From a virus, in IMG/VR virus record IMGVR_UViG_3300036768_001501, positions 1 to 64,000 of that record: 64,000 nucleotides of DNA. One strand, given 5' to 3'. How positions within the stretch are numbered: the stretch's first letter is position 1; each line of letters opens with the position of its first letter. The notes under the pieces are model-generated. The model was not told where the DNA came from. It searched no databases and worked only from the letters and a program-made list of their open reading frames with translations. The translations under genes and the position numbers were made by a program. This document shows, piece by piece, positions 1-64,000 of this stretch.

Positions 1-117
1 GCTTGTTAATCCCAAGCGCTCGACCAGCTCCTGCTCAAGAAGCTGCACTTGATACGACGGTAACTCACGACCTTCTAGCTTCGAGCATTGAATAATCAAA
101 TCAGAAATATCAGACAT
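1..117 (-). CDS. Partial CDS, paralog of the next gene
   Basis: Only the first 39 codons are inside the window; the gene continues beyond position 1. It starts at an ATG (115-117) preceded on the minus strand by a perfect AGGAGG. The visible N-terminus shares the pattern ELPSYQ-x2-L-x-E-x-ELV-x-RL with the N-terminus of the neighbouring 155-residue protein at 143-610, so the two are tandem paralogs. Function is unknown. The shared segment is predicted helical and could be an interaction module. It is the last gene seen of the minus-strand operon that includes recA. Confidence 0.7.
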   Translation of the reverse strand, partial: MSDISDLIIQCSKLEGRELPSYQVQLLEQELVERLGLTS

Positions 118-142
118 GGTAACCTCCTGCTCGTGGTTTTCG

Positions 143-610
143 CTAGGCTTCTCTTTTCAAAGCACGCTCTGCTCTTTTTACATCAATACGCCTCTGTAAT
201 TCCTTTACTAACTCGTCTCTAGTTACCCATTTCGCGCGCACCTCGCCATTTGCCCAAGCCCGCAAAACAAGCTTTTCGTAACTTTCTATAAATGCCTGAT
301 CTGCATCCCTCCCAAAGAGGCCATATATGTCACCAACTTCGACAGCCAGCGTTGGGATTTTGTCTGCATAGAATAACATAGCCTTTGCTTCTTCAGGGCG
401 AGGCCATGCATCAGGGATTGCAAACAAGATGTTCTTAAGCGTCAATTCTTTGCCACTGTACGCAACATGCCTACATGCGTGGGCAATGTCATTCAACCCG
501 AGCTGCAATCTGCCGACCAGCTCATCTTCAATCAGCCGAATCTGGTAAGATGGCAGTTCATACCCAGTCATCTTTGCGTACGCCTCGATCAAGCCAGACA
601 CTCTCAACAT
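143..610 (-). CDS. Hypothetical protein, tandem paralog
   Basis: A 155-residue acidic/basic helical protein with no signal peptide or membrane segment. Its first ~40 residues match the partial gene at 1-117. The middle has an [11 protein letters not shown] segment followed by a helical AF-x3-YEKLV part and a basic C-terminus ([11 protein letters not shown]). The combination of a 'P-x-PEEA' segment and an 'AF...Y..LV' helix recalls small conserved phage proteins of unknown function; this is a recollection of pattern, not a match. Its start overlaps the end of recA by 7 nt, so the two are probably translationally coupled and expressed together. Role in replication or recombination is inferred only from the operon. 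Confidence 0.75.
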
Positions 611-1632
611 AGTTCATTCTCCTCCTGTACTGCATTAAAAATGCCAGTAGAGCCAACTACACTACGAGCCAGCTCGATAAACTCTGGCTCATGATCCATT
701 ACGAACCGAATAGCCTCTTCACGCCCCTGCCCAATTTGCTTGTCTTGATACGAATACCATGAACCAGATTTCTTGATAGCGCCAGAGTTCACAAGCAAAT
801 CGAGCAGCTCACCGCCCCTGTAGATGCCACGTCCGTAGATAATGTCAAACTCGGCTTCAAGAAATGGCGGAGCTACCTTGTTCTTTACAACTTTTACCTT
901 AGTGCGTGCGCCGACCTGCTTCTCGCCCTGCTTGATCGGCGCAACGCGCTTGACCTCAAGTCGCACTGAAGCATAGAACTTGAGGGCGTTGCCACCTGTC
1001 GTTGTCTCCGGATTGCCGTAGAAGACGCCAATCTTCATTCTCGTCTGATTGATAAATACCAGCACTGTCTTCGACTTTGAAACAATCGAAGTGAGCTTGC
1101 GTAGCGCCTGGGACATGAGCCTTGCCTGGAGACCGACCTGCGGCTCGCCCATTTCTCCTTCTACCTCAGCCTTGGGCACCAGCGCAGCAACCGAATCGAC
1201 TACAATCATATCGACAGCGCCGCTACGCACCAAAGCCTCGGCAATTTCCAATGCTTGCTCGCCGTAGTCAGGCTGCGAAACAAGCAAATCCCTGGTGTTC
1301 ACGCCAAGGCGAGAGGCGTACTGAACATCAAGCGCATGCTCAGCATCGATAAACGCAGCAACGCCACCAAGTTTCTGCGTTTCGGCGATCATATGCAATG
1401 CCAGCGTAGTCTTTCCTGACGCCTCCTGCCCATAAATCTCGATCACCCGACCGCGCGGCACCCCTCCCACCCCTAGTGCCTTATCTAATCCAATAGAGCC
1501 AGTAGGAATCACTTCAATGCCGCGCTGATCGGCTTTGCTACCAAGGCGCATAACTGCGCCCTTGCCGAAGCTCTTTTCGATCTGCTTAATCGCAGAATCC
1601 AGCACGCTTTCTCTATCTTTGTTTTCTGCCAC
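604..1632 (-). CDS. recA: RecA recombinase
   Basis: A 342-residue RecA that forms ATP-dependent filaments on ssDNA and catalyses strand exchange. Visible hallmarks are the Walker A loop GQEASGKTT (about residues 68-76), the [12 protein letters not shown] segment (Walker B and loop L1 region), and the very conserved [19 protein letters not shown] stretch (loop L2 and following strand). The length and sequence are close to cellular bacterial RecA rather than to the divergent UvsX type. The acidic C-terminal tail of cellular RecA is shortened here, ending EENELC. It lies in a minus-strand operon with a sliding clamp upstream, and with SSB and helicase genes further up. This supports a role in recombination-dependent replication or in repair. 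Horizontal capture from a bacterium is an inference from the unusually cellular sequence. Confidence 0.97.
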
Positions 1633-1852
1633 TTTTGACTCCTTTGATTGCTTGAGAGCTCACACAAACATCTTCCGTCCTGTGACACGCATCGCGCACG
1701 CCGGACAATGTATTGACAACACGCTCAAGGGCAACTGTGCCATCGATTTCGCAGCGCAGCTCGCGGCTTTGGTGAAGCGCAAAGTAGGCGCCAGAGAAAA
1801 AGCCACAAGCAATCGCAGCAACGAAAAGTGATAGAAACACTATCTTGCCCAC
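1613..1852 (-). CDS. Small membrane-anchored protein
   Basis: A 79-residue protein starting at GTG (SD-like GAGGG upstream on the minus strand). Residues ~4-27 form one hydrophobic segment with small residues ([20 protein letters not shown]), so an N-terminal membrane anchor is likely, followed by a short soluble part with three cysteines and a basic end. It overlaps the start of recA by 20 nt and follows the clamp gene by 10 nt, so it is co-transcribed with them. Function unknown. It could be a small inner-membrane protein or a misassigned spacer, but the coupling and hydrophobic pattern favour a real gene. Confidence 0.6.
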
Positions 1853-1862
1853 GTTAATACCC

Positions 1863-3164
1863 TCAGCATCGACTCCAATCTGGGTTGATTGGAGAAATCA
1901 GCGACCGGTACTCACCGAGCTCATCTTTGTGCTTGATAAGGTACGGATTCACTGGCAACTCTTCATCAGCCTTGAACAGAATTGCGCACTCGTTGCCACG
2001 AACCAGCGAAAGAGCATCAGCCGTCATTCTCGCATTCATGCCGACATTAAACTCGCGCTGGTTCTGCTTGATAGTCTCAATCTCATCTTCGGCAATCATA
2101 CCATTGTAATCTAAAAGCAGGCGAATGCGATTCGAGTTCTGCAAGCAATAGAAATCGACCGGAATCACATCCTTCTTTTTCCCATGTCGCGCAGCTTTAT
2201 TAAAAAACGCCAGCGCCTTCTGAACGGCTTTCTTGTCCAGGCGAACAGGAACATGGTCACGCGCGTACAGCACCCAATTGAGGGAGTTATTGTAATTGAT
2301 CCACGGTTCGTCCGGAAATGCAATATACATAACAAGCCTGTTTTCTGTATCAGCTAATTGGACACAAGAATACTGCAGGTCATTACTATACTTGACGACG
2401 CCCCTGGATACTCGAACCTTCGGTGGGACAGGTCCTTGTGGCTTTTTAGTAAGAACGGAAAACGCATGCATCATAATGTTTGCTGCATATGGAGCAAGAA
2501 CAACGCTCTTGTCTTGCGGAGCCATTTTCTTGCTACACATGCCCATGTCGGCAAAGTGAATGCGCTTGCCATCGGTGCCAACTACACGAAAACAGCCATG
2601 CCCATGAAATTCCCAGAGCATGCGCCCACGCACCGTGCTTGGGTCAGGACCAACTGCTGGCAGGACAAACTCGAACGCCCGCTCAAGCTCACTTACGCCC
2701 AGCTCATCAAGAAATTTGAGGTCCGAAACCTTGCGGTGCTCAGTAATAACAATGTTTTCTGACAAATCCTGCCCCAAAAGCATTCTGACAACGCGCTCAC
2801 CTTGCGGCTCCAAATGAAATCTCGTGCCGTCAGCCAAAATCTGAGCACCGCCATTGGGCAAAATCTCAAAAGCAATTGTGCCACTTGGTTTTGCTCTAGA
2901 TACAGCGTTTACGAACTCGCTAATAAGAAAATACGCACTCTTGCGTTCGTGAAGATTACTTACTTCACTGGACGGCTTCAGTGCAAACCGCACATGAAAC
3001 ATCGCGTGCGGGTTAACGTAATCCAGGTCGCAGACAAACAAGACGCGACCATCCTCTAGATAGCAAACCCCTCCGAATAGAGACCTCTTGCGGGCGACTG
3101 TCTGCATAGCTTTAAACGCGCTGGCAACAGCTTTCAGTTCCTTTGAATCGAATTCAGTCATCAT
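1863..3164 (-). CDS. dnaN: DNA polymerase III beta-like sliding clamp
   Basis: A 433-residue protein, somewhat longer than the ~370 residues of cellular DnaN. The middle contains the characteristic domain-II signature: VLPAVGPDPSTVRGRMLWEF, then FRVVGTDGKRIHF, the phage version of the 'ATDGHRL' strand of beta clamps. The C-terminal part has an 'NARMTADALSLV ... AILF-x-DEELPVNPYLI' stretch that fits the last clamp domain. The protein is expected to form a ring that tethers a replicative polymerase to DNA; no polymerase is in this window. The gene begins with two adjacent ATGs behind AGGAGG and has its own promoter (see 3192-3218). A long N-terminal domain with weaker similarity makes the exact architecture uncertain. 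Confidence 0.75.
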   Translation of the reverse strand: MMTEFDSKELKAVASAFKAMQTVARKRSLFGGVCYLEDGRVLFVCDLDYVNPHAMFHVRFALKPSSEVSNLHERKSAYFLISEFVNAVSRAKPSGTIAFEILPNGGAQILADGTRFHLEPQGERVVRMLLGQDLSENIVITEHRKVSDLKFLDELGVSELERAFEFVLPAVGPDPSTVRGRMLWEFHGHGCFRVVGTDGKRIHFADMGMCSKKMAPQDKSVVLAPYAANIMMHAFSVLTKKPQGPVPPKVRVSRGVVKYSNDLQYSCVQLADTENRLVMYIAFPDEPWINYNNSLNWVLYARDHVPVRLDKKAVQKALAFFNKAARHGKKKDVIPVDFYCLQNSNRIRLLLDYNGMIAEDEIETIKQNQREFNVGMNARMTADALSLVRGNECAILFKADEELPVNPYLIKHKDELGEYRSLISPINPDWSRC

Positions 3165-3191
3165 AAACTCGCCTCCTATGTATGGGCATAC

Positions 3192-3218
3192 ATTATATCA
3201 TGCCGGCGCCATAGTCAA
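3192..3218 (-). promoter_or_regulatory. Extended -10 promoter of the clamp/recA operon
   Basis: Read on the minus strand there is TTGACT (3213-3218), a 15-bp spacer, and TATAAT (3192-3197) preceded by TGa, i.e. an extended -10 element. It is 27 nt upstream of the clamp start, with AGGAGG in between. The short spacer is tolerable for extended -10 promoters. It would drive the minus-strand operon clamp-TM protein-recA-paralogs. Confidence 0.6.
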
Positions 3219-3239
3219 CGCATATAATATACTATCTAG

Positions 3240-3500
3240 TTAGAGTCGATGCCGCTGCCTGAGCCCGTATTTCACTTCCGGCACAACGGCCTGTTTCCTG
3301 GCAAAGCGATAGGCAGCCTGGCGCACAAGCCTATAATTCACGCCAATAATTTCACAGATTTCTCGACAGTGGTCGCTATCAATCCACTGGATAGCGCCTG
3401 TTCCAATTCCGCCACCACAAGAGGCATCGCGCAACGCTTGCAAAACCACCCCACGCCACAAACTTATCAACGCCTGACGATCAATTCTTTCGTTTAGCAT
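3240..3500 (-). CDS. Small hypothetical protein
   Basis: An 86-residue basic protein with a C-terminal cluster of Arg/Lys and an internal 'DSDHCREICEIIGVNYRLVRQAAYRFARK' type helical segment (quoted pattern spans about residues 43-70) that resembles a helix-turn-helix-like arrangement. It overlaps the end of the upstream 259-residue gene by 20 nt and stops just before the clamp promoter. A small DNA-binding regulator is possible, but this is inference from helix content and charge only. Confidence 0.55.
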   Translation of the reverse strand: MLNERIDRQALISLWRGVVLQALRDASCGGGIGTGAIQWIDSDHCREICEIIGVNYRLVRQAAYRFARKQAVVPEVKYGLRQRHRL

Positions 3501-4260
3501 TGCTCTTCTTTGCTCCTTTAGATTTTTGCTTAGCTAATTCTCTGAGCATCTTACTTTCCGTCTTGTGGTCGTCTGTTGCTGCACGCAGTGTACCATCTTC
3601 ACACACAAGAGCCCATTCTGGAGCAAAAGGGTAAGGGATAAGACCATGCTGCGTATTGGCTGGACGTGCGAGAACAACAAGACCATCAGCCTTCTCTCCT
3701 GTATCATGTTTACGGAACGACACAACAACCATATTGACCCGCAAAGATATGGAATAAAACGGCTCCAATTTGCCGAGCTTAGCAAGAGCAACAATCTTAT
3801 CTAACGCATCAACGTTCGGAACAGAGCTCTGCGGACAAAACTCAGGCATCTCGATGCGCTCGCTGAGCTTAGGGATTCCCAGCCCACGAGCAAGCGTCAA
3901 ACTTGACTTGCCGATCGTCAGTGTGCCATCATTCATAATGCAAACATCAGCATGCTGGCTCTTGAGGCTTCTTGCCACCCTAGAGAACTTATTGGCATCA
4001 ATTGAGCGTACAAGCGGCGCGCCATTGCCAATAGGACCAGCGCCAGAAGAACTTAAGCGTACAATGCACGCGGCGTTACGCCCCCAGGTTGAGAGCGTGA
4101 TGCCGGCACTGCCTTGCTCGAACCAAACCTTGCTTGCCCAGTCACGCTTGTTATCTTTCTCTAGGAAAAGCAGGAGCGCTTTGAGATAGATAACTGGGAA
4201 CTTTTCGCATTTAAGGACAACTTTATCCACATGGGCTACTTTGTGTTTTACATTCGGCAT
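3481..4260 (-). CDS. Hypothetical protein, possibly a divergent clamp-fold protein
   Basis: A 259-residue protein with alternating beta-strand-like segments. A 'SIDANKFSRVARSL ... VCIMNDGTLTIG' stretch (about residues 86-117) resembles the strand-helix-strand core of a sliding-clamp domain, as does an earlier 'LKALLLFLEKDN ... GITLSTWGRNAACIVRL' region. The C-terminus is a Lys-rich tail. It sits directly upstream of the DnaN-like gene in the same direction, overlapping the small gene at 3240-3500. Recognition is weak: it could equally be an unrelated beta protein. A structure prediction compared with DnaN would decide. Confidence 0.55.
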   Translation of the reverse strand: MPNVKHKVAHVDKVVLKCEKFPVIYLKALLLFLEKDNKRDWASKVWFEQGSAGITLSTWGRNAACIVRLSSSGAGPIGNGAPLVRSIDANKFSRVARSLKSQHADVCIMNDGTLTIGKSSLTLARGLGIPKLSERIEMPEFCPQSSVPNVDALDKIVALAKLGKLEPFYSISLRVNMVVVSFRKHDTGEKADGLVVLARPANTQHGLIPYPFAPEWALVCEDGTLRAATDDHKTESKMLRELAKQKSKGAKKSNAKRKN

Positions 4261-4326
4261 ACGCGCAAAAACTAACGATCATACCCGATCGGTTCAAGGG
4301 CAAATGGCACTTTCGGGCAAGCATTG

Positions 4327-4335
4327 TGCTATCCT
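4327..4335 (+). promoter_or_regulatory. Candidate extended -10 element
   Basis: TGc-TATCCT lies 31 nt before the start of the gene at 4366, in the 105-bp divergent region between the minus-strand clamp-like gene (start 4260) and the plus-strand genes. No good -35 box is visible. An AGGAGG ribosome-binding site follows before the ATG. Confidence 0.35.
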
Positions 4336-4365
4336 GTTTAGGCTTCTTGGCAAGGAGGAAATGCG

Positions 4366-4623
4366 ATGAATAGCCAGGCGACAAACAGCCAGGATCGACA
4401 ATGGATGCACGACCTAATCAAAGAATTCATCAAAGAAATCCAGCAGTACGGAGGACCAACATATCAGCAAGTTACACAAGCGCAGTACGTATACAACAAG
4501 TTCCTTGCCTCACCGGACTACAGCGAGGCTGGCATTTGGCGCATTGCGAGAGCAGTTGCAATTTTATCATTTAGACCTATGGGTATTACTTATGACGGAA
4601 AACACTACCATCAAATCTTCTGA
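4366..4623 (+). CDS. Small hypothetical protein
   Basis: An 85-residue protein starting at ATG behind a strong SD (AGGAGG, 8 nt spacing). It is rich in Gln, Tyr and Ile, has no membrane segment, and contains a helical 'WMHDLIKEFIKEIQQYG' beginning. It is one of two plus-strand genes in an otherwise minus-strand region, and overlaps the next gene by 32 nt. Function not recognised. Confidence 0.65.
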   Translation: MNSQATNSQDRQWMHDLIKEFIKEIQQYGGPTYQQVTQAQYVYNKFLASPDYSEAGIWRIARAVAILSFRPMGITYDGKHYHQIF

Positions 4624-4945
4624 CTTAAGAAAGGCATTTCGGTTCCTAAAAACCATCTTTGGCAGTACGGAAACGCCGAAAGGCGAAAAGCGCAATGTTC
4701 TGCCCGTAGAGAGGAACGTACTGGCAATCGCTCAGCGCAAAATACTTACAGCCATCGGCAAAGCACGCAGTGACGGGCTGAACGTACCGTACTACTATGA
4801 GCTGAAACCGACAAGAAGGGTCAATAACATTATCTGGGACGGGCTATCTATCTACTACAACCCTGACTATGTGACGATCATGCAGCAGGGGACAGTCGAT
4901 GCCGCTGTCAAAGCAGCAATAAGAAAAGAGCAGCAAGCTGAGTGA
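4592..4945 (+). CDS. Small hypothetical protein
   Basis: A 117-residue basic protein. The frame is open further upstream (to 4505), but the ATG at 4592 gives the natural N-terminus MTENTTIKSSDLRKAF and only a 32-nt overlap with the preceding gene. It contains two lysine/arginine-rich helical parts and a central 'YYYELKPTRRVNNIIWDG' strand region. No family recognised. It may act with the preceding gene, to which it is coupled. Confidence 0.6.
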   Translation: MTENTTIKSSDLRKAFRFLKTIFGSTETPKGEKRNVLPVERNVLAIAQRKILTAIGKARSDGLNVPYYYELKPTRRVNNIIWDGLSIYYNPDYVTIMQQGTVDAAVKAAIRKEQQAE

Positions 4946-5002
4946 GGGCTTCTCGCACTGTCTTTGTGGGAGTGAATCGACAACCAACGAAAGGAGGCAG
5001 GG

Positions 5003-5113
5003 TTGTGTTGCCTACGACGTTTCCCAGCTTGCTGCTCTGTGCCCAAGAATACCATTTTCTGCAGTGAAGTCAACAGCGCAATCGCAAAATGCAAACTTAC
5101 TAGTTATCGCTAA
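5003..5113 (+). CDS. Possible 36-residue Cys-rich small protein
   Basis: A TTG-started frame of 36 codons lies behind a perfect AGGAGG (4992-4997) with 5-nt spacing, in a 164-bp gap between convergent genes. The peptide has six cysteines (positions 2, 3, 10, 11, 20, 30) and a basic character, and its stop overlaps the stop of the convergent gene by 4 nt. A GTG two bases later opens a 20-codon alternative. Without comparative data it may be chance, but the ribosome-binding site would otherwise have no gene. Confidence 0.3.
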   Translation: MCCLRRFPACCSVPKNTIFCSEVNSAIAKCKLTSYR

Positions 5114-5589
5114 TCCTTTGGTCTTCGCCCTCGCACTGACCTTACGTACCATGATGGGCTTACGGTGGACGCAAGTTTGTTCCAGAAGTCGAAGCAAACC
5201 GGCTGAAACCCAATCTGCTTCGATAATTCCACTGATGCCAGATAGCGCCGCTTGCGCTCTGGGATAGACGCCGGAATCTTATCCAATTCTTGCCGATAGC
5301 GCTTTTCTAGATTCAAAAGCCGCCTTCTGAACATTTCGCACGGGACATCTAGGGCAAATGCCATAGCGTCACCAATCCAGGAATCGATAATTTCGTTAAT
5401 ATCTTCGCGCGAAAGTAACCCGAACATGACATCTTCGATCAGCGAATAAGCCATCGCGGTCCATAGACCTGGGATGCCACGAAAGTAAACCCGCTCTTGG
5501 TTAAAAAAAGAGCCGCCCGTGGCTTTTTTCTTGCCACGAGCGGCTCCCGCTAAGCTACTGACACCTCCAACAGGTAGCCTAGCAAGCAT
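5110..5589 (-). CDS. Hypothetical protein downstream of SSB
   Basis: A 159-codon frame whose ATG overlaps the SSB stop (TAATG arrangement). The first ~35 codons coincide with an intrinsic terminator (5503-5546, minus strand), so translation may really start lower, for example at the ATG at 5454 (114 residues, MAYSLIEDVMFGLLS). The body is helical with acidic and basic stretches and two cysteines; no family is recognised. In T4-like phages a helicase loader sits beside the SSB gene, but there is no sequence evidence that this protein is one. Confidence 0.6.
   Translation of the reverse strand: MLARLPVGGVSSLAGAARGKKKATGGSFFNQERVYFRGIPGLWTAMAYSLIEDVMFGLLSREDINEIIDSWIGDAMAFALDVPCEMFRRRLLNLEKRYRQELDKIPASIPERKRRYLASVELSKQIGFQPVCFDFWNKLASTVSPSWYVRSVRGRRPKD
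5503..5546 (-). terminator. Intrinsic terminator after the SSB gene
   Basis: On the minus strand a 14-bp GC-rich stem (arms 5533-5546 and 5510-5523, one mismatch) with an A-rich 9-nt loop is followed directly by seven T residues (complement of 5503-5509). This is a textbook rho-independent terminator. It lies 43 nt after the SSB stop codon and inside the first codons of the next annotated frame. Confidence 0.8.
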
Positions 5590-6380
5590 TAAAACCAGTT
5601 CGTTCCGCCAGTGTCCTCCCCGGCTTGCAAATGACCCTTTGGCGCAAAACCGTCATCTTTCTGCGACTCAAGCGTAGCAGCCAGATCGATAGAATCAAGC
5701 GTCTGGCGCTTGAATGCCTCGTTCAAGATTGACTCAACGGACTGAATGCTCCTAAGGAACGTCAGCGGATGCGGCACAGCTAGCTTGGTTTTCTCCGGCT
5801 GAGCCATGAGACGCCAGCGGTCGTACCTGTTCGCCGGTCGCACCATAGATATATGGCGTCCAGTGAATGGGTGAGTAATATCACCAACGCCAAACTGACC
5901 GGTCATCATGGTCAGAATATCGTCAAAGATGCGCCTGGAGATTAGCATGATGCGTACTTCTGGCGTACCAGATTCGTTTGTAATGACCTTGCCAACCTGC
6001 CCAGATGCGCGGGTAATTACATAGGCGTTCACTGCCATGCGCCGATCGATGCGCACGCCAGCAGTACACAACTGGCAGTCACGCGCTACGGACTGGTCAA
6101 CCCAGTCAGGCAATGCCCTCGTACACAATGCCCGGCGGCGAAATCCAGTCGTCGTAGTGTACCAATGCATATTGGCGTGCACGAACGGGCACGGAGCCTC
6201 CTCTTCGTAGTTGCGAATCTCAGTGCCGTCAGGAGCAAAGAAATCGGCAACTACAGGATTGGGCAGAAACCGAACAACGATCGTTTCCCCTGGCTTTGCA
6301 ATTGCATCCTTCCCGGACAACTGCCATTCAGGAAAGACATAATTGCCACTACCCTGTTGAACCTTATCGTACCATGCCAT
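5589..6380 (-). CDS. gp32-like single-stranded DNA-binding protein
   Basis: A 263-residue protein with the layout of T4 gp32-type SSB. After a short basic N-terminus there is an OB-like region with a zinc-site pattern H72-x13-C86-x15-C102-x2-C105 (Cys64 and His68 are nearby), close to the H-C-C-C site of gp32. The C-terminus ends with an acidic, aromatic tail (GEDTGGTNWF), as in SSBs that recruit partners. It should coat ssDNA during replication and RecA-mediated recombination. It has a clear SD (AGGAGG) and is followed by a strong terminator, so it probably accumulates to high level. Family assignment rests on pattern, not on close sequence identity. Confidence 0.7.
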   Translation of the reverse strand: MAWYDKVQQGSGNYVFPEWQLSGKDAIAKPGETIVVRFLPNPVVADFFAPDGTEIRNYEEEAPCPFVHANMHWYTTTTGFRRRALCTRALPDWVDQSVARDCQLCTAGVRIDRRMAVNAYVITRASGQVGKVITNESGTPEVRIMLISRRIFDDILTMMTGQFGVGDITHPFTGRHISMVRPANRYDRWRLMAQPEKTKLAVPHPLTFLRSIQSVESILNEAFKRQTLDSIDLAATLESQKDDGFAPKGHLQAGEDTGGTNWF

Positions 6381-6434
6381 AGCGACCTCCTTGGTGTGAA
6401 CTTAGACTCGCGATTTGAGATTGCAAGAGAAGAT

Positions 6435-6626
6435 TTAGCTTAAATTAATAGTCTGAATCCCATAGACCCTGCCAAAACCGACAACAATATCGCCAGCGCG
6501 AATCGAGCTTGCCGTAACGGTGCTCTTTTCGTTGCTACAGCGGTCATTGAAGACATCCAGCTTATCTGCTGGGTCCAGCAAGATTGCACGATCATTCTTT
6601 CCAATCACTAGAATTCGCCTTTTCAT
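6435..6626 (-). CDS. Small hypothetical protein
   Basis: A 63-residue protein with beta-strand-like composition (RILVIGKNDRAILLDPADKLDVF). Its start overlaps the end of the preceding gene by 35 nt, as in the other minus-strand genes here. The 'ASSIRAGDIVVGFG' segment suggests a small beta-barrel. Function not recognised. Confidence 0.55.
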   Translation of the reverse strand: MKRRILVIGKNDRAILLDPADKLDVFNDRCSNEKSTVTASSIRAGDIVVGFGRVYGIQTINLS

Positions 6627-7002
6627 CTGACGCTCCTACTATTTCTTTATGATGCTTGAGAATCATGTCAGCAATCTGATCATTGCCAACAATCCGACTG
6701 GCTTTTGCAACATCGATTGCGACATCTAAGATTACTTTTCCGTCGCGCTCGAAAACTTTGTGAAACTCGTCATGCATAATATCGAATACTAAATCTCTAT
6801 TAGTAGACGAAACGGTCGAGTACAAAACAGCAAACCCAGTCAGCCTATTAATCTTCTTATTTAACTTCTGAAGCCTATCCCACCTCTCCGCAACAATACG
6901 CGGGCTTGGCTGTCCTGCCGATGGTAGCAGCTCATCAATAACAGCCCTAATGCCAAGCCACAAAAACGCCATGTGGTAGCATGTATTACATTGAACCGTC
7001 AT
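6592..7002 (-). CDS. Hypothetical helical protein with N-terminal CxxC
   Basis: A 136-residue protein. The start was placed at the ATG at 7000-7002, which overlaps the TGA of the preceding gene (ATGA), although the frame is open to 7041. The N-terminus has MTVQCNTCYH, a possible metal ligand set. The rest is predicted alpha-helical with an acidic C-terminus. It is between the helicase/zinc-finger genes and SSB, which suggests DNA metabolism, but the sequence does not identify a function. Confidence 0.6.
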   Translation of the reverse strand: MTVQCNTCYHMAFLWLGIRAVIDELLPSAGQPSPRIVAERWDRLQKLNKKINRLTGFAVLYSTVSSTNRDLVFDIMHDEFHKVFERDGKVILDVAIDVAKASRIVGNDQIADMILKHHKEIVGASDEKANSSDWKE

Positions 7003-7775
7003 TGCGCATATTCTCCGGTTGCCCAATACGCCTTCGTGCACCCTGGGTCCATAGACTTCCTGACAGCAGCAATCGCTACATTCTCAGGAAACTCTACTCT
7101 CGTCTTGCTCAACCTAGTCACATCTTCAACCTTAGGTGTTTCACTGAGATTATACTGAGGGTCAAATTTGAAGAAGTACAGCACGCGCTTACGCACGCCA
7201 ATGTCATAAGCAGCATCTTCATCGATCGAAATCAACAATACACGCCCTTGCCCATGCTTCATACTTGGGTCGTGGCGCACCTGAACGGCAAGGGCGACCT
7301 CTACCCAGAAAAATGCGTGCGGACCGAACGGTCTCAGGTTGTAGTGATATGAGCGTAGCTTTTCTTGTCGCAAGCCGCAAATAACAGTTGCGATACCGCC
7401 GTCCTTGCGATTATTGAACCCGCCACTTTCATACAACGGGATATTGATCGACGCAATATCATCATAATCGATGCCATTATTGGCACACCACTGGTTCAGC
7501 TCATCCAAATACTGAATCAACTCCGCGCTAGCAGTGCCATGCACGACCTTACGAATAGCCGGAATGCCGATAATAACGCCGTTGCCCTGGCAACGAACGC
7601 ACTTCCTACCAAGGAACTTTCCCTCTCCACCACACACACCGCATTTGAGCGGCTGTCCGCCGTCAAGCTTGCATACAACCTTGCGGAAGTTCAAGCTTTC
7701 TGGCGGTAGCGGCATCCCGTCCTGCACTACGATCTGCAGCGATACCTCATCAAAATGATTACTTTTATTTTTCAT
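6999..7775 (-). CDS. DnaJ-type zinc-finger protein
   Basis: A 258-residue protein. The ATG at 7775 follows AGGAGG; the open frame reaches 7793 but the shorter start is better placed. Residues ~38-65 hold two C-x2-C-x-G-x-G type knuckles (CGVCGGEGKF and CVRCQGNGVI), the zinc-binding fold of the DnaJ central domain, but no J domain is present. The remainder contains a beta-rich region with a 'VLLISIDEDAAYD' strand. It is embedded in the replication operon immediately downstream of the helicase gene, so a structural or chaperone-like role on the replisome is possible. A second protein at 62151-62471 carries the same type of zinc finger. Confidence 0.6.
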   Translation of the reverse strand: MKNKSNHFDEVSLQIVVQDGMPLPPESLNFRKVVCKLDGGQPLKCGVCGGEGKFLGRKCVRCQGNGVIIGIPAIRKVVHGTASAELIQYLDELNQWCANNGIDYDDIASINIPLYESGGFNNRKDGGIATVICGLRQEKLRSYHYNLRPFGPHAFFWVEVALAVQVRHDPSMKHGQGRVLLISIDEDAAYDIGVRKRVLYFFKFDPQYNLSETPKVEDVTRLSKTRVEFPENVAIAAVRKSMDPGCTKAYWATGEYAQ

Positions 7776-7783
7776 AAAACCTC

Positions 7784-9082
7784 CTAAATGCACTCCATAG
7801 TAATGCCATCATACGATGGCTTGTAGTAGCCAACATCGATCTCGTCTTCAAAACGCCGACCGGCAATGATACGCAATTTGTAGTGATTGCCAACTTGCTT
7901 GCGCTCTTCTTCTGGCAGTGGGCAAATGGCAATCGCAGCATCGACTACAGCAATGACTTCGTAGGACTCTGATATATCAGTCTTTGAGATATGCGCTGGG
8001 TCCTTCAGGGCTTCGCGCCTAAGTAGATGAGCGCTAATTACACCAGTCTTGGTTAACTTAGCCAAGCGTACGCAATCACGCGCAATCTCAGCCAACTCAT
8101 GGCGCTTTTCGCTCTTCTTGTTCGTTGGCTGCATAAATATCATGTAGTCTAAGAATATCACGTCTGGAGCAAATCCTTGCGCTGTGAGTTTCTTTACGAG
8201 CCTATACACATTGCTAATGCTTGTTCCAGGCGGCTCATAAGCAAGATAGAGCCGCTTGTCAAGCCCAAGATATTGCACAACATCTCGCCTATCGCCATTG
8301 CCTTGGTAGCCGTTTGCAATTGCAATCGTACGAAGCGTATTAGCAAAACGATCACGCATTGATTCGATTGTCATCTCGAAAGACACGAACAGGACACGAG
8401 ATTCTGTATTATTAATGAGAACACCAGCAGCCGACGTTACTAAGAATGATGTTTTTCGACCCTTGGGAGCGCCAAGAAACAGGAAAAACTCGCCCTTTTT
8501 GATGCCGCTGATATGCTGGTCCAAATCGCGCAAGCCTAACGGATAAGCGATGTTCGTATTTGGCGGATCGTCTGGTAGACACTCGATAAAATCACCACGA
8601 GCACTGCGATCTACGGAATCTATCTTAGAATGAACTTCGTCTAGGACAGTTCTGACTTTTTCAATCTTGTTCTTACCAGGCGCACTGACTGTCGTGTACG
8701 CCTCGCGAATTGCGTTATAGGCAACCCAGTCCCGAATGAAGTTCGCAAATTCCTCTGCAATTGTATCGAACGCTGAAGCATCAATTGATTCGATTTCATC
8801 TATCTCGCGCAGTACGTCAGATTGACGAAAGGCGTCCGTGTCTGGCGGCTCTGACTCTATGTGGGCACGGACAATATCGAACCCAGGAACTTCGTTCCTG
8901 TCTGTATAGTACTGGACAATCTCCGCAATGTATGCGTGAATATCTACTTGCGGATGCCCGAAATAAGATGCCATGAATCTTAGATTGTGTGCTTCTAGTG
9001 CATTTGTAGAAATTGCAGTCTTGAGAACGATGCGCCGAATACGTGGATCATCAAGAAACTTATTACCAAATGCACTGCCCAC
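7784..9082 (-). CDS. DnaB-like replicative helicase
   Basis: A 432-residue RecA-fold ATPase. It has a Walker A GAPKGRKTS (residues ~204-212), a glutamate-bearing VLFVSFEMT strand, and a Walker B-type VIFLDYMIF (~308-316). Downstream is a 'GVISAHLLRREALKD' segment, equivalent to the sensor strand of SF4 helicases. The N-terminal ~160 residues look like the DnaB/Twinkle-type helical region. It is shorter than cellular DnaB and lacks an obvious primase domain, consistent with the separate primase gene next door. It starts at GTG behind GGAGG. It should unwind DNA ahead of the phage polymerase, in concert with SSB and clamp. Confidence 0.85.
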   Translation of the reverse strand: MGSAFGNKFLDDPRIRRIVLKTAISTNALEAHNLRFMASYFGHPQVDIHAYIAEIVQYYTDRNEVPGFDIVRAHIESEPPDTDAFRQSDVLREIDEIESIDASAFDTIAEEFANFIRDWVAYNAIREAYTTVSAPGKNKIEKVRTVLDEVHSKIDSVDRSARGDFIECLPDDPPNTNIAYPLGLRDLDQHISGIKKGEFFLFLGAPKGRKTSFLVTSAAGVLINNTESRVLFVSFEMTIESMRDRFANTLRTIAIANGYQGNGDRRDVVQYLGLDKRLYLAYEPPGTSISNVYRLVKKLTAQGFAPDVIFLDYMIFMQPTNKKSEKRHELAEIARDCVRLAKLTKTGVISAHLLRREALKDPAHISKTDISESYEVIAVVDAAIAICPLPEEERKQVGNHYKLRIIAGRRFEDEIDVGYYKPSYDGITMECI

Positions 9083-9109
9083 AACAGCCTCCGCAGATAC
9101 GTATAAAAC

Positions 9110-10105
9110 TTACAGAACCTTAAGCGTTCCGCCAGATGCTGCGTCCTTTGCGCCGACCCAGGTACCAATCCTGACGACGGGCAAGAATCTTATCAGTTCG
9201 TTTGCAAGCATTGCCGACTTGCCTTCCGCATCGGCATCAAGAGCCACGATTACTGTTCTTGGCTTAAGCCTAACAATCATAGACCTTTGGATTTGCGTCA
9301 TTGCAGAGCCAAGTAGCGCTACGGCTGGAATTCTTTCTGACTCCATCAGCGTGACTGCATCTTGCGCGCTCTCTACAATAGCAAGTTGTTCAAGGTTTCT
9401 GGGCAAAAAGTCGTGACCAAAAAGGCATTCGCCTTTCGAGTGAGACGACTCCGCCCTTGACGCCGCCATGTAGCCGCCTTCACTCAACCTGACTGTATAA
9501 AAACATGGCAGAAACCGGTACGTCACCGGAATCAGAATACCATTCCCGAAAACCAAATCAGCCCAGCAGAAACCAAAACGTTTCAGCCATTCTAGCTTGA
9601 CCTTAGACCAGGTCGGCGGCAAGTCTCCTTCACGCAACGGTCGAATCGAGCCATTGATACGGATAAACGGCTTCTTGTTCGGCAACTCCAATTGCCGCTC
9701 GCTCAGCGGCAGCATGGTCGGAGCGCCGAAAATGGCTGTCATAATGTTGGCAGCCGTCTGCCTTGTAATAATTCCCTTTGTAATTAGCGCGTCCAGCCAT
9801 TCTTTGATTGGTCTGCCTGTCCCCAGATCGCATTTCGCCCTGAAACAGCCAGCGCGCCGGCTAGACACGCTAATATAACCGCGCCCCTTCTTGTCGCCGC
9901 AAGCTGGGCAGTCGAATACTAAAACGCCGTTTTCAAACCCACGACCACCACCAAAGTTCAACACCCTAAACGGCAATACTTTGACGAGCTCAAGCATATC
10001 GCCCGCATAGATACAACCAGACGCAACGAAAGGCAAGAATCTCCCGCTCTTAATTTTTAGAATGCTTGCAGATGCGGCAACTTTGGATAGAATAACAGGC
10101 GCCAT
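9110..10105 (-). CDS. DnaG-type primase with TOPRIM domain
   Basis: A 331-residue primase from the ATG at 10103-10105; a TTG at 10132 would add nine residues. The N-terminal part has a zinc-ribbon pattern CPACGDKKGRG ... C-x4-C. The C-terminal half is a TOPRIM domain: a 'LAIVESAQDAVTLME' segment with the conserved glutamate, followed by VIVALDADAEG with the D-x-D motif. It should synthesise RNA primers for lagging-strand synthesis. Gene order primase-helicase matches many phages. The start codon shares the palindrome CATG with the divergent gene at 10104. Confidence 0.85.
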   Translation of the reverse strand: MAPVILSKVAASASILKIKSGRFLPFVASGCIYAGDMLELVKVLPFRVLNFGGGRGFENGVLVFDCPACGDKKGRGYISVSSRRAGCFRAKCDLGTGRPIKEWLDALITKGIITRQTAANIMTAIFGAPTMLPLSERQLELPNKKPFIRINGSIRPLREGDLPPTWSKVKLEWLKRFGFCWADLVFGNGILIPVTYRFLPCFYTVRLSEGGYMAASRAESSHSKGECLFGHDFLPRNLEQLAIVESAQDAVTLMESERIPAVALLGSAMTQIQRSMIVRLKPRTVIVALDADAEGKSAMLANELIRFLPVVRIGTWVGAKDAASGGTLKVL

Positions 10106-10766
10106 GAGTTCGCGTTTTATATTTGTTGCCAAGCTATCGCCATCCCGGCTCGCTCACTACCTAATTGAGAACCGCAAGGCATACGGCATCCTAACGCAGA
10201 TCAACTCCAACTATGAGCTGCCGGTCGTTACTGAGCTGCGCTACGAGCATGGCATCATCGTCAGCGTCAGCAACAGGCGCCGAGAATACTTGCACAAAAT
10301 TGTCGATCTGCCATGCGTACATATCGACATCAAAGCTGCCATGCTGCAGGCGCGTCTCATCTGGATTCCCAAAGAGATTGGCATAGAGAGCGAACGAGCA
10401 AAGCAATTGATGGCAACCGAGTCACCTCATGTGACATTTGCCAGCATAATGGAAATCGAGAAGAGCAAGTCGGCATCGATCCGGCTGCTTACGAACTACG
10501 ATTTGCAGCACAAGATTGACTACATTGACGACGGTTTAGGGCGCAAGACGCTTGAATGGCTTAAGCGCAAGTACGGAGTCCAGACATCCCACGACTTGGC
10601 TAGAGTCTTGAACCACTACGTTGCCGAAGCTACGCTCAAGATCGTGAGCGAAAACCTTGGCAACGTCGTTAGCTTTGCCCTAGACGACGTACTGGTAATG
10701 GGCAAGGAAAACGATATTTCCGTGCCGGAAAACATCTTTGTGCGACTGAAACCAGTTGACTCATAA
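10104..10766 (+). CDS. Hypothetical protein, divergent from the primase
   Basis: A 220-residue protein from the ATG at 10104; the frame is open to 10062. It has a beta-rich N-terminal half (SSRFIFVAKLSPSRLAHYLI) and a helical C-terminal half with a 'GVQTSHDLARVLNHYVAEATLKI' type helix-turn region. The protein is of mixed charge, and has no membrane segment or recognised motif. It starts on the same CATG as the minus-strand primase gene, so the two transcripts diverge from overlapping 5' ends. Its end overlaps the -35 box of the prim-pol promoter. Confidence 0.6.
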   Translation: MSSRFIFVAKLSPSRLAHYLIENRKAYGILTQINSNYELPVVTELRYEHGIIVSVSNRRREYLHKIVDLPCVHIDIKAAMLQARLIWIPKEIGIESERAKQLMATESPHVTFASIMEIEKSKSASIRLLTNYDLQHKIDYIDDGLGRKTLEWLKRKYGVQTSHDLARVLNHYVAEATLKIVSENLGNVVSFALDDVLVMGKENDISVPENIFVRLKPVDS

Positions 10767-10784
10767 CGCTTTTTGTGGTATGCT
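10756..10784 (+). promoter_or_regulatory. Promoter of the prim-pol gene
   Basis: TTGACT (10756-10761), a 17-bp spacer and TATGCT (10779-10784) preceded by TGg give a consensus sigma-70-like promoter with an extended -10. Transcription would begin near 10791, 68 nt before the chosen start of the prim-pol gene. Confidence 0.65.
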
Positions 10785-10858
10785 CATATGGTGTGCACGA
10801 AGACACACCACAGCTCGTATCGTGCGGGCTACCAGTTAGGAGGAACGAATACGCAGCC

Positions 10859-12949
10859 ATGAGAACACCTCCAATGACGTACGAAGTAGAGGACAAATCG
10901 CAAGCTGCATGGATTACCACTCGGTTCGTTATCCTAGCCGGCAACTCGAAAGTGCCGCTACCCAAAGATCAAGCGGCAGAGATTGCCAAAGAAGATTTCG
11001 GTGCCACGTTCGATTACGAACGCAATGATGCGGGAACTACCGACCTGCTTGTTGAAACGCTGATTCTCAAGAACGTCGCACCAAGACTAACGGAGTTCAC
11101 GTATCCGAACAGCAAGTTCCCTGTAGACAAGCTTGCGGCAGGCAAGTACGGCTTAGGCATCAAATGCGGCGAGCCGTCAACGCTTCTCGGACCGGACTAT
11201 CGTATCTATGTGTTCGATGCTGATTCAGAGGAATCAGCCAAGTTTCTCGAAGATAACCTGTTCAGTGGCGACAAGCATACCTTCATGGTCAAGACCGCCA
11301 GAGGCATGCACTTCTACGTCGCCTCCAAGCATAAGCTACCGACGCAGAAGATTTCCGAGATTGACGGCGTCAAGGTGCAGGTAGATTTCCGCGGCCGCGG
11401 CTCGTACGTGGTCGCGCCTGGCATGAATATCAACGGTCATGAATATATCTCATGTCATAGGCATAACTTGCATACCCTGTACGAGCTGACTGATGAAGAC
11501 ATCAAGCGGCTCAAGCTCAAGACGAATTCCGGACGTGCATATGACCACGATGATGATGACGATGATGATAAAAATACAGCCAGCAACACAGTTAAAATCG
11601 AGCCGACCATTGACCTTGGCTGGGTCACAATGTCCCAGTCGCATTTCGTCAACATGTACCTGGACCAATCGCTCCAATATATCGATCAGAAGCTAGATAC
11701 ACACGCGACAAGCATTGGCGACAAAGATGGCATCATGCTTTCGACGGCAGCACGGCTGCCCAAGAAAATCATTGCGCTGATCAACCCAGACTATGACTTC
11801 AGGAAGCAATACCCGTCCAGAAGCGAGGCAGCGCATGCAATCATCAACACTGCGCTGCTGAACGGTGGCATACCAATAGAAGAGATCGTTTATCTCGTTA
11901 CCGCCAACCCAAGAATCGCCTCGCACTACCTTGACGGCAAGATCAAGGAAAAGCTGAAGAGCAAGAAGGCAGAAATGCCTAAGCTCAACCATCGCCAAAC
12001 GAAAAAGCTGGTCCAGAATATTTTAGCAGACATCTACCGCTGCATTGTCAAACAATCAGATTATATTTGCGAACGGGCAAAAAACCGTGAATGGCAGTAC
12101 ATGCTACACGTCATGAAGCCTTTCATTGTCATGAACATTCAGAGGATTCTCAGAGATAGGAAAGGAGACCGATATGCCAACCAACGCACTGGTCTCCCAA
12201 TCGTATTCGACACCTTGGCGAACATTTATTGCGGCGCGAAAACTCCAGACCCGTACCCTATCAATATCAGCCGCATCCAGCGTATGGCTGGCGTACACCG
12301 CACTACGGTCCGCAAGGCTCTCGACACACTCAAGGAGCTGGGGCTTATTACCATCTTCCATGAGGAGAAGGTAAACAAGCACGGTGAGGTTGCTGAATAT
12401 AAGTCCTTCAAGTTCAACATGACCGAACTCTGCAAGCTACTACCTGAATGCGGTGTGAACGGCTTGTCGGAAGCAATCAAGGGCTATCGGGCGGAGCGGT
12501 TCAAGTACCTGCGCCTGTTCCAGACGAACACAGCGATCCGAACCTCGTGCATCAACCCGAGCGCACTGCACCATAACCGTGTCCTCACCAACGACACGCT
12601 CCGTGGAATCGACTCGTTCATGCAGCCCAAGGAGTACGCCCTTACCGCCGGTGTCACCCTCAAGACAGCACGGCGGCGCAGAAAGAAGCTGACCGCACTG
12701 GTGTCCAGTGTGCTGCCCAAGAAGGAGCAGTACGGCTTGAACGATGCTGTAGCGTACCTGACGAGGCAGCACTTCGATCTGTGCATCGAAGCATCGAAAC
12801 GCTGCTTCGAGTCCCTGACCAAGTCGATCCTCTACTATGAGGGACTCAGGTACCACGGTCAGATCACCGAAGAGGAATACGAGCAGAAGCTGAAAGCGTA
12901 TCAGAGACAACTGGTACCGAAAGAGCGGTTCGCTTACCTGAGCGCCTAG
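10859..12949 (+). CDS. AEP primase-polymerase (prim-pol) with winged-helix C-terminus
   Basis: A 696-residue protein from the ATG at 10859 (AGGAGG 15 nt upstream); the frame is open to 10775. Residues ~60-190 look like a bifunctional primase-polymerase (archaeo-eukaryotic primase) domain: a metal-binding VFDAD motif, a 'TARGMHFYVA' histidine motif and 'VDFRGRGSYVVAPG'. An acidic DHDDDDDDD linker follows, then a helical region and a winged-helix motif (ISRIQRMAGVHRTTVRKALDTL quoted in parts, about residues 475-500). It could prime or initiate replication, or act in translesion synthesis. Because a DnaG-type primase is encoded at 9110-10105, this phage has two unrelated primases. No helicase domain is visible, unlike in many prim-pol replication proteins. 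Confidence 0.75.
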   Translation: MRTPPMTYEVEDKSQAAWITTRFVILAGNSKVPLPKDQAAEIAKEDFGATFDYERNDAGTTDLLVETLILKNVAPRLTEFTYPNSKFPVDKLAAGKYGLGIKCGEPSTLLGPDYRIYVFDADSEESAKFLEDNLFSGDKHTFMVKTARGMHFYVASKHKLPTQKISEIDGVKVQVDFRGRGSYVVAPGMNINGHEYISCHRHNLHTLYELTDEDIKRLKLKTNSGRAYDHDDDDDDDKNTASNTVKIEPTIDLGWVTMSQSHFVNMYLDQSLQYIDQKLDTHATSIGDKDGIMLSTAARLPKKIIALINPDYDFRKQYPSRSEAAHAIINTALLNGGIPIEEIVYLVTANPRIASHYLDGKIKEKLKSKKAEMPKLNHRQTKKLVQNILADIYRCIVKQSDYICERAKNREWQYMLHVMKPFIVMNIQRILRDRKGDRYANQRTGLPIVFDTLANIYCGAKTPDPYPINISRIQRMAGVHRTTVRKALDTLKELGLITIFHEEKVNKHGEVAEYKSFKFNMTELCKLLPECGVNGLSEAIKGYRAERFKYLRLFQTNTAIRTSCINPSALHHNRVLTNDTLRGIDSFMQPKEYALTAGVTLKTARRRRKKLTALVSSVLPKKEQYGLNDAVAYLTRQHFDLCIEASKRCFESLTKSILYYEGLRYHGQITEEEYEQKLKAYQRQLVPKERFAYLSA

Positions 12950-13420
12950 CAGCAAGCTGGACACTCAGAAAACCCTGCAGCAGAAGAAAGCAGTACGGTG
13001 GAGGTGTGTACCCGTACTGCTGCTCTGCGTCCTGGAAGCAGGTCTGGTGGCTAGAAGAAGGCTTGCTCCGGTCTGTGGAAGCACCTGTACGGCTATGGTT
13101 GGCACAAGGCGGGGCTGCCCGGAGGGTGTTGCAGAGCTGGTTGGATGGGGTACGGAGGTCACCTATAGCCCTATTATGCACACTCTAATGGCTGGTAGGC
13201 TGGACACAGGTGGGCTCTCCGGCTTACGTCCCCTGCCTGGCACGCCCAGGCTGCTGTGACTAAGGGGCTGGGAGCTAACTAACCCTAACCTCCCACCTCC
13301 ACCTCCACCTCCAGCTCCAGCTCCAGCTCCCACCTCCAGCTCCCAGCCACCGTACTGCAGCAGACCGTACCTTGGGTTCCCCTGTTGCATTCTGGGTTCG
13401 GTTCTGGTAAGAAGTTCAGC
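12950..13420 (+). other. 470-bp structured non-coding segment
   Basis: No credible gene is seen here. It contains a 10-bp perfect hairpin (12989-12998 with 13012-13021, no T tract), a 6-bp hairpin (13235-13240 with 13246-13251), and a pyrimidine-rich run of CCACCT/CCAGCT hexamers (about 13285-13350) whose minus strand is G-rich enough for G-quadruplexes. It lies between the prim-pol and Mre11 genes. It could be an origin, a structured RNA or a long leader; the sequence does not decide. Confidence 0.5.
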
Positions 13421-14551
13421 ATGGAGACGTTCAGGTTTCTGCATGTTGGAGACGTTCATTTGTCTGACAGGTATCAGGCTGAGTTGGGTCCGATTCTGGA
13501 TGCAGTTCGTGATGCAGCGTACAAGCTCCGGAACGACCTGGACCTGATTGTGTTCACCGGGGACTTGTTCCACAAGCCGGTCATGACTGGGTCGTATGCT
13601 GCCAGGCGGCTGTGCGAGTTCTTCTTCGAGCTGAACGGTTTCGGTGTTCCGATTGTTGTTGTTCGTGGCACGCCGTCTCATGACGGTATCGGTGGTTTGG
13701 AGTTCCTGAAACCGTTCGCCATTGTGGTGGATGCCGAGCCGGAGAAGCAGATGTACTGGGACATGCTACCTGCATCCGGCAATGCGAAGGACTTCGTTCC
13801 GCACTATCATCGTGAGAGTGGGGTGTTTTTCCTGGAGCGGGGCAATGTTCGTGCTGCGTTCTTGGCTTCTATGCCTCGGCACAGGCAGGAAGATGTGAAG
13901 GCTCGTGTCAGGGATTGCTTCCGTCATGTTGCTACGCCGGACTTGTTCTTCACCCATGCGATGGTTTCGAGTGCCAAGACGGAGCACGGTGTGCCTACGG
14001 ACCTGTTCGATGTGGAATGGACCCTAGAGGAGCTGAAAGACCTGGGCGTGCCATTGATCGGGCTCGGTCATGTGCATAAGCCGCAAGTGCTCAGCACGGA
14101 GCCGTTGATTTACTATGCTGGGAGCGTGGGGCGGCTGCATATAGGCGAGGCTGGTGACAAGTCCATTGTGCACGGCTTCAGCGACGGCAAGTCGATTGTG
14201 CTTGAGCAAATTCCCATGCCGGCATCGAAGACGCACTACGTAAAGCCGGACAGGTATGAGGACATCTTGTCTGTGTTCGAGCATATGACAGCACGGGACG
14301 CTCTTCTGATCAACAACTACCGCAATCTGGATTTGGCGCCGGTATACGGCGAGCTGGAGCGGCGGTTCGGGTATCAGTTCTTGCGGAACGTGCGGGTGGA
14401 GTACCCGGAGGAAAAGAGGCAGACGCATGTCGTGGAGCGGTGGCGTCGTGCCAGTGTAGAGGACTTGGTTGTCGAACATGTTGTGAATGAAAACAAGGAT
14501 GCCGATGTCCAATATGTCAGGAGTCGCTTTAGGGAAATAGCGAGTGCTTAG
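13421..14551 (+). CDS. sbcD: Mre11/SbcD-type nuclease
   Basis: A 376-residue metallophosphoesterase from the ATG at 13421. It has the five-motif pattern of Mre11/SbcD/T4 gp47: GDVHLSD at the N-terminus, VFTGDLFHK, RGTPSHDG in place of the usual GNHD, a 'LFFTHAMV' histidine, and GLGHVHKPQ. These residues bind two metal ions. The C-terminal ~130 residues should contact the Rad50 partner encoded at 22870. The complex processes DNA ends for recombination. It is unusual that the partner gene is 8.3 kb away, beyond the head genes. The upstream sequence lacks a clear SD. Confidence 0.9.
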   Translation: METFRFLHVGDVHLSDRYQAELGPILDAVRDAAYKLRNDLDLIVFTGDLFHKPVMTGSYAARRLCEFFFELNGFGVPIVVVRGTPSHDGIGGLEFLKPFAIVVDAEPEKQMYWDMLPASGNAKDFVPHYHRESGVFFLERGNVRAAFLASMPRHRQEDVKARVRDCFRHVATPDLFFTHAMVSSAKTEHGVPTDLFDVEWTLEELKDLGVPLIGLGHVHKPQVLSTEPLIYYAGSVGRLHIGEAGDKSIVHGFSDGKSIVLEQIPMPASKTHYVKPDRYEDILSVFEHMTARDALLINNYRNLDLAPVYGELERRFGYQFLRNVRVEYPEEKRQTHVVERWRRASVEDLVVEHVVNENKDADVQYVRSRFREIASA

Positions 14552-15086
14552 CACGTACCAGGTAGATGTTCTCAAGAAGGCATCGACAAGCCCGGAGATT
14601 CGTCTCTGGTACGCAGTCCTTTTCTTGGCTTTGCACGACTGCAAAGCGCGTGTCACTTCCCGCAAGGCACAGACGGCAATCTACTTCATCTGGACGTTGA
14701 TTACTGCTGAGGACCATCTTCTGAAAGTCATCTTGCCGCAAACGCCAGAGCGCAAGCTGTTCATGATGCGCCAGATCATGTCCTGCTATATGGGCGTCGG
14801 CAAGATACGCATGAAATATCTTGTTCTTAAGTTCTCTTTGCATTTGTACCAGAATTATGGTAATGTTGTTCACAACGTGCTTGGTGTTCTTGCCGACATT
14901 GGGATCGTGCCTACGATGGAGCCGGACCTGCGCTTGTCTTTCGTGCATGCGAGGGCAATCAAGCACGCGCATAAGTTCAAGTACGACGAACAGATGCGCA
15001 TTTACTACATAGACCGTACAAAGCTCTGGAAGATGATTTCCAGGCATTTGAGTTTGCTAGATCAAGTCAAGGAGGAGGAAACATGA
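14544..15086 (+). CDS. Hypothetical helical protein
   Basis: A 180-residue basic, mostly alpha-helical protein starting at a GTG that overlaps the end of the nuclease gene by 8 nt. It contains several hydrophobic helices with Trp and Tyr (YAVLFLALHDCKARV; YFIWTLITAEDHLL) but these are too short and charged to be membrane segments. Its stop overlaps the next gene (ATGA). Located between the nuclease and terminase genes; no function recognised. Confidence 0.65.
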   Translation: MLSTYQVDVLKKASTSPEIRLWYAVLFLALHDCKARVTSRKAQTAIYFIWTLITAEDHLLKVILPQTPERKLFMMRQIMSCYMGVGKIRMKYLVLKFSLHLYQNYGNVVHNVLGVLADIGIVPTMEPDLRLSFVHARAIKHAHKFKYDEQMRIYYIDRTKLWKMISRHLSLLDQVKEEET

Positions 15087-15313
15087 CAAACGGAGTTCGT
15101 AGGACCGCATTGTTGTACGAGGACGTGGACAATTACGTTCACGAGCTGCTGCAAAAGGCACGCAACAATCAGGCGCCAGCCTGGCTGGACACCTGCCTCG
15201 ATGTAGATGCGCACAATTACTCGAATCTGTATACGTATTCGACCGTCTTGCGTGCGATTATCCGCAGGAGCATGAAGCTAGATGCCCAGGAAGCGCGCTA
15301 TAACAGCAAGTGA
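15083..15313 (+). CDS. Small hypothetical protein
   Basis: A 76-residue protein behind an exceptionally strong SD (AGGAGGAGG), overlapping the previous stop by 4 nt. Helical with a basic C-terminus (IIRRSMKLDAQEARYNSK). It overlaps the next gene by 32 nt. Function unknown. Confidence 0.65.
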   Translation: MTNGVRRTALLYEDVDNYVHELLQKARNNQAPAWLDTCLDVDAHNYSNLYTYSTVLRAIIRRSMKLDAQEARYNSK

Positions 15314-15773
15314 CGTGATCGCCATCGCCGACAAGGCGCTGGCAAAGCCAAGCACGGTCGATGAGCTTGTCGATAATCTCGATAAGCACGAATCTTCAAA
15401 AATCGACCGGAAGATTGCCTTGCGGGCGATCTCGTCATACATCTTGCGGAAAATCCTGCACCGTGTCGAATTGGACGGCGATACGGGCGGCTTGCTCCCG
15501 ATGGATATGGCGCTCCGGTACATGCGCTTCATTATGGAGCTGGATTCGCAAGATACGACAAATTACAACGATGTTGATCCTGTAGAATTGCTGTCCAAGC
15601 TCACAGGCTTGCCGCGCGATGTGATCGTGTCCATGTACTACTCCAGCAGCCAGGACAAGTTCAAAGAAGTGACATTGAGGAAGCGTACGGTGGATGCGGA
15701 AATCAAGATTTCTAATAATTCTGAACAGGAAGATGAAGATAATATTGAAGATTTCGATATTGAAGTTGAATGA
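15282..15773 (+). CDS. Putative terminase small subunit
   Basis: A 163-residue protein immediately upstream of the large terminase gene and overlapping it by 4 nt. The N-terminal part is basic and helical (PRKRAITASDVIAIADKAL), which could be a DNA-binding region. The middle is a helical oligomerisation-like core. The C-terminus is a long acidic tail (EQEDEDNIEDFDIEVE), as seen in several small terminases and other TerL partners. Identification relies on position and layout only. It would recognise the packaging site and load the large subunit. Confidence 0.45.
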   Translation: MPRKRAITASDVIAIADKALAKPSTVDELVDNLDKHESSKIDRKIALRAISSYILRKILHRVELDGDTGGLLPMDMALRYMRFIMELDSQDTTNYNDVDPVELLSKLTGLPRDVIVSMYYSSSQDKFKEVTLRKRTVDAEIKISNNSEQEDEDNIEDFDIEVE

Positions 15774-17344
15774 GAAGGAAGAAGCCGAGCAAGCTCACGG
15801 ACGATGTTCGCCTCAAAATTGCCGAGGCGATTCTTCGCCTGCCTGGAGATTTGCGCCATGCGGTCGCTTCCGTTGCAATGGAAGCGTTCGGCTCGGCTGC
15901 GTTCGATGACTATGAGAACATTTTAACGTTCAAGGAGTTCGTCAAGCAGGCTTGGCACTTAGTCGAGCCGGAAACGCCGTTCCTTGAGTCGTACGCTATC
16001 GATGCCATTATCGAGCACCTGGAAGCCGTAGCGCGCGGGGACATTCGCCGTCTCGTTATCTGCATTCCGCGCCGGATGGGTAAGAGCCTAATTTGCAGCG
16101 TGCTCTACCCAGCCTGGCTCTTCTCTGTCGATCCGGCAATTCGGCTCATTTGCTGCTCGTACTCCTTGGCGTTCGTGCGCCGTGACGCCGTCAAGACGCG
16201 CGATTTGATGCGCTCGAATTGGTACAAGTCGCGCTACGGCAAGCGGGTGCAAATCCGTATGGACCAGGAGCAGGCGCACTGGTTCTATACAACGAAGGGT
16301 GGATTTCGCCTGGCAACATCGCCTGGCGGTATCGGCGTCGGTGAAGGTGCCGACATTCAGATTGTAGACGACCCGCACAAGCCGCAAGATGTCGGCTCGA
16401 TGGCAAAGCGGCAGGCGGTGATCGACTGGTGGGAAGGCACCATGTCCGGATCGGCAAGGGACCCGAACACGCTTCGCCGAATTGTTGTGCAGCAAAGGCT
16501 GCATCCGGCAGATTTGGCTGGCGTGTGCATTGCCAAGGGGTACGATGCTCTCATTTTGCCAATGGAGTACGATGGCGTGCGCCGGTCTACGTCTCTTGGT
16601 AATTATGACTGGCGCAAAGAGCCAGGCGAGCTTCTCTGGCCGGAACGGTTCAGCCAGGAAGATGTCGAGATGCTCAAACTTGAGCTTGGTCCGCGTGGCT
16701 ATGCAGCACAATGCCAGCAGCAGCCGCGTGGTGACGAACTTAAGCTGTTCATGGAAGAGGATTGGATGTTCTGGCAGTCGGTTGACTCGCTACCCATGAT
16801 TGCCGACGTGCCACTGATCGGACAGGTGACTGCAGTGCCGCTACCAAGCACTTTTGATAGGATGGTGATTAGCTGGGACGTCGGTCTGACTGAATCAGAA
16901 GGCAGCAACTGGACCGTTGGTCAGGTTTGGGGCGAAGCGAACGGGATGTATTACCTGATTGACGAGTTCAGGTTCCGTGGCGGGTACATTACGTTCTCTG
17001 AGCAATTCCGCATGGCGTACACGCAGTACAGCTACATCTTGACGCATCTCATTGAAGAGACATCCGTAACAAAAACTCTGCTAGACATTTTGGCTTCTTC
17101 TTATGACGGCATTGTGCGCGTGCCTCCGGTCGGCGACAAGGAATTACGCGCCCAAGTAGCCTCACAGCTACAGAAAGAGCATCGGCTGGTGATACCGCTC
17201 CCGTCCGAGAAATCTTGGGTGAACTCGTTCATACAGGAGTTTGCTGCTTTCGGGGGTAGTCAGAAGCGTGACGACGACCGCGTGGACGCCTGCTCGCAGG
17301 CCATTATTTACATGCGCAAAAATGCACCTTTAGCGTACGTATAA
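15770..17344 (+). CDS. terL: Terminase large subunit
   Basis: A 524-residue packaging motor. The N-terminal ATPase has a Walker A ICIPRRMGKS (residues ~98-106), an arginine-rich 'SYSLAFVRRDAVKTRDL' region, and Walker B with catalytic acid QIVDDPHK (~197-204). The C-terminal RNase H-like nuclease begins at VISWDVGLTESEG (Asp ~370) and ends with a KRDDDRVDACSQA motif carrying the last metal-binding acids. The enzyme translocates DNA into the procapsid and cuts it. It begins the head gene cluster and overlaps the putative small subunit. Length is typical for HK97-like siphoviruses. Confidence 0.95.
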   Translation: MRRKKPSKLTDDVRLKIAEAILRLPGDLRHAVASVAMEAFGSAAFDDYENILTFKEFVKQAWHLVEPETPFLESYAIDAIIEHLEAVARGDIRRLVICIPRRMGKSLICSVLYPAWLFSVDPAIRLICCSYSLAFVRRDAVKTRDLMRSNWYKSRYGKRVQIRMDQEQAHWFYTTKGGFRLATSPGGIGVGEGADIQIVDDPHKPQDVGSMAKRQAVIDWWEGTMSGSARDPNTLRRIVVQQRLHPADLAGVCIAKGYDALILPMEYDGVRRSTSLGNYDWRKEPGELLWPERFSQEDVEMLKLELGPRGYAAQCQQQPRGDELKLFMEEDWMFWQSVDSLPMIADVPLIGQVTAVPLPSTFDRMVISWDVGLTESEGSNWTVGQVWGEANGMYYLIDEFRFRGGYITFSEQFRMAYTQYSYILTHLIEETSVTKTLLDILASSYDGIVRVPPVGDKELRAQVASQLQKEHRLVIPLPSEKSWVNSFIQEFAAFGGSQKRDDDRVDACSQAIIYMRKNAPLAYV

Positions 17345-17346
17345 TA

Positions 17347-17355
17347 TGTTATAAT
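17347..17355 (+). promoter_or_regulatory. Extended -10 promoter, leaderless portal mRNA
   Basis: TGt-TATAAT is a perfect extended -10 element. The predicted start of transcription is at 17362-17363, where an ATG of the portal frame begins. No convincing -35 box is seen. Translation would be leaderless. Confidence 0.55.
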
Positions 17356-17362
17356 GCTTGGT

Positions 17363-18760
17363 ATGCAGAAACCTGGGTTTTTCTCTAGATTAAGACGTGC
17401 CTTGAGGCTGGCCCCAAGGGAAGAGAGGCCGCCGTTTGGTGTGCCGTTCGTCTCTCCAATGAATGCCGTAGACTGGCCAGAGATTCTTAGCGCATACAGG
17501 AACGATTCGCCGTGGCTTCGGTCGATTGTCAGTACTATTGCCATGTCCGTTGCTATGGCGGAAATGCGCGTGTACAGGCCGAGAAGGCAAGATGACGACA
17601 GCCTAATGGAGGTTGCACGTCGTGGGCTGTCAGCAAGGCAACCTGTTCTTAAAACAGCGTTTGTAAACAACGAGCTCGAAGAGGTGTCTAGCCTGCATCC
17701 GGTGGTTCAGCTTCTGAACGGCGTTAATACGACCATGTCCGGGTTCATGTTGATGTATATTACGCAGGTGTACCAGGAGCTTGTCGGTGAAGCATTTTGG
17801 TACTTGGAACGGAACCGTGTCGGGTCGCCTGTTTCTGCCATTCCTGTCCCGCCATCGACGGTGATCCAGGTGCCAGTTCAGAAGGGCGACAAATATGTTA
17901 TGAACGTTCGTGGCAAGCTGTACGAAGCAAACTATGAAGACATGTTGTACTTCAAATGGCCAGACCCGCTTGCCCCACTAGGTCGCGGCTCTGGAATTGG
18001 CGATGCGCTGCGCATGGAGGTGTCTTCTGATCGTAGTGCCGGCAAGATGATTGCTCGCCGGTTTGCCTCACAAGCAGTGCCGCCGGTGATCATGTCCATC
18101 AGTGGCACGTCCGATTCGGAGCTTAGGAACCTAAAGCGCTACTGGCTTGAAGAGGCGCATTCGCTCTGGGTGGCTGGCGTGCCGTTCCTGATCAATAAGG
18201 ACTTCAATGCAGTCGAAGTTGGTGGGAATTTCCAAAGCCTGCAATTTGCCGAATTGCGGCAAATTCAGCGCGACGTGTTCATTAATGCATTTGGAATTCC
18301 GCCAGAAATTATTGGTCACCAGAAGAACGCGAACCGCTCGACGATTTCGGCGGCTGAGTACCTGTACAATAAGCTCAGAATTCTCCCTCGCCTGGAAGCT
18401 AACCGCCAGGTGCTTCAGAACCAGCTTGCTACCCAATATGGTAGGGCGAAGTTGATTATCGATTATGAGAATCCAGTAGATGAAGATAAGGAGTTCCAAT
18501 TGCGCGCACTGGCTCAGAACCCAGATAGCGTAACGATTGACGAGTGGCGCACGCGCGTTCAGGGCTTGCCGCCTCTTGGCGGTCGGCTCGGGGCCTCGCT
18601 GCTTCTGCGCAACAATCGTGCAGTTATGAATATTGATGATCTGGAATCAGGGCAGGCTCAGCAGGCAAATGGCTCTGGCAAGATCAATGGCAACAGCGTT
18701 GATGATGAATGGGTTATTGGCGATGAAGAAGGCGATACGCCTTCTGTACGCATAAATTAA
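17363..18760 (+). CDS. Portal protein
   Basis: A 465-residue HK97-type portal; the first ATG of the frame (17354) is inside the -10 box, so the ATG at 17363 is preferred. Family features include a conserved 'HPVVQLLNGVN' stretch with a downstream 'YLERNRVG' strand, a 'YFKWPDPLAPLGRGSGIG' segment typical of portals, and a long stem region with 'FGIPPEIIGHQKNANRSTISAAEY' (quoted in parts, about residues 310-335). The dodecameric ring is the entry for DNA and docks the terminase and connector. The C-terminus is acidic and disordered. Confidence 0.93.
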   Translation: MQKPGFFSRLRRALRLAPREERPPFGVPFVSPMNAVDWPEILSAYRNDSPWLRSIVSTIAMSVAMAEMRVYRPRRQDDDSLMEVARRGLSARQPVLKTAFVNNELEEVSSLHPVVQLLNGVNTTMSGFMLMYITQVYQELVGEAFWYLERNRVGSPVSAIPVPPSTVIQVPVQKGDKYVMNVRGKLYEANYEDMLYFKWPDPLAPLGRGSGIGDALRMEVSSDRSAGKMIARRFASQAVPPVIMSISGTSDSELRNLKRYWLEEAHSLWVAGVPFLINKDFNAVEVGGNFQSLQFAELRQIQRDVFINAFGIPPEIIGHQKNANRSTISAAEYLYNKLRILPRLEANRQVLQNQLATQYGRAKLIIDYENPVDEDKEFQLRALAQNPDSVTIDEWRTRVQGLPPLGGRLGASLLLRNNRAVMNIDDLESGQAQQANGSGKINGNSVDDEWVIGDEEGDTPSVRIN

Positions 18761-18774
18761 GTGCTGCTAGATTG

Positions 18775-18803
18775 TTGATTTTAGAACATGATTTGTGTAC
18801 TTT
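18775..18803 (+). promoter_or_regulatory. Weak promoter candidate before protease/capsid genes
   Basis: TTGATT (18775-18780), 17-bp spacer and TACTTT (18798-18803), in the 57-bp gap after the portal gene. There is no extended -10. It could boost capsid transcription. Confidence 0.3.
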
Positions 18804-18823
18804 GTTAGAAAGAGAGAGTGGCC

Positions 18824-20182
18824 ATGTTGGAAGTTGAGATGGAAACTGGTGGGCTAACTGCTCTGCAATCTGCTTTTACGTCCATGCGCGTAGATCGAGA
18901 AAACCGCGTGATCTACGACGTTTCTATCATTACTGCCGGTGAGGCGCTCGGGCACGGCTTGTGGATCGATGAAGTGATGTTGCATCAGGTCATTCGGGCT
19001 GCTTCCGGCAGGCGGAACGGCATTCCGATGCGGTGGACGCATCCTTCCCTGTGCAACGATACAATGGGGAAGCAGATTGCCCGTGCGACTAACTTCCGGT
19101 ACGACCCGGAGTCGCGGTCAGTCCGAGCTGATGTGCATTTCTATAAGAAAACCAGCGGGCAGCGTGCCGAAATGGTCGATACGATTCTCGATTTGGCAGA
19201 AGAAGACCCGGAAGTACTCGGCTTGAGCATTGTGTTCGAGCGTGACCTTGAGGCTGAAGATGCGTTTGTAGAATCGCATCGGAACGAAAATGGCGAGTTC
19301 GTAAGTCCAGACCCAGCCAATAAGGAGAATTATCCTCACACGAGGCTGGCAAAGCTAGACTGGGTCGATTTCGTCAATGAGCCGGCAGCGAATCCACGCG
19401 GCCTGTTCCAGGCGGCGAGCACAAACGATGTTCTATTCGAGCTGTTCGATGCTTTCGTAAGCGGCAAGCCGAACGCTTTCTTGGCAAGCCGGTTCTATGA
19501 CGTGTTTGGCATTTCGTTCGAGACGGCGCTTCGTATTTTCCTTGAGTACGTCCGCGACCGCGATTTGGTCATTGCGAAGCGCGACCAGATTTTTAAGAAA
19601 GAAGTATTGCGGGCTATTTCGTACGATGCCGCTCACCCGAACGGCACGCCAAAGGCTCCAGAAGACGAGCCGTGGGACGGTCCAGGCGAAGTTGCCAAGG
19701 CCGATGTTTCCGATCTCAAGATTATGTGCGCCTGGGTCGAGGATGGTAAGGAAGATTTGAAGACTGCGTACAAATTCCCGCACCATAAGGCCGAAGGACG
19801 CCATCCTGTGGTTTGGCGAGCTGTGGCGAATGCCGCCGCACGCTTGCCGCAGGCGAATATCCCTGAAGATGACGTTCCTGGGGTGAAGCGTCATCTTGCG
19901 CGACATTATCGTGAATTTGACAAAGAGCCGCCGTTCGAGCGCGAAGGAGCTGATTGGCTTGGGTATGAGAAGGAGCTGAAACTGTACAGTTATCCGCTTT
20001 CCGATCAGGAGCTTTGCTCGCTGCTAGACAAATATGGTCTTCATGAGGAGAGCGAAGCTCTTCGCGGTAAGGTAAATGAAAAGAAAGAAGATAAAGTCGA
20101 GTCCGCACAATCTATTGAAGAGTTAAAGAAAATTTTAGAAGATAGTATCAAGAGGTTTAAAACACTGATTGGCAAGGAGTAA
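18824..20182 (+). CDS. Prohead protease with C-terminal scaffold-like region
   Basis: A 452-residue protein from the ATG at 18824 (a GTG at 18818 is the alternative). The N-terminal ~190 residues resemble phage prohead proteases: a 'GIPMRWTHPSLC' histidine segment and a 'VLGLSIVFERD' serine segment could supply the catalytic His and Ser. Residues ~285-375 form a separate domain with 'LKIMCAWVEDGK' and 'YKFPHHKAEGRHPVVWRAVANAAARL', and end with 'HLARHYREF'; this module recurs in phage protease proteins. A charged, coiled-coil-like C-terminus (KEDKVESAQSIEELKKIL) may act as scaffold. It lies directly before the capsid gene, as expected for a protease that matures it. Confidence 0.75.
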   Translation: MLEVEMETGGLTALQSAFTSMRVDRENRVIYDVSIITAGEALGHGLWIDEVMLHQVIRAASGRRNGIPMRWTHPSLCNDTMGKQIARATNFRYDPESRSVRADVHFYKKTSGQRAEMVDTILDLAEEDPEVLGLSIVFERDLEAEDAFVESHRNENGEFVSPDPANKENYPHTRLAKLDWVDFVNEPAANPRGLFQAASTNDVLFELFDAFVSGKPNAFLASRFYDVFGISFETALRIFLEYVRDRDLVIAKRDQIFKKEVLRAISYDAAHPNGTPKAPEDEPWDGPGEVAKADVSDLKIMCAWVEDGKEDLKTAYKFPHHKAEGRHPVVWRAVANAAARLPQANIPEDDVPGVKRHLARHYREFDKEPPFEREGADWLGYEKELKLYSYPLSDQELCSLLDKYGLHEESEALRGKVNEKKEDKVESAQSIEELKKILEDSIKRFKTLIGKE

Positions 20183-20185
20183 CCG

Positions 20186-21358
20186 ATGGAGTCGGCATTG
20201 AAAGAGTACATTGACAAAAAGTTTGAAGAGCTGGCCGATGTTGTGAACCAGCCGGTTCGCACGCAGGCAACCGTAACGCCGAGCGCTCACTATGATGCGA
20301 GCCTTTTCGCAAAGGTTGCGCTCACGCGGGCGGCAAAGGCGTTGAATCTCAACGTTGACGAGTACTGGCATCGACTGACCGGTACTCGGTTCGAGCCTTG
20401 GGTCATTGCTGGCGAGGTTGACTTTTCCAAGGTTGCTCTGCAGACCTCGTTCGCTCAATCCACCCTGGCGCCCGAACTTGGTGGCAACCTGGTATTTCCG
20501 GATTTCTCTGGGCTGCAGGTCGATGCGTTTCTGCGACCGGTTTCGGTTGTACGCCGCAATGTCCAGAACGTAGTTCAGAGCGAGCGCCCGATTCCGTTTG
20601 CTCGTGTGAGCGAAGGTGTTAACTTCAAGGCGTTCGGCGAAGGGCAGCCGATCCCTGCAACTGGCTACAAGACTGAAGTCTTTACGCTGACTCCAAAGAA
20701 ACTCGGCGGCCTGGTGTCGTTGACCTCTGAATCGGTGGCCGCGCCGGTTGTTGGCGTCTTGCAGATGCTGCAGAATGATATGCAAAGCGAAATGCAGAAA
20801 GTGCAAGACTACATGATGCTGCTTGGTACCGGTACCCAGCACGAGCCGAAGGGGCTGCGTAACTGGTCCGGTACGGACATTGCTGCGAACGGTACGATTA
20901 ACGTTGACAACACGATTCGCGATCTTACCAAAGTCATTCTCGCGTTGCGTTCGGCGAATATCCCGATGGCAAAGCCGGTTTGGTTCATTTCGCCGCGCAC
21001 CGAGCACTTCCTGGTGAACCTGAACAATGGCGTGCTCTACATCTTCAAAGAGGAGATGTTGCAGCAGAAGAAGATTCTCGGGATTCCCTATGAAGTTACC
21101 ACGCTGATTCCCGAGAACCTTGGCGCTGGCAATGACGAGTCCTTCGTGATCCTGGCTGACATGTCCTATGCGGTGATTGTCGATTCGCCGACTGTGGACT
21201 TCAAGGTATCGTCTGAAGCCAGCTACACTGATGGTTCGCAAATCTTCAGCGCTTTCCAGAATGACCTCCTGCTGGTGCGCATGTTTACGAAAGTCGATTT
21301 CGGCGTGCGTCACCCGAAGGCGGTTGCGACCCTGACTGGTGTTAAGTGGGGAGCGTAA
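20186..21358 (+). CDS. Major capsid protein (HK97 fold)
   Basis: A 390-residue protein with the typical HK97 gp5 layout: a charged helical N-terminus (delta-like, ~residues 1-45), then 'QSTLAPELGGNLVFPDF' where the N-arm starts, an E-loop region 'GEGQPIPATGYKTEVFTLTPKKLGGLVSLTSES', and the P-domain with 'ILALRSANIPMAKPVWFISPRT'. The end has an A-domain 'ILADMSYAVIVDSPTVDFKVSSEA ... DLLLVRMFTKVDFGVRHPKAVATL' (long pieces quoted by ends). It forms the icosahedral shell. It follows the protease by 3 nt. Confidence 0.95.
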   Translation: MESALKEYIDKKFEELADVVNQPVRTQATVTPSAHYDASLFAKVALTRAAKALNLNVDEYWHRLTGTRFEPWVIAGEVDFSKVALQTSFAQSTLAPELGGNLVFPDFSGLQVDAFLRPVSVVRRNVQNVVQSERPIPFARVSEGVNFKAFGEGQPIPATGYKTEVFTLTPKKLGGLVSLTSESVAAPVVGVLQMLQNDMQSEMQKVQDYMMLLGTGTQHEPKGLRNWSGTDIAANGTINVDNTIRDLTKVILALRSANIPMAKPVWFISPRTEHFLVNLNNGVLYIFKEEMLQQKKILGIPYEVTTLIPENLGAGNDESFVILADMSYAVIVDSPTVDFKVSSEASYTDGSQIFSAFQNDLLLVRMFTKVDFGVRHPKAVATLTGVKWGA

Positions 21359-21383
21359 TAGCGTAGGCTAGAGGAGCTTAGAG

Positions 21384-21794
21384 ATGGCAAAGCACATTTA
21401 CGAAGTAGTCAGCAAGGCAGTTAAGGTCGGGGGCCAAGTGGCCCCCGCCTCTCGCGCTAATGGGGCGTCGGCAAATACGATTGCGGCTAATCGTGTTGAT
21501 TTTACTGAAGCGATTGTTGTCCTGAACACGGGAGCAACGACCGGTAGCCCGACTAGCGTTAACGTTTCGGTTGACCTACAGCACTCTGACGATGGTACCA
21601 CCTGGAGCGCCCTGGCGTCTGGTGTTGTGTCCGCGAACGGCGCTAACCAGGCTAAGCATGCCGGTGTTGACCTGCTCGGGGCTAAGAAATTCGTGCGTGC
21701 TGTTGTGAGCGTGTCGCTGAGTGGTGGCACCAATCCTGAGGTGCAGTGCGCGGCTACGCTGATTCTTGCCGGCTCGTCTAAAATTCCTGCCTAA
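21384..21794 (+). CDS. Putative capsid decoration or head protein
   Basis: A 136-residue beta-rich protein directly after the capsid gene. It has Thr/Ser/Val/Ala-rich strands with a 'SVDLQHSDDGTTWSAL' turn that is common in small phage head/tail beta-sandwich proteins. No cysteine and no membrane segment. Position favours a decoration protein that binds the shell. A small tail protein is the alternative. Confidence 0.55.
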   Translation: MAKHIYEVVSKAVKVGGQVAPASRANGASANTIAANRVDFTEAIVVLNTGATTGSPTSVNVSVDLQHSDDGTTWSALASGVVSANGANQAKHAGVDLLGAKKFVRAVVSVSLSGGTNPEVQCAATLILAGSSKIPA

Positions 21795-21807
21795 TTCATA
21801 AACGAAT

Positions 21808-22812
21808 GTGTTGCTTAGCTCCTCAGCTCTTTGCTCGATCGACGACGTCCGAGCGTACCTGTACGGCACTACAGGTAACGAAAAACTAGATCGTGTCATT
21901 GCGCTGATGATCAACGGCCTGTCTGTTGCCTTCGAGGCGGCGACAGGCCGTAAAATTTTGCGCACGCAGCGCGTGGAGGAGTTCAATTCCCCACAGCATG
22001 TCGTGCAGTTGTCTTATCGCGTCGAAGCTCCGCCAATTGTTCCTGGGTCGGTTACGTTGAAATATAGTCCAACGCGGGATTTCGTTGGTAACGTAACGGC
22101 CTATACAGAGAACAAGGAGTATGTTGTTGATTATAACAACGGCATCATTTCTGTTGTGATGCCTTCTTTCTGGGGTGTTGGCTGGGGCGATCCAATGCAT
22201 CCGATTGCTTACAATGCTTCTAGCGACCTGTACGGCTTTCCGCGCGAAACTCACTCTCTGCAAGTCACTTACGTTGGCGGGCTGGTTGTTCCGCGTCCGG
22301 CACAGCCGCAGTTGCCGTTGCACTCGCTCAGTGCCGGCAGCCTTTCAGGCAAGTACTTGTATTCGTTTAGCGTTGTCGATGCTAGCAATGTCGAGACAGC
22401 ATCGACACGTCCATTTTTGCAGCTTGATTTGGCTAACCAGCAAGTGACTTTTACTTTCCCCGACCCTGGGGCTGGCAAGAAGTACGTTATCTACCGTAGT
22501 CCAGCCAATACAGATGATCTGTTCTTCTTGGCAGAAGTGAATGGCCCGTGGCCAGCCACGTACGTAGACAATAATGCGGACAGCGCCTTGAACAGTACGC
22601 GATTGCCATTTTCTCCAGGCCCGCTCGAAGTTCCTGACGACCTGCGTCTAGCCGCCGCACAGCAGGTGGCTGACTGGGTGAATCGCGGTGGTTCAGTGAC
22701 TACGGTGGCAGTTTCTGGCCCGCTTGGGCTTGGCTCGCGTCAATACGATGGCAGCAAGTTTACTTCGTTTATGCAAGAGATGATTGTTGCTTATCGTATC
22801 CTAAGAACCTAA
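21808..22812 (+). CDS. Head-tail connector with inserted Ig-like domain
   Basis: A 334-residue protein from a GTG. The N-terminal ~170 residues fit a gp6-like head-tail connector: a helical 'SIDDVRAYLYGTTGNEKLDRVIALMINGLSVAFEAATGRKI' start (quoted by pattern, residues 8-48) and beta strands with 'PGSVTLKYSP'. The C-terminal helix 'DLRLAAAQQVADWVNRGG' closes the connector fold. Between them (about residues 175-270) is an insertion with 'GKYLYSFSVVDASNVET' and 'KKYVIYRSPANTDDLFFLAE' that resembles Ig/Fn3-like domains. The same insertion type occurs in the tail tube protein and in the fibre-like protein. The connector joins portal and tail. Confidence 0.75.
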   Translation: MLLSSSALCSIDDVRAYLYGTTGNEKLDRVIALMINGLSVAFEAATGRKILRTQRVEEFNSPQHVVQLSYRVEAPPIVPGSVTLKYSPTRDFVGNVTAYTENKEYVVDYNNGIISVVMPSFWGVGWGDPMHPIAYNASSDLYGFPRETHSLQVTYVGGLVVPRPAQPQLPLHSLSAGSLSGKYLYSFSVVDASNVETASTRPFLQLDLANQQVTFTFPDPGAGKKYVIYRSPANTDDLFFLAEVNGPWPATYVDNNADSALNSTRLPFSPGPLEVPDDLRLAAAQQVADWVNRGGSVTTVAVSGPLGLGSRQYDGSKFTSFMQEMIVAYRILRT

Positions 22813-22830
22813 GCACTTAAGTTGCAATTT

Positions 22831-22865
22831 CTGTTGCATGGCTCAGCTTTTGAGCTATGCAACAG
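22831..22865 (+). promoter_or_regulatory. 15-bp hairpin just upstream of rad50
   Basis: Arms 22831-22845 and 22851-22865 pair over 15 bp (one G-U) around a 5-nt loop. The stem ends 4 nt before the ATG of the Rad50 gene and 18 nt after the connector stop. There is no T tract, so it is a poor terminator. No SD is visible for rad50, so the hairpin may control its translation or mark a processing site. Confidence 0.6.
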
Positions 22866-22869
22866 TGCC

Positions 22870-25044
22870 ATGCTGATTGAAAAGCTAACGCTTCGTGGCT
22901 TTAATGGTCTTAGGCATATCGGTGGTACCGTTGAAGTAGAATTTCCGTCGTCTGGGCTGATTGCTATTGTCGGCCCGAACGGGTCTGGCAAGACGACGCT
23001 GATTGATAATGTTCACCCGTATAGATTGATGCCGTCTAAGGTTTCCAGCTTTACCCCTAGGGCATTTTCCTTCTACGATCACACATACGGCAAGGCAGTC
23101 AAGGAGCTGTTCTTTTCTTACCAAGGCAAGCGTTACCGCTCTCTGGTCGAGATTGACTCTGATCGCAGCAAGCAATCTGCTTACTTGTTTGAAATTACTC
23201 AGTCTGGTGAGGAACCTGTTGCGATTGGTGGCTATGTCTCCGATGGTAACGTTTCAACATATGATACGCTGGTCGAGCTGTTGTTTGGTCCTCCGTCGGT
23301 CTTCTTTTCTGCTGCTTTCGTTCCGCAGGGTAGACGCTTAGCAAGCACGCTCTCGCCTACGGCATTGCGTTCTATCTTTGTACTGTCGCTTGAGCTGGAC
23401 AAGATTCAATCTTGGCATGAGAAGGCAAAAGAATATGTCAGGCTTGGCGAGCGCGAGGTCGATACTCTCTATGCCAAGATAGAGACTGGCTTGGATTGGG
23501 TGCGTAAGGCTATCGAGGAGCAGCGTGCATCAGTTTTGTCACTAGATCAAGAGGCGAAAGGATGCATTGAGCAGATTGGTAATATCGATGCGTTGCGTGC
23601 AGAGGTCGAGCGTCTTGAGAAGCTGAGCGCCGAGCTGCGTAATGCTCTGGAGGCTAAGAAGGTAGAGCTTGCTCGCGCCAAGGCTGCTCATGATGCGGCA
23701 GCGAAGTCCGGCATTCAGCTTGTTGCGCAACTAGAGAGCAGGATTCGCCTGATTGACCAGTCGATGAATTCCATCAAGAGCAATATCCAGGCAGCCGAAA
23801 GAGCCGTTCAACTTGAGTGCAACGTTGCGTATTTGAACGGCAAGATCGAGAGCTTGTTGTTGGGGCTTAATGATAAGATTGGATTTGCATCTTCTGATGA
23901 GGTAGTGCAGTGGATGCTTAAAGATATTGGTGCTTCCCTGGATGAACCGACGCTTCGTGTACTGGGGCGAAAACTGAGTGCATTGAGTGAGCAATATAGT
24001 TCTGGAAGATATGATCCTGTGAAAGTTCCGTGTGACGAGTCGCTGTTTTCTCGATGCCCACTTTACAAAGAGCAGCCAAGATGGACGCATAGCCAGGTCG
24101 TGACTGCGCACGAGCGTGTTGCGGCGTGCCTGGATGTGATTGCTCAGATTGACAAATGCCAAAAGGAGCTTGATCTTGCTAAGGCTTCGCTTGAGTCGAT
24201 TCGGATGCGCGCTGGTAACGTTGACGCTCTTAGGGGAGAATTATCTAGCCTTGAAAAGCAGAAGGCTGAATTAGAGAACGAGCTAAAGCAGGCAAGGCAG
24301 AGTGCAGTCGGTAATTTTGTTGATAATGGTCTGCAGTCAGATGTCGAGCAGCTTGCCGCTGAGCTAGCTCATGTCGGCGCGAAGCTGGCAGAGTACTCAC
24401 GGAAATTGCGCGATGCAGAACTTCATGCCGCTCGCTTGGATTCTATTTGCCTGTCTCTGGATCGTGCCTTGTCATCTATTGATGGCATTGGAAAACATTG
24501 TGATGAGATCGAGGCAGACATCTTGGCGCTTGGTGCGGCGAAACATCGGCTAGACCACGATTACCTTCTGCGTAGTGCATTGAGCGAGCGTGGCGTTCAG
24601 ACAATGCTACTTACGCGAGGCATCCAGGACGTGGAGCGCATTGCTAATGAGCTGCTCGGCTTAGCTCTCGGCGGGCGCTACAAGATTTCGTTCAGCTTCA
24701 TTCGTGAGCTGAAATCAGGCGATAGCAAGATGGAGTTTTCTTTGTCTTTGATTGATTCCGTGCTCGATACTAAGCGCGATTTGTCTACGCTTAGCGGCGG
24801 CGAATCTGTAATGGTCATGGAGGCAGTTTCGCGTGCGCTTGCCATCTGCTGCATGCCTGGCATTCGTACGATTGTCGAAGACGAAGCCGATGGCGCGCTT
24901 GATACTGAAAGACGCGGAGAAATCTTGCAACTGAAACGTGCTGCGCTAAGTGCTGGGCATATTGTGAAGGATATTTTTGTAACTCACAGCAGTGAGATCG
25001 TTGCCGGTGCCGATCATGTACTAGAAGCGCCGCTGTTTTGCTAG
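22870..25044 (+). CDS. sbcC: Rad50/SbcC-type ATPase
   Basis: A 724-residue SMC-like ATPase from the ATG at 22870; a TTG-started frame from 22822 would include the hairpin and is less likely. It has an N-terminal Walker A IVGPNGSGKTTLID (residues ~36-48), two long coiled-coil segments, and a C-terminal ABC signature LSGGES with a following 'TIVEDEADGALDTE' Walker B. At the coiled-coil apex (about residues 394-402) there is C-x7-C, a possible zinc hook but wider than the usual CxxC. Together with the Mre11-like nuclease it should process DNA ends. It is placed inside the head-tail operon, not beside its partner. Confidence 0.9.
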   Translation: MLIEKLTLRGFNGLRHIGGTVEVEFPSSGLIAIVGPNGSGKTTLIDNVHPYRLMPSKVSSFTPRAFSFYDHTYGKAVKELFFSYQGKRYRSLVEIDSDRSKQSAYLFEITQSGEEPVAIGGYVSDGNVSTYDTLVELLFGPPSVFFSAAFVPQGRRLASTLSPTALRSIFVLSLELDKIQSWHEKAKEYVRLGEREVDTLYAKIETGLDWVRKAIEEQRASVLSLDQEAKGCIEQIGNIDALRAEVERLEKLSAELRNALEAKKVELARAKAAHDAAAKSGIQLVAQLESRIRLIDQSMNSIKSNIQAAERAVQLECNVAYLNGKIESLLLGLNDKIGFASSDEVVQWMLKDIGASLDEPTLRVLGRKLSALSEQYSSGRYDPVKVPCDESLFSRCPLYKEQPRWTHSQVVTAHERVAACLDVIAQIDKCQKELDLAKASLESIRMRAGNVDALRGELSSLEKQKAELENELKQARQSAVGNFVDNGLQSDVEQLAAELAHVGAKLAEYSRKLRDAELHAARLDSICLSLDRALSSIDGIGKHCDEIEADILALGAAKHRLDHDYLLRSALSERGVQTMLLTRGIQDVERIANELLGLALGGRYKISFSFIRELKSGDSKMEFSLSLIDSVLDTKRDLSTLSGGESVMVMEAVSRALAICCMPGIRTIVEDEADGALDTERRGEILQLKRAALSAGHIVKDIFVTHSSEIVAGADHVLEAPLFC

Positions 25045-25506
25045 CTTTTCTCTTAGCTCCATATTGACTTTTAGCCTTTTCTCCTCCATGAGCTGGGCGA
25101 GTTTCTCTGGCTCAAGCAGGCTTCTGGTGAAGTACCTGTGATATGGGCTAATGATGCGATCCCCAGTGTTCAGGAACTCGTTCATTGGCACGAGGGCGAA
25201 TTGCCGCTTGCCATTAACGATTGCTGGCAGAATTGCGTAATCTGCTTCCTTGGTTGTTTGGTTTTTGCATGCAGACTTGGTGTACTTAAGAACCTTGAAC
25301 TTGTCCTCTGTGAAAAAGAACGCAGACGGAAGATATAAAACCAGAAGTCCAACTTCGATTATGTAGAATCTTTCTGCGCGCACGCTGATAATTCCAGGCA
25401 GCGAGTGTGCATATAGGATTTCCAGGAGATAGTTCGCTGCGACCTTGACCGGCATTGGTCTTATGCGTCCTTTCGTCGCTGGTAATAGTTCATGTATGTA
25501 CTTCAT
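25021..25506 (-). CDS. Lone antisense hypothetical protein
   Basis: A 161-residue basic protein encoded against the direction of all neighbours. The start is placed at the ATG at 25504-25506; the frame extends to 25779 but there overlaps a plus-strand gene. It contains a hydrophobic 'RFYIIEVGLLVLYLPSAFFF' segment (about residues 44-63) and a Lys/Arg/Glu-rich C-terminus. Its stop lies inside the end of rad50 (24-nt overlap). Function unknown; its position resembles a small transferred gene (moron). Confidence 0.6.
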   Translation of the reverse strand: MKYIHELLPATKGRIRPMPVKVAANYLLEILYAHSLPGIISVRAERFYIIEVGLLVLYLPSAFFFTEDKFKVLKYTKSACKNQTTKEADYAILPAIVNGKRQFALVPMNEFLNTGDRIISPYHRYFTRSLLEPEKLAQLMEEKRLKVNMELREKLAKQRRF

Positions 25507-25509
25507 TTG

Positions 25510-25518
25510 TGCTATTAT
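25510..25518 (+). promoter_or_regulatory. Extended -10 promoter for the neck genes
   Basis: TGc-TATTAT ends 6 nt before a GTG (25525) in the neck-protein frame, in the 18-bp divergent gap with the antisense gene (start 25506). The mRNA would be leaderless or nearly so. Confidence 0.45.
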
Positions 25519-25524
25519 GATAAT

Positions 25525-26262
25525 GTGAAGCGAGACGAAAAGCAACAGTACAAAGAGATGGCTGGTGATTTCCTGGAGCGCCTTGGAAGGAAGGCCGTAC
25601 GCTACATCACCACTGTGCGCATGAGGGCGTACCCGGGCGCTGGCCCAGACGAGCTGAATATTCGCAGCGGCTCTCTTGCTGCATCGATTCAAGATCGGAT
25701 TCATAATACACGCAATGGTGTTAGCCTTGAGATTGGCAGCGTTGGCGCTGACGAAGGGTCGCGAATCGGATGGTATCAACAGGAGGACCCAGAGAAGAAT
25801 ATAACCCCAAGTGGTTCTATGTATCTGGCTGTTCCGTTAGCAGCAGCGATGAATGCCAGGGGTGTGGTATACTCACCTGGGCCGCGCGAGTTGCGTGACG
25901 AATTGGGCGTCGAGCTGTTTGTATTAACGGCAGGTAGGGAGTTGTTTCTGGCTGAGAGAGAATCACGCGATGAAACGCCTATTTTGTACTATATGCTCAA
26001 GCCTGTGGTAAAAACGAAACACATTGGGATTATGCAGAAAACTGTTGAAGATGTGATTATCCCAGAGCTTAAGAACAATTCTGATCTATTTAAGAAGGCT
26101 CGCGTTTATGTTAGGGGGAAGCTAGTGGCTACTATTGATGGTAGCCTTGGCTCTGAAGATGATGAATCTGATCAGCCCAAGCCTTCGCGAAAAGGCGGAG
26201 CGAAGTCGCAGAACAAACCTCAGGAAAAGAAAGTTGTTCGTGTGAAGGTAAAGCGGAGGTAA
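25525..26262 (+). CDS. Putative neck / tail-completion protein
   Basis: A 245-residue protein from the GTG at 25525; the open frame reaches 25492 but that would place the start before the -10 box. It has an 'LNIRSGSLAASIQDRI' segment, the pattern 'RTGxLxxS' seen in HK97-gp10-like neck proteins, followed by beta strands and a 'GSVGADEGSRIGWYQQE' part. The C-terminus is very basic (KRR). It precedes the tail terminator candidate by 1 nt. Function is inferred from synteny and the short motif. Confidence 0.55.
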   Translation: MKRDEKQQYKEMAGDFLERLGRKAVRYITTVRMRAYPGAGPDELNIRSGSLAASIQDRIHNTRNGVSLEIGSVGADEGSRIGWYQQEDPEKNITPSGSMYLAVPLAAAMNARGVVYSPGPRELRDELGVELFVLTAGRELFLAERESRDETPILYYMLKPVVKTKHIGIMQKTVEDVIIPELKNNSDLFKKARVYVRGKLVATIDGSLGSEDDESDQPKPSRKGGAKSQNKPQEKKVVRVKVKRR

Positions 26263-26263
26263 C

Positions 26264-26857
26264 ATGCCGATTCAGACAAAATTGCCGTTACCAGTAGATG
26301 AGCGGGCGATTCGTGCGTTGCAAGAGCGGCTTGAGACGATCAAGTTCGCCAATGGGTACAGCGTAGAGTTTGACGCTGTCAAGCGCCTTTGGGCACCAGC
26401 ACAGGTAGCTCAAGTGCGTAGCAGCGCTGAATTGCATTTGATTTCCGGTCACGTTGGTGCTGGCTCAGGTGCGCGCGGGCAGCGGGAGCTGATCTACCGC
26501 CGTTCAAGTGCTTTTGAACTGTGGATTGGCATTCCGATTAGCCTTATGTTTTTCGTGAGAATTCAAAGGGTTACCATGAACCCTGATGTTATATACAGGG
26601 TGACACGCGCGGAGATTCTGCGTTGCATTCTGTCGCAGCCTATTACGGATGCAACTAACGAGTACCCGATTCAGGTTGGCGCTGGACCATTCTATTTTGC
26701 TGAGCAGCAAGAAATTCCGATTACGTCTCAGCCTTTGTACTTTGGCGAAGCGCCAGATTATTCTGCTGGATTGATTGAGCTTGTGATGCTTGCTAGCTTT
26801 TCCGAGCAAACGCCGTTTCTTGCGCATCAGGGCGATTCGATCATTTTTGGTCCGTAG
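26264..26857 (+). CDS. Putative tail terminator protein
   Basis: A 197-residue protein with SD GGAGG and ATG. The N-terminus 'RAIRALQERLETIKFANGY' matches the usual start of tail-terminator/completion proteins (helix followed by 'TI-x-NGY'). The rest is beta-rich with 'SAFELWIGIPISLMF'. It should cap the tail tube and contact the neck. It is in the expected position between neck and tail tube genes. Confidence 0.55.
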   Translation: MPIQTKLPLPVDERAIRALQERLETIKFANGYSVEFDAVKRLWAPAQVAQVRSSAELHLISGHVGAGSGARGQRELIYRRSSAFELWIGIPISLMFFVRIQRVTMNPDVIYRVTRAEILRCILSQPITDATNEYPIQVGAGPFYFAEQQEIPITSQPLYFGEAPDYSAGLIELVMLASFSEQTPFLAHQGDSIIFGP

Positions 26858-26872
26858 TTTTTATAGCTCTTT

Positions 26873-26905
26873 ACCTCTTGTGTATGTAAACTTAATGCAA
26901 GAGGT
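26873..26905 (+). promoter_or_regulatory. Hairpin overlapping the tail tube RBS
   Basis: Arms 26873-26880 and 26898-26905 form an 8-bp perfect stem. The downstream arm contains part of the SD (GAGGTGAAGAG) that precedes the ATG at 26912. This could mask the ribosome-binding site and delay or tune translation of the tail tube protein. Confidence 0.4.
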
Positions 26906-26911
26906 GAAGAG

Positions 26912-28282
26912 ATGCCTACAGCAAAGACTACGTACTCGATTGTAGATTTTACCGTTGCTCAGGCGGCCATTGAAGACAATGGGTATGGCCAGCTTGCGGT
27001 TGGTACGCAACTTGAGTTTTTACCGGTTTACAACGCAACCGAGCCGCTGGTTCAGCACGTTCAAGGCTCGGACCCGATCGAGCTAGCTGATTCGCAGCTC
27101 GGTCCTGCTGCATTTTATGTGACTGAGCCGACTTACCGGATGTCGGCAACGACATATGTTTATTGTAGCGATCCCGACAATCCGCCCCCTTGGGCCAGCA
27201 TTTTGCTTCAGTGCAGCGGTTTCAAGAAATCCGTTTGGACCGGCACTGCGCCGTCTGGGACTTTTACTGCCGGCGCGCTTCAGACTCCGGGCAAACTGGC
27301 CAACGGAACTTACAAATATGTATTTTCTGAAGTTGACAATGTGCAACTTTCTGGTGGCAATCCAAGCCCGACTTACCGAAACGAGACCCCAGCATCTAGC
27401 TCGTTGACGGTAAACGTGACTGGTGGCCCCGCTAATGTTCCTCTTAACTTGCCAGCAGCAACTGCTGGCAAGGTGTTTCGTATTTATCGTACGAAGGCTG
27501 GTGGTAGTGATTACTATTTTGTTGCTGAGATGATTAATGGCGCTGCGCAGACGTATGTCGATTCTACTCCTGATAGTGATTTGGATATTTCTCGTTCCCC
27601 AGTTACTGCTACTGGTGGCACGTTCTTTTATCCACTGTCGGAGCATTTCCCCAGCGCCCAAATTAAGGTTTTCATGCACTCGCATAGCCGGACGCTGATT
27701 GGTGCACGTGGTACGTGGACTCTCGACGCAGAGGCTGGCCGGGCTATGCCAATGCGTTGGGACATTAATGGTCTATATAACCCAGCGGTTGCTGAGGCCA
27801 ATCCATCGATTGGCGTACTGAATCCTGGAATTCCGTTTATTTTCCGCAACGCAGTTCTTACTCTTGCTAAGACTACTCGTGGAAAGACATCTGGTAGCGG
27901 TGCGACGATTACGGCGATTGTGAAGTCCATTTCGATTACCCCAGGTACTCCGCTGGATAATAGACGTGATGCTTCTACGTCTACTGGCCTTAAGGAAATT
28001 GGTATTCATCGCCGGTTCGACCCTCGGTTTGAGGTGGTTTTCGAGGTTGATCGCAGTTTCGCATTTGATGCGGTTGAAGAGTACAATAGCATGACTCTGT
28101 TCTCTGCGGTTTTGAAAGTCGGGTCTGGTCCTGTTGTCCGGTTCCATTTCCCGAACATGCAGATCATGGATGCTCCAGCGCTTGTGAATCAAGACGGCGG
28201 CATTCTCTGCTGGCGAGTCGCATTTCGACCGCGTCCTTATCAACGAGACGATTTCATGAAGATTTCGTTCCTGCCTAGCTAA
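26912..28282 (+). CDS. Major tail tube protein with inserted Ig-like domain
   Basis: A 456-residue protein. The first ~115 residues and the last ~200 residues look like a long siphovirus tail tube subunit: a 'FLPVYNATEPLVQHVQGSDPIELADS' start, 'PPPWASILLQCSGF' (typical of tube proteins), and a C-terminal 'FHFPNMQIMDAPALVNQDGGILCWRVAFR' (quoted by ends). Between them (about residues 115-225) sits a domain with 'GTYKYVFSEVDN' and 'GKVFRIYRTKAGGSDYYFVAE', alike to the insertion in the connector. The domain would decorate the outside of the tail. It is followed by a strong terminator. Confidence 0.75.
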   Translation: MPTAKTTYSIVDFTVAQAAIEDNGYGQLAVGTQLEFLPVYNATEPLVQHVQGSDPIELADSQLGPAAFYVTEPTYRMSATTYVYCSDPDNPPPWASILLQCSGFKKSVWTGTAPSGTFTAGALQTPGKLANGTYKYVFSEVDNVQLSGGNPSPTYRNETPASSSLTVNVTGGPANVPLNLPAATAGKVFRIYRTKAGGSDYYFVAEMINGAAQTYVDSTPDSDLDISRSPVTATGGTFFYPLSEHFPSAQIKVFMHSHSRTLIGARGTWTLDAEAGRAMPMRWDINGLYNPAVAEANPSIGVLNPGIPFIFRNAVLTLAKTTRGKTSGSGATITAIVKSISITPGTPLDNRRDASTSTGLKEIGIHRRFDPRFEVVFEVDRSFAFDAVEEYNSMTLFSAVLKVGSGPVVRFHFPNMQIMDAPALVNQDGGILCWRVAFRPRPYQRDDFMKISFLPS

Positions 28283-28310
28283 TTTGGTTGCGTCCACTCC
28301 CCTGGTAGCG

Positions 28311-28352
28311 GTGCCGCAGGCTGGATTTATCTGGTCTGCGGCACTGTTTTTT
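28311..28352 (+). terminator. Intrinsic terminator after tail tube gene
   Basis: Perfect 9-bp GC-rich stem GTGCCGCAG / CTGCGGCAC (28311-28319 with 28336-28344) with a 16-nt loop, followed by TG and six T residues (28347-28352). It ends the head/tube transcription unit 28 nt after the tail tube stop. Confidence 0.75.
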
Positions 28353-28353
28353 G

Positions 28354-28382
28354 TTGACTTGTATCTCGTTTGATGCTATGAA
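28354..28382 (+). promoter_or_regulatory. Promoter of the chaperone operon
   Basis: TTGACT (28354-28359), 17-bp spacer, TATGAA (28377-28382) with TGc before it. It begins right after the terminator's T tract and lies 18 nt before the ATG at 28401, which has GGAGG 5 nt upstream. Confidence 0.6.
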
Positions 28383-28400
28383 GATGGCGCGGAGGTTCAG

Positions 28401-28985
28401 ATGGGAAAACTAGCAAGCACTATCGAGAAATATGTTAACCAGTCAGCGCGGCCAGTACGAAGCGTGGAAATTATCGATATGTCACGTATCGACCCGGACC
28501 TGAAGCGTAAGGTTTGCGCTGTTGTGCGGTACGTGGATCAAATGGAGTACCGCGCTGACGAAACGCAGATGTCCGACCCGGATTTCCGAAAGCAGTTTGC
28601 TAGTGAGGCTCTGCTTGCAATTTATGATGACGGGTTTTTGCCCTTCCCAGCGGATAAGGTGACAGAACGCGCGGTTGCTGGCTGGAGGGGCGCGCTTGGC
28701 GAACTAGCTCTCAAGGTACTCTGTCCGAAAATTTTTGAAGCCGATCTTGGCGATGCCGGTAATCAATCTGGCGCTGAGCGTGTTTTCGAGATTTCAGATA
28801 ACGACGACCTCCTGGCGATTACGAAGCTCATGGACAGTGCCTTTTTCACTGCAATGTATTTTGGCGCTATTTCCTTGAGGGAGTTTGTCGTCAAGGAGGT
28901 TGATCGCGTAAAAAACTCATCACAGCCTACGTCCACTTCGCCCACGCAATCAACACCCCAAGATTCTGTCGTGGAAAAGGCGTAG
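28401..28985 (+). CDS. Tail assembly chaperone, frame-0 product (G-like)
   Basis: A 194-residue protein between tail tube and tape measure, the classical place for lambda gpG-like chaperones. The N-terminal ~160 residues are helical and acidic ('RADETQMSDPDFRKQFASEALLA'), followed by a Ser/Thr/Gln/Pro-rich end. The 3' part holds a full -1 frameshift cassette (see 28894-28990), so a minority of ribosomes should make a longer GT-type fusion of about 309 residues with the frame 28916-29329. In known phages the G:GT ratio is important for tail assembly on the tape measure. Confidence 0.8.
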   Translation: MGKLASTIEKYVNQSARPVRSVEIIDMSRIDPDLKRKVCAVVRYVDQMEYRADETQMSDPDFRKQFASEALLAIYDDGFLPFPADKVTERAVAGWRGALGELALKVLCPKIFEADLGDAGNQSGAERVFEISDNDDLLAITKLMDSAFFTAMYFGAISLREFVVKEVDRVKNSSQPTSTSPTQSTPQDSVVEKA

Positions 28986-28990
28986 GCTGT
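28894..28990 (+). promoter_or_regulatory. -1 programmed ribosomal frameshift cassette
   Basis: Three elements are in register: an internal SD AGGAGG (28894-28899), 10 nt further the slippery heptamer A-AAA-AAC in frame (28910-28916), then 5 nt and a 12-bp stem (28922-28933 with 28979-28990) whose 3' arm contains the frame-0 stop TAG. The -1 frame is open from the heptamer to 29329. The geometry is as in the dnaX frameshift site. Confidence 0.85.
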
Positions 28991-29329
28991 TCCGAGAAGG
29001 CGTTTCATACTTGTCGGTGCTGCGAACACTCCGTGTTTCGCGGATGGGATCGCAGCCTATGTGAGGAGAAGTGCGTTTTCGACAACTTCCCTCCAATTGT
29101 TAGGGCGGTTGTCGATCTGGTAGGCTCTTGCCTGCATGTGCAGGCAGGCGACAGCGGCGTACTGTTTGTTGACCTGAACGACCTGCGCTATGACCGGATG
29201 CTTAAGGCGCATGGCGTTCAGCCAAGGCTCGAATTAGAGGAGCTTGTGCTGCATACCCTTGCCGTGTTCCGCGAAGTCATCGGCAAGGAGGGTATCATGT
29301 TCACGAAGGAAATGCTTGACGTATCTTAA
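28916..29329 (+). CDS. Tail assembly chaperone, -1 frame extension (T part of GT)
   Basis: A 137-residue extension made by -1 frameshifting. The GTG at 29033 could start a 98-residue protein on its own, but the frame is open back to the slippery site and its sequence looks coding throughout. The first third has a Cys/His-rich segment (C-RCCEH ... LCEEKC, about 29010-29070), a likely zinc knuckle as in T parts of several phages. The end is acidic and helical (ELEELVLHTLAVFREVIG). It should bind the tape measure. Confidence 0.75.
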   Translation, partial: LITAYVHFAHAINTPRFCRGKGVGCSEKAFHTCRCCEHSVFRGWDRSLCEEKCVFDNFPPIVRAVVDLVGSCLHVQAGDSGVLFVDLNDLRYDRMLKAHGVQPRLELEELVLHTLAVFREVIGKEGIMFTKEMLDVS

Positions 29330-29381
29330 AATTCTTAATATAGTTAGTTACCTGTCAAGCAATTAAGTACTTGATTTTTTG

Positions 29382-29410
29382 TTGTTTTCTCGCGCTGCGT
29401 ACTGTATCAT
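29382..29410 (+). promoter_or_regulatory. Promoter of the tape measure gene
   Basis: TTGTTT (29382-29387), 17-bp spacer, TATCAT (29405-29410). The GTG start of the tape measure gene is at 29417, exactly where transcription would begin, so the mRNA would be leaderless. No SD is present in the 87-bp gap. Confidence 0.5.
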
Positions 29411-29416
29411 ATAGGC

Positions 29417-32400
29417 GTGGCAAAGCGCGAGGATATTAGCGTCGAGTTAGACGTATCGGTTACAGAGGAGCTTAATAAGCAAGCTACCAGTGTAACCAAA
29501 ATCTCCAGCGCCATATCGTCTATCAAGTCTGGCGCTCAGGAGGCTGCCGGTCCGATTAAGCAAATCGCGACCGACATGAAGTCTATTGCTACGAGCTCTT
29601 CTGATTTTGTCAAAAGCTTCGGCGATCTGCGCAAGGCTTTTGACGAGCTGAAAAAGCTCAATGTTAGTGCCGCCACGGAGAAGCTCAAAAAGGGACAGGA
29701 GAAGATTGAGGAGTTCACATCCAAGGTACGCGGCGCTGCGAGTGAGCTTGCCGATCTAACAAATAAGATCAGCAGCGCCACGTCAGGTATTGTATCTGCG
29801 TCTGAAGGAATCAAGTCTGTATCAACTGCTGTTTCTTCTCTTTCTACATCTATCGAGCGGGCCAATGCTGTTATCGATGCGTTTGCTTCGCGCGCTCGCC
29901 AATTGAGCGAGGCTGTTCAGTCAGTTGCTAATTCAGTAGCAAGAATCAGTGAATTAGAAGCCAAGACGCAGAGCGCCGAGACGCGGGCAAAGACTGAAAC
30001 CGCAAAGCGGCGCGCTGCTCGTCGGCGGCAGCCAGAACCAGAGCCAGAGCCGACGCCAGAGCCTTCTCGTGGTGGCAGGAGAATTGTTAGTCGCATATCA
30101 GCCGTCGGTCAATATGTTCGTACCGAGCCCGAGCCTCCTCCTCGACCGCGTCGTGGCGGTGCGCGCGCTTCTGCTGTGCAGCAATATTGGCATACCGCGC
30201 CAATGGTTACAAATGTATTACCGTCTGATGGCAATGAAAAGCCAGAGCCACCTCCTCGATCGCGTCGTGGAGGTTCGCATGCGCATACATATGTTGTGCG
30301 GCAATATGGGTACACAGCGCCAATGGCTACAAATGTAGCCCCGTCTTATAAGCGTACAAAGCAACATGGTGCTCATGAGTCAACTATTGGGCCTGGGCAT
30401 TATGTCCATGTGCCGGCTGTTATTTATCCATCAGAAAAGGAGCCTCCGCGAGGGTACAGATACGGTTTTGGGTTTGGCGAAGACCCAACAAAGTTGTATC
30501 CGATTATGTCCGAGTATGCCACAGAGATTATGAGTCATGGTTTGCGCAGGCGTATTGGATTTCAGCCTGGTGGAAGCGAGTTTGTTGTAAGAGAAGATGC
30601 ACCGTTGCAGATGAAGCAGCGACTTGCTTCGCCAAAATATAGGGCTCAGCTTGCTCAATTTCTGAGTCGTCTTGAATCTGGGCGTGCTCCGAGCGCAGCC
30701 AGCGGAACTAGACTTTATCCGACAGCATCGGCTAGCTTATCAACCCCTATCAGCATGCAAGCTGCTAGCTTATCAACCCCTATCAGCATGCAAGCTGGCG
30801 GTGTGTATGCCGGACCTAGTGATAGTGGCAGTGGCGGCGGGACCATTATGGGTCATGCGTCTGTGATCACGACCGAAACCCCGCGTCGCCGTCGTGGCGG
30901 TCGTCGCCCAAGCCTCTATCGTTGGATGGATGTTCGTGAGGCAAAACGTCGTTTTGCTGATTTGTCGGATCGACCGCTTGATGAGATTCTTGATCTTCTA
31001 AAAACAAAAGAAGAACGCGAAGCTCTGAAGAAGAAAACGCAGGCCGTTCAGACGGGGCAGTTCCGTATTCTTGACTTAACGAATGAGGTAGAGGATTTCT
31101 TTAGGGCTAAGCGCGAAGAGGAGCTTAAGAAGCTACCTAAGAAGGAACGTGAGTTTCGTTCGCCTTTCTATATCCCTGAGGAAATTGACATCACTGAAGA
31201 CCCAGTGATGCACGCGATGCTCAAGGTTTATAAGGACCTTAAGAAAGTGCCCGAAGCTATGCACTTCGTTGCGACTAGGGCACGTGAGAAGTTGTCCGGT
31301 GAGCGCGTACGGCAGTTCCGCGAGGTACTTAGTCAAGCTGGATTTAGCGAAGAGGACATAGAAAAGGGCCGGTTCCATGTGCCCTTTGTTCCTTTGTCGC
31401 TTGCTGCCGATATGTCCGATCGTGCTGCGTTGGCTAATATTATGCTCGGCGGCGGCGGCAGAAAGCAGGCTGTAATTAGCTATGCGTTGAAGCATGCTCC
31501 GCATGCTCTTACGCCAGCAGGTTCGGCGTTCACTACTGCCATTTTTGAGCGTGGTTTAGGTTCCGAGCTGTTTAGTGAAGCATATTTGCAGGCGTTTGCG
31601 CAGGCAAGGCCAGAGACTCAGACTTATATTATGAAGCGTCTTAGCTCATTGCCGCGCTCTAAGGAGTATCAGTACGCCCAGAGGATGCGCTTATTCTTTG
31701 CAGATTTGTACAAGCGCAGCCCAGAGCCGGCAGTAAAATTGATGCGTGAGCTTGGCCCAGCAGTTGAATCGCTGTCTTTTAGTCCGCAAGATATTGTTTC
31801 GCTTTGGAGGGGGATACGCTCTGCTGTTCCTGGCGGGCTGGAGAAAGTTAGGACGTTTACGGATTTCTTGAAATTCGTTGCTCCAGCGCAGCAGAAGGTT
31901 TGGTCTGGTACATTTGTCGGTAGAACATTAGTGCTTTCATCTGCTATCCGCGATTTAAAGGAACAGTACGAGAAAGGTGAGCTCTCGAAAGGTAATATTG
32001 AGGACCTGAAAAGCCTGGCGGCTTCTGTTCGGCTTCTAAGTCGGTCATTTAGAACGCCAAAAGAGCGCCAACTTTCGCAGCTTGAGGTTGGGAAGAGAAT
32101 CAATGATTTGATTGGCAAAATTACAGGCAGCAAATTCTACAAAGTGCTGCCAGCGAATGTGCAGCGAGACATTGATCACCTGATTAGCAATACTGTTGCG
32201 CCAATGCTTGGAGAGCCTGAGCATGCGGATATTCAGCAGCTATTTGATGTGGCTAGTGATATAAGGATCAAGTTGTTTGGCAGGCAGGCAGAAACTGTTG
32301 GCCAAATGCTCAGGCGATTATCAGATCATGCCAGGAAGGTTCTGCCGAAAGGTGAATTCAGGGCTTTTGAGAAGACTCTTGAGGAATACAGGCCAGCTAA

Positions 32401-35400
32401 GGGGCAGAAAGTTTCGTCTGATGTTGTCTTTAAGAAGATTTATCAAGATGTCATGTATGGCAGGTTCGGCAGTGAAGAGCTTTCCCAAAAGGTTCGTGGA
32501 GTTATGTCATCTGAATGGCACCGTGTGCGCACTGCGCATGATCCATTCGAGCATGCAAGGAAACACACTGGGGCCGATATTGTTGGTGACGAATTGAAGG
32601 ATGCATATATCAAGCAACGGTCATTGCATGCAATGACTCAGGATATATTCGACATCCTTCCTGGCCCAAGCCCGTACAAGTACTATGGAGTGCGTGCACC
32701 TCTATTTGTGAGTGCTGAGCCGTACGAAGAGCAAGCAAAGATTGCTCTAGTGACTCGGGCCAAGATGAAATATTTGCCAGCTTTCAAGGATAAGAATTTT
32801 ATATCCGGCATTGCCCGCTTGTACGAGATTTTCGGTGGCGTAAATCCGGCAAAGCTGATTGAAAAGGCAGAAAGCGGCAATGCGATCGCTGCGCTTGAGG
32901 CCAAGATGCTCTTGCCGAAGAAGGGCGAGGATTGGTTGCAGCACCTTGGCAAACTTATTCTTTCCCATCGCGTTGGAACATCGTTGGATATATTCGGTCG
33001 CAACATCAATGAAGCCATTCGGCGCCAACGCGAGGAGGCGCGTGCGATGCGCCGACGCATGCGCATGATGAAGAAGATTGAACAGGAAGCCAGGCGCAAT
33101 GATCCATTCGCAGATAAAAAGCTAGAGGCTGCTCTAGAGGCAGAAGAGCCGTTGAAGCGTGTTTTCTCGACAATGTATGGGCGCGCTGGCGTTAAGCTTC
33201 AAGAAAAGCAGCTAGAAAGACTTGTTGACCTGACCCTTGGTAGCGATTTCTGGGCTGCGCTACGTTACCAAGACGCGCTGGAAGTTCAGAAGAAACCAGA
33301 GCGTTTTGTTATGACCATGATGGAATTGCTCGGGTTTCCCAGCGCCTCCGTTGTTGGCATGGGTAAGCTGCCTTCGTACGAGCAGCTTGTTGAGAGCTTG
33401 GCCAAGCATGGTGATGCTTTCGTTTCTAATGCAATCGGGATTAGCAGAGATGTTGAGCGCGAGCTTCAAATGCTTGGTCTCGGTAATATTATTGCAAATG
33501 AGGTCTCTAAGGCTTCCGGCACGGAAGAGGCGGCTAAGAAGGATCGAAGCCGCAAGAAGGAAGTTGGCGCTGCGGAACTTACGCCGTCTGAGAGTGATGC
33601 CAGCAAGATTAAGAGAGCTCTGCGCAACAAGGGTACAAAGCTTAGTAAAAAGACTGCAAACATTCCGCTCACTGCCCAAGAGCTTATCGAGATGGCAGCT
33701 AATCTTGGTAAGGGGCGGCGGTCTATCCCTGAAGGCGTAGATATTGAGTCTGCATTTGAACAAAGGAAAAAGAATATCGCTGAGTTTGCGTCCTTGCTTG
33801 GTATTGATCCTAAGTCCCAAGCCGGTCAGAAGCGCTTGAAGGGCTGGGAGGAGTACCTTGAGAAGCTGAAGGAATCTGGCAACATATCTCAGCTAGTATT
33901 TCCGAACGTCGCTGAATGGCTTTTAGCAAGCGGTGTACGCGGAAGGCCGACGCCAGAAGTGGAGGAAATGAATCTGCGCATTGCCTCCTGGCTTCATGAG
34001 CACGGTCTGCTGGCTGGTACAAGCAATACGATTCTCAGGTGGCGGAAATTTTTTGAAGAGCAAGGTGGCCAGGTCACCAATGCTATTGCAAGCCAGATGA
34101 TTAAGCCTAGCAAGCCAAGCGGCCCGCAGGCGTCTGCTGTATTTACGCCAATGATGGCCGGCGGCATGTATTCTGGAATGCCGAGTGGCGGCATGTCAAT
34201 GGTTGGCGAAGGTACTTATTCGACTGGCCCGACGATGCAGTTTGGGCAATATAGCTTTACTCCGTACGCCGAGTCCGGAAGTCCGCGAGCTATGGCTGCA
34301 GGTGGTGGCGGTGGCAAGGGCGGCGGTGGCAAGGGCGGCGGAAAGAAAGGTGGTGGCTTCTTTGGATTTTTTGGTGGCGGCGGCGGCGATGACGATGGTG
34401 GAGACGATGAGGAAGAAAAGGAGCCACCTAAGAAGCAAAAGCGCGGACGCAAGAAGAAATCGAGTGAAGAAGAGATAGATTGGACTGCTCCGCGTAGCGC
34501 GACTGGCGATAAGACCATTGATTTTATTGTCGATCGCGTCACCAAGATGGTCAGCGCAATTCGTAAGCCAGAGCTTACGATGCCAGGATCGCAGGAGTCG
34601 TTTTTCCGTGAAATTGTGATGCCTGCGATCGAGGTGCTGAACGCACTTGGTGTTTCAGGGAAGCCTGTTTCCGGCCCATTGAAAGGTCGTGCTGGCAAGA
34701 AGCTGAAGAACCAGCTCAAGCAGATGGGGATCGATGTCGAGAAGATGAGTGACATCGATTTGGGCATTATTGCCGGCATGCCCAAAGATTTGTTTGATTA
34801 TCTCAAGTATCTTTTCAAGACTACGCCAGCAACGCCACGCCAACGGTCTCGTGCCAGCGAGTCGTTGGAGCATATTACCGAGACTGCGATTTTGCAGGGC
34901 AAAGTTGCTGGTGGCGAGGTAGACCTGTACCCGTGGCAAATGCAGACCATCAAGCGCCTTGCGTCTTTGCTTGGCCCAGAGGTTGGGCAATTTGCGTACG
35001 GTCTGTTCCAGATGGGCAACATGTTCAAGACGCTGACGCAGGCAAGCCAGTTGGCTGCATCGAGCCCGTCGCCATACCTGTACGAAAAGCGCGTTACGAC
35101 AGGCCCAGCTAAGCAAACTTATATAAAGGCTCGGCGCGGGAAGGCGATGGCTTCGGCTGCAGATTTGATTGCCAAGGCGGAGTCTCAGGCCGAAGCATTC
35201 AGAATGATTTCAGAAGGTGCGTCACTGCTGCCGCCTAAAGACCTAGCAAAGGCCATAGAAACATACATGAAGACAGGTGATGAGGAGGTCTTCAAGCAGA
35301 CAGTCGATTCCATGTTACGTCGTGAATCGGCTAAGACGCAGTACGAGCAGAAGATTCTACAGAAGCGCAATGTTGTTGATGAGCTTAAGCGAATCGAATT

Positions 35401-38400
35401 GACCAAAAAGGCTGTAGAGATGATTCGCAGCGGCAAAACCAAGCTGCGCGATGTTGATGATGTTGTGAAATATCTAGAAATCAAAGAGGAGTACGGAAAA
35501 GAGGTTGGGAAGCAGTTCTACGATGAATTAGTGAAACAACAGGAAGCACTAGATGCCCTTACCAAGGAGCGCAAGCAGCGCCTTGAGGCGCAGAAAAAGG
35601 TAGATGAACAGAAGCGCAAGACTAAGGAAGCAATCGAGAAGGCTAAGCGTGCGCGCGAAGAGGAAATCCTACCATCCGAGGCGGCTCGTCAATGGCAAGA
35701 GCTGGCTCAGTTTGGGAAGCCTCTTTATTTCGGTCGCCGTAGATTTACTCGGCAGTACTTCGAGCGCGAGTTTGGCGTAGATTTTGCTCGGTTTATCCCA
35801 ACTGAAGAACACATTGATGCGCTTGTGCGATTGCGCAAGTTGCAGGCCGAGGCCGGATCTGTTGCTGCTGCTCGGGAGGCGGAGAAGACATTCAGTGCTC
35901 TTTTTGCCACGCAGCGGCAGCGCGAAATGATGGTTGATTGGAAACGGCGTCGGCGCGAAATTGAGCGTGAGCAGCTTGAGGCGGATCGCTTGCAGCGGGA
36001 GATGGAAATCAACCGGCAAGCAATGGAAAACATCCGCCTCCGCAAGACTCCGCTAAAAGATTTGCGCCTAGAGACGCAAGCTGTGCGCATCGAGATGGCT
36101 GCAAGGCGTGCCGGCTATTCTGAGGAAGAAGTGCGTCAGAGAGGCGCAAGTTTTCGCCAGACAGCTATTCAGTACGAGCGTGAGCAAACGCACTTCCGTC
36201 GCTTGAAAATCTCTTGGGAAGAATTGCTCCGGTACATGGGCCGCGTGTTTATTGGCTTGCAAGCATTCGACATGCTCCGTCGGGCCATCGATGTGGCAAC
36301 AAACGTAACATTTGGATTTGCGCGGCAAATGCAAGATTTGCGCATTGGTGTTGTTAGTTCAGTTACTGCACTGAATAGATTTACAGTCGGCGGTCGCGGT
36401 GCCGAATTCGGTATGCGCGAACAGGTGCAGCTAGCAGCCAGCGAAACGCAGGGAACTATCATGTTAATGAAGCAATATGCTTTGAAGTTCGGCGTACCGC
36501 TGGATCAATTGCTTGAGGGCTACCAAACGGCAGCCGGCGTGGCAAGGCAAGCTGGGTTCACTGGCCCAAATGTGGTCAAGGCTATCAGCTCCTTGGTTGC
36601 GTTCTCCCAAGCGATGAACATCAGTATGAGCACGTTGGCCCGCACGATCGATAACGTGTTCACTGGCCAGCGTGTTGCTCAGGTAACGCTTGGTCGCATG
36701 CTCGGCTTGTCCGAGAGGAAAGTGCGCGAGCTTGTCGCCAAGGGCACTTTCCGTGAAGAACTTATGCGCCGCTTGGAGCCGGTAGCAGAAGCTGTTCAGC
36801 AGATGGGTGATACGAGCATTCGTGTGCAATCTGCTCGTACGCTGTCTGCTATGATGATTTACTTCAATCAATTTACTCAGCCGGTTATGGATGTGGTTGC
36901 GCGTGGTATTGGCATTGCCGGTGCGCCGTTCAAGAGCCTTGCTAATGAGATGATTCTGAAGGAGGCGCTATATCCTGATCGTAGTTTCTTGTCGAAATCG
37001 TTTGACTACGGGCGGGATTTCATGCTCCCGATGGGAGCTACGATTGGTAGCATTGTGATTTCGCGCGTTATTACCCACGCCATGCGCAATGCCGCTATGG
37101 AGGCCGCAAAGCAGGTTGGTGGAGCAGCAACTGGCGGCTTGATGTCTAGGCTTATAGCTTATGTACTTGGCGCCGGTGCTGGTGCTGCTGGTGGTGGTAT
37201 TTTGCGAAGCGCGATGGCGCGCATTGCTGGGTTCTCTTTGACTAGATTTATTGCTTCAAGGCCGCTGTTGGCGCTGCTTAGTGGAGCACTAACCAGTGGT
37301 GGCGTTCTTATGCCGCAGATTCTGTTAACGATGCTGCTTACCGGCGGGACGCTCGGGTTGACGTACTTGCTATCAAGGTCGCGATCGCAGAAACTGAGCG
37401 GTGAAAATTTGGCTGAAGCTGTATCGATTGCTCTGAATGAGGAAGCCCGTAAGGCCGTGTTGGAGAATCGCGGGATGGACGTTGTTCGGAGCAAGATGGG
37501 CATTTACGGCCCCACTCAGGGTGCGCCCGAAGCTCGGCCTTCGTCTTCTGCCCTATATGGGCTTTTGCCGCTCCCTGGGCCTGGGTATTTGCACCCGTCG
37601 CCGACGCCTACCCCAACTCCCGCCATTACAGCTACCAGTACTCCTACTGTTACCCCTACTGCTACCCCTACTGTTACGCCGACGTCGCCACCTGGTGGTA
37701 CTGCGGTTGATTTGTCAGCCGAGGGCGGTGAACCAAGCAAAGAAGTAAAGTCTGTGTCGCAACTGCTCGATAGCGCGGGGAAGATTAAAGAGAAGCTTGA
37801 AGGAGACAGGGAGCAGTACGAGCAATCTGTTTTACGTGGGCTAGCGATACCTGTTGAAGTTATGAAGGTAACGCAGCAACATATTCAGGAGGGTCAGAAT
37901 AAACTTGCTGCATTGAATGCCCTCTTGGAGCGCTTGCGGGAAAGCAGTGATGCAAATGCCCAGGCTACTGCGAACAAGCTAGAAGGAATTGTTGGCAGCC
38001 TGTCTACAGCGCTTTCGCAGTTCAGCGATACGATCTATGACGCTGAGGAGCTGGTTAAGCTTGAAACAGAGGCTCTTAGGTCTAGAGCCGCTGCCGCTAA
38101 GGCGCGTGGGCAGCTTGCCATTGCTCGTGCTCAGTACAAGGCACAGCGCGGGTTTGCTGTTAGCCCAGAGGAGTGGAGACAGGCAATTGAAACAGGCCGT
38201 CTGGCTGAAATTCCTCTTGTGGAAGAGGAGTTGAGGCGTACGCTTGAGGCTCTGCCTGATGAATTCAAGTCACTTAGCGCGCCTCCGTCTATGGAGCAGA
38301 TGAGAGATTACATTCAGAGGAGAGAAGAAGCAAAAAAAGCTGCCCAGGCCGGCGGCAATCTCTCTCGTGAATATATCGATCGAGAGGCAAGGAGGCTGTA

Positions 38401-41140
38401 TAGTCAATATCTGAAGGCGTACGAATTGAAGCAAGATATTGAGGCCAGCAGGGGTAGTGCGTCTCTTGAAGCAGAGAGGGTTATTCTAGAGTCAGATATT
38501 GCAAGAAGGCGCCAGATGCTTGCGTACACTTCTGAGTCTAAAAAGAACCTTGCCCAGCTATCTGGTGACCTGTTGAGCGCAGTGTTGGGCGTGCAGCGCC
38601 CTGGTGATTTGCCTGGTGGGATAAAGAGATTTCGCGAGCTGCTTTTTGGTCTAGCCGGTGAAAGGCTAGAGCATGAAATGGCTTTGATTAGCAGCCAGTA
38701 CGAGAGCCGGCTTATGGAAGCCGAGCTTATGCCTGGGATGGCCGACGCCATTAAGCAATCAGCAGAATCTTTTCTTTTGAGCGCCGAAACGCAGGCTCGT
38801 TTATCGGCAATCGGGACTCTAGGAGGGATTGCTACTAGGCAAGCTGACGAAGCTAGCAGGCGCATTGCTGTTCGTCTTGAAAAATCTCAGTCTGAGGCAC
38901 GTTTGGGCGCAAGCGCTTTGACGCTGGTCAATCCACTTAGCGAGACGACAGATGTAGCGGCTCGTATCTACGGTTCGATGTTGTCGCGTAGTGCCATTCA
39001 GGAGGCCGTTGCGTCTTTGGATCAGCAAATTAGTGAGTATGACGCTACTGCTCAAGAGGTGCGCAAGAGAATTCAAAGCATTGCCAGTACAGATGCAGAG
39101 CGCATTGCTGCACGTGCAGAGTTGCAACGAATTGAAGAAAAGCGCAATGAGCTTGAGCGGCAACGAATTAATTTGCTCGCAGAAGGCAATGAGCGCTTAA
39201 TTGAAGAGATTCAGCTTCGCATGGAGCTGTACCGTCGATCGTTTGCTGGCAGCATATTGTCAGGCCTCATTTCCGGTGGCCCGTTTGGGATGCTTCAGCC
39301 TCTTGCGCAGCGCGGTGAAGAGGCTTTGAATAAAGCCTTTGCTAGGCTTCTTGGTTACATTCCTGGCCCGCGCCGTGGAGTACAAGAACAGCGGGTAGAG
39401 GCCGAAAAGGTGCAGATCAATGTTTCTGGCGGCGATAGAAGGTACTCAATTGGCGGGCAGTTGATGGAAGATTTTAAGAACCTGCTTTCGCAGAATGTTG
39501 AGGAATCGAAAGCCGCTGAGGCAACTGGAAAGCAAGTTACTCAGGATGCCAAATCTCTTGGGAAAATGATCGCTGAAAAGCTTGGCATTTCTGACGCAGT
39601 TACCGCTTCTGTTGGTGCTTCTTATCAGGCATTTCGCATTATATCTGGTACTATTGAGACAGTGGATGAGATTCAAGATCGTATTCGCGCCCTGCGTAAC
39701 CAGGTCGGCTGGACGCTGAACCCAGATAAGTACGCGCAGCGTGCTATGGCCGAAGTGTTGAGGCCGTTTGGGCTGGGTGGTTTTGGCAAGATTATTGGCA
39801 TGAGTAATTTGGGCAAGGGCCTTTCCGCCGCAGGACTAACTGGAGTTGGAGCTGGTGTTGGCTTTTTGGTTGGTGGACCAGTTGGAGCTGCTATCGGGGC
39901 AGGGCTTGGAGCTCTCTTAGGCGCGTTTGGGGCATCTGGGTTTGGCTTGTTTAGGCCGCCAACTCCAGCTTCGCGTTTGCGTCGCGGATTGCAGCGTGTT
40001 TTCGATGAGCTTGGCATTCCGCGTGATGCTCGTGGCGGACGTGGAATTTCGTTTATGCCGACGGAGTACAGCGAGATTACCGGAGAAGTTGGCGCAGCCA
40101 CTGGTTTGTACTTGCGCAAGCGTTATCCTGGGCTTGGCGACTTGGGCCTTTTGCCGATTCGTATGATCTATGCAACCGCACAGGCCGGCAAGGCTCTTGG
40201 GTTGGCGCGTGAAGATACTGAGTACTTGGCCCGCTCTGTATCGAAGAAGCTCGTTCCATCGCTTGAGGCCGCTGCTATGGCGCTCGCTTCTCTCTATCGG
40301 AAGGGCGCTATCGGGCAGAAAGATTTCCTAAATGGCGCTGCTGGTATTGCTAGGATTTTTGGTGAGCTTCCGCCAGCGATTAATGCAGCCGCATTAGCTG
40401 TGAATGCATTTGCCCGCGACGGAAGCATTAGCTTCGAGCGCCTGAAACGTACAATCCAGGATGCGCAACAGGTTGTCTCTCGTGGCATTGCTGACGCCGT
40501 ACGGCTCGGTGTTGAGTCAGGTGGAAGCGTTGCGCTGACTGGGCAGGCGATCGGTGACGCATTTTCTGATGCTTTCTTGCAGCGCGTGACCGAGCGCCTG
40601 ATGCAGCGAAAGGACATTGGTGACGCTTTGACGCGGGCTGTAGCTGAGGCTGAATCTGCTGCCGAGCTGCTTGCCGAGGGGCGTACTCAGGAATACGCAG
40701 TTCAGATTCAGAAAGTTATGTCCTTAATAGCCGAGTCGCAAACAAAAGTGGCTCAGATCATTTCTCCAGTGACGCAAGCACTCTATAGTGTTCGCACGAC
40801 TCTTGGCATCGGTGCTCCAGGCGTTTATGCCCAGATTGGGTTCGGTGCATACAACTCCCAGTATATTGCCAATCAGCCCGCTAGGTACTTGTACAAAGAT
40901 ACTGGAGAAAGCGCTACTGCGTATGCGCCAAGGGCCTTCAGGCATGAAGACATTGAGAAAATGGGCCAGGTGATTGCTGGTGCTGTAGCAACAGCAATTG
41001 AACGTAGCAGTAGCGGCCAAAGGGTTACGATTAATGTCGATGGTGGAGAGTTCGGTACCGCTGTCAGCGGTGTTATGTACAAGCAGTCAAAGACTAGGGG
41101 AATTCAAGTTTCTACACCACAGATGTTTGGGTTGGAGTAA
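29417..41140 (+). CDS. Giant tape measure protein
   Basis: A 3,907-residue protein from a GTG, placed after the chaperone pair and before the distal tail genes. N-terminal ~200 residues are coiled-coil. Residues ~200-310 hold three imperfect repeats with 'EPPPRPRRGG' and 'TAPM-x-TNV-x-PS'. Residues ~438-460 are a perfect 33-bp tandem duplication (ASLSTPISMQA twice). A Gly-rich stretch lies at ~1626-1660, long charged coiled coils to ~2260, and hydrophobic helices at ~2540-2650. A Pro/Thr stretch is at ~2728-2758 and a Gly/Ala-rich hydrophobic hairpin at ~3476-3512. The coiled coils set tail length and the hydrophobic parts may insert in the membrane during DNA entry. No enzymatic domain was recognised. 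At ~0.15 nm per residue the tail could approach 0.6 micrometre. Confidence 0.9.
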   Translation: MAKREDISVELDVSVTEELNKQATSVTKISSAISSIKSGAQEAAGPIKQIATDMKSIATSSSDFVKSFGDLRKAFDELKKLNVSAATEKLKKGQEKIEEFTSKVRGAASELADLTNKISSATSGIVSASEGIKSVSTAVSSLSTSIERANAVIDAFASRARQLSEAVQSVANSVARISELEAKTQSAETRAKTETAKRRAARRRQPEPEPEPTPEPSRGGRRIVSRISAVGQYVRTEPEPPPRPRRGGARASAVQQYWHTAPMVTNVLPSDGNEKPEPPPRSRRGGSHAHTYVVRQYGYTAPMATNVAPSYKRTKQHGAHESTIGPGHYVHVPAVIYPSEKEPPRGYRYGFGFGEDPTKLYPIMSEYATEIMSHGLRRRIGFQPGGSEFVVREDAPLQMKQRLASPKYRAQLAQFLSRLESGRAPSAASGTRLYPTASASLSTPISMQAASLSTPISMQAGGVYAGPSDSGSGGGTIMGHASVITTETPRRRRGGRRPSLYRWMDVREAKRRFADLSDRPLDEILDLLKTKEEREALKKKTQAVQTGQFRILDLTNEVEDFFRAKREEELKKLPKKEREFRSPFYIPEEIDITEDPVMHAMLKVYKDLKKVPEAMHFVATRAREKLSGERVRQFREVLSQAGFSEEDIEKGRFHVPFVPLSLAADMSDRAALANIMLGGGGRKQAVISYALKHAPHALTPAGSAFTTAIFERGLGSELFSEAYLQAFAQARPETQTYIMKRLSSLPRSKEYQYAQRMRLFFADLYKRSPEPAVKLMRELGPAVESLSFSPQDIVSLWRGIRSAVPGGLEKVRTFTDFLKFVAPAQQKVWSGTFVGRTLVLSSAIRDLKEQYEKGELSKGNIEDLKSLAASVRLLSRSFRTPKERQLSQLEVGKRINDLIGKITGSKFYKVLPANVQRDIDHLISNTVAPMLGEPEHADIQQLFDVASDIRIKLFGRQAETVGQMLRRLSDHARKVLPKGEFRAFEKTLEEYRPAKGQKVSSDVVFKKIYQDVMYGRFGSEELSQKVRGVMSSEWHRVRTAHDPFEHARKHTGADIVGDELKDAYIKQRSLHAMTQDIFDILPGPSPYKYYGVRAPLFVSAEPYEEQAKIALVTRAKMKYLPAFKDKNFISGIARLYEIFGGVNPAKLIEKAESGNAIAALEAKMLLPKKGEDWLQHLGKLILSHRVGTSLDIFGRNINEAIRRQREEARAMRRRMRMMKKIEQEARRNDPFADKKLEAALEAEEPLKRVFSTMYGRAGVKLQEKQLERLVDLTLGSDFWAALRYQDALEVQKKPERFVMTMMELLGFPSASVVGMGKLPSYEQLVESLAKHGDAFVSNAIGISRDVERELQMLGLGNIIANEVSKASGTEEAAKKDRSRKKEVGAAELTPSESDASKIKRALRNKGTKLSKKTANIPLTAQELIEMAANLGKGRRSIPEGVDIESAFEQRKKNIAEFASLLGIDPKSQAGQKRLKGWEEYLEKLKESGNISQLVFPNVAEWLLASGVRGRPTPEVEEMNLRIASWLHEHGLLAGTSNTILRWRKFFEEQGGQVTNAIASQMIKPSKPSGPQASAVFTPMMAGGMYSGMPSGGMSMVGEGTYSTGPTMQFGQYSFTPYAESGSPRAMAAGGGGGKGGGGKGGGKKGGGFFGFFGGGGGDDDGGDDEEEKEPPKKQKRGRKKKSSEEEIDWTAPRSATGDKTIDFIVDRVTKMVSAIRKPELTMPGSQESFFREIVMPAIEVLNALGVSGKPVSGPLKGRAGKKLKNQLKQMGIDVEKMSDIDLGIIAGMPKDLFDYLKYLFKTTPATPRQRSRASESLEHITETAILQGKVAGGEVDLYPWQMQTIKRLASLLGPEVGQFAYGLFQMGNMFKTLTQASQLAASSPSPYLYEKRVTTGPAKQTYIKARRGKAMASAADLIAKAESQAEAFRMISEGASLLPPKDLAKAIETYMKTGDEEVFKQTVDSMLRRESAKTQYEQKILQKRNVVDELKRIELTKKAVEMIRSGKTKLRDVDDVVKYLEIKEEYGKEVGKQFYDELVKQQEALDALTKERKQRLEAQKKVDEQKRKTKEAIEKAKRAREEEILPSEAARQWQELAQFGKPLYFGRRRFTRQYFEREFGVDFARFIPTEEHIDALVRLRKLQAEAGSVAAAREAEKTFSALFATQRQREMMVDWKRRRREIEREQLEADRLQREMEINRQAMENIRLRKTPLKDLRLETQAVRIEMAARRAGYSEEEVRQRGASFRQTAIQYEREQTHFRRLKISWEELLRYMGRVFIGLQAFDMLRRAIDVATNVTFGFARQMQDLRIGVVSSVTALNRFTVGGRGAEFGMREQVQLAASETQGTIMLMKQYALKFGVPLDQLLEGYQTAAGVARQAGFTGPNVVKAISSLVAFSQAMNISMSTLARTIDNVFTGQRVAQVTLGRMLGLSERKVRELVAKGTFREELMRRLEPVAEAVQQMGDTSIRVQSARTLSAMMIYFNQFTQPVMDVVARGIGIAGAPFKSLANEMILKEALYPDRSFLSKSFDYGRDFMLPMGATIGSIVISRVITHAMRNAAMEAAKQVGGAATGGLMSRLIAYVLGAGAGAAGGGILRSAMARIAGFSLTRFIASRPLLALLSGALTSGGVLMPQILLTMLLTGGTLGLTYLLSRSRSQKLSGENLAEAVSIALNEEARKAVLENRGMDVVRSKMGIYGPTQGAPEARPSSSALYGLLPLPGPGYLHPSPTPTPTPAITATSTPTVTPTATPTVTPTSPPGGTAVDLSAEGGEPSKEVKSVSQLLDSAGKIKEKLEGDREQYEQSVLRGLAIPVEVMKVTQQHIQEGQNKLAALNALLERLRESSDANAQATANKLEGIVGSLSTALSQFSDTIYDAEELVKLETEALRSRAAAAKARGQLAIARAQYKAQRGFAVSPEEWRQAIETGRLAEIPLVEEELRRTLEALPDEFKSLSAPPSMEQMRDYIQRREEAKKAAQAGGNLSREYIDREARRLYSQYLKAYELKQDIEASRGSASLEAERVILESDIARRRQMLAYTSESKKNLAQLSGDLLSAVLGVQRPGDLPGGIKRFRELLFGLAGERLEHEMALISSQYESRLMEAELMPGMADAIKQSAESFLLSAETQARLSAIGTLGGIATRQADEASRRIAVRLEKSQSEARLGASALTLVNPLSETTDVAARIYGSMLSRSAIQEAVASLDQQISEYDATAQEVRKRIQSIASTDAERIAARAELQRIEEKRNELERQRINLLAEGNERLIEEIQLRMELYRRSFAGSILSGLISGGPFGMLQPLAQRGEEALNKAFARLLGYIPGPRRGVQEQRVEAEKVQINVSGGDRRYSIGGQLMEDFKNLLSQNVEESKAAEATGKQVTQDAKSLGKMIAEKLGISDAVTASVGASYQAFRIISGTIETVDEIQDRIRALRNQVGWTLNPDKYAQRAMAEVLRPFGLGGFGKIIGMSNLGKGLSAAGLTGVGAGVGFLVGGPVGAAIGAGLGALLGAFGASGFGLFRPPTPASRLRRGLQRVFDELGIPRDARGGRGISFMPTEYSEITGEVGAATGLYLRKRYPGLGDLGLLPIRMIYATAQAGKALGLAREDTEYLARSVSKKLVPSLEAAAMALASLYRKGAIGQKDFLNGAAGIARIFGELPPAINAAALAVNAFARDGSISFERLKRTIQDAQQVVSRGIADAVRLGVESGGSVALTGQAIGDAFSDAFLQRVTERLMQRKDIGDALTRAVAEAESAAELLAEGRTQEYAVQIQKVMSLIAESQTKVAQIISPVTQALYSVRTTLGIGAPGVYAQIGFGAYNSQYIANQPARYLYKDTGESATAYAPRAFRHEDIEKMGQVIAGAVATAIERSSSGQRVTINVDGGEFGTAVSGVMYKQSKTRGIQVSTPQMFGLE
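30731..30796 (+). repeat. 33-bp perfect tandem duplication
   Basis: Units 30731-30763 and 30764-30796 are identical and encode ASLSTPISMQA twice within the disordered N-terminal region of the tape measure. The perfect identity indicates a recent slippage or duplication. Confidence 0.9.
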
Positions 41141-41143
41141 GGA

Positions 41144-44100
41144 ATGAAAACGATTCGTGCAGGCAGTGCTGGGTCAACAGAGATTATTGTTGTAACGAAC
41201 GAGCTTGAGCCGTCGTCTATTTCTTTCGGCTCAAACCAGTCCGGCGACGGACTGCGCGTGATGCGCGTTCGTGGATCAAGCACGAATCTCGGGCGGTCGT
41301 GGCTAAGGGCGTACGGCAAGTTGTCCGGCATGAACATTACGCCGCAGTCGGTCACCATCGATGTTTCTGGTAGCTCATCTGTTGTTCAATCAGGAAAGAT
41401 TCCGACAATCGATACTATTATCAAAATGGTTAACCTTATCATGCAGGGCGATGATACATTTACAATTTCAGATGTTATAAAGCTGGTTAATGCCGCCCTA
41501 ACTGATACGCCAATGGATATGATGCACGGCGATACTGACAATATGCAGTCCCAGTTGGCATATCCTGTCTGGTACGCTGTGCGCGGCGGTACGCGCTATG
41601 GTGTTAGCCGTAGCTTTGCTGATCCATCTTTTGTTGGTCTGAATGACTTTTTCCCCAGCTCGGTGACGGCCCGCCAGCCTGGGTGCATTAATGATGTAAA
41701 CGGCGGAAACAAATGGACTATTAAATGCTTGGATATGATTCGCTGGAACGATCATATTTTCGTTGCTGTTGGGGCGGTGTACGGGCCATCGTCTGGCGGC
41801 AATAGCAACGATACATGCGCCGTGATGGTTTATGATGTTGACATTAAGCGTGGTTCACCTATGGCATTGATTGGTGGTGTGTATGATGTATATCGGTACT
41901 TGTTCCCATCAAATTATTCCCGCTCTGGGACAAGGACAGCATCTCTGATTGATGTTTCATTGGCTGTAGTTGATGGCGTCATCTATGTTGGTGTGCTTGG
42001 TCAGCTACAGCAGGGTACAAATGATGAGAGATTTGCAAATATCTTTTCATTGCCAGTCGCTCTGTATCCTGTGCTGTGTAAGTCCAGCCAATTTCAGGTT
42101 GGGTCTGATGGTGTTATTACATTTACGGTTGATGTTCCGATTTTCAAGAATGTAATTAGTGGAGACGAGGTATGTATTACTCGCGGTGCTTTGTCATCTT
42201 ACCAGAGCGCAACTGGTGTGTTTGTTGTCCAGAGTCGTCTTTCTGATTATAGTGTTACGCTTGTAGCAAAGGATAAGAGCGGCACATTTTTTGGCGGTAG
42301 TAGCGCTACGCCAAGGGAGACACTTACCAGCGCAAATAGCTCTAGTTTTTCATGTTATGTTGCAATTTCTAAGATGTTGAATCCGTCCAGGCCGCGTGGC
42401 CATGCTAGGCGGTCCGAGCTCTTCGCCGGCTGCCCGAATGTTATTGATATTGCTGACAACCAGTCTGGCGGTTTGATTATAGCTCATGATTCAAGAGAGA
42501 CGTTTAATATTTTTGGATACTCTAATACGCGCACTTACACTTATGTCTTGCAGGCCAATGATCATGACAGCATTGGCAGAAAGATTCGCTTTGTATTGCC
42601 GCCGACGTATTCTGGCGTTGAGGATATAAGTGGACTTGGGAAAGCCATTTACCTCAAGAAGATTTCCGGTCTTTCGCTTCCTGGAGTACTGCCAGGGTCG
42701 TCCATTCGTATCTTGAGCGGTATTAGCAATGCCCCAAAGACATTTATGATTCAATCGCGCTATCAGTACGGGGATAGTGCGAATGAGAACAAGAGCTATT
42801 ATGTCATCGGAAATACTAGCGACTTGGACGCAACGTCAAACGCAGTCTTTAGCCAATATGTCGAAGTTGAGGTTGAGGTTCCGGTAGCTAATGCTCTATC
42901 TGGACATGTTGCGGCAAACATTGATTTGAAAAACGGCGAAACAATTACAGCTATGCATGTTCCGTTTACGTGGAGTGCATATCCGATCAAGTCTGAGAAA
43001 GTAATTTATGTTGGTACAAATATGGGTCGTATTTTCCGTACGATTGATGGCGGGGCGTCGTGGGATGAAATATATTCACCGCTTTATGGGCAGAATAACC
43101 GCGCGGGGAAGAATTTCCCTGTTTTGTCAATCTTTTGTTTTCATATGGATGATCCGCGCGATATTACATTTTCGTCTATTCAGCGTGTTGGTGCTGCCGG
43201 ATCAAGGCAGTATAAACTTAGCGTGTCTGGCACAGGGAAAATATATTGGTGGCCGTACCAAGCGTTTGAGCTGCGGATTGGGTCTGCTCGGTTAGTTTGT
43301 GTGCGCTCCGAGCTGATAAAGGGGAAGAGCGGAACATTTCAAATTTCTAATGGTTCGCAGGAATTTGATTTTATTGTTAGCAATGAGTCGGATACTACTG
43401 TTCTTGATGGTTACGTTGGTCAGACAAATAAAACATTTACATTTGTTCCTTTGCCAGATGTAATTGCTACCAGCAGAAACGGCATTGTTGTGCGGGCGCA
43501 TCACTATGACCTGAAGAATGGTTTTATGGTTCTTTCTGCGCCTGCGCAAAGCGGCAGTAATCCTGCCGTTCCGGCTGATTTTAATGTTGAAGATAAGGAC
43601 CCTGATTATGGCCAAAAAGTAATGCTTGATACATCAGTTGATTTGATTGATCAGTCTTGGGACGTTCTCGGGCCGATTGGTAGCGGGAATGCCCCGATGA
43701 CCAACAATGGCGGTGTTTACAATTCAACGCAAATTGCCGGCTGTATCGTCGAGTCCGGTGGAACAGTCCGTTATGTTACCGGTGGATCAACTCATGTTAG
43801 TTGGCCTAGGTTGAATTTTACGAATAGCAACAATGAGCCTATTTCTAGCGTTTCTGTTTGCCGTGCAGTGTATGGTAGTTCTGACTCTAGCAATAAAGTT
43901 ATGATAATATTTGGTGGCGGTGGAAAGTTTTCTGGCTATGTCGGGACCAATCAAACTACAATCAATGTTTCATGGAATTATGTCGGAATTGGTGCCATTG
44001 GCAGCACGGTGTCAGTTAAAGATACAGTTGCGACAAACAATGTGAATCTCTCATCGGCTGTATCTGAGACTGTTCCTGGATTGAATGCTGGCTCTACCAT

Positions 44101-46231
44101 TACTGCCACAGGCGGACTTTATATTGCTGAAGTGAATGAGAATTCAACGAATGTTCAGTACGGTATGGCGTTCTTTATGGCCGACTCACAAGGCAATGTT
44201 TATGCCTGCTCCCCTATGGTTAGCAACTTTGAGGCGCAGGCCCTGAAGTTCAATTACGTGACCAGTGTGCCCGGATCAATCAATGCAATTGATGTCTCTT
44301 TTGATGATGCGAACGGTACGTTAAAGACGAATCTGTTTCTCGCCGGAGTTGCGCGCGACGGTACGCCTACAGTATGGTTGCTGACCTGGACCGGAAATGA
44401 CCCAATAAATGCTTGGCCTTATGCAGTAAGACAGATTGATAATAATAACATAAAGGAGGCCGCTCGTTCTCCAAAAGATGTGATCCAGGCAGCATTGCCG
44501 GATGTACCAAAGGAGATCGTTGCGTCACCTCGTATATTAGTTGCAGGCCAGAATCATCTTATGATTGCGCGGCAGGGGATTTTTTCTGGAGTTCAACTAT
44601 CAAAGCCATGCCTACTGAGCTTGTCTGGTGGCTCTCTTTTGTTGGCCGTTGTGAATGAAACAGGCAGGGCAATTGATATTTACTCCGCGAGTGCTCCTGG
44701 GCTTGTATTTTCATTGATCAGTTCATATAAGCCGTCAAAGACTTCATTCGCATCTTGGGCTGATGCGCCAAGGCCGCGCTTAATGGAGACTGAGTTTGGC
44801 GAGATTATCTTGTTCTTTGATAATGATATTCGCGTCAGCGTTGACGGCGGGCGGAGCTGGCATACTGGTTTGTCGGACAAGATTCCGCTGCCTGTCAGCT
44901 TTAGTAAACCGAGCGATCAGCACGCAACTGATCCTGCAGCAGTGCTTGCGCCGGTCTTTGGTACCGTTGGATATTTATACAAGAAGAATACAAGTACCGA
45001 TGCTGCTTTTAGGTTTGCCAGATCAATGACCGACAGTGCTGCAGATGCGGTTGGTTGTCCGGCTATTCCGAACAAGGAGCTGCTGGTCGGGCTTAAAAAT
45101 CTAGTGATCAGTTTCTCCGGTGAGCCACAGGGAGGCGATAGGTTCTCCATTGACCTGGACTATGCAAATGGCGCAAGCCTTCTCGGTGCCAAGTCTCCGT
45201 CTGTGGCATTGGAGGTTGATATTTCTAGTTCCGATGCGGAGCTCGTATGGGACAGAATGTCTCAAAAGTATGATAGCAACAGAAAAATATGGAATGTTGA
45301 TGCCATTGGTCTGTTTGGGATTAACTTTTCAAAGGCGGAGATTAAATTAAGCAAAGCAAGTGACTTGGGCAGTAACCCGACTTTTTATTCTGCTACACTG
45401 CACTCGTTTGTTATGCCGGACGGGTCTTTCGCCGATGGATATTCAGATGGCTACTCAATTAGTGGATGTAAGGCTTTTGCGGACATGATCTATGTGCCTA
45501 GCGCTACGCTTAATCATGGCGTATTTCGGCCTGGGAGAAGGCAATACTATGTGGTTGTAATTACCAGCGGACCTAATTCTCAAACTTATGTAGCAAAGAT
45601 TCTAGATAACACAAAGAATACCCTTGTTGTTGAGTACGGCAGTAATCCTAATTTTAGTAGCGCTACTAATGTTCAGATCAAGATTTTTTCTGACAGGATG
45701 TTTTCTGTTCTGAAAAATGTCGAAGGTCATGATTACACGAAGGATGTTGATGGAGATTATCCTTATCGGTACTGCCGGTTTGTGAGGGTTAGGGTTCCCA
45801 GCGTCGCAACATCTGGCCAATATGTTTATGGCTCAAAAGCGCGCATTGGTGTCGTTGCCCACGGTGTTGCAACGCCGTACGGCAATCTAACGTACCGAGG
45901 TGAATCTAAACATAAATTCTCGCGTGGCTTCAGTTACCGCGAGCGCCACTTCCGCACTGTCCGTGAAACGGAGACAGGGCAGGTGAGTGTTGTTGAGCTC
46001 AGCTCCAAGCCGCGCCTTGAGCTGACGCTGGAGTATGACGACGCGCTCTGGGAAGACCGTGATATGACAATGGCCTCCATGCTGCCTGCGCTTAAGAAGC
46101 CCGTGATCCTTGTGCTGGACTCCAATGATCCGCAATCAGCCGAGTGGATGGAGCTCGCAGAAGAGCCGGTTGTTAAAAATACATTTGCCGACCGGTACAC
46201 ATGGGAAGTCACTTGGCGTGAGGTCGTATAG
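41144..46231 (+). CDS. Large distal tail protein with BNR/Asp-box motifs
   Basis: A 1,695-residue protein with SD GGAG and ATG, 3 nt after the tape measure. It is mostly beta-structured. Two Asp-box (BNR) motifs occur, 'FRTIDGGASWDEIY' (~residue 630) and 'VSVDGGRSWHTGL' (~1230), which mark beta-propeller blades of sialidase-like or photosynthesis-factor-like proteins. A helical pair near residues 86-117 ('IIKMVNLIMQGDD ... ISDVIKLVNAAL') resembles dockerin-like repeats but lacks the calcium ligands. The C-terminal ~150 residues ('SYRERHFRTVRETETGQ ... YTWEVTWREVV') look like a conserved tail-tip domain. It is probably a distal tail/baseplate protein that also presents a ligand-binding propeller. 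Confidence 0.7.
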   Translation: MKTIRAGSAGSTEIIVVTNELEPSSISFGSNQSGDGLRVMRVRGSSTNLGRSWLRAYGKLSGMNITPQSVTIDVSGSSSVVQSGKIPTIDTIIKMVNLIMQGDDTFTISDVIKLVNAALTDTPMDMMHGDTDNMQSQLAYPVWYAVRGGTRYGVSRSFADPSFVGLNDFFPSSVTARQPGCINDVNGGNKWTIKCLDMIRWNDHIFVAVGAVYGPSSGGNSNDTCAVMVYDVDIKRGSPMALIGGVYDVYRYLFPSNYSRSGTRTASLIDVSLAVVDGVIYVGVLGQLQQGTNDERFANIFSLPVALYPVLCKSSQFQVGSDGVITFTVDVPIFKNVISGDEVCITRGALSSYQSATGVFVVQSRLSDYSVTLVAKDKSGTFFGGSSATPRETLTSANSSSFSCYVAISKMLNPSRPRGHARRSELFAGCPNVIDIADNQSGGLIIAHDSRETFNIFGYSNTRTYTYVLQANDHDSIGRKIRFVLPPTYSGVEDISGLGKAIYLKKISGLSLPGVLPGSSIRILSGISNAPKTFMIQSRYQYGDSANENKSYYVIGNTSDLDATSNAVFSQYVEVEVEVPVANALSGHVAANIDLKNGETITAMHVPFTWSAYPIKSEKVIYVGTNMGRIFRTIDGGASWDEIYSPLYGQNNRAGKNFPVLSIFCFHMDDPRDITFSSIQRVGAAGSRQYKLSVSGTGKIYWWPYQAFELRIGSARLVCVRSELIKGKSGTFQISNGSQEFDFIVSNESDTTVLDGYVGQTNKTFTFVPLPDVIATSRNGIVVRAHHYDLKNGFMVLSAPAQSGSNPAVPADFNVEDKDPDYGQKVMLDTSVDLIDQSWDVLGPIGSGNAPMTNNGGVYNSTQIAGCIVESGGTVRYVTGGSTHVSWPRLNFTNSNNEPISSVSVCRAVYGSSDSSNKVMIIFGGGGKFSGYVGTNQTTINVSWNYVGIGAIGSTVSVKDTVATNNVNLSSAVSETVPGLNAGSTITATGGLYIAEVNENSTNVQYGMAFFMADSQGNVYACSPMVSNFEAQALKFNYVTSVPGSINAIDVSFDDANGTLKTNLFLAGVARDGTPTVWLLTWTGNDPINAWPYAVRQIDNNNIKEAARSPKDVIQAALPDVPKEIVASPRILVAGQNHLMIARQGIFSGVQLSKPCLLSLSGGSLLLAVVNETGRAIDIYSASAPGLVFSLISSYKPSKTSFASWADAPRPRLMETEFGEIILFFDNDIRVSVDGGRSWHTGLSDKIPLPVSFSKPSDQHATDPAAVLAPVFGTVGYLYKKNTSTDAAFRFARSMTDSAADAVGCPAIPNKELLVGLKNLVISFSGEPQGGDRFSIDLDYANGASLLGAKSPSVALEVDISSSDAELVWDRMSQKYDSNRKIWNVDAIGLFGINFSKAEIKLSKASDLGSNPTFYSATLHSFVMPDGSFADGYSDGYSISGCKAFADMIYVPSATLNHGVFRPGRRQYYVVVITSGPNSQTYVAKILDNTKNTLVVEYGSNPNFSSATNVQIKIFSDRMFSVLKNVEGHDYTKDVDGDYPYRYCRFVRVRVPSVATSGQYVYGSKARIGVVAHGVATPYGNLTYRGESKHKFSRGFSYRERHFRTVRETETGQVSVVELSSKPRLELTLEYDDALWEDRDMTMASMLPALKKPVILVLDSNDPQSAEWMELAEEPVVKNTFADRYTWEVTWREVV

Positions 46232-46233
46232 TT

Positions 46234-47748
46234 ATGCAGTTTGTGGTTTCCCTGTACTCCAGCCGAGCGATCGCTATGCCCGCAATGCGGGCGTATGAGG
46301 ATATTGAGACGTATGGCACCGTCCTGGCTGGGGTATCCCCAGGGAAACTGAAGACCGGCGAGCCAGTGCTTCCAATTCTAGCCGCGAATCCGGTCATTGT
46401 GCGTGAGATTAGTGTTTCAAGAAGGCAATCAATTGATGCCTCTGTGTCTATAGACATCTATCACACTGGGCTTGAGATTATAGATAAAGCGCGCGATGAC
46501 TATCTACGTGTGCGCATCTATGCTGCCAAGTATGATGGGACAGACGTTACGCTCCTAGACCCAGTTTTTGATGGGAGCGTTATCAATATAGCATCATCTA
46601 GGGGGCGCGGAATCATCACAATCGATGCCTCCGAGTACGATGACCGCATCGGCTCTATGTTCCCGCCAGAGCTGATTACTCGTGCCGACTTCCCCGACGC
46701 CCCAGACCTTGTTGCTGGAACCCTGAATAGGCAGATTGTGATCGGCCCGTTCCAGTACCCGATACCGGCAAGGCAAGTGGATCGCGATGGGCGTGTATTC
46801 TACATTTGCGACCCGCCGCTTTCTACTCCGCCTGCAATTGTATACGCCGACGGTAGGCTTGTGCCATCTAACAGTTACAGCTTTTTCGCTGGTCGGATGC
46901 AGAACAGCGGACTTGAGTACACTGGTCTGTTGTTCTCTCGCCCAGTGTCCGAAGTTGTTGGCAAGCCAGTGCAGTACGTGACCGTTTCGCATGGGCAAGG
47001 TATGCGCGCATCTAACGCGATTGAAGCACTGGCGCGCGTCTCTGGTATTGGTATTACGAGGCGGTTGACTGCGCTTGCGAAGGATATGGAAAGCGATTTT
47101 CCGATGTCCATCCTTCTCAATAAGCGCGATAATGCCTTCTCGATTCTCACCAAGCGCATTCTTCCGCAAACTCCATACATTACGCGCATGTACCTGGGCC
47201 TAGTTGATATTGTAGATGCGAATTTCAACAACTCACCAGTGGCTGAAATTCAGCCAGGAAATGGTTGGATTTCAGGACAGATTGGCGTTAGCCGCGCTGG
47301 TTTCGGCGATGTTGTCAATAACCTGCAGGTGAACGTTGGTATGACGCATCATGGCGGTCCGGCTCTGAGAAGGCCGCTCATGCAGATTGTCCGCAATGCG
47401 ACAAACGGACCGTACAATTTGCGCTCCATTGCAAGCCGCTCTCAATCAATCTACGGCCCGCGCGCACTCACAATTGATGCTGGTGATCTCATAGTGTACT
47501 GGGGACCTAATGGGCAGCCAATCAGTCCATCGGGGGAGCGACTGGCGAATTATATCATTCAGCACAGCGCCTTTGAGGGCGTGCGGTACACATACGCATG
47601 TTCAGATGATGCCCTTACAGTACTTAGTCTCGGTGACGTAGTGGAGTTAACAGACCCGCTGGTTGCCGAATCGACCGTGCGGGCCATAGTTGTAAGACAG
47701 GAGTTCAGCAGTGCTCCGACGATTACTTTTGAGCATATTTTTGCTTAG
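46234..47748 (+). CDS. Putative baseplate hub protein
   Basis: A 504-residue beta-rich protein directly after the large tail protein. It begins with strands typical of hub domain I ('REISVSRRQSIDASVSIDIY'), has a 'GRGIITIDASEYDDRIG' region like gp27/gpD hub folds, and ends with 'TVRAIVVRQEFSSAPTITFEHIFA', as in tail hub and tip proteins. No peptidoglycan hydrolase domain is seen. It would form the tip of the tail tube with the neighbouring protein. The end overlaps the next gene by 38 nt. Confidence 0.55.
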   Translation: MQFVVSLYSSRAIAMPAMRAYEDIETYGTVLAGVSPGKLKTGEPVLPILAANPVIVREISVSRRQSIDASVSIDIYHTGLEIIDKARDDYLRVRIYAAKYDGTDVTLLDPVFDGSVINIASSRGRGIITIDASEYDDRIGSMFPPELITRADFPDAPDLVAGTLNRQIVIGPFQYPIPARQVDRDGRVFYICDPPLSTPPAIVYADGRLVPSNSYSFFAGRMQNSGLEYTGLLFSRPVSEVVGKPVQYVTVSHGQGMRASNAIEALARVSGIGITRRLTALAKDMESDFPMSILLNKRDNAFSILTKRILPQTPYITRMYLGLVDIVDANFNNSPVAEIQPGNGWISGQIGVSRAGFGDVVNNLQVNVGMTHHGGPALRRPLMQIVRNATNGPYNLRSIASRSQSIYGPRALTIDAGDLIVYWGPNGQPISPSGERLANYIIQHSAFEGVRYTYACSDDALTVLSLGDVVELTDPLVAESTVRAIVVRQEFSSAPTITFEHIFA

Positions 47749-48097
47749 TTTGCCGGCGCACGCGCAGGTCAAGCCGCCAGCTATTGGCGACATTATGATG
47801 TCGTCGCCGGATGTCAGGAATTTGACAGAATCCTGCGTGCTGGCATTTTCCAAGCAAAAGAGGCAGTTTATCTGCGCGATCCGGATAGATGTTCAACTTT
47901 CTCCAGGGCGTGAAACACTTGTGTTCAATCCTTATGTTACTCAAGATAAGAAAGTCCTATGCGGTTGTGCGTACGGCTGTAACCCACAGGGTATGGTGCT
48001 CGGGTACTATTCGGTGTCCAATGTAGATAATGGCGGATTCAAAATTGACCACGCCTATGCAATTGGGAACGAAAAGATTAGTTGTATTGTGTATTAG
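47711..48097 (+). CDS. Sec-exported small Cys-containing protein
   Basis: A 128-residue protein starting at GTG inside the end of the hub gene. N-terminus MLRRLLLSIFLLSLPAHA-Q is a model signal peptide with cleavage after AHA. The mature part is ~110 residues, beta-rich, with cysteines at 'LCGCAYGCNPQG' and two more, probably disulphide-bonded outside the cytoplasm. It is the first of the exported gene group. Function not recognised. Confidence 0.7.
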   Translation: MLRRLLLSIFLLSLPAHAQVKPPAIGDIMMSSPDVRNLTESCVLAFSKQKRQFICAIRIDVQLSPGRETLVFNPYVTQDKKVLCGCAYGCNPQGMVLGYYSVSNVDNGGFKIDHAYAIGNEKISCIVY

Positions 48098-48111
48098 CAG
48101 CATGGTAAAAT
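48082..48111 (+). promoter_or_regulatory. Promoter of the lysis cassette
   Basis: TTGTAT (48082-48087), 18-bp spacer, TAAAAT (48106-48111) with TGg upstream (extended -10). It overlaps the end of the previous gene and precedes the holin-like gene by 25 nt. Confidence 0.5.
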
Positions 48112-48136
48112 AGCGGCACTAAGAGAGAGGTAATCG

Positions 48137-48445
48137 ATGGCACCCGAAACCCGCGACGCAATTGCTATCGCAATTATCTGGTTGCTGATGCAGCTTCTTA
48201 AGGTTGCCAAGCGAAAGTTTGGGGATCGTGTGCCTGTCCTGAAGGGCATTGATGAGGATCAGCTTAAGAAGTTAATTCCTATTCTCTCCCTACTTTTGGC
48301 TGGTGGTGGGTACGCGGCTGGCGCACTAGACGACCCACAGAGTGCAGTGGCTGTTGGTGGTTTGGCTGTAGCGGCCAACGAGGTTGGCAAGGCGACGGGT
48401 CGTCTAGTGCGCTCTATTGCTGGGAAGCCAAATGACCAACAATGA
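48137..48445 (+). CDS. Holin-like membrane protein
   Basis: A 102-residue protein with two hydrophobic segments ('AIAIAIIWLLMQLL' at ~8-21; 'LIPILSLLLAGGGYAAGAL' at ~45-63) and a third weaker Ala/Val-rich one, plus a basic C-terminus. The layout fits small phage holins that permeabilise the inner membrane. SD AGAGAGG precedes the ATG. The next gene encodes a wall hydrolase and overlaps by 14 nt, supporting a lysis role. Confidence 0.65.
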   Translation: MAPETRDAIAIAIIWLLMQLLKVAKRKFGDRVPVLKGIDEDQLKKLIPILSLLLAGGGYAAGALDDPQSAVAVGGLAVAANEVGKATGRLVRSIAGKPNDQQ

Positions 48446-48878
48446 ATACCTGCTCCTTCTCACCCTTGATGAGCTTGCTTTACTGCGCGGCCTTATCGCT
48501 GGCGAGGCCGAGGGGGAGCCGTACGTCGGCCAGGTGGCTGTGGCGTACGTCGCAAAAAACCGTGTCAAATATTCAAAGCAGGCCCTGGTTCCCTGGTGGC
48601 CCAGGAGCCTTAAGCAAGTCATTCTCCAGAAGCACCAGTTTTCCTGTTTTTGGGAAGACTGGGACAAAAGACGCAAAATCATTCTTGAGGCCATTCATTC
48701 GCCGGAGAAGTACCAGAGGATCGATATGGCCGCGAAGGATGCTTACTATGAGCGGCTTCCTGACCCGACCCTGGGGGCGGATCATTACTTTTCCATCAAT
48801 ATTAAGCTGCCAAAGTGGGTAAAGTCAATGACGAAAACAGTGAGAATTGGGCGCCATGAATTCTACAAGTCAATCTAG
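48432..48878 (+). CDS. SleB/CwlJ-type cell wall hydrolase (endolysin)
   Basis: A 148-residue protein from the ATG at 48432. It has the Hydrolase_2 (SleB-like) pattern: 'LRGLIAGEAEGEPYVGQVAVAYVAKNRV' (quoted by ends, residues ~18-46) with the catalytic Glu of 'GEAEGEP', then a 'QVILQKHQFSCFWE' segment and a 'GADHYF' end, all family hallmarks. It should cleave peptidoglycan. It has no signal peptide, so release depends on the adjacent holin candidate. Confidence 0.85.
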   Translation: MTNNEYLLLLTLDELALLRGLIAGEAEGEPYVGQVAVAYVAKNRVKYSKQALVPWWPRSLKQVILQKHQFSCFWEDWDKRRKIILEAIHSPEKYQRIDMAAKDAYYERLPDPTLGADHYFSINIKLPKWVKSMTKTVRIGRHEFYKSI

Positions 48879-49266
48879 TGGTACTAAGACAAGGAAGAGG
48901 GGAAACGGCAGGTCCTGCGCCGAGATTGAGGTGCTAGCTAACCGCCTTGACATGCTAGAGAAGACTGTTGAGGGGCTGGCGCACTTGTCTCAGCAGATTG
49001 CCGAGATGTCGGCACAGATGAACGGCATCAAGGCGGATTTGTCGCGGCTGATTCTCCATGTGGAGAATCCAGCAAGCGCTGATCGTTCTCTGATTGTTCG
49101 GATCAAGAGCGTGGAAGATAAACTGTCATCTATTGAAGATACCATTGGGAAAGCTAGTGATTTTGCTCGTCAGGTTGGCGTTAGACTGCTTGTGTACTTT
49201 ATTGCTGGCATGGTGAGCGGCGGGGCTACGATTGCTGCCGTCCTGAAAGTACTTGCGGAGCACTGA
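48856..49266 (+). CDS. Coiled-coil protein with C-terminal membrane segment
   Basis: A 136-residue protein from the ATG at 48856, overlapping the hydrolase gene by 23 nt. The N-terminus is basic and disordered, residues ~25-95 form a coiled coil ('LDMLEKTVEGLAHLSQQIAEM'), and the C-terminus has one hydrophobic helix ('LLVYFIAGMVSGGATIAAVL'). This resembles XhlA-like accessory lysis proteins. A spanin-like role is the alternative. Confidence 0.6.
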   Translation: MNSTSQSSGTKTRKRGNGRSCAEIEVLANRLDMLEKTVEGLAHLSQQIAEMSAQMNGIKADLSRLILHVENPASADRSLIVRIKSVEDKLSSIEDTIGKASDFARQVGVRLLVYFIAGMVSGGATIAAVLKVLAEH

Positions 49267-49268
49267 GC

Positions 49269-50084
49269 ATGAGGAGAATCCTGGGATTAGCTCTAGGCGT
49301 ATTTCTTTTGCTTACCACGCGGGTGGCAAGTGCGCAGATTTATTATTTGATGCCTGGGGACTTGGTTCCTGCTTCTAGTGTTGCGCCAATTAATTTTCAA
49401 ATTGTTGATCCAACATTCAATGGCGTAACGGTGAATGGGCGGAGTCGTTGGCCGTATGCGCAAACAGGGTTTATGGCAAATGCATATCAGTCTGGATCGC
49501 CGAATTTTGATGACGCGACCAACTACGATTACGGTGTTATGTTCGTGGTGCATCCTGAATTTGTTGGTCGTGATGATTCTTCAACCTTCCCGACAGTCGT
49601 GATTAAAGAAAGAGTGGTTTTCTTTTCGCTGGGAAACGCTGCAAGCTCATTTTCCCCACAGTATGTGTGTTTTAAGTTTCGCTACCAATGGATCAATGAC
49701 GGCTCCTCTATTAATGAAGCAAACAACTTTCGACCTGCGTCTGGATGGGGAGATAGCACTAATTGCGTGGATATAACAAATAAGCCTGCGCGTGAAATGA
49801 TTAAAAGCGTGGTGACTATTCCAACTACAGTGATTGATGCAGCAACCAGTGGCAGTTGTACGCCTGGTACTACGCGGTGTCCACGCGGGACGTTAATCGG
49901 ACACATTTATCGTATACGCGCTAACGACATGTGTGGAGGTTCTGGTACACCATTTACCTGTTGCACTGGCAATGGCACTGGAAACTGTTGCGATGGGCCA
50001 TCTAACAGCGCAACAGCATGTAACATTCAACAAGAAAGCGTGCCAATCTGGGGCGTGAAGCTAGTTGTTGATGGTGGCCTATGA
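49269..50084 (+). CDS. Sec-exported protein 1 of a related triplet
   Basis: A 271-residue protein with a signal peptide (RRILGLALGVFLLLTTRVASA-Q). The mature part is beta-rich, with a Cys-rich tail (CGGSGTPFTCCTGNG ... CNIQQES) followed by a closing strand 'WGVKLVV'. The next two genes have the same architecture: signal peptide, beta domain, C-x-C/CC cluster, final 'GV-x-[LH]' strand. They are probably paralogs. The function is unknown; extracellular binding or adhesion is plausible. Confidence 0.75.
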   Translation: MRRILGLALGVFLLLTTRVASAQIYYLMPGDLVPASSVAPINFQIVDPTFNGVTVNGRSRWPYAQTGFMANAYQSGSPNFDDATNYDYGVMFVVHPEFVGRDDSSTFPTVVIKERVVFFSLGNAASSFSPQYVCFKFRYQWINDGSSINEANNFRPASGWGDSTNCVDITNKPAREMIKSVVTIPTTVIDAATSGSCTPGTTRCPRGTLIGHIYRIRANDMCGGSGTPFTCCTGNGTGNCCDGPSNSATACNIQQESVPIWGVKLVVDGGL

Positions 50085-50770
50085 CTACGGTGCGTGCTTT
50101 TGCAATTTTACTTTGTATATTTCTGTTGCCAGCCGGAGTTAATGCGCAGCTTGCTTACGGCAAGGGCTTCGTGCCGGCGACTGCTCTTTTCCCCTCTTCC
50201 GGAACATCGTGTACTCTACAGAGTTCCATTGGGGACAATACGGTTAAGAACAGAACATACTGGTGGAGCTGCACTGTCGGTAGCTCAACCACGGCGCGGT
50301 TCTCCTTTGTATCACCAGCGCTTGGGGCGACTTATGGGCAAGCTGCCGTTGCTGTGCGGATTATGAACTCCAACACGGCAGCGAAGGACATTTGCGCGGT
50401 TTTTTCTAGCCATGCCTACTTTTCGGCTGGCGCATTGCAAGTGAACCAGACGGGTTCAAACTGGCGTAATACCGCATGGACCGGCGGCTCATTGGGGAAC
50501 GCCCAACAGGTAACAATTTCTGCAAACACAACTCCGTGGTTGCTAATGGCAGCGCCGTCTGCGTCTGCCGCTGGCCCATCAATCATTGATGTTATGAACG
50601 CTTCCCCATCCCCAGCTTCGTCGGCAAATGAAATTGTTGTTCGTGAGGTAATCATTGGTGGGTGCAGCAACTTTTGTAGCGGGACAACACCGCCTACATG
50701 CTGTAACCCTAGTAGTTGCTCTTCAGACTATTCAGGTACGGTGAGAATCTATGGGGTTCATTTTTACTAA
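50081..50770 (+). CDS. Sec-exported protein 2 of a related triplet
   Basis: A 229-residue protein with signal peptide ending LLPAGVNA-Q. Mature domain is beta-rich with paired cysteines ('TSCTLQSS ... YWWSCTV') and a terminal cluster (CSNFCSGTTPPTCCNPSSC) followed by 'RIYGVHFY'. Start overlaps the previous stop (ATGA), so the genes are coupled. Similar in layout to both neighbours. No family recognised. Confidence 0.75.
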   Translation: MTTVRAFAILLCIFLLPAGVNAQLAYGKGFVPATALFPSSGTSCTLQSSIGDNTVKNRTYWWSCTVGSSTTARFSFVSPALGATYGQAAVAVRIMNSNTAAKDICAVFSSHAYFSAGALQVNQTGSNWRNTAWTGGSLGNAQQVTISANTTPWLLMAAPSASAAGPSIIDVMNASPSPASSANEIVVREVIIGGCSNFCSGTTPPTCCNPSSCSSDYSGTVRIYGVHFY

Positions 50771-51470
50771 TGCAGTTGCGTTGCTGTTTTTGGCCAGCGT
50801 GGCTCAGGCCATCAGCTATACGTACACTTATGGCCCACAGTCTCTGATTGTGCAGCCAATGCTGGACGGCTCTACGGACGCTCCGAGTGATTGCGTATTG
50901 ATCAATGACACTTTAGTTGCTGGCACGACCAGCCCTCATGCGCGCGTTCTGTACTGTAGGAATAATGAGGACCAGAACAATGAAGGTGTTTTTGGCATTC
51001 ATGGGATTGTGCCAGTAGGGGCTACGCGCTTTGATATTATCGTTGATGTATACTCAGAGAGTGCTTCTAGTGGAAATCTTTGCGCTGTGGTGAACAATAC
51101 GGTCATTGCGCAGTGGGCTTTTACCGACGCTGGTATAAAGCAGGGGGTGCGATACGATAGTGGGCCGGATGACTCTTTTGTGTCTGGCCTTTCTGGTGTT
51201 CTTGGCCCAGTTGCGGTGTCTGGAGCCAAAAGGCGCGTAAAGTTGAGCGCTAATAATGTGCAGTTGGCTTACATTGATAGTATTGGCAATCGCCAATACT
51301 GCGGTGGTACGATATGCAATGAGCAGTACTTCCGCATGGAAGTGTACATTCAGGGATGCCAGAGGCTTTGTTCGTTTGTATCCCCGCAATTTTCATGTTG
51401 CGGCACTAGCTCATGTACCGATATTGGCAAAGTAAAAGTCCTTGGCGTGACCCTGAATTTACATGACTAA
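50751..51470 (+). CDS. Sec-exported protein 3 of a related triplet
   Basis: A 239-residue protein with signal peptide (FIFTNAVALLFLASVAQA-I). Beta-rich mature part with cysteines spaced as in the previous protein and a C-terminal cluster (CQRLCSFVSPQFSCCGTSSC) followed by 'KVLGVTLNL'. Overlaps the preceding gene by 20 nt. The C-terminal CxxxC...CC...C pattern shared by the triplet may form a disulphide-knotted cap. Confidence 0.75.
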   Translation: MGFIFTNAVALLFLASVAQAISYTYTYGPQSLIVQPMLDGSTDAPSDCVLINDTLVAGTTSPHARVLYCRNNEDQNNEGVFGIHGIVPVGATRFDIIVDVYSESASSGNLCAVVNNTVIAQWAFTDAGIKQGVRYDSGPDDSFVSGLSGVLGPVAVSGAKRRVKLSANNVQLAYIDSIGNRQYCGGTICNEQYFRMEVYIQGCQRLCSFVSPQFSCCGTSSCTDIGKVKVLGVTLNLHD

Positions 51471-51488
51471 GGTTTACGGGGATGCGGT

Positions 51489-54400
51489 TTGTGGCTTGGT
51501 GTAGCAACACTATTGGCGATTTTCTCGTTGGCAACCAGTGCGCTTGCGCAGCAAGCGCAAACTGCCGTTCAATTATCTGGGGGTCCAAACACTCAATCTT
51601 ATATTGAACTTCCTGGTAGCGTCACCTACCATAGCAGTACAGGGATTTCGCTTTCCGCCTGGATCAAGTGGGATGGGAAGCGCTATTCTGGAGCTAGCGA
51701 GGCCGACTGGATGTCGGTCATATTCAAGGGGAATTTTAGCTCCGGTGCTTATGGTATTCTAATTAGCCGCTCCGACAGCAATAGCTCCAACGAGATTCGC
51801 TGTTACTACGGCTCTGGTGCTTATGTATCTTACGCTGTAACAAGTGGTCTTGATACTAACTGGCACCATATCGCGTGTACCATTGCGCCAAGTCCTAGTA
51901 ATAACGTCAAGATATACCTAGACGGCTCTGTTGTTGCGAACCAGGCCGTTACTTTTTCCATTACTGACAATACTGCTTGGCCACTCCGCATTGGTGGTCA
52001 TAACGGTTCACAGTACTATTATTTCGGCGGCCTGATTGATGATGTACGTATCCACAGTTCTGCTGTAGCGTCGACCGAGATTTCCGGCTTTTACAATAGC
52101 GGCAATGGTACGTGCCAAAATACAGGCGCTTTGTCTTTCTATTATCCTCTGGACGGTCATGGCACGAACATGGTTGGGACAAGCGGGGATTATACAAATA
52201 TTGTCAATGCGTCCTGGTCACCGAGCGGGAAACTTGATTGTCGTGGCGGTAAGTTCGGTCGCGATTCGGCTGGCACAGAGACAACAACATACTTGGAGTT
52301 AGCCGATTCCACTTCGCTTGACCCGTCCACGACCATGACCGTTGAGGCGTGGTTCAAGTGGGACGGCGCTACGGCAGGTGCGCCAAACGACTGGATGTCG
52401 ATTGTCTCCAAGGGGACATATAGCAGCGGCGAGTATGTCATTCTCATGAACCGCGCATCTAATACGTCTCAGCGCGAGCTGCGTTGTTATTTCACCAACA
52501 GCTATGTAAGTACTTATGTTCCTGTTGATCTGCTGACGAGCTGGAACTACGTTGCCTGCACTCGCAACTCCTCCCAGATGAAGATTTATCTAAACGGGCA
52601 GCTTATGAGCACAGTGACGGCCCCGGCCTCGCAAGCAAACAATACGTCGCCATTGCGTATTGGCGTCCAGTCCGATGGCGGGTATCGGTTTGTCGGCCTG
52701 ATTGACGATGTGCGCGTTTATAATTCCGAGCTCAGTGCTTATGATATTTACCGTAGGTACAACATGGGTGGTGGTCCATGCGACGTATCTACGTCAGCAA
52801 ATCCGTTCTTTGTTGCCACGCTAAATGGCGGGCGTAGAGTAGCGGTTGGTACTAGTGGCACGCCGACGCTTGCAACTCTGTCTTCAACATCACCGCTTTG
52901 GGATACTGGTATTGTGCCGTGCGCCGATATTCCAGACCAGATTGCTGGCGGGCAGGAGATTCAGTTTACCCCAACGCCGACCAGAACACCAACGAACACG
53001 CATACACCTAGCCGTACTCCAACCAATACCCCCACGAACACACCAACTAACACCCCGACATTTACACCAACGAGAACCAATACTCCGACAAACACACCAA
53101 CTAGTACTCCAACCCCAACCGTAACTCCACTCGGCGGCGGTCAGGAAGTGCAATTCACTAGCACGCCAACTAGGACCCCGACTAACACACCGACTAACAC
53201 GCCTACATTCACGCACACGCATACACCAACCAACACCCCTACGAATACACCAACTAATACTCACACAAATACACCAACTAATACTCCCACAAGGACGCCG
53301 ACGAACACACCTACGAACACGCCAACAAGCACTCCTACTCCCACGGTGACTCCACTTGGTGGTGGACAAGAGGTTCAATTCACTAGTACCCCGACAAGAA
53401 CACCAACTAATACGTCCACTCAAACACCAACTAACACGCCCACTCGCACGCCAACCCACACGCCAACTAACACACCAACATTTACATTTACAAATACTCC
53501 AACCAGAACACCAACGAATACACCTACGAACACTCCGACAAACACACCAACTAGTACTCCAACCCCAACCGTAACTCCACTCGGCGGCGGTCAGGAAGTG
53601 CAATTCACTAGCACGCCAACTAGGACCCCGACTAACACACCGACTCGCACGCCGACTAACACGCCAACTAGGACATCAACAAGCACTCCAACCAATACTC
53701 CAACCAGCACGCCGACTTCAACCTCAACGCGAACTTATACCCCGACTAACACGCCGACCAGTACGCCGACCCCTACGGTTACCCCGCTCGGCGGCGGGCA
53801 GGAGGTTCAGTTCACAGCTACTCCCACACGTACCCCGACCGGGACGCCGACTAACACGCCGACCGGTACACCGACTTACACCCCAACGCGGACGCCCACA
53901 AACACGCCAACAAATACTCCAACAAATACGCCCACCCAGACATCGACGCAGACACCAACGCCGACCGTAACCCCACTAGGTGGCGGGCAGGAGATTCAGT
54001 TCACAGCTACCCCTACCAGGACTTATACCAGAACCCAGACCATGACGCCGACCGTGACTAATACCGTAACTCCAACCAGGACCAGTACGCCAACCATTAC
54101 GCCAACTAGTACTCCAACCCCAACCGTAACCCCACTCGGTGGTGGTCAGGAAGTGCAGTTCACCAGCACCCCGACAAGGACCCCGACAAATACGCCCACT
54201 CGAACACCAACAAACACTAGCACCGTTACACCGACACGAACGCCTACCCCAACATCAAGCCCAACTACTACGGTAACCAGTACTAGTACGCCAACAGTTA
54301 CCCCGACGCCAACGGCGACTCCACTAGGTGGTGGTCAGGAAATTCAGTTTACCGCTACGCCTACGCGCACTTTCACCCCAAGCATTACACCTACCGGAAC

Positions 54401-55313
54401 CATTCCGCCCTCAAGCACACCAACCAGGACACAAACACCGAGCAATACTCCAACGGTAACACCTACGCCCACCCAAACACCGCTCGGTGGCGGGCAGGAG
54501 ATTCAGTTCACAGCTACCCCTACCAGGACTTATACGTTTACTCCAAGCCCATCTCACACTGCTACATTTACCCCGACAGATACTCCAACTGGTCAACCCA
54601 CAAGTACGCCCACACGCACGCCAACGTCGACTGTTACCGGACTGCCAACGAATACACCAACTGCAACTCCAACTCCGACAGTTACGCCGCTCGGCGGTGG
54701 GCAAGAGGTGCAGTTTACCCCAACTCGTACAGCAACTGGCACACCTACGCCTACATCTACGCTAACGCCGACTGGCACTCCAACTGATACGGCAACGCCA
54801 ACGCCCACCCCGCTTTATTCTTATACACCTACGCCGCTCGCTACCCCAACACCATCGCCTTTAGGTGGCGGTCAAGAGGTGCAGTTTACGCCAACCAGAA
54901 CCGTTACGCCCACGCCTACAATGACCAACACAATGACCCCAACCCCAACGAATGTGCCGACCAGGACTCCGACTCCGACATTGCCTGGCACTTATACACC
55001 TACGCCCATCACGACGCCGACCCCGAAGCGCGAAGAGAAGGTCACCACGCACAGGCTGTTTGCGGACTGCGCTGACTTCACTACTCAGACCGGAGCCTGG
55101 GTGACTAGATATTTGACTTTCTCAAGACAGCCGTACGACGGTAGCGTTGCGTACTGCTGGCTACCTGGTGGCGGTGGTAGGATTATGTCAATGGATACCC
55201 GAATTACTTCCGCGCATGCATTCCTAACTATCGGAATTTACGCAACTAGGCCAGGCAATCCGCGATTACGGGCTTGCTGTCTGATTTACAGTTCCGAGCA
55301 GAGGTTTGAATGA
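51489..55313 (+). CDS. Exported double-LamG protein on a Pro/Thr repeat stalk
   Basis: A 1,274-residue protein. Signal peptide [20 protein letters not shown] starts at a TTG; an ATG with a more basic beginning lies 7 nt upstream in another frame. Residues ~22-190 and ~240-415 are two LamG/concanavalin-like domains ('[12 protein letters not shown]', 'NWHHIACTI', 'KIYLDGSVV', 'GLIDDVRI' and matching second set), which usually bind carbohydrate or protein. Residues ~484-1177 are a Pro/Thr stalk with eleven GGQE(V/I)QFT motifs, ten of them preceded by PLG, 40-70 residues apart. The last ~97 residues form a Cys domain ([14 protein letters not shown] ... CCLIY) shared with the protein at 60669. A long extracellular adhesin-like molecule is the simplest reading. 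Confidence 0.8.
52942..55020 (+). repeat. Pro/Thr (TPTxTPT) coding repeat with GGQEVQFT units
   Basis: About 2.1 kb of DNA codes almost only for Thr, Pro, Asn, Ser and Arg in a TPT register, interrupted eleven times by GGQE(V/I)QFT. A 114-bp stretch (53082-53195) is repeated without change at 53532-53645, exactly 450 bp (150 codons) later. Confidence 0.9.
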
Positions 55314-55328
55314 TTTTGGTTGCCTTTA

Positions 55329-55337
55329 TGATATAAT
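55329..55337 (+). promoter_or_regulatory. Extended -10 promoter before the propeller-like gene
   Basis: TGa-TATAAT lies 22 nt before the ATG at 55359, which has AGGAGAG as SD. TTGAAT is upstream at 55306-55311 but with an overlong 20-bp spacer. Confidence 0.5.
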
Positions 55338-55358
55338 CAAATGCAACAGGAGAGTACC

Positions 55359-56429
55359 ATGAAGAGAGCAATTTTGGCCCTAGCTCTTATGTTTGTAGCT
55401 TCTATTTCTCGTGCTGCCTGGCGCGAGGAGGTGAACGGCATCAATGGCGTGCCGATGCCGTCGCGCATGACGCAGTTTGACGTAGATGACAATGGTGATA
55501 TTTATGTAGCCCAAACGTCGTTTACCGCTGACCGGCACGGCCTTGCTGTTGTGAGGCGCATCCACAACCGTATCTCCGACGTTGTGTTTGCCTATGAAAC
55601 CAGGGCAACGGGAATTGGTTGCACCGTGTTACTGGATATTCGGAACGGCCATAAGCTTGTCTATTTCATGTGCAGTAGCAGCGAACGTGGGGTTTACGAC
55701 ATTGACGCAGGTACGACTAACCCAGTTCCGTACCTGAATCAGCCAATGCGCATGCTGGCACTGAACGACGGACTGTATTTTTCGCCATACGCCCAGCTTG
55801 TGAAGTTGGCGGACGGAACGTTGTCAACAGTGTTTGGTAGCGGGACTCGGTTCGCTTGCGATTCCTCCGGTACCGATGCTCCACTCATCAGCTCTATGGC
55901 CTATCTAAATAAGTGGTATTTTGCTGAAACTGCTTGTTATGGGATCGGATCGCTTTGGCGCCTGAACGGCAGGGGCGCGGAGCGGATTACCAGCTTTACC
56001 GGCGCACAACCAAGTGTTGGACAAAGTATAATCGGAAGCAAAGTGCAGTCACCCGCTCTTGATGGTCGCGGCAATCTCTTGGCCGTACTGGATCGCGCTA
56101 CGTCAACAGTTTATCTTTTGGGCGAAGACCTGGTTGTGACAGGAGCCGTTGACTCTGTGCCGGTTTCTTCTGGTTCGTTTGCGCGCGTAATTCTCGGGCC
56201 ACGTCGTGTGTACGTGCTGGACGTGCAGCGGGAGACTATCTATTCGGAACAGATTCCTGGCATGCCGGAGCCGACCAACACGCCTGAGGTTCCTACGGCC
56301 ACGCCGACAAGTCCACCGGTTCCAACGAACACGCCAGAGCCAACCGCGACAGTGCCTGCACCTGTGTGTCCGGCTGCGGTTTGTGATGCACTAAGATCAG
56401 CCGCAACGCTTTGCGGGTGTAACTTGTAA
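55359..56429 (+). CDS. Sec-exported beta-propeller-like protein with Pro/Thr tail
   Basis: A 356-residue protein from the ATG at 55359. It has signal peptide MKRAILALALMFVASISRA. The body contains repeated strand motifs ('TQFDVDDNGDIYVAQTSF', 'SPALDGRGNLLAVLDRATSTVYLL') reminiscent of NHL/SMP-30-like propellers. A Pro/Thr linker (residues ~300-335) leads to a small Cys cluster (CPAAVCDALRSAATLCGCNL). It shares the 'domain-PT linker-Cys end' architecture with other exported proteins of this group. Confidence 0.75.
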   Translation: MKRAILALALMFVASISRAAWREEVNGINGVPMPSRMTQFDVDDNGDIYVAQTSFTADRHGLAVVRRIHNRISDVVFAYETRATGIGCTVLLDIRNGHKLVYFMCSSSERGVYDIDAGTTNPVPYLNQPMRMLALNDGLYFSPYAQLVKLADGTLSTVFGSGTRFACDSSGTDAPLISSMAYLNKWYFAETACYGIGSLWRLNGRGAERITSFTGAQPSVGQSIIGSKVQSPALDGRGNLLAVLDRATSTVYLLGEDLVVTGAVDSVPVSSGSFARVILGPRRVYVLDVQRETIYSEQIPGMPEPTNTPEVPTATPTSPPVPTNTPEPTATVPAPVCPAAVCDALRSAATLCGCNL

Positions 56430-56448
56430 GTCAAGAAGGAGCTCAGGC

Positions 56449-56940
56449 ATGGTGTACGTGCTTCTCGTGTGTTCGTGGCTGTTCACTAGCGTTGCTTATG
56501 CACAAGCAGATCGTGGCCTCGGGATTCAGACAGCGGCTACGCCAACCGCCGTGATTGATGCGCATTGTTATAACTATAACGGGGAACAAAGGTGCGCTGA
56601 CAAGATTATTGATTCCCCACGCTGGAACCGCATCTACCAAGGCCCATTTGTAGGCGGTACTCCTGGTACGCCTACACCGGCGATACCACCAACACCGACG
56701 GTTGGGGCTGGTACGCCAACGCCTATTCCTGCTTCCTGGTGCTACTGTTGCGCTAGGGGTCCGACACCTAATACGGGGCGAGTCTTGGTGTCCGTTGGTC
56801 CACAACCGTGGGGTGGCCCTGGTATTTATTTATCGGACTCGGATTGCGTGCGCTATCCCGCTCCGGCAACAGGTGATTGTTCCAACTTGTACGTAACCAG
56901 GCAGAACGTAGGAGACTACGTACGATGCGACATGCAGTAA
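56449..56940 (+). CDS. Sec-exported small Cys-rich protein
   Basis: A 163-residue protein with signal peptide (VYVLLVCSWLFTSVAYA-Q), a short beta/Cys region, a Pro/Thr/Gly linker (GTPGTPTPAIPPTPTVGAG) and a Cys domain (WCYCCARG ... CVRYPAP ... CSNLYV). SD AAGGAG upstream. It overlaps the fibre-like gene by 16 nt. Function unknown. Confidence 0.65.
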   Translation: MVYVLLVCSWLFTSVAYAQADRGLGIQTAATPTAVIDAHCYNYNGEQRCADKIIDSPRWNRIYQGPFVGGTPGTPTPAIPPTPTVGAGTPTPIPASWCYCCARGPTPNTGRVLVSVGPQPWGGPGIYLSDSDCVRYPAPATGDCSNLYVTRQNVGDYVRCDMQ

Positions 56941-59900
56941 TCTCAATTGGGCTTGTCGGCCTAATGTGCGCGCTTGTTGTCAACGCGCAGCCGCGCGTAG
57001 ATGATGCCTACTCAGATAGCGAAGCACGCAGATCGATTCAGGCCTCTCCACCACTATCTTATGATTCTTCCACTGGCACAATGTCATTACCGCAAACCGT
57101 ATGGCCGCTTACTTGGGGCGGCACGAATAACGGGGCACTTACAGATAGCCCAACTGGACAGGTTCTGCGTGTAGTTGGCGGCCAGGTCGTTAATGCACCA
57201 GTTCCGCAAGCTGATATTGCGAGTGCGTTCGCCCTGTATGTTGACCCAGCCGGTACCGATGGCCCCGAGTGTGGCCCAATCAACAAACCGTGTAAAACGA
57301 TTACAGGGCCGCAGGGTGTGCATGCGCGGATTCTGGCGAATAATGACAATGGGGCTTTTACATGTTCTAACGACAATGCCAAAAGTTGCATGCGCTGTGC
57401 TGGCGGTACGAATTCAGGGGCGACATGCAACGAGCATCGCGATTGTACCGGAGGCGGTGTGTGTTCAACGCTTGTGTGCAGTGGTACGGATACACCATGC
57501 ATGAAATACTGTTCAACGAGCGATATTGGCTGCTCAATTGACAATGATTGCCCATCGAATGAAACATGTTCCCGTACTCATCCGTCGTCACCGTGTGCAG
57601 CGGCATCATGTGTCAATGGCCCCAGGAGTTGGTGCGGTGGTGGTGCATGTAATATATTCGCAACTAAGACCTATGCGATTAACTTAGCTGTAGGCCAGTA
57701 CAATGAATGGATTGGCTTTGCGTGCCAAGGAAATCAGAATATCCAATGCCACACCGATGCGGACTGCGGAGCGAACGGTCCATGTATTGATACAACAGTA
57801 AAATCTATTCCATCCCCTGGCTGGCTTACGTACATTGGGCCAGATCGGCAATCGGCGGCAATTATTTCTGGATCAAGCATTGCAACGATGTATGTTTCCA
57901 ACAGGCTTACCCTCGCGTTTCGGCGTTTGCAAATAATAAATGTCGGCAACGGAAACGCGTTATGGTTTGCTGGTGATGTGTGGGGCGCGGGCGTAACACA
58001 TAGCGGGCTAGTTCACTGGGGTGACGGATACGATGCCATTATTTCTGGCCCAGGCAATGTTACAGTAGGTTTTGACGATATTTGGACGTACGGTTTTAGC
58101 TCAAATGCTTCATTTCGCTCTATTCGCATTGAGCACGACAGCGCACTGGTATGTGCTAATAACACGCAATTTTCATGTTTGTCCGATGCTGATTGTCCGG
58201 GGTCATCGTGTGTTAAGAATAGGCGTTTTGGGTCAAGCGGCGCGATCCAATCTGTTATATCTCCACGTGCATCCGGTGGATCTGGTGACTCTATAATTGA
58301 TTTTGCATTTATTCAGGGAGGATCTAAAGTAACAGCAGATTATCAAGGGCAAGTTGAGTTTGTGTTTAATCGTTGTGCTAGTGGCTTTAACACTGGCATT
58401 GTGCGCAGCTTGATTAATGGATTCTCGTTCCCATCGCCGTACAAACATGCCGCTTTGGTAGCTATTCGTGGTCCATGCCAGTCAAACAATGCTTTCATAT
58501 CTGGAGGTATATCCCAGGTGTCAGTACGAGATACAACTTTTGCGAAGTTGCGTTCGATTCCAGATAGGTCGCCGTTGTACGATATGATTATTGGTGACAA
58601 AGTTGATATGCTCTATGCTGGCAACGTCGCGTATAATGCCTGCCGTCGGCGCTTCGAGGGCACGGGCACGATTAGATATATTGACCCGAACGCCAGGACC
58701 ACTGATCTTGGCCAGCGCTGGGGAGGCAATGCTGGCGGTTATCTTGGGGTGCTTGACTGTGACCAACCGCAGACCACAACGCTTGCTTCGCCGACAGTGA
58801 CACTCTCGCAAACTACGGGCGGTACACTTAGCAATGGGACTTACTGTTATCGCGCGACCGCTGTGAGCGAGTTCGGGGAAACTGTCGCCGGCGATGCTGC
58901 ATGTATCACGCTTAGCGGCTGCAGTTCGAATTGCGCCGTGGCAATTACGGTGAACCAGGTTCATGGTGCCACTGGGTGGAAGATTTACGGACGACCGACT
59001 ACATCCGGAGGCACGTTCGGGCTTTTGCAGACGCTCTCTAGCTGGTCGTCGAATACATGGACGGATACTGGTGGTGGCACACCTGGCGCTGCACCGCCTA
59101 GTACAGATAGCTCTGCGCAACCGAATCCTATCGATGGCGAACTGTGGATGTCCAAGGTTGGCACGCGATATATCCCACGTTACCGTTCCGGTGGCACAAC
59201 TTATTCGATTCCAATCGGGCAAACCGGTGATGGGACTAACAACGGCGGTACGGTTGGATTTTTTACGCCTGACGGAACGCAGTTCGCGTCAATTTTAGAC
59301 GTACCAGCTTTTTCCTTTACGCTATATCAAACTAATCGCGCCACTGTAGGTATTGGTATTAATGGCACCGGCCTGCTGTCATGTAGTACTTTTGATAGTA
59401 ACAGATGCTCAGTTCCCAATGCCCCAATCTCGGCGAACCATATAGCCAACAAGTCGTATGTGGATACGAGCAAGCGTACGCTCCTGCTTTCGCCGATGGC
59501 ATTCACTGCTGCTACGGCCTGCACGCAGGATGTTGTCGCACCAAGTGGGAATACCCCAGGATATAGTTATCTTTCCTGCCCTGATGCCGCCGGGTCGGAA
59601 TTCTCGGTCGTTTTTTCCATGCCAGACGGATGGTCAGGGTCAGCGCTTGCAGTAGCGCCTGTTGCGTTACATCGCGATTCCGCGAGCAACACGCTTGCGA
59701 TTGATTGGAGTTGTAAGTGTGTTTCCTCGGGGTCTGCGATTACCGCTGCCTATGGCACGACGGCTACGACGTCGCAAACGGCATCGAGTGCAGATACTGT
59801 GACGCAGGCCACGTTCACTAATATTACCTGTGCGGGTACATGTAGTGGCACGTCAACTGTGGCGTTGCGTGGAGTTGTGAATACTACCAGCAGTAGCTGG

Positions 59901-59963
59901 ACCAACGATCCGCGCATTCTCGGGGTAGAGGTGCGGTATGATCGGTCGGCGCATTCTGACTAG
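56925..59963 (+). CDS. Tail-fibre-like protein with signal peptide
   Basis: A 1,012-residue protein from the ATG at 56925 (SD GGAGA); signal peptide MRHAVISIGLVGLMCALVVNA-Q. The N-terminal part reads like phage fibre segments ('SPPLSYDSSTGTMSL'). Residues ~105-620 look like a right-handed beta-helix ('ALYVDPAGTDGPECG-x-INKPCKTI' start) with insertions carrying C-x-x-D-x-D-C repeats (~145-285 and ~415). Residues ~623-728 are an Ig-like domain like those in the connector and tail tube. 'ANHIANKSYVDTSK' (~835-848) matches the 'KAYVD' motif of tail fibres. A C-terminal beta domain ends the protein. A fibre with a Sec signal is unexpected: fibres are normally assembled in the cytoplasm. Confidence 0.75.
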   Translation: MRHAVISIGLVGLMCALVVNAQPRVDDAYSDSEARRSIQASPPLSYDSSTGTMSLPQTVWPLTWGGTNNGALTDSPTGQVLRVVGGQVVNAPVPQADIASAFALYVDPAGTDGPECGPINKPCKTITGPQGVHARILANNDNGAFTCSNDNAKSCMRCAGGTNSGATCNEHRDCTGGGVCSTLVCSGTDTPCMKYCSTSDIGCSIDNDCPSNETCSRTHPSSPCAAASCVNGPRSWCGGGACNIFATKTYAINLAVGQYNEWIGFACQGNQNIQCHTDADCGANGPCIDTTVKSIPSPGWLTYIGPDRQSAAIISGSSIATMYVSNRLTLAFRRLQIINVGNGNALWFAGDVWGAGVTHSGLVHWGDGYDAIISGPGNVTVGFDDIWTYGFSSNASFRSIRIEHDSALVCANNTQFSCLSDADCPGSSCVKNRRFGSSGAIQSVISPRASGGSGDSIIDFAFIQGGSKVTADYQGQVEFVFNRCASGFNTGIVRSLINGFSFPSPYKHAALVAIRGPCQSNNAFISGGISQVSVRDTTFAKLRSIPDRSPLYDMIIGDKVDMLYAGNVAYNACRRRFEGTGTIRYIDPNARTTDLGQRWGGNAGGYLGVLDCDQPQTTTLASPTVTLSQTTGGTLSNGTYCYRATAVSEFGETVAGDAACITLSGCSSNCAVAITVNQVHGATGWKIYGRPTTSGGTFGLLQTLSSWSSNTWTDTGGGTPGAAPPSTDSSAQPNPIDGELWMSKVGTRYIPRYRSGGTTYSIPIGQTGDGTNNGGTVGFFTPDGTQFASILDVPAFSFTLYQTNRATVGIGINGTGLLSCSTFDSNRCSVPNAPISANHIANKSYVDTSKRTLLLSPMAFTAATACTQDVVAPSGNTPGYSYLSCPDAAGSEFSVVFSMPDGWSGSALAVAPVALHRDSASNTLAIDWSCKCVSSGSAITAAYGTTATTSQTASSADTVTQATFTNITCAGTCSGTSTVALRGVVNTTSSSWTNDPRILGVEVRYDRSAHSD

Positions 59964-60657
59964 TGTTGCGTGCCTGTCACTCGTGTCCAGCGAGGCACTA
60001 GCCTACACGTACTTGCAGGTCTGCAACGCCGGAAGCACAACCTTTACTACGTCCATAAGTTGTAGTGGCAATGTTCCCGGCATGGGGGCGGTCGTTGTTG
60101 CTCATTCTTCTGATAATACCTCCGGATACAGTATTACATCATCATGGGCAAGCGCCAGCCCCTTGAGTAGTACACTTGAGGTCAACAATGGCGCTAATCT
60201 TGATGGAGTTGGGCGAACATTCAGTGTGCCGTCTGCAGCAACTGGAGCAGCATGGTCAGGTTCTTTTACGGATAGTGTACGTGTCAAAAACATATGCGTT
60301 GCGCATATAGCACACACGAGGGTTTTCAATCTGACTCAAACACAAACAGCGACTGGTAGCGGCACGACTGTCTCTGTGCCTGCAGCCACTACGAGCTGCC
60401 CTTCTGGCTATACTATGGCAACGATTGTGTCTGTAATGACATACTCTGGCTCTGCGCCGACCTTATCGGGCACTGGGACGCAACTCTGCGGCATAGATAA
60501 CTTTGTCTCCTCGACGCATCGCGCCACATTCCAGCACGGGTACGATGGCAGCAATGCATTCAGTGGCACGCTGTCGGTATCTGCAACGTGGGTGGCGATA
60601 GCTTATCGTTTTTGCCCGAAACGCAACATAGCGGGGTGGATTGGGACAACTGACTGA
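59938..60657 (+). CDS. Sec-exported beta-rich protein
   Basis: A 239-residue protein starting at ATG inside the end of the fibre-like gene (26-nt overlap). Signal peptide GRRILTSVACLSLVSSEALA-Y. The mature part is Ser/Thr-rich with regularly spaced strands and four to six cysteines, and ends with 'VSATWVAIAYRFCPKRN'. Typical of small bacteriophage or surface beta-sandwich proteins. Function not recognised. Confidence 0.7.
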   Translation: MIGRRILTSVACLSLVSSEALAYTYLQVCNAGSTTFTTSISCSGNVPGMGAVVVAHSSDNTSGYSITSSWASASPLSSTLEVNNGANLDGVGRTFSVPSAATGAAWSGSFTDSVRVKNICVAHIAHTRVFNLTQTQTATGSGTTVSVPAATTSCPSGYTMATIVSVMTYSGSAPTLSGTGTQLCGIDNFVSSTHRATFQHGYDGSNAFSGTLSVSATWVAIAYRFCPKRNIAGWIGTTD

Positions 60658-60668
60658 GGAGCAGATGA

Positions 60669-61751
60669 TTGAAGCGGGCGGTCGGGATACCGATTTGTGT
60701 CGTTGTGGCGCTAGCGATTTATGTTATTGCTACGCGCCCAAGCAAAGTTGGCGCTTATCCTCGTCCATTTTGGTTCGGTGCACCGACAAGTACGCCTACC
60801 CCTACCAATACCCCTACACATACCCCTACGGATACGCCAACGAACACCCCAACGAACACGCCCACCAGCACGCCAACGAACACCTCGACCCATACGCCCA
60901 CCTTGCCCCCCACAAGCACCCCAACCAATACTCCGACAAGCACGCCAACTTCAACACCAACGCGAACTTATACCCCGACCAGCACGCCGACTAATACGCC
61001 GACGAGTATCCCTACAGAGACACCGACTAACACGCCAACAAATACGCCAACACCTACGTCTACGCCGATTGGCGGCGGACAAGAAGTACAGTTTACCGCT
61101 ACACCGACAAGGACACCGACGAGTACAAGCACCAGTACGTCTACAGGAACTCCAACATATTCACCAACGCCTACAGCATCTCCGACATATACTTTTACGC
61201 CTACCGCTACCCCAACAGCCACGCCAACACTCGGGCCGAACGACTGCTGTGAGTGGCTTGAGTCCGGCACATGGCAGGCCTGCGCAATTCCAGTGGCCGG
61301 CATTTGTCCTACAGGGGCAACTGGCGTGTACGGTGCCAGGTGCGTTGACGGCGTATGTTCAACAACGCCAATTGGGAACTGTCCACCGACGCCAACGCGC
61401 ACACCGACACCAACGGAGACACCAATTGAGGTTGGCGGCGGATCAACGTTCGGCAATACATATCCGCGTGAGGAGATTGTTACAACGTATCGGCTGCAGA
61501 ACGGCTGCATAAATATAACAGTAAGCGGTTCGTCTACGGCTGTGTTCTACGTTCCGCCCAACGTCCCTGTTCCAAATTTGTCATCTTATGTAGTACACTG
61601 TAGTGTGTCTGGCAATCAGTATCTAAGCGTTGACGAGATTGCGATGGTAACCGACAGTTACGCAGTGGTTTGGGTTTCGAACGCATCGGCCTCGATGCAG
61701 GGAGGACAACTATGTTGTCTCTTCTACAATCAATCGCAGTTATATCCTTAA
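60669..61751 (+). CDS. Sec-exported Pro/Thr stalk protein
   Basis: A 360-residue protein from a TTG with SD GAGGAG. N-terminus [21 protein letters not shown] is an uncleaved anchor or signal peptide (possible cleavage after KVGA). Residues ~38-195 are a TPT repeat with one GGGQEVQFT unit, followed by a Cys domain ([13 protein letters not shown] ... CVDGVC) and a C-terminal domain ([14 protein letters not shown] ... CCLFY) homologous to the end of the LamG protein at 51489. The two proteins are therefore built from the same stalk and cap parts, one with LamG heads and one without. Confidence 0.75.
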
Positions 61752-62134
61752 TGCTTCTTGCCTCCTGCCGCGCTATTGAGTTCAACGATAGCAGCAGGAA
61801 CGTAGTCTACGAGAAGTTCGGTGGTTTTGTCCCCTGCCTGCTTGACCAGGATGCGGACAATCTCAGATGGTGCGAGATGGACATGATTGGTGCTGTCGGG
61901 TTTCATGTCCTGATGGACCCAAGCGGGAACTCCGTGCTCTCCGCAACTGATACTTATAAGATCGAGTACGCGCCAAATCCATCCGAAGGGCGTGCGCCAC
62001 TTTGTCTTGGCAAGCCGTTATCGTGGAAGAATCGTTATATAATTCCTGCCGGGTACGTATTCTCTATTGGCAGCAAGGTTTTTGTGCCGTGTAGCATCGG
62101 CGGTACGCAGCTATATGGGAAAATTGTGGATTAG
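61712..62134 (+). CDS. Predicted lipoprotein
   Basis: A 140-residue protein from the ATG at 61712 (SD GGAGG). N-terminus [19 protein letters not shown] contains a lipobox (L-A-S-C19), so it should be lipid-modified on the outer face of a membrane. The mature part is ~120 residues with three more cysteines and beta-strand character. It overlaps the stalk protein by 40 nt. Phage lipoproteins often block superinfection or serve as Rz1-type spanins, but this one is larger than a spanin. Confidence 0.7.
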
Positions 62135-62150
62135 CAATTCTTAGTGAGCC

Positions 62151-62471
62151 ATGAAAAAGGCCGCTGAGTATGTTGTTTGGCTCCTTAAGCTCGCGGCCAT
62201 GATCATTCTGCTAGTGCCTGGAATTTGCCTTGTCTATGTAGGCAAGCAACTTTGCGAAGCCGCTAGATGGCTTGGCAAGGGCAACACAAAACAGATCACC
62301 GGCAAGCATGTAACTAGAACTGTCAAAAAAATATGTACAAAATGCGCAGGATACGGTTACTACGGACAGGAAACGTGCTATAAGTGTGACGGGACCGGCG
62401 AAATCTGGACTTCAGTCAGTTGGTACGTGGTTAACGGGTACGTTGACGATGCTGAGCGCGTTGACATCTAG
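62151..62471 (+). CDS. Membrane-anchored DnaJ-type zinc-finger protein
   Basis: A 106-residue protein. Residues ~5-32 form a hydrophobic anchor (VVWLLKLAAMIILLVPGICLVYVG). The C-terminal part carries CTKCAGYGYYG and CYKCDGTGE, two C-x2-C-x-G-x-G knuckles of the DnaJ zinc-binding kind. No J domain. Topology (cytoplasmic zinc finger) follows from the lysines after the anchor but is inferred. The cytoplasmic protein at 6999-7775 has the same kind of finger. Confidence 0.65.
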   Translation: MKKAAEYVVWLLKLAAMIILLVPGICLVYVGKQLCEAARWLGKGNTKQITGKHVTRTVKKICTKCAGYGYYGQETCYKCDGTGEIWTSVSWYVVNGYVDDAERVDI

Positions 62472-62482
62472 GTTGTGAAGCC

Positions 62483-62743
62483 ATGTTTGGTATGACAAGA
62501 ATTAGGCTTGCTGTTGGAGAGCCAAGTCAGGATAAGCGCTATCTAGTTAACGTCGTCTGGCAACATGACGACGTCATAGCGTTAAAGTCTAACAGCACAG
62601 CCTACTGTATTGATGCCGCTTCAGAATATGCCATGAAGATTATGGAGAAAAACTGCGATGTGGAGCACGGCAAGCACTACTGGCAATGGAGCATTGAGAT
62701 TAACAGTAAGCTCATTGTTCACTCATTGCCTGAGCCCTGGTAG
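62483..62743 (+). CDS. Small hypothetical protein
   Basis: An 86-residue soluble protein starting at ATG. It contains strands ('YLVNVVWQHDDVIALK') and a helical middle ('AASEYAMKIMEKN'), with a single pair of cysteines. It ends 3 nt before the stop of the convergent gene. Function unknown. Confidence 0.55.
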   Translation: MFGMTRIRLAVGEPSQDKRYLVNVVWQHDDVIALKSNSTAYCIDAASEYAMKIMEKNCDVEHGKHYWQWSIEINSKLIVHSLPEPW

Positions 62744-62746
62744 AGC

Positions 62747-63217
62747 TCAAGAAATCTCTACCAAGCGCACGGAACCATCGTTGCTCATGATCAGCATGCA
62801 GTCGTGGTCCTCGTCGATCCACACGAGCTCCTCGGCGTCTTCTCCGACTTCGATGGGGTTGCCGAACAGCCGTGTAAGTGTCTTTAGTTTTGGGTCGAAC
62901 AGCCCGAAGCGAACCAAGCGAATAATTTCGTAGTCCAATGCCCGGCCAACGAGCGCACAGCCACGCAAGAACAAAAGCTCGAAAGCGAACTCTGCAATTA
63001 GCCCAGAATCCAGGTTCTCCAGCAGCGCAATCGTAATTTGTTTGCGTTCCATTTCGTTAATGAGCGCGCCGGCTTCGGCCTGTAGCATCGGGAACCATAC
63101 ATTATATGCGCGGTCCTGATCATCTACGGCCCATTTGCAGGCTGCGTCGGCATCTTCCATGCTTGCAAGCGCGCGACGGGCAACAATTCCTGCTAATAAT
63201 TCGTTTGGATTGTTCAT
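62747..63217 (-). CDS. Hypothetical protein
   Basis: A 156-residue helical protein with SD GGGAGG and ATG. It is acidic with Ala/Glu/Leu-rich helices in the first 100 residues and a beta-like end ('EELVWIDEDHDCMLIMSNDGSVRLVEI'). It is the first gene of a minus-strand block that continues beyond the window. No family recognised. Confidence 0.65.
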   Translation of the reverse strand: MNNPNELLAGIVARRALASMEDADAACKWAVDDQDRAYNVWFPMLQAEAGALINEMERKQITIALLENLDSGLIAEFAFELLFLRGCALVGRALDYEIIRLVRFGLFDPKLKTLTRLFGNPIEVGEDAEELVWIDEDHDCMLIMSNDGSVRLVEIS

Positions 63218-63270
63218 ATAGCCTCCCTACGTCATGTTGATTATGTTTATATAGCGCTACTAGCGCCTGG

Positions 63271-63435
63271 TCAAGTAGATTGCTGCTTGTGAGGGCAACT
63301 ATCTTGTAAGACGGCTAGCAGCTCACGGTAGGCTCGTTCTCTTGCCGATTGGCTATCCAGAACGGCTACTGCGCAGATTGCTTCGTCGTTGCAGTGGATG
63401 CACTTGATTTCTGGCTTATCTTGCTGAACCTGCAT
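63271..63435 (-). CDS. Small zinc-finger-like protein
   Basis: A 54-residue protein from the ATG at 63433-63435 (minus strand). It has CIHCNDEAIC near the N-terminus and CPHKQQ near the C-terminus, a possible Cys/His metal site around a helix (SARERAYRELLAVL). It overlaps the frame at 63366-63596 by 70 nt; its composition looks coding. Confidence 0.45.
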   Translation of the reverse strand: MQVQQDKPEIKCIHCNDEAICAVAVLDSQSARERAYRELLAVLQDSCPHKQQST

Positions 63436-63596
63436 AATGTTGGCACCCCGACATCATCTTGGTCGCATACGGAAAAGAACTTCGCATGCTCATTACATAC
63501 ATAAAAGATGGTGTATCCGGCAAAGTTCTTGATTCTCTTCTTGGCGAGCCTGCTGCACTGGACTACGACAAGTTCACCATCGGCATGACGAGGCAT
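63366..63596 (-). CDS. Alternative or overlapping small frame
   Basis: A 76-codon frame starting inside the end of the clamp gene. The middle part 'GYTIFYVCNEHAKFF' with following cysteines looks like a small Cys/His protein, while the end is Ser/Thr-rich and low in information. It conflicts with the gene at 63271-63435 over 70 nt. It may be real and shorter, or a chance frame. Confidence 0.25.
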   Translation of the reverse strand: MPRHADGELVVVQCSRLAKKRIKNFAGYTIFYVCNEHAKFFSVCDQDDVGVPTLCRFSKISQKSSASTATTKQSAQ

Positions 63597-64000
63597 GTCT
63601 CGTTGGGGCTAAGCTTGAATACAATCGGCGCGAAGCCGATTTTCTCTGGATTAAAACAAATCTGGCAATTTTCGACAGCCGAGCTAGCAGCCCACGCAAA
63701 GTAAACTGCATTGACGAGAAAGCGCACGTCGGTGCTGTTATCATTGTTTACCGACACATCAAGGTGCTCGGTTGAATCCCCTAGATATGACGACTTACTT
63801 TCCAGAATCATGGCACTGTCCTTGATAGATACAGCAATCTGCTTGATTTTCTCGATACTCGCCGTCTCAGCTAACAATGAAACCCGCTGGATTGCATTGG
63901 ATAGCGCCTTTGCTGGCACGCTAATGCTATGCGTTGAGCCGGCGATGATTGCGTCAATCCCTAGCTCTGGCTTATGAAACACTGAGTTCGGGCATTGTAC
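63563..64000 (-). CDS. Partial sliding clamp (DnaN-like), C-terminal part
   Basis: The frame is open to the window edge, so the N-terminal part is outside. The visible 145 residues match the last domain of bacterial beta clamps: 'ALSNAIQRVSLLAET' helix, 'AMILESKSSYLGDSTEHLDV' strand pair, 'VRFLVNAVYFAWAAS' helix, and the end 'TCLVMPMVNLS', like the 'LVMPM' end of DnaN. It is a different protein from the clamp at 1863-3164. The two clamps may serve different polymerases or stages. Confidence 0.65.
   Translation of the reverse strand, partial: VQCPNSVFHKPELGIDAIIAGSTHSISVPAKALSNAIQRVSLLAETASIEKIKQIAVSIKDSAMILESKSSYLGDSTEHLDVSVNNDNSTDVRFLVNAVYFAWAASSAVENCQICFNPEKIGFAPIVFKLSPNETCLVMPMVNLS

Follow-up and report, generated by a model that had tools for sequence, protein, structure and literature searches.

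A putative programmed -1 frameshift cassette with an internal Shine-Dalgarno sequence and a downstream stem in a phage tail-chaperone gene

The stretch of viral DNA analysed here (the window, 64,000 nt, part of a 91.5-kb virus record) raises the question of whether the short open reading frame (ORF) in front of its tape-measure gene yields one protein or two. The TerL, portal and major capsid genes (at 15770, 17354 and 20186) are followed by a tail-protein ORF of 456 aa, an ORF of 194 aa, a -1 frame open to 29329 and the tape-measure ORF, in this order. The 194-aa ORF has on one side the tape-measure gene, recognised by PHROG, and on the other the probable major tail protein gene, recognised by a weak match to tail proteins of RHph_Y1_11 and S-LBS1. 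A first-pass annotation had proposed for this place a tail-chaperone -1 frameshift cassette, with stimulators of the dnaX type at the position of lambda G/GT, and this was the best reading of the locus. Its features, all on the + strand, are as follows.

26912..28282, +: upstream tail-protein ORF, 456 aa, probable major tail protein (tblastn and IMG/VR relatives)
28401..28985, +: frame-0 ORF, 194 aa, putative G-type tail assembly chaperone, judged by where it lies and how it is built; its own Shine-Dalgarno (SD), GGAGG, lies just 5'
28893..28900, +: internal SD AAGGAGGT, eight nucleotides complementary to the 3' end of 16S rRNA (read from the sequence)
28910..28916, +: slippery heptamer A_AAA_AAC, in frame 0 of the 194-aa ORF
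28917..28921, +: 5-nt spacer between heptamer and stem
28922..28933, +: 5' arm of a 12-bp stem (fold and pair probabilities)
28979..28990, +: 3' arm of the stem, holding the frame-0 TAG (fold and pair probabilities)
28916..29329, +: -1 frame extension, 137 codons plus stop, putative T-type domain (open frame and coding score)
29417..41140, +: tape-measure ORF, 3907 aa (PHROG 167 and 1538, tail length tape measure)

At 0.15 nm per residue, the value used for phiCbK (PMC3556154), the tape measure would correspond to a tail some 590 nm in length, which is very long given a record of 91.5 kb. Other genes of the region included an SbcC-like ATPase gene (22822-25044) within the head-tail module, between the head-tail adaptor and the tail genes, and an SbcD-like partner (13385-14551) 8 kb upstream of it, before the terminase; a tRNA-Ile (aat) called by ARAGORN inside the tape-measure ORF (33390-33484) is probably a false positive.

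The elements of the cassette could be read directly from the sequence, and every coordinate given for them in the first-pass annotation was correct: AGGAGG (28894-28899, within the 8-nt AAGGAGGT), 10 nt before the in-frame heptamer (9 nt if counted from AAGGAGGT), the 5-nt spacer and the 12-bp stem. No start codon was present at a usable spacing after the internal SD. The stem has 12 pairs, including one G-U, and a loop of 45 nt with weaker internal pairing. An in-phase X_XXY_YYZ heptamer, an SD within the 9-14 nt upstream reported for -1 shifting (PMC5009743) and a stable structure a few nt 3' are thus all present, as in signals of the dnaX/IS911 type. The -1 frame was, as proposed, open from the heptamer to a TAA at 29327-29329, and the predicted fusion has the expected length (172 + 137 = 309 residues); its T-type domain is Cys-rich near the start (CRCCEH). 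The frame-0 stop, displaced by 23 codons, falls inside the 3' arm (TAG, 28983-28985), also as described. The further claim that translation reaching this stop opens the stem was correct, but the same holds for every ribosome that gets past the 5' arm, in either frame, and for this reason no special role is claimed for the stop in the stem.

Stem, SD and heptamer were compared with chance expectations. The 79-nt fold (-27.3 kcal/mol, z = -4.67) was not equalled in stability by any of 200 dinucleotide shuffles, and in none of the contexts tested, which ranged from 79 to 351 nt, did the probability of any of the 12 stem pairs fall below 0.65. Of 4428 positions sampled from genes of the phage, 0.09% had an SD as strong as this one (duplex energy -12.6 kcal/mol), 0.54% had a stem of at least 12 pairs, and none had both. 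Trials of synonymous recoding also gave stems of 12 or more pairs, at rates from 0.2% when frame 0 was preserved to 3.2% when the -1 frame was, which makes the stem by itself weaker evidence. The strongest single test was architectural: 22 in-frame X_XXY_YYZ heptamers were found in 23 phage genes, and only the one at 28910, directly before the tape measure, opens a -1 frame that is longer than 100 codons or leaves its gene by at least 100 nt.

The proteins themselves offered few comparisons. Searches of IMG/VR, INPHARED and GTDB genomes found no protein directly homologous to G or T, family searches gave no useful match in PHROGs, Pfam, NCBIfam, INPHARED or IMG/VR, and a profile comparison of the two proteins with alignments from the relatives, using a single-sequence query of low power, showed only a possible GW.G motif. 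Low sequence similarity has been reported for this class of chaperones (PMC5009743), so that homology to a known family would support membership but is no prerequisite for it, and the chaperone identity is assigned here from position and architecture. An AlphaFold model of G alone (pLDDT 41) was not used. No close relatives of the locus turned up in the collections searched; TerL relatives had only 28-36% identity and came without the tail region. The upstream tail protein gave distant tblastn matches to S-LBS1 (5e-5) and RHph_Y1_11 (2e-2) and, as a single sequence, no relatives in IMG/VR; aligned with five relatives, it led to 80 more IMG/VR loci. The apparent link to all these loci runs through this one weakly similar protein.

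The same device was frequent among these distant relatives. A_AAA_AAC (30 loci) or G_GGA_AAC (37 loci) was present at the equivalent place in 67 of the 81 loci whose upstream tail protein is related (the 80 from the alignment plus S-LBS1). The codon after the heptamer was nearly always the frame-0 stop, and the -1 frame ran for about 90-125 codons. Thirteen of the 81 had no candidate site, six of them with less than 1 kb of sequence past the match. In S-LBS1 and RHph_Y1_11, the gene after that for the tail protein carries A_AAA_AAC at its end, and the -1 frame (116 and 139 codons, respectively) ends at or near the start of the tape measure. The same heptamer was found in RHph_TM16, RcZahn and several IMG/VR loci (some identical at the site), and G_GGA_AAC in RHph_I4, L338C and one further locus; the -1 extensions of this Rhizobium/Rhodobacter group, before the tape-measure gene, have 129-146 codons. 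Conservation of the heptamer, suggested beforehand as a check, was borne out as far as homologues this distant allow, in the 67 of 81 loci and in the Rhizobium/Rhodobacter group.

Two loci deserve separate description. In S-LBS1 (MG271909; locus L006, 12619-13340), genes A18 and A20 resemble a G/GT pair that has escaped annotation, with A_AAA_AAC-UGA at the junction; A18 was deposited as an ABC-transporter ATPase component, and frameshifting is not mentioned in the S-LBS1 genome paper. Locus L151 (IMGVR_UViG_3300025309_000168, 2530-3219) offers another tail-chaperone candidate whose internal SD is strong: GAGGAGG precedes C_CCU_UUG by about 11 nt. Its -1 part carries a Cys motif (CARCEHR) resembling CRCCEHS in the window.

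Stimulators were compared across 70 distinct cassettes. The 50 nt past the heptamer folded on average more stably than shuffles (mean z -1.84, 73% below -1), and the folds usually began 5-8 nt past the heptamer. An 11-bp stem is kept in one A_AAA_AAC subgroup, where two of the pairs are compensatory, a figure matched by 35 of 500 shuffles; in the G_GGA_AAC group, covariation was no better than in shuffles. For the internal SD (8-14 nt zone), the window had the strongest of the 70 (-12.6 kcal/mol), followed by L151 (-12.4, comparable) and RcZahn (-9.7), most others being weak. Downstream folds are thus general in the distant relatives and a strong SD is absent from most. A scan of IMG/VR for AAGGAGG-N9-12-AAAAAAC gave no tail-chaperone-like cassette among the 121 matches listed; among these, the pair of SD and A6C is no common design of tail genes. 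The same pattern occurred at one fixed place in an open frame of about 740 codons, unrelated to tail chaperones, in L031, L047, L048 and at least some 25 more IMG/VR loci. No paper on an internal SD in tail-chaperone frameshifting was found in the open-access papers searched.

These data bear on the alternative that survives best, namely that the slippery site works and the SD and/or the stem are coincidental, with no measurable contribution. Certain tailed phages seem to need no stimulators (review, PMC5009743), most relatives miss the strong SD, and synonymous recoding reaches 12 pairs at the rates given above. Even so we consider it unlikely: the SD and the stem are each rare, correctly spaced and never together elsewhere in the sampled positions, and downstream folds are general among the related cassettes.

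Past the frame-0 stop, the -1 frame had a coding score of 0.112 per codon, which exceeds every wrong-frame window sampled in the phage (maximum 0.072) yet lies below the 5th percentile of true frames (mean 0.258); by this codon-usage score the extension is protein-coding, as expected for a chaperone of this kind. In a second alternative, the frame from 29033 to 29329 is a separate gene, self-initiated from a GTG or translationally coupled, and the heptamer is incidental. The earliest possible start in the -1 frame, the GTG at 29033, would give a 98-aa ORF, and several annotated relatives have the T part deposited as a separate gene, both of which suit two genes. However, this GTG has no SD before it. 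From the heptamer up to 29033 the -1 frame lacks any start codon, yet the -1 frame of the relatives is open from the heptamer, and phiCbK-like phages are annotated with one joined product. Two separate genes are, on this evidence, very improbable. Transcriptional slippage on the A6 run as the source of the fusion, instead of ribosomal frameshifting, can point to the six A before the C and can practically be dismissed, six A being a short run for polymerase slippage and the sister G_GGA_AAC sites, with only three A, fitting tandem tRNA slippage and not polymerase slippage.

We therefore favor programmed -1 frameshifting, with stimulators of the dnaX/IS911 type, that would produce a G-type chaperone and a 309-residue GT-type fusion, and give this reading a probability of about 0.92. 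Several observations speak for it. The SD gap of 10 nt and the stem at 5 nt are the canonical spacings. The -1 frame scores as coding, offers no evident place for initiation and lies directly before the tape measure, and no other of the 22 in-frame heptamers opens a long -1 extension. The same or sister heptamers occur at the equivalent place in relatives and in the published phiCbK-like phages; downstream folds in the 70 cassettes are on average more stable than shuffles, and one subgroup has two compensatory pairs. The sequence elements, the coding -1 frame, the gene order and the like sites of distant relatives are observed; that the shift takes place, its level and the roles of both proteins are inferred. 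Most ribosomes would read 28401-28985 and make the 194-residue short chaperone, and a fraction of them would pause with AAA and AAC in the P and A sites. The internal SD, paired to 16S rRNA about 10 nt upstream, would pull the mRNA back, and the stem 5 nt downstream would resist entry; both tRNAs could then re-pair on AAA AAA, and the ribosome would resume at CTC (28916) in the -1 frame and make the 309-residue fusion as the minority product. By analogy with lambda, the short form may coat the tape-measure protein and the fusion may recruit the major tail protein. E. coli heptamers whose last codon mixes a purine with a pyrimidine slip less than those with AAA or AAG (PMC4066793), so the stimulators may make up for a weak, AAC-ending site and bring the two products into the proportion needed.

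Frameshifting in tail chaperones is widespread and, for certain tailed phages, has been described as stimulator-free. In a broad set of siphovirus-type tail loci, R_RRA_AAC occurs together with a frame-0 stop right behind it and a fold further 3'; the window adds a near-perfect internal SD. The locus is a natural case for relating the G:GT ratio, stimulator strength and tape-measure length, and provides a simple annotation rule for fusions now deposited as two hypothetical genes. A more far-reaching idea, in which the two stimulators, of dnaX strength, set an unusually high or regulated GT:G ratio for the very long tail (3907-aa tape measure) and the displaced stop in the stem couples termination to refolding of the structure, is conceivable though doubtful.

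One of the closest known counterparts is E. coli dnaX, which shares an A_AAA_AAx heptamer, an internal SD (10 nt upstream) and a downstream stem (11-12 bp, at 5 nt). It differs in a heptamer that ends in AAG, a shift of about 50% and a shortened product; the window has AAC, an extended product, a 45-nt loop and the frame-0 stop in the 3' arm. The dnaX stem has been given as 11 bp (PMC5009743). Frameshift windows of IS911 and the IS3 family also combine a heptamer with an SD and/or a downstream structure, and there the shift leads to a longer fusion (PMC4066793, PMC5009743), but these are transposase genes with branched or pseudoknot structures.

Among phages, A_AAA_AAC of phiCbK and G_GGA_AAC of Colossus have been published as programmed frameshifts (PMC3556154). 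In gp93/gp94 of the phiCbK-like phages and gp116/gp117 of Colossus, as in the window, the heptamer lies directly before the tape-measure gene and has a -1 extension; unlike the window, the frame-0 stop follows the heptamer directly and there is no strong SD at 8-14 nt (-2.4 and -5.9 kcal/mol). No similarity of G or T was detectable between the window and the phiCbK-like phages. RHph_Y1_11, RcZahn and S-LBS1 have in common with the window a distantly related upstream tail protein, A_AAA_AAC, a downstream stem and a -1 extension to the tape-measure gene, but have a weaker SD, a stop that comes at the heptamer or a few codons after it, and no detectable G/T homology. Lambda G/GT shows the same gene order, a short and a -1 extended product, and slippage near the 3' end of G (PMC5009743); the lambda-type shift is described as low level and, in certain tailed phages, as free of stimulators (PMC5009743), whereas the window has both SD and stem. 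Tape-measure binding has been assigned to the short form in lambda, and binding of the tail-tube protein to the T part (PMC5009743). The class, the heptamer in tail chaperones and the types of stimulator were thus known already; uncommon here are their combination in one tail-chaperone gene, above all the strength of the SD, and the displacement of the stop by 23 codons.

Follow-up and report, generated by a model that had tools for sequence, protein, structure and literature searches.

The record IMGVR_UViG_3300036768_001501 is a 91.5-kb tailed-phage record, and the window analyzed here is the stretch of 64,000 nucleotides corresponding to its positions 1 to 64,000; genes are named by their first coordinate. 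The phage encodes a terminase, a portal protein, an HK97-type capsid protein, an adaptor and its own replication genes. It also carries a Cys-free protein of 3907 aa and additional tail-type proteins before the lysis set; the tail-type proteins 41144 and 46234 are signal-less. Around and after the holin and endolysin genes, between 47.7 and 62.1 kb, about ten proteins with signal peptides form a run (Table 1). One of them (47711) stands just before the lysis genes, nine follow directly after the lysis set (49269, 50081, 50751, 51489, 55359, 56449, 56925, 59938, and 60669), and the putative lipoprotein 61670 closes the run. Since phage-type genes go on past this point (a sliding clamp and an SNF2-type helicase, by sequence), the run is internal and does not represent a host flank. 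An n-h-c signal architecture with a signal-peptidase-type site was present in all 10 non-lipoprotein N-termini, and a strict signal rule was satisfied by 6 of the 11 proteins of the run, versus 3 of 65 ORFs elsewhere in the window phage (Fisher test; P = 1.5e−4). These calls were made with a home-made heuristic rule, not SignalP, and its positives among controls were 0/101 fibres and 1.3% of ORFs. Glutamine is found at +1 in 5 of the 10 predicted cleavage sites of the window, which suggests a Q-rule-like bias; this bias was not strong in the wider set (8/44).

Table 1. Exported run and lysis set in the window, with the features of the 1012-aa protein
Feature	Coordinates	Strand	Remark
Small exported Cys protein, just before lysis genes	47711..48097	+	
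Holin-like transmembrane protein	48137..48445	+	inferred from sequence and position
SleB-type endolysin (PF07486, E 2.4e-18)	48417..48878	+	
Coiled-coil protein with C-terminal TM, holin/lysis-type	48847..49266	+	type inferred
Exported protein with CGGSGTPFTCCTGNGTGNC motif	49269..50084	+	
Exported Cys-rich protein	50081..50770	+	
Exported Cys-rich protein; C-terminal segment akin to 50081-50770	50751..51470	+	
Exported protein; a pair of LamG domains (Laminin_G_3) precedes long PT-rich repeats that carry GGGQEVQFT	51489..55313	+	
Exported protein, siphovirus homologue at 34-35% identity	55359..56429	+	
Exported Cys protein, 163 aa, 86-88% identity to siphovirus homologues	56449..56940	+	
Cassette, ~81% nt to siphovirus contigs G001/G002 (longest match L004)	56476..61003	+	
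Fibre-like exported protein, 1012 aa	56925..59963	+	ATG preferred, though the open frame extends up to TTG 56877
Sec signal peptide MRHAVISIGLVGLMCALVVNA, cleavage before QPRVDD	56925..56987	+	sequence, heuristic call
Phage-fibre motif DSEARRSIQASPPLSYDSSTGTMSL, residues 29-55 region	57009..57089	+	
Cys-rich region with CxxDxDC-type repeats, residues 116-292	57270..57800	+	
Further Cys repeat CANNTQFSCLSDADCPGSSC, residues 410-429	58152..58211	+	
FN3/Ig-like domain, residues 622-709	58788..59051	+	
NKSYVD fibre motif, residues 842-847, then 165-residue C-terminal domain	59448..59465	+	
Exported protein, 239 aa, 76-84% identity to siphovirus homologues	59938..60657	+	
Exported protein, PT-rich linker; N-terminus common to siphovirus	60669..61751	+	
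Putative lipoprotein outside shared cassette; lipobox LASC, start probably near 61712	61670..62134	+	lipobox by eye

The start of 56925 was placed at the ATG rather than at the upstream TTG because the ATG is preceded by AGGAG and the L002 homologue starts at the corresponding site. The Sec signal spans residues 1 to 21 and is kept in 4/4 homologues; the protein lacks a lipobox. Phage-fibre motifs occur at both ends, PLSYDSSTG in the N-terminal part and NKSYVD before the C-terminal domain. The best phage match of the N-terminal motif was DSRARSSISATNPLSYNNSTGVISI, in a signal-less ORF of 1146 aa from an uncultured huge phage of 636 kb (E = 0.02, weak alone). Residues 622 to 709 showed 44% identity to a phage "baseplate protein" and are also matched by FN3-like repeats of a bacterial genome; this FN3-like segment and, weakly, the N-terminal fibre motif are the only parts of the protein with matches among phage records. 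Pfam gave no significant match for the whole protein or any sub-region, the NCBIfam and PDB searches with the whole protein were empty, and PHROGs returned only a weak match (E = 0.06). The AlphaFold models had a pLDDT of 28 for the whole protein and 45 for the C-terminal 171 residues, and given these low values we discarded the Foldseek outcome, in which nothing scored below E = 1. Profile comparison did not link the C-terminal domains of the neighboring exported proteins to the C-terminus of 56925. The protein was also considered as the target of a diversity-generating retroelement; despite a nearby reverse-transcriptase-like gene, no A-biased repeat pair was found, and this candidate was rejected.

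The protein has 43 cysteines (4.2%), 42 of them in the mature form, all conserved in the four homologues, and the median content of 101 ordinary fibres was 0.16%. The strict CxxDxDC repeat occurs three times (residues 203, 275, and 418), whereas 20,000 shuffles of the protein contained it 0.006 times on average and never more than once; a fourth, looser repeat of this type is CAGGTNSGATCNEHRDCTGGGVC. The overall dN/dS among the four homologues was 0.08 to 0.13, indicating strong purifying selection, with the lowest values in the N-domain (0.02 to 0.04) and the highest in the middle (residues 293 to 612, 0.13 to 0.30). Such a pattern would be expected if the attachment end is conserved and the body faces a ligand.

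Cellular matches were restricted to the FN3 and Cys segments; for the body, the searches gave no cellular homologue. The CCTG-type Cys motif was present in long ORFs from Deltaproteobacteria/Binatota, Acidobacteriota, Planctomycetota, and Myxococcota, and it was rare in random genomes of each phylum sampled. In the Binatus-soli phylum, one genome has a gene for a signal-bearing protein whose CAGGPSAGAACSIDRDCPGGTC resembles the looser repeat of 56925. With exported Cys-repeat proteins of Binatota-type bacteria, 56925 shares a Sec signal and repeats of the CxGGxxxGxxCxxxxDCxGGxC type, and its residues 143 to 242 matched L140 (E = 7.7e−5). A chromosomal protein of Candidatus Binatus soli presents CCTG repeats together with PT-rich linkers similar to the ones in 51489 and 60669. 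The first-pass annotation had described 56925 as a fibre-like protein with a clear signal peptide and C-x-x-D-x-D-C repeats, and both of these features hold. Of the fibre hallmarks it listed, the NKSYVD motif and the Ig/FN3-like domain were recovered, and the beta-helix was not (no significant Pfam match, pLDDT of 28). The repeats had been called eukaryote-like; the closest ones that we found are bacterial. Their attribution to exported proteins of Myxococcota-like bacteria was right as to exported bacterial proteins and too narrow as to the phylum, as the best match came from the Binatus-soli phylum and not specifically from Myxococcota. The exported neighbors at 47.7 to 62.1 kb, the cassette between unrelated phages, and the recurrence across IMG/VR lie beyond that annotation.

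Close homologues of 56925 were found in only two contigs (G001 and G002), which come from the same metagenome and belong to a different, siphovirus-like phage. The two phages share about 81% nucleotide identity over four genes and show no nucleotide similarity elsewhere; one further neighbor, 55359, is common to both at 34% amino acid identity. In the siphovirus, the genes that precede the cassette encode a holin-like protein of small size and a PG_binding_1 endolysin; in the window, the cassette has the same post-lysis position. It is compositionally foreign in the siphovirus, where it forms a low-GC island (0.56 to 0.57 versus 0.65 to 0.69). By these sequence comparisons, part of the exported run is exchanged between unrelated phages as a cassette. 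Another metagenome contains a related siphovirus contig (L019) in which the 55359 homologue is kept and a different exported-looking ORF lies downstream, so the slot itself seems to be exchanged. The 55359-type proteins of the siphovirus are fused in frame to the N-terminus of an Hjc-like nuclease. In the Binatus-soli phylum, the tape-measure protein of the siphovirus had weak relatives (27 to 31% identity for the longer matches). Sequence likeness suggests that the host may belong to the circle of Binatota, Acidobacteriota, Planctomycetota, and Myxococcota.

To survey IMG/VR, we ran a DNA pattern for CCTGxGTGxC that started from the motif of the neighbor 49269; the resulting set, reached via a single Cys motif, does not amount to a census. 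The pattern identified 49 loci, with 42 ORFs carrying the extended motif C....PxxCCTG, most of them preceded by N..C even though the pattern did not demand it. Some of the example ORFs lie near contig ends. The strict signal rule was satisfied by 18 of 28 distinct intact CCTG ORFs and by none of 101 NDAANKxYVD fibres (Fisher test; P = 3e−15), a control defined by one motif and drawn from the first 120 loci of that scan. Only 7 of 528 other ORFs on the control fibre contigs were positive. The other ORFs of the CCTG phages were also enriched in signals (29/261; P = 3e−9), which indicates a tendency of these phages to encode several exported proteins. One contig (L161) encodes three signal-bearing Cys proteins in a row, with stretches of the TTLNF..C..C type; one of the three has NDPVSKSYVDA, and a protein of 1513 aa with 11 CxxDxDC-type repeats comes next. 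In L165, a single protein of 815 aa combines a signal, CCTG, and GQGGTGVATLNDAG, on a contig that also has a head-closure gene. Other CCTG ORFs adjoin or lie near genes for TerL and portal (L180), neck/tail-completion and major tail proteins (L154), portal (L157 and L182), a baseplate assembly protein (L176), and DUF2460 (L184). The signal-bearing L171 has a body 41 to 42% identical to the gp59 family of Roseobacter phage CRP-603, structural-module proteins whose genes stand between those for coat and tail in cultured Roseobacter phages; unlike L171, the cultured forms of this family have neither the signal nor the Cys insertion.

Ordinary tailed-phage fibres are understood to fold and assemble in the reducing cytoplasm and to remain there until the cell bursts. 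The protein 56925 resembles tail fibres of the NDxxNKxYVD and GGTG/PLSYNSSTG kinds in its motifs, large modular architecture, association with late genes, and cassette exchange. It differs from them in being exported and rich in mature cysteines, since ordinary tail fibres have no signal peptide and almost no Cys; it thus carries the motifs of a tail fibre or tailspike and departs from their signal-less, cytoplasmic synthesis. The exported bacterial proteins with NxxC....PxxCCTGxGTGxC or CxxDxDC share its Cys motifs and, in those inspected, its possession of a signal peptide, but their bodies are different, some contain CxxCH or PT-rich stretches, and no fibre motif was seen in them. Exported phage proteins are already known, among them the SAR endolysins (PMC4640515). 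The phages of Porphyromonas gingivalis encode signal-peptide proteins of unknown function that follow the Q rule and use the host Sec system (PMC10367356); this use of Sec is common to both, and several proteins of the window also have Gln after the predicted cleavage, but the P. gingivalis phages infect other hosts and their proteins are not described as fibre-like or as carrying Cys repeats. The superinfection-exclusion lipoproteins of the T5 Llp and Cor type are, like 56925, phage-encoded, exported, and located near receptor-binding and late genes. The T5 Llp, whose gene is adjacent to and downstream of that of the receptor-binding protein, is a periplasmic lipoprotein that acts by allostery on FhuA and abolishes infection (PMC9586334); it is tiny, while 56925 has 1012 aa and no lipobox. 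The exported, Cys-repeat, fibre-like class seems to be new: no account of such proteins as a class was found in the open-access part of the literature.

We consider that 56925 is probably an exported, oxidized, fibre-derived adhesin deployed outside the cytoplasm, and on the sequence evidence we give this reading a probability of about 0.6. The protein would be made together with the late genes and exported by the host Sec system, and its 42 mature cysteines would be oxidized in the periplasm. It would trimerize as other fibres do and be released once holin and endolysin open the cell, with the fast-evolving middle presumably binding host surface ligands. The first-pass annotation had proposed either a fibre retargeted for export or a host surface protein fused to fibre parts. 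The former fits the presence of fibre motifs, a Sec signal, and Cys repeats in one protein under a dN/dS of 0.08 to 0.13; the latter is less likely because the cellular matches found did not extend to the body. The same negative result, together with fibre motifs at both ends and the recurrence within structural modules of other phages, argues against a captured cluster of host surface genes hardly related to fibres, which we regard as the least probable explanation even though the Cys repeats and the CCTG motif match exported bacterial proteins. An ordinary virion fibre, with the hydrophobic N-terminus serving as a structural anchor and not as a cleaved signal, is nearly as improbable. The fibre motifs and the late position would agree with such an anchor, but n-h-c architecture and a signal-peptidase-type site were found in 10/10 N-termini of the run versus 0/101 ordinary fibres, and the high, invariant Cys content fits folding in an oxidizing compartment. 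Lysogenic or pseudolysogenic conversion, in which exported adhesins would give the infected cell, to its own benefit, an altered surface or altered aggregation, is also improbable. The LamG and PT-rich stalk proteins do resemble bacterial surface adhesins, and the Binatus soli chromosomal protein joins the CCTG motif with PT-rich linkers; against this, a simple, non-exhaustive motif scan revealed no integrase-like ORF in either phage, replication genes are present in the window phage itself, and the run is placed with lysis and late genes.

For an exported, fibre-derived 56925, the last step is less certain. We tentatively favor attachment to virions at or after lysis over a free receptor mask, given the size and number of the proteins, the fibre motifs, the structural-module neighbors elsewhere, and the L171 case. 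Because signal-less tail-type proteins (41144 and 46234) are present, the phage may not need the exported set as virion fibres, and we know of no mechanism that would let a protein exported by Sec become part of a tailed virion assembled in the cytoplasm. The complete scenario, in which host-binding fibres are exported by Sec, acquire disulfides in the periplasm, and are fitted only at or after lysis, so that one class of tailed phages would have an extracytoplasmic assembly step, is rather unlikely. Masking would instead have free exported proteins, in the periplasm or at the surface, bind the receptor or glycans and block both superinfection and the sticking of progeny to debris. This is rather unlikely, although export itself, the position after the lysis genes, the precedent of T5 Llp (PMC9586334), and the putative lipoprotein at the end of the run all speak for it. 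The Llp-type proteins are tiny, whereas the run comprises about ten proteins of up to 1274 aa; 56925 has no lipobox, and a protein expressed late, alongside the lysis genes, would come late to exclude superinfection.

A recurrent and transferable set of Sec-exported, disulfide-rich, fibre-like proteins would imply either that virion assembly includes a periplasmic step or that receptor masking has a new form, carried out by large proteins. Such a set points to phages of poorly cultured phyla, and the combination of a signal peptide, CxxDxDC or CCTGxGTGxC, and a fibre motif provides a simple signature to search for more of these proteins.

The phage carries two sliding-clamp-type genes, one encoding a processivity-factor-like protein and the other a second sliding-clamp-like protein, together with SbcCD-like genes. 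The tRNA-Ile called by ARAGORN falls within a 3907-aa ORF and is probably false. A degenerate paralogue lies immediately upstream of the reverse-transcriptase-like gene, for which a search for DGR repeats found none. Close to the end of the phage record, at least six paralogous ORFs (125-184 aa each, YKVVR...) form a tandem array, and a relative is present in a siphovirus contig. The siphovirus contig IMGVR_UViG_3300036768_000756 (68 kb) consists of two phage units of ~33.7 kb each, head to tail and 80-86% identical to each other. The pair could be tandem prophages or a concatemer, or else a chimera in which the assembly joined related genomes.

Coordinates of the features discussed (L005 and L006, stretches of the full phage record G000 that extend beyond the window)
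Feature	Coordinates	Strand	Position in G000
Processivity-factor-like protein	1863-3164	-	
tRNA-Ile call	33390-33484		
Exported protein with PT-rich linker	51489-55313		
Exported protein with one GGGQEVQFT	60669-61751		
Second sliding-clamp-like protein	L005:563-1741	-	
Reverse-transcriptase-like gene	L005:14212-15309		77212-78309
YKVVR... array	L006:6373-10255		86373-90255
Relative of array ORFs (siphovirus contig)	L002:10784-11500		
Nuclease fusion	L003:8180-9508		

In the run of exported proteins (47711-61751), repeated GGGQEVQFT motifs split the PT-rich linker of one member into blocks, possibly by repeat expansion, and another member carries a single copy. In the siphovirus, an in-frame fusion joins a Hjc-like nuclease domain to a homologue of the exported protein 55359-56429, running across the expected position of its signal peptide. 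Glutamine is the first residue in half of the predicted mature N-termini (5/10), resembling the Q rule of Bacteroidetes, although the Cys motifs of the run point to other phyla.
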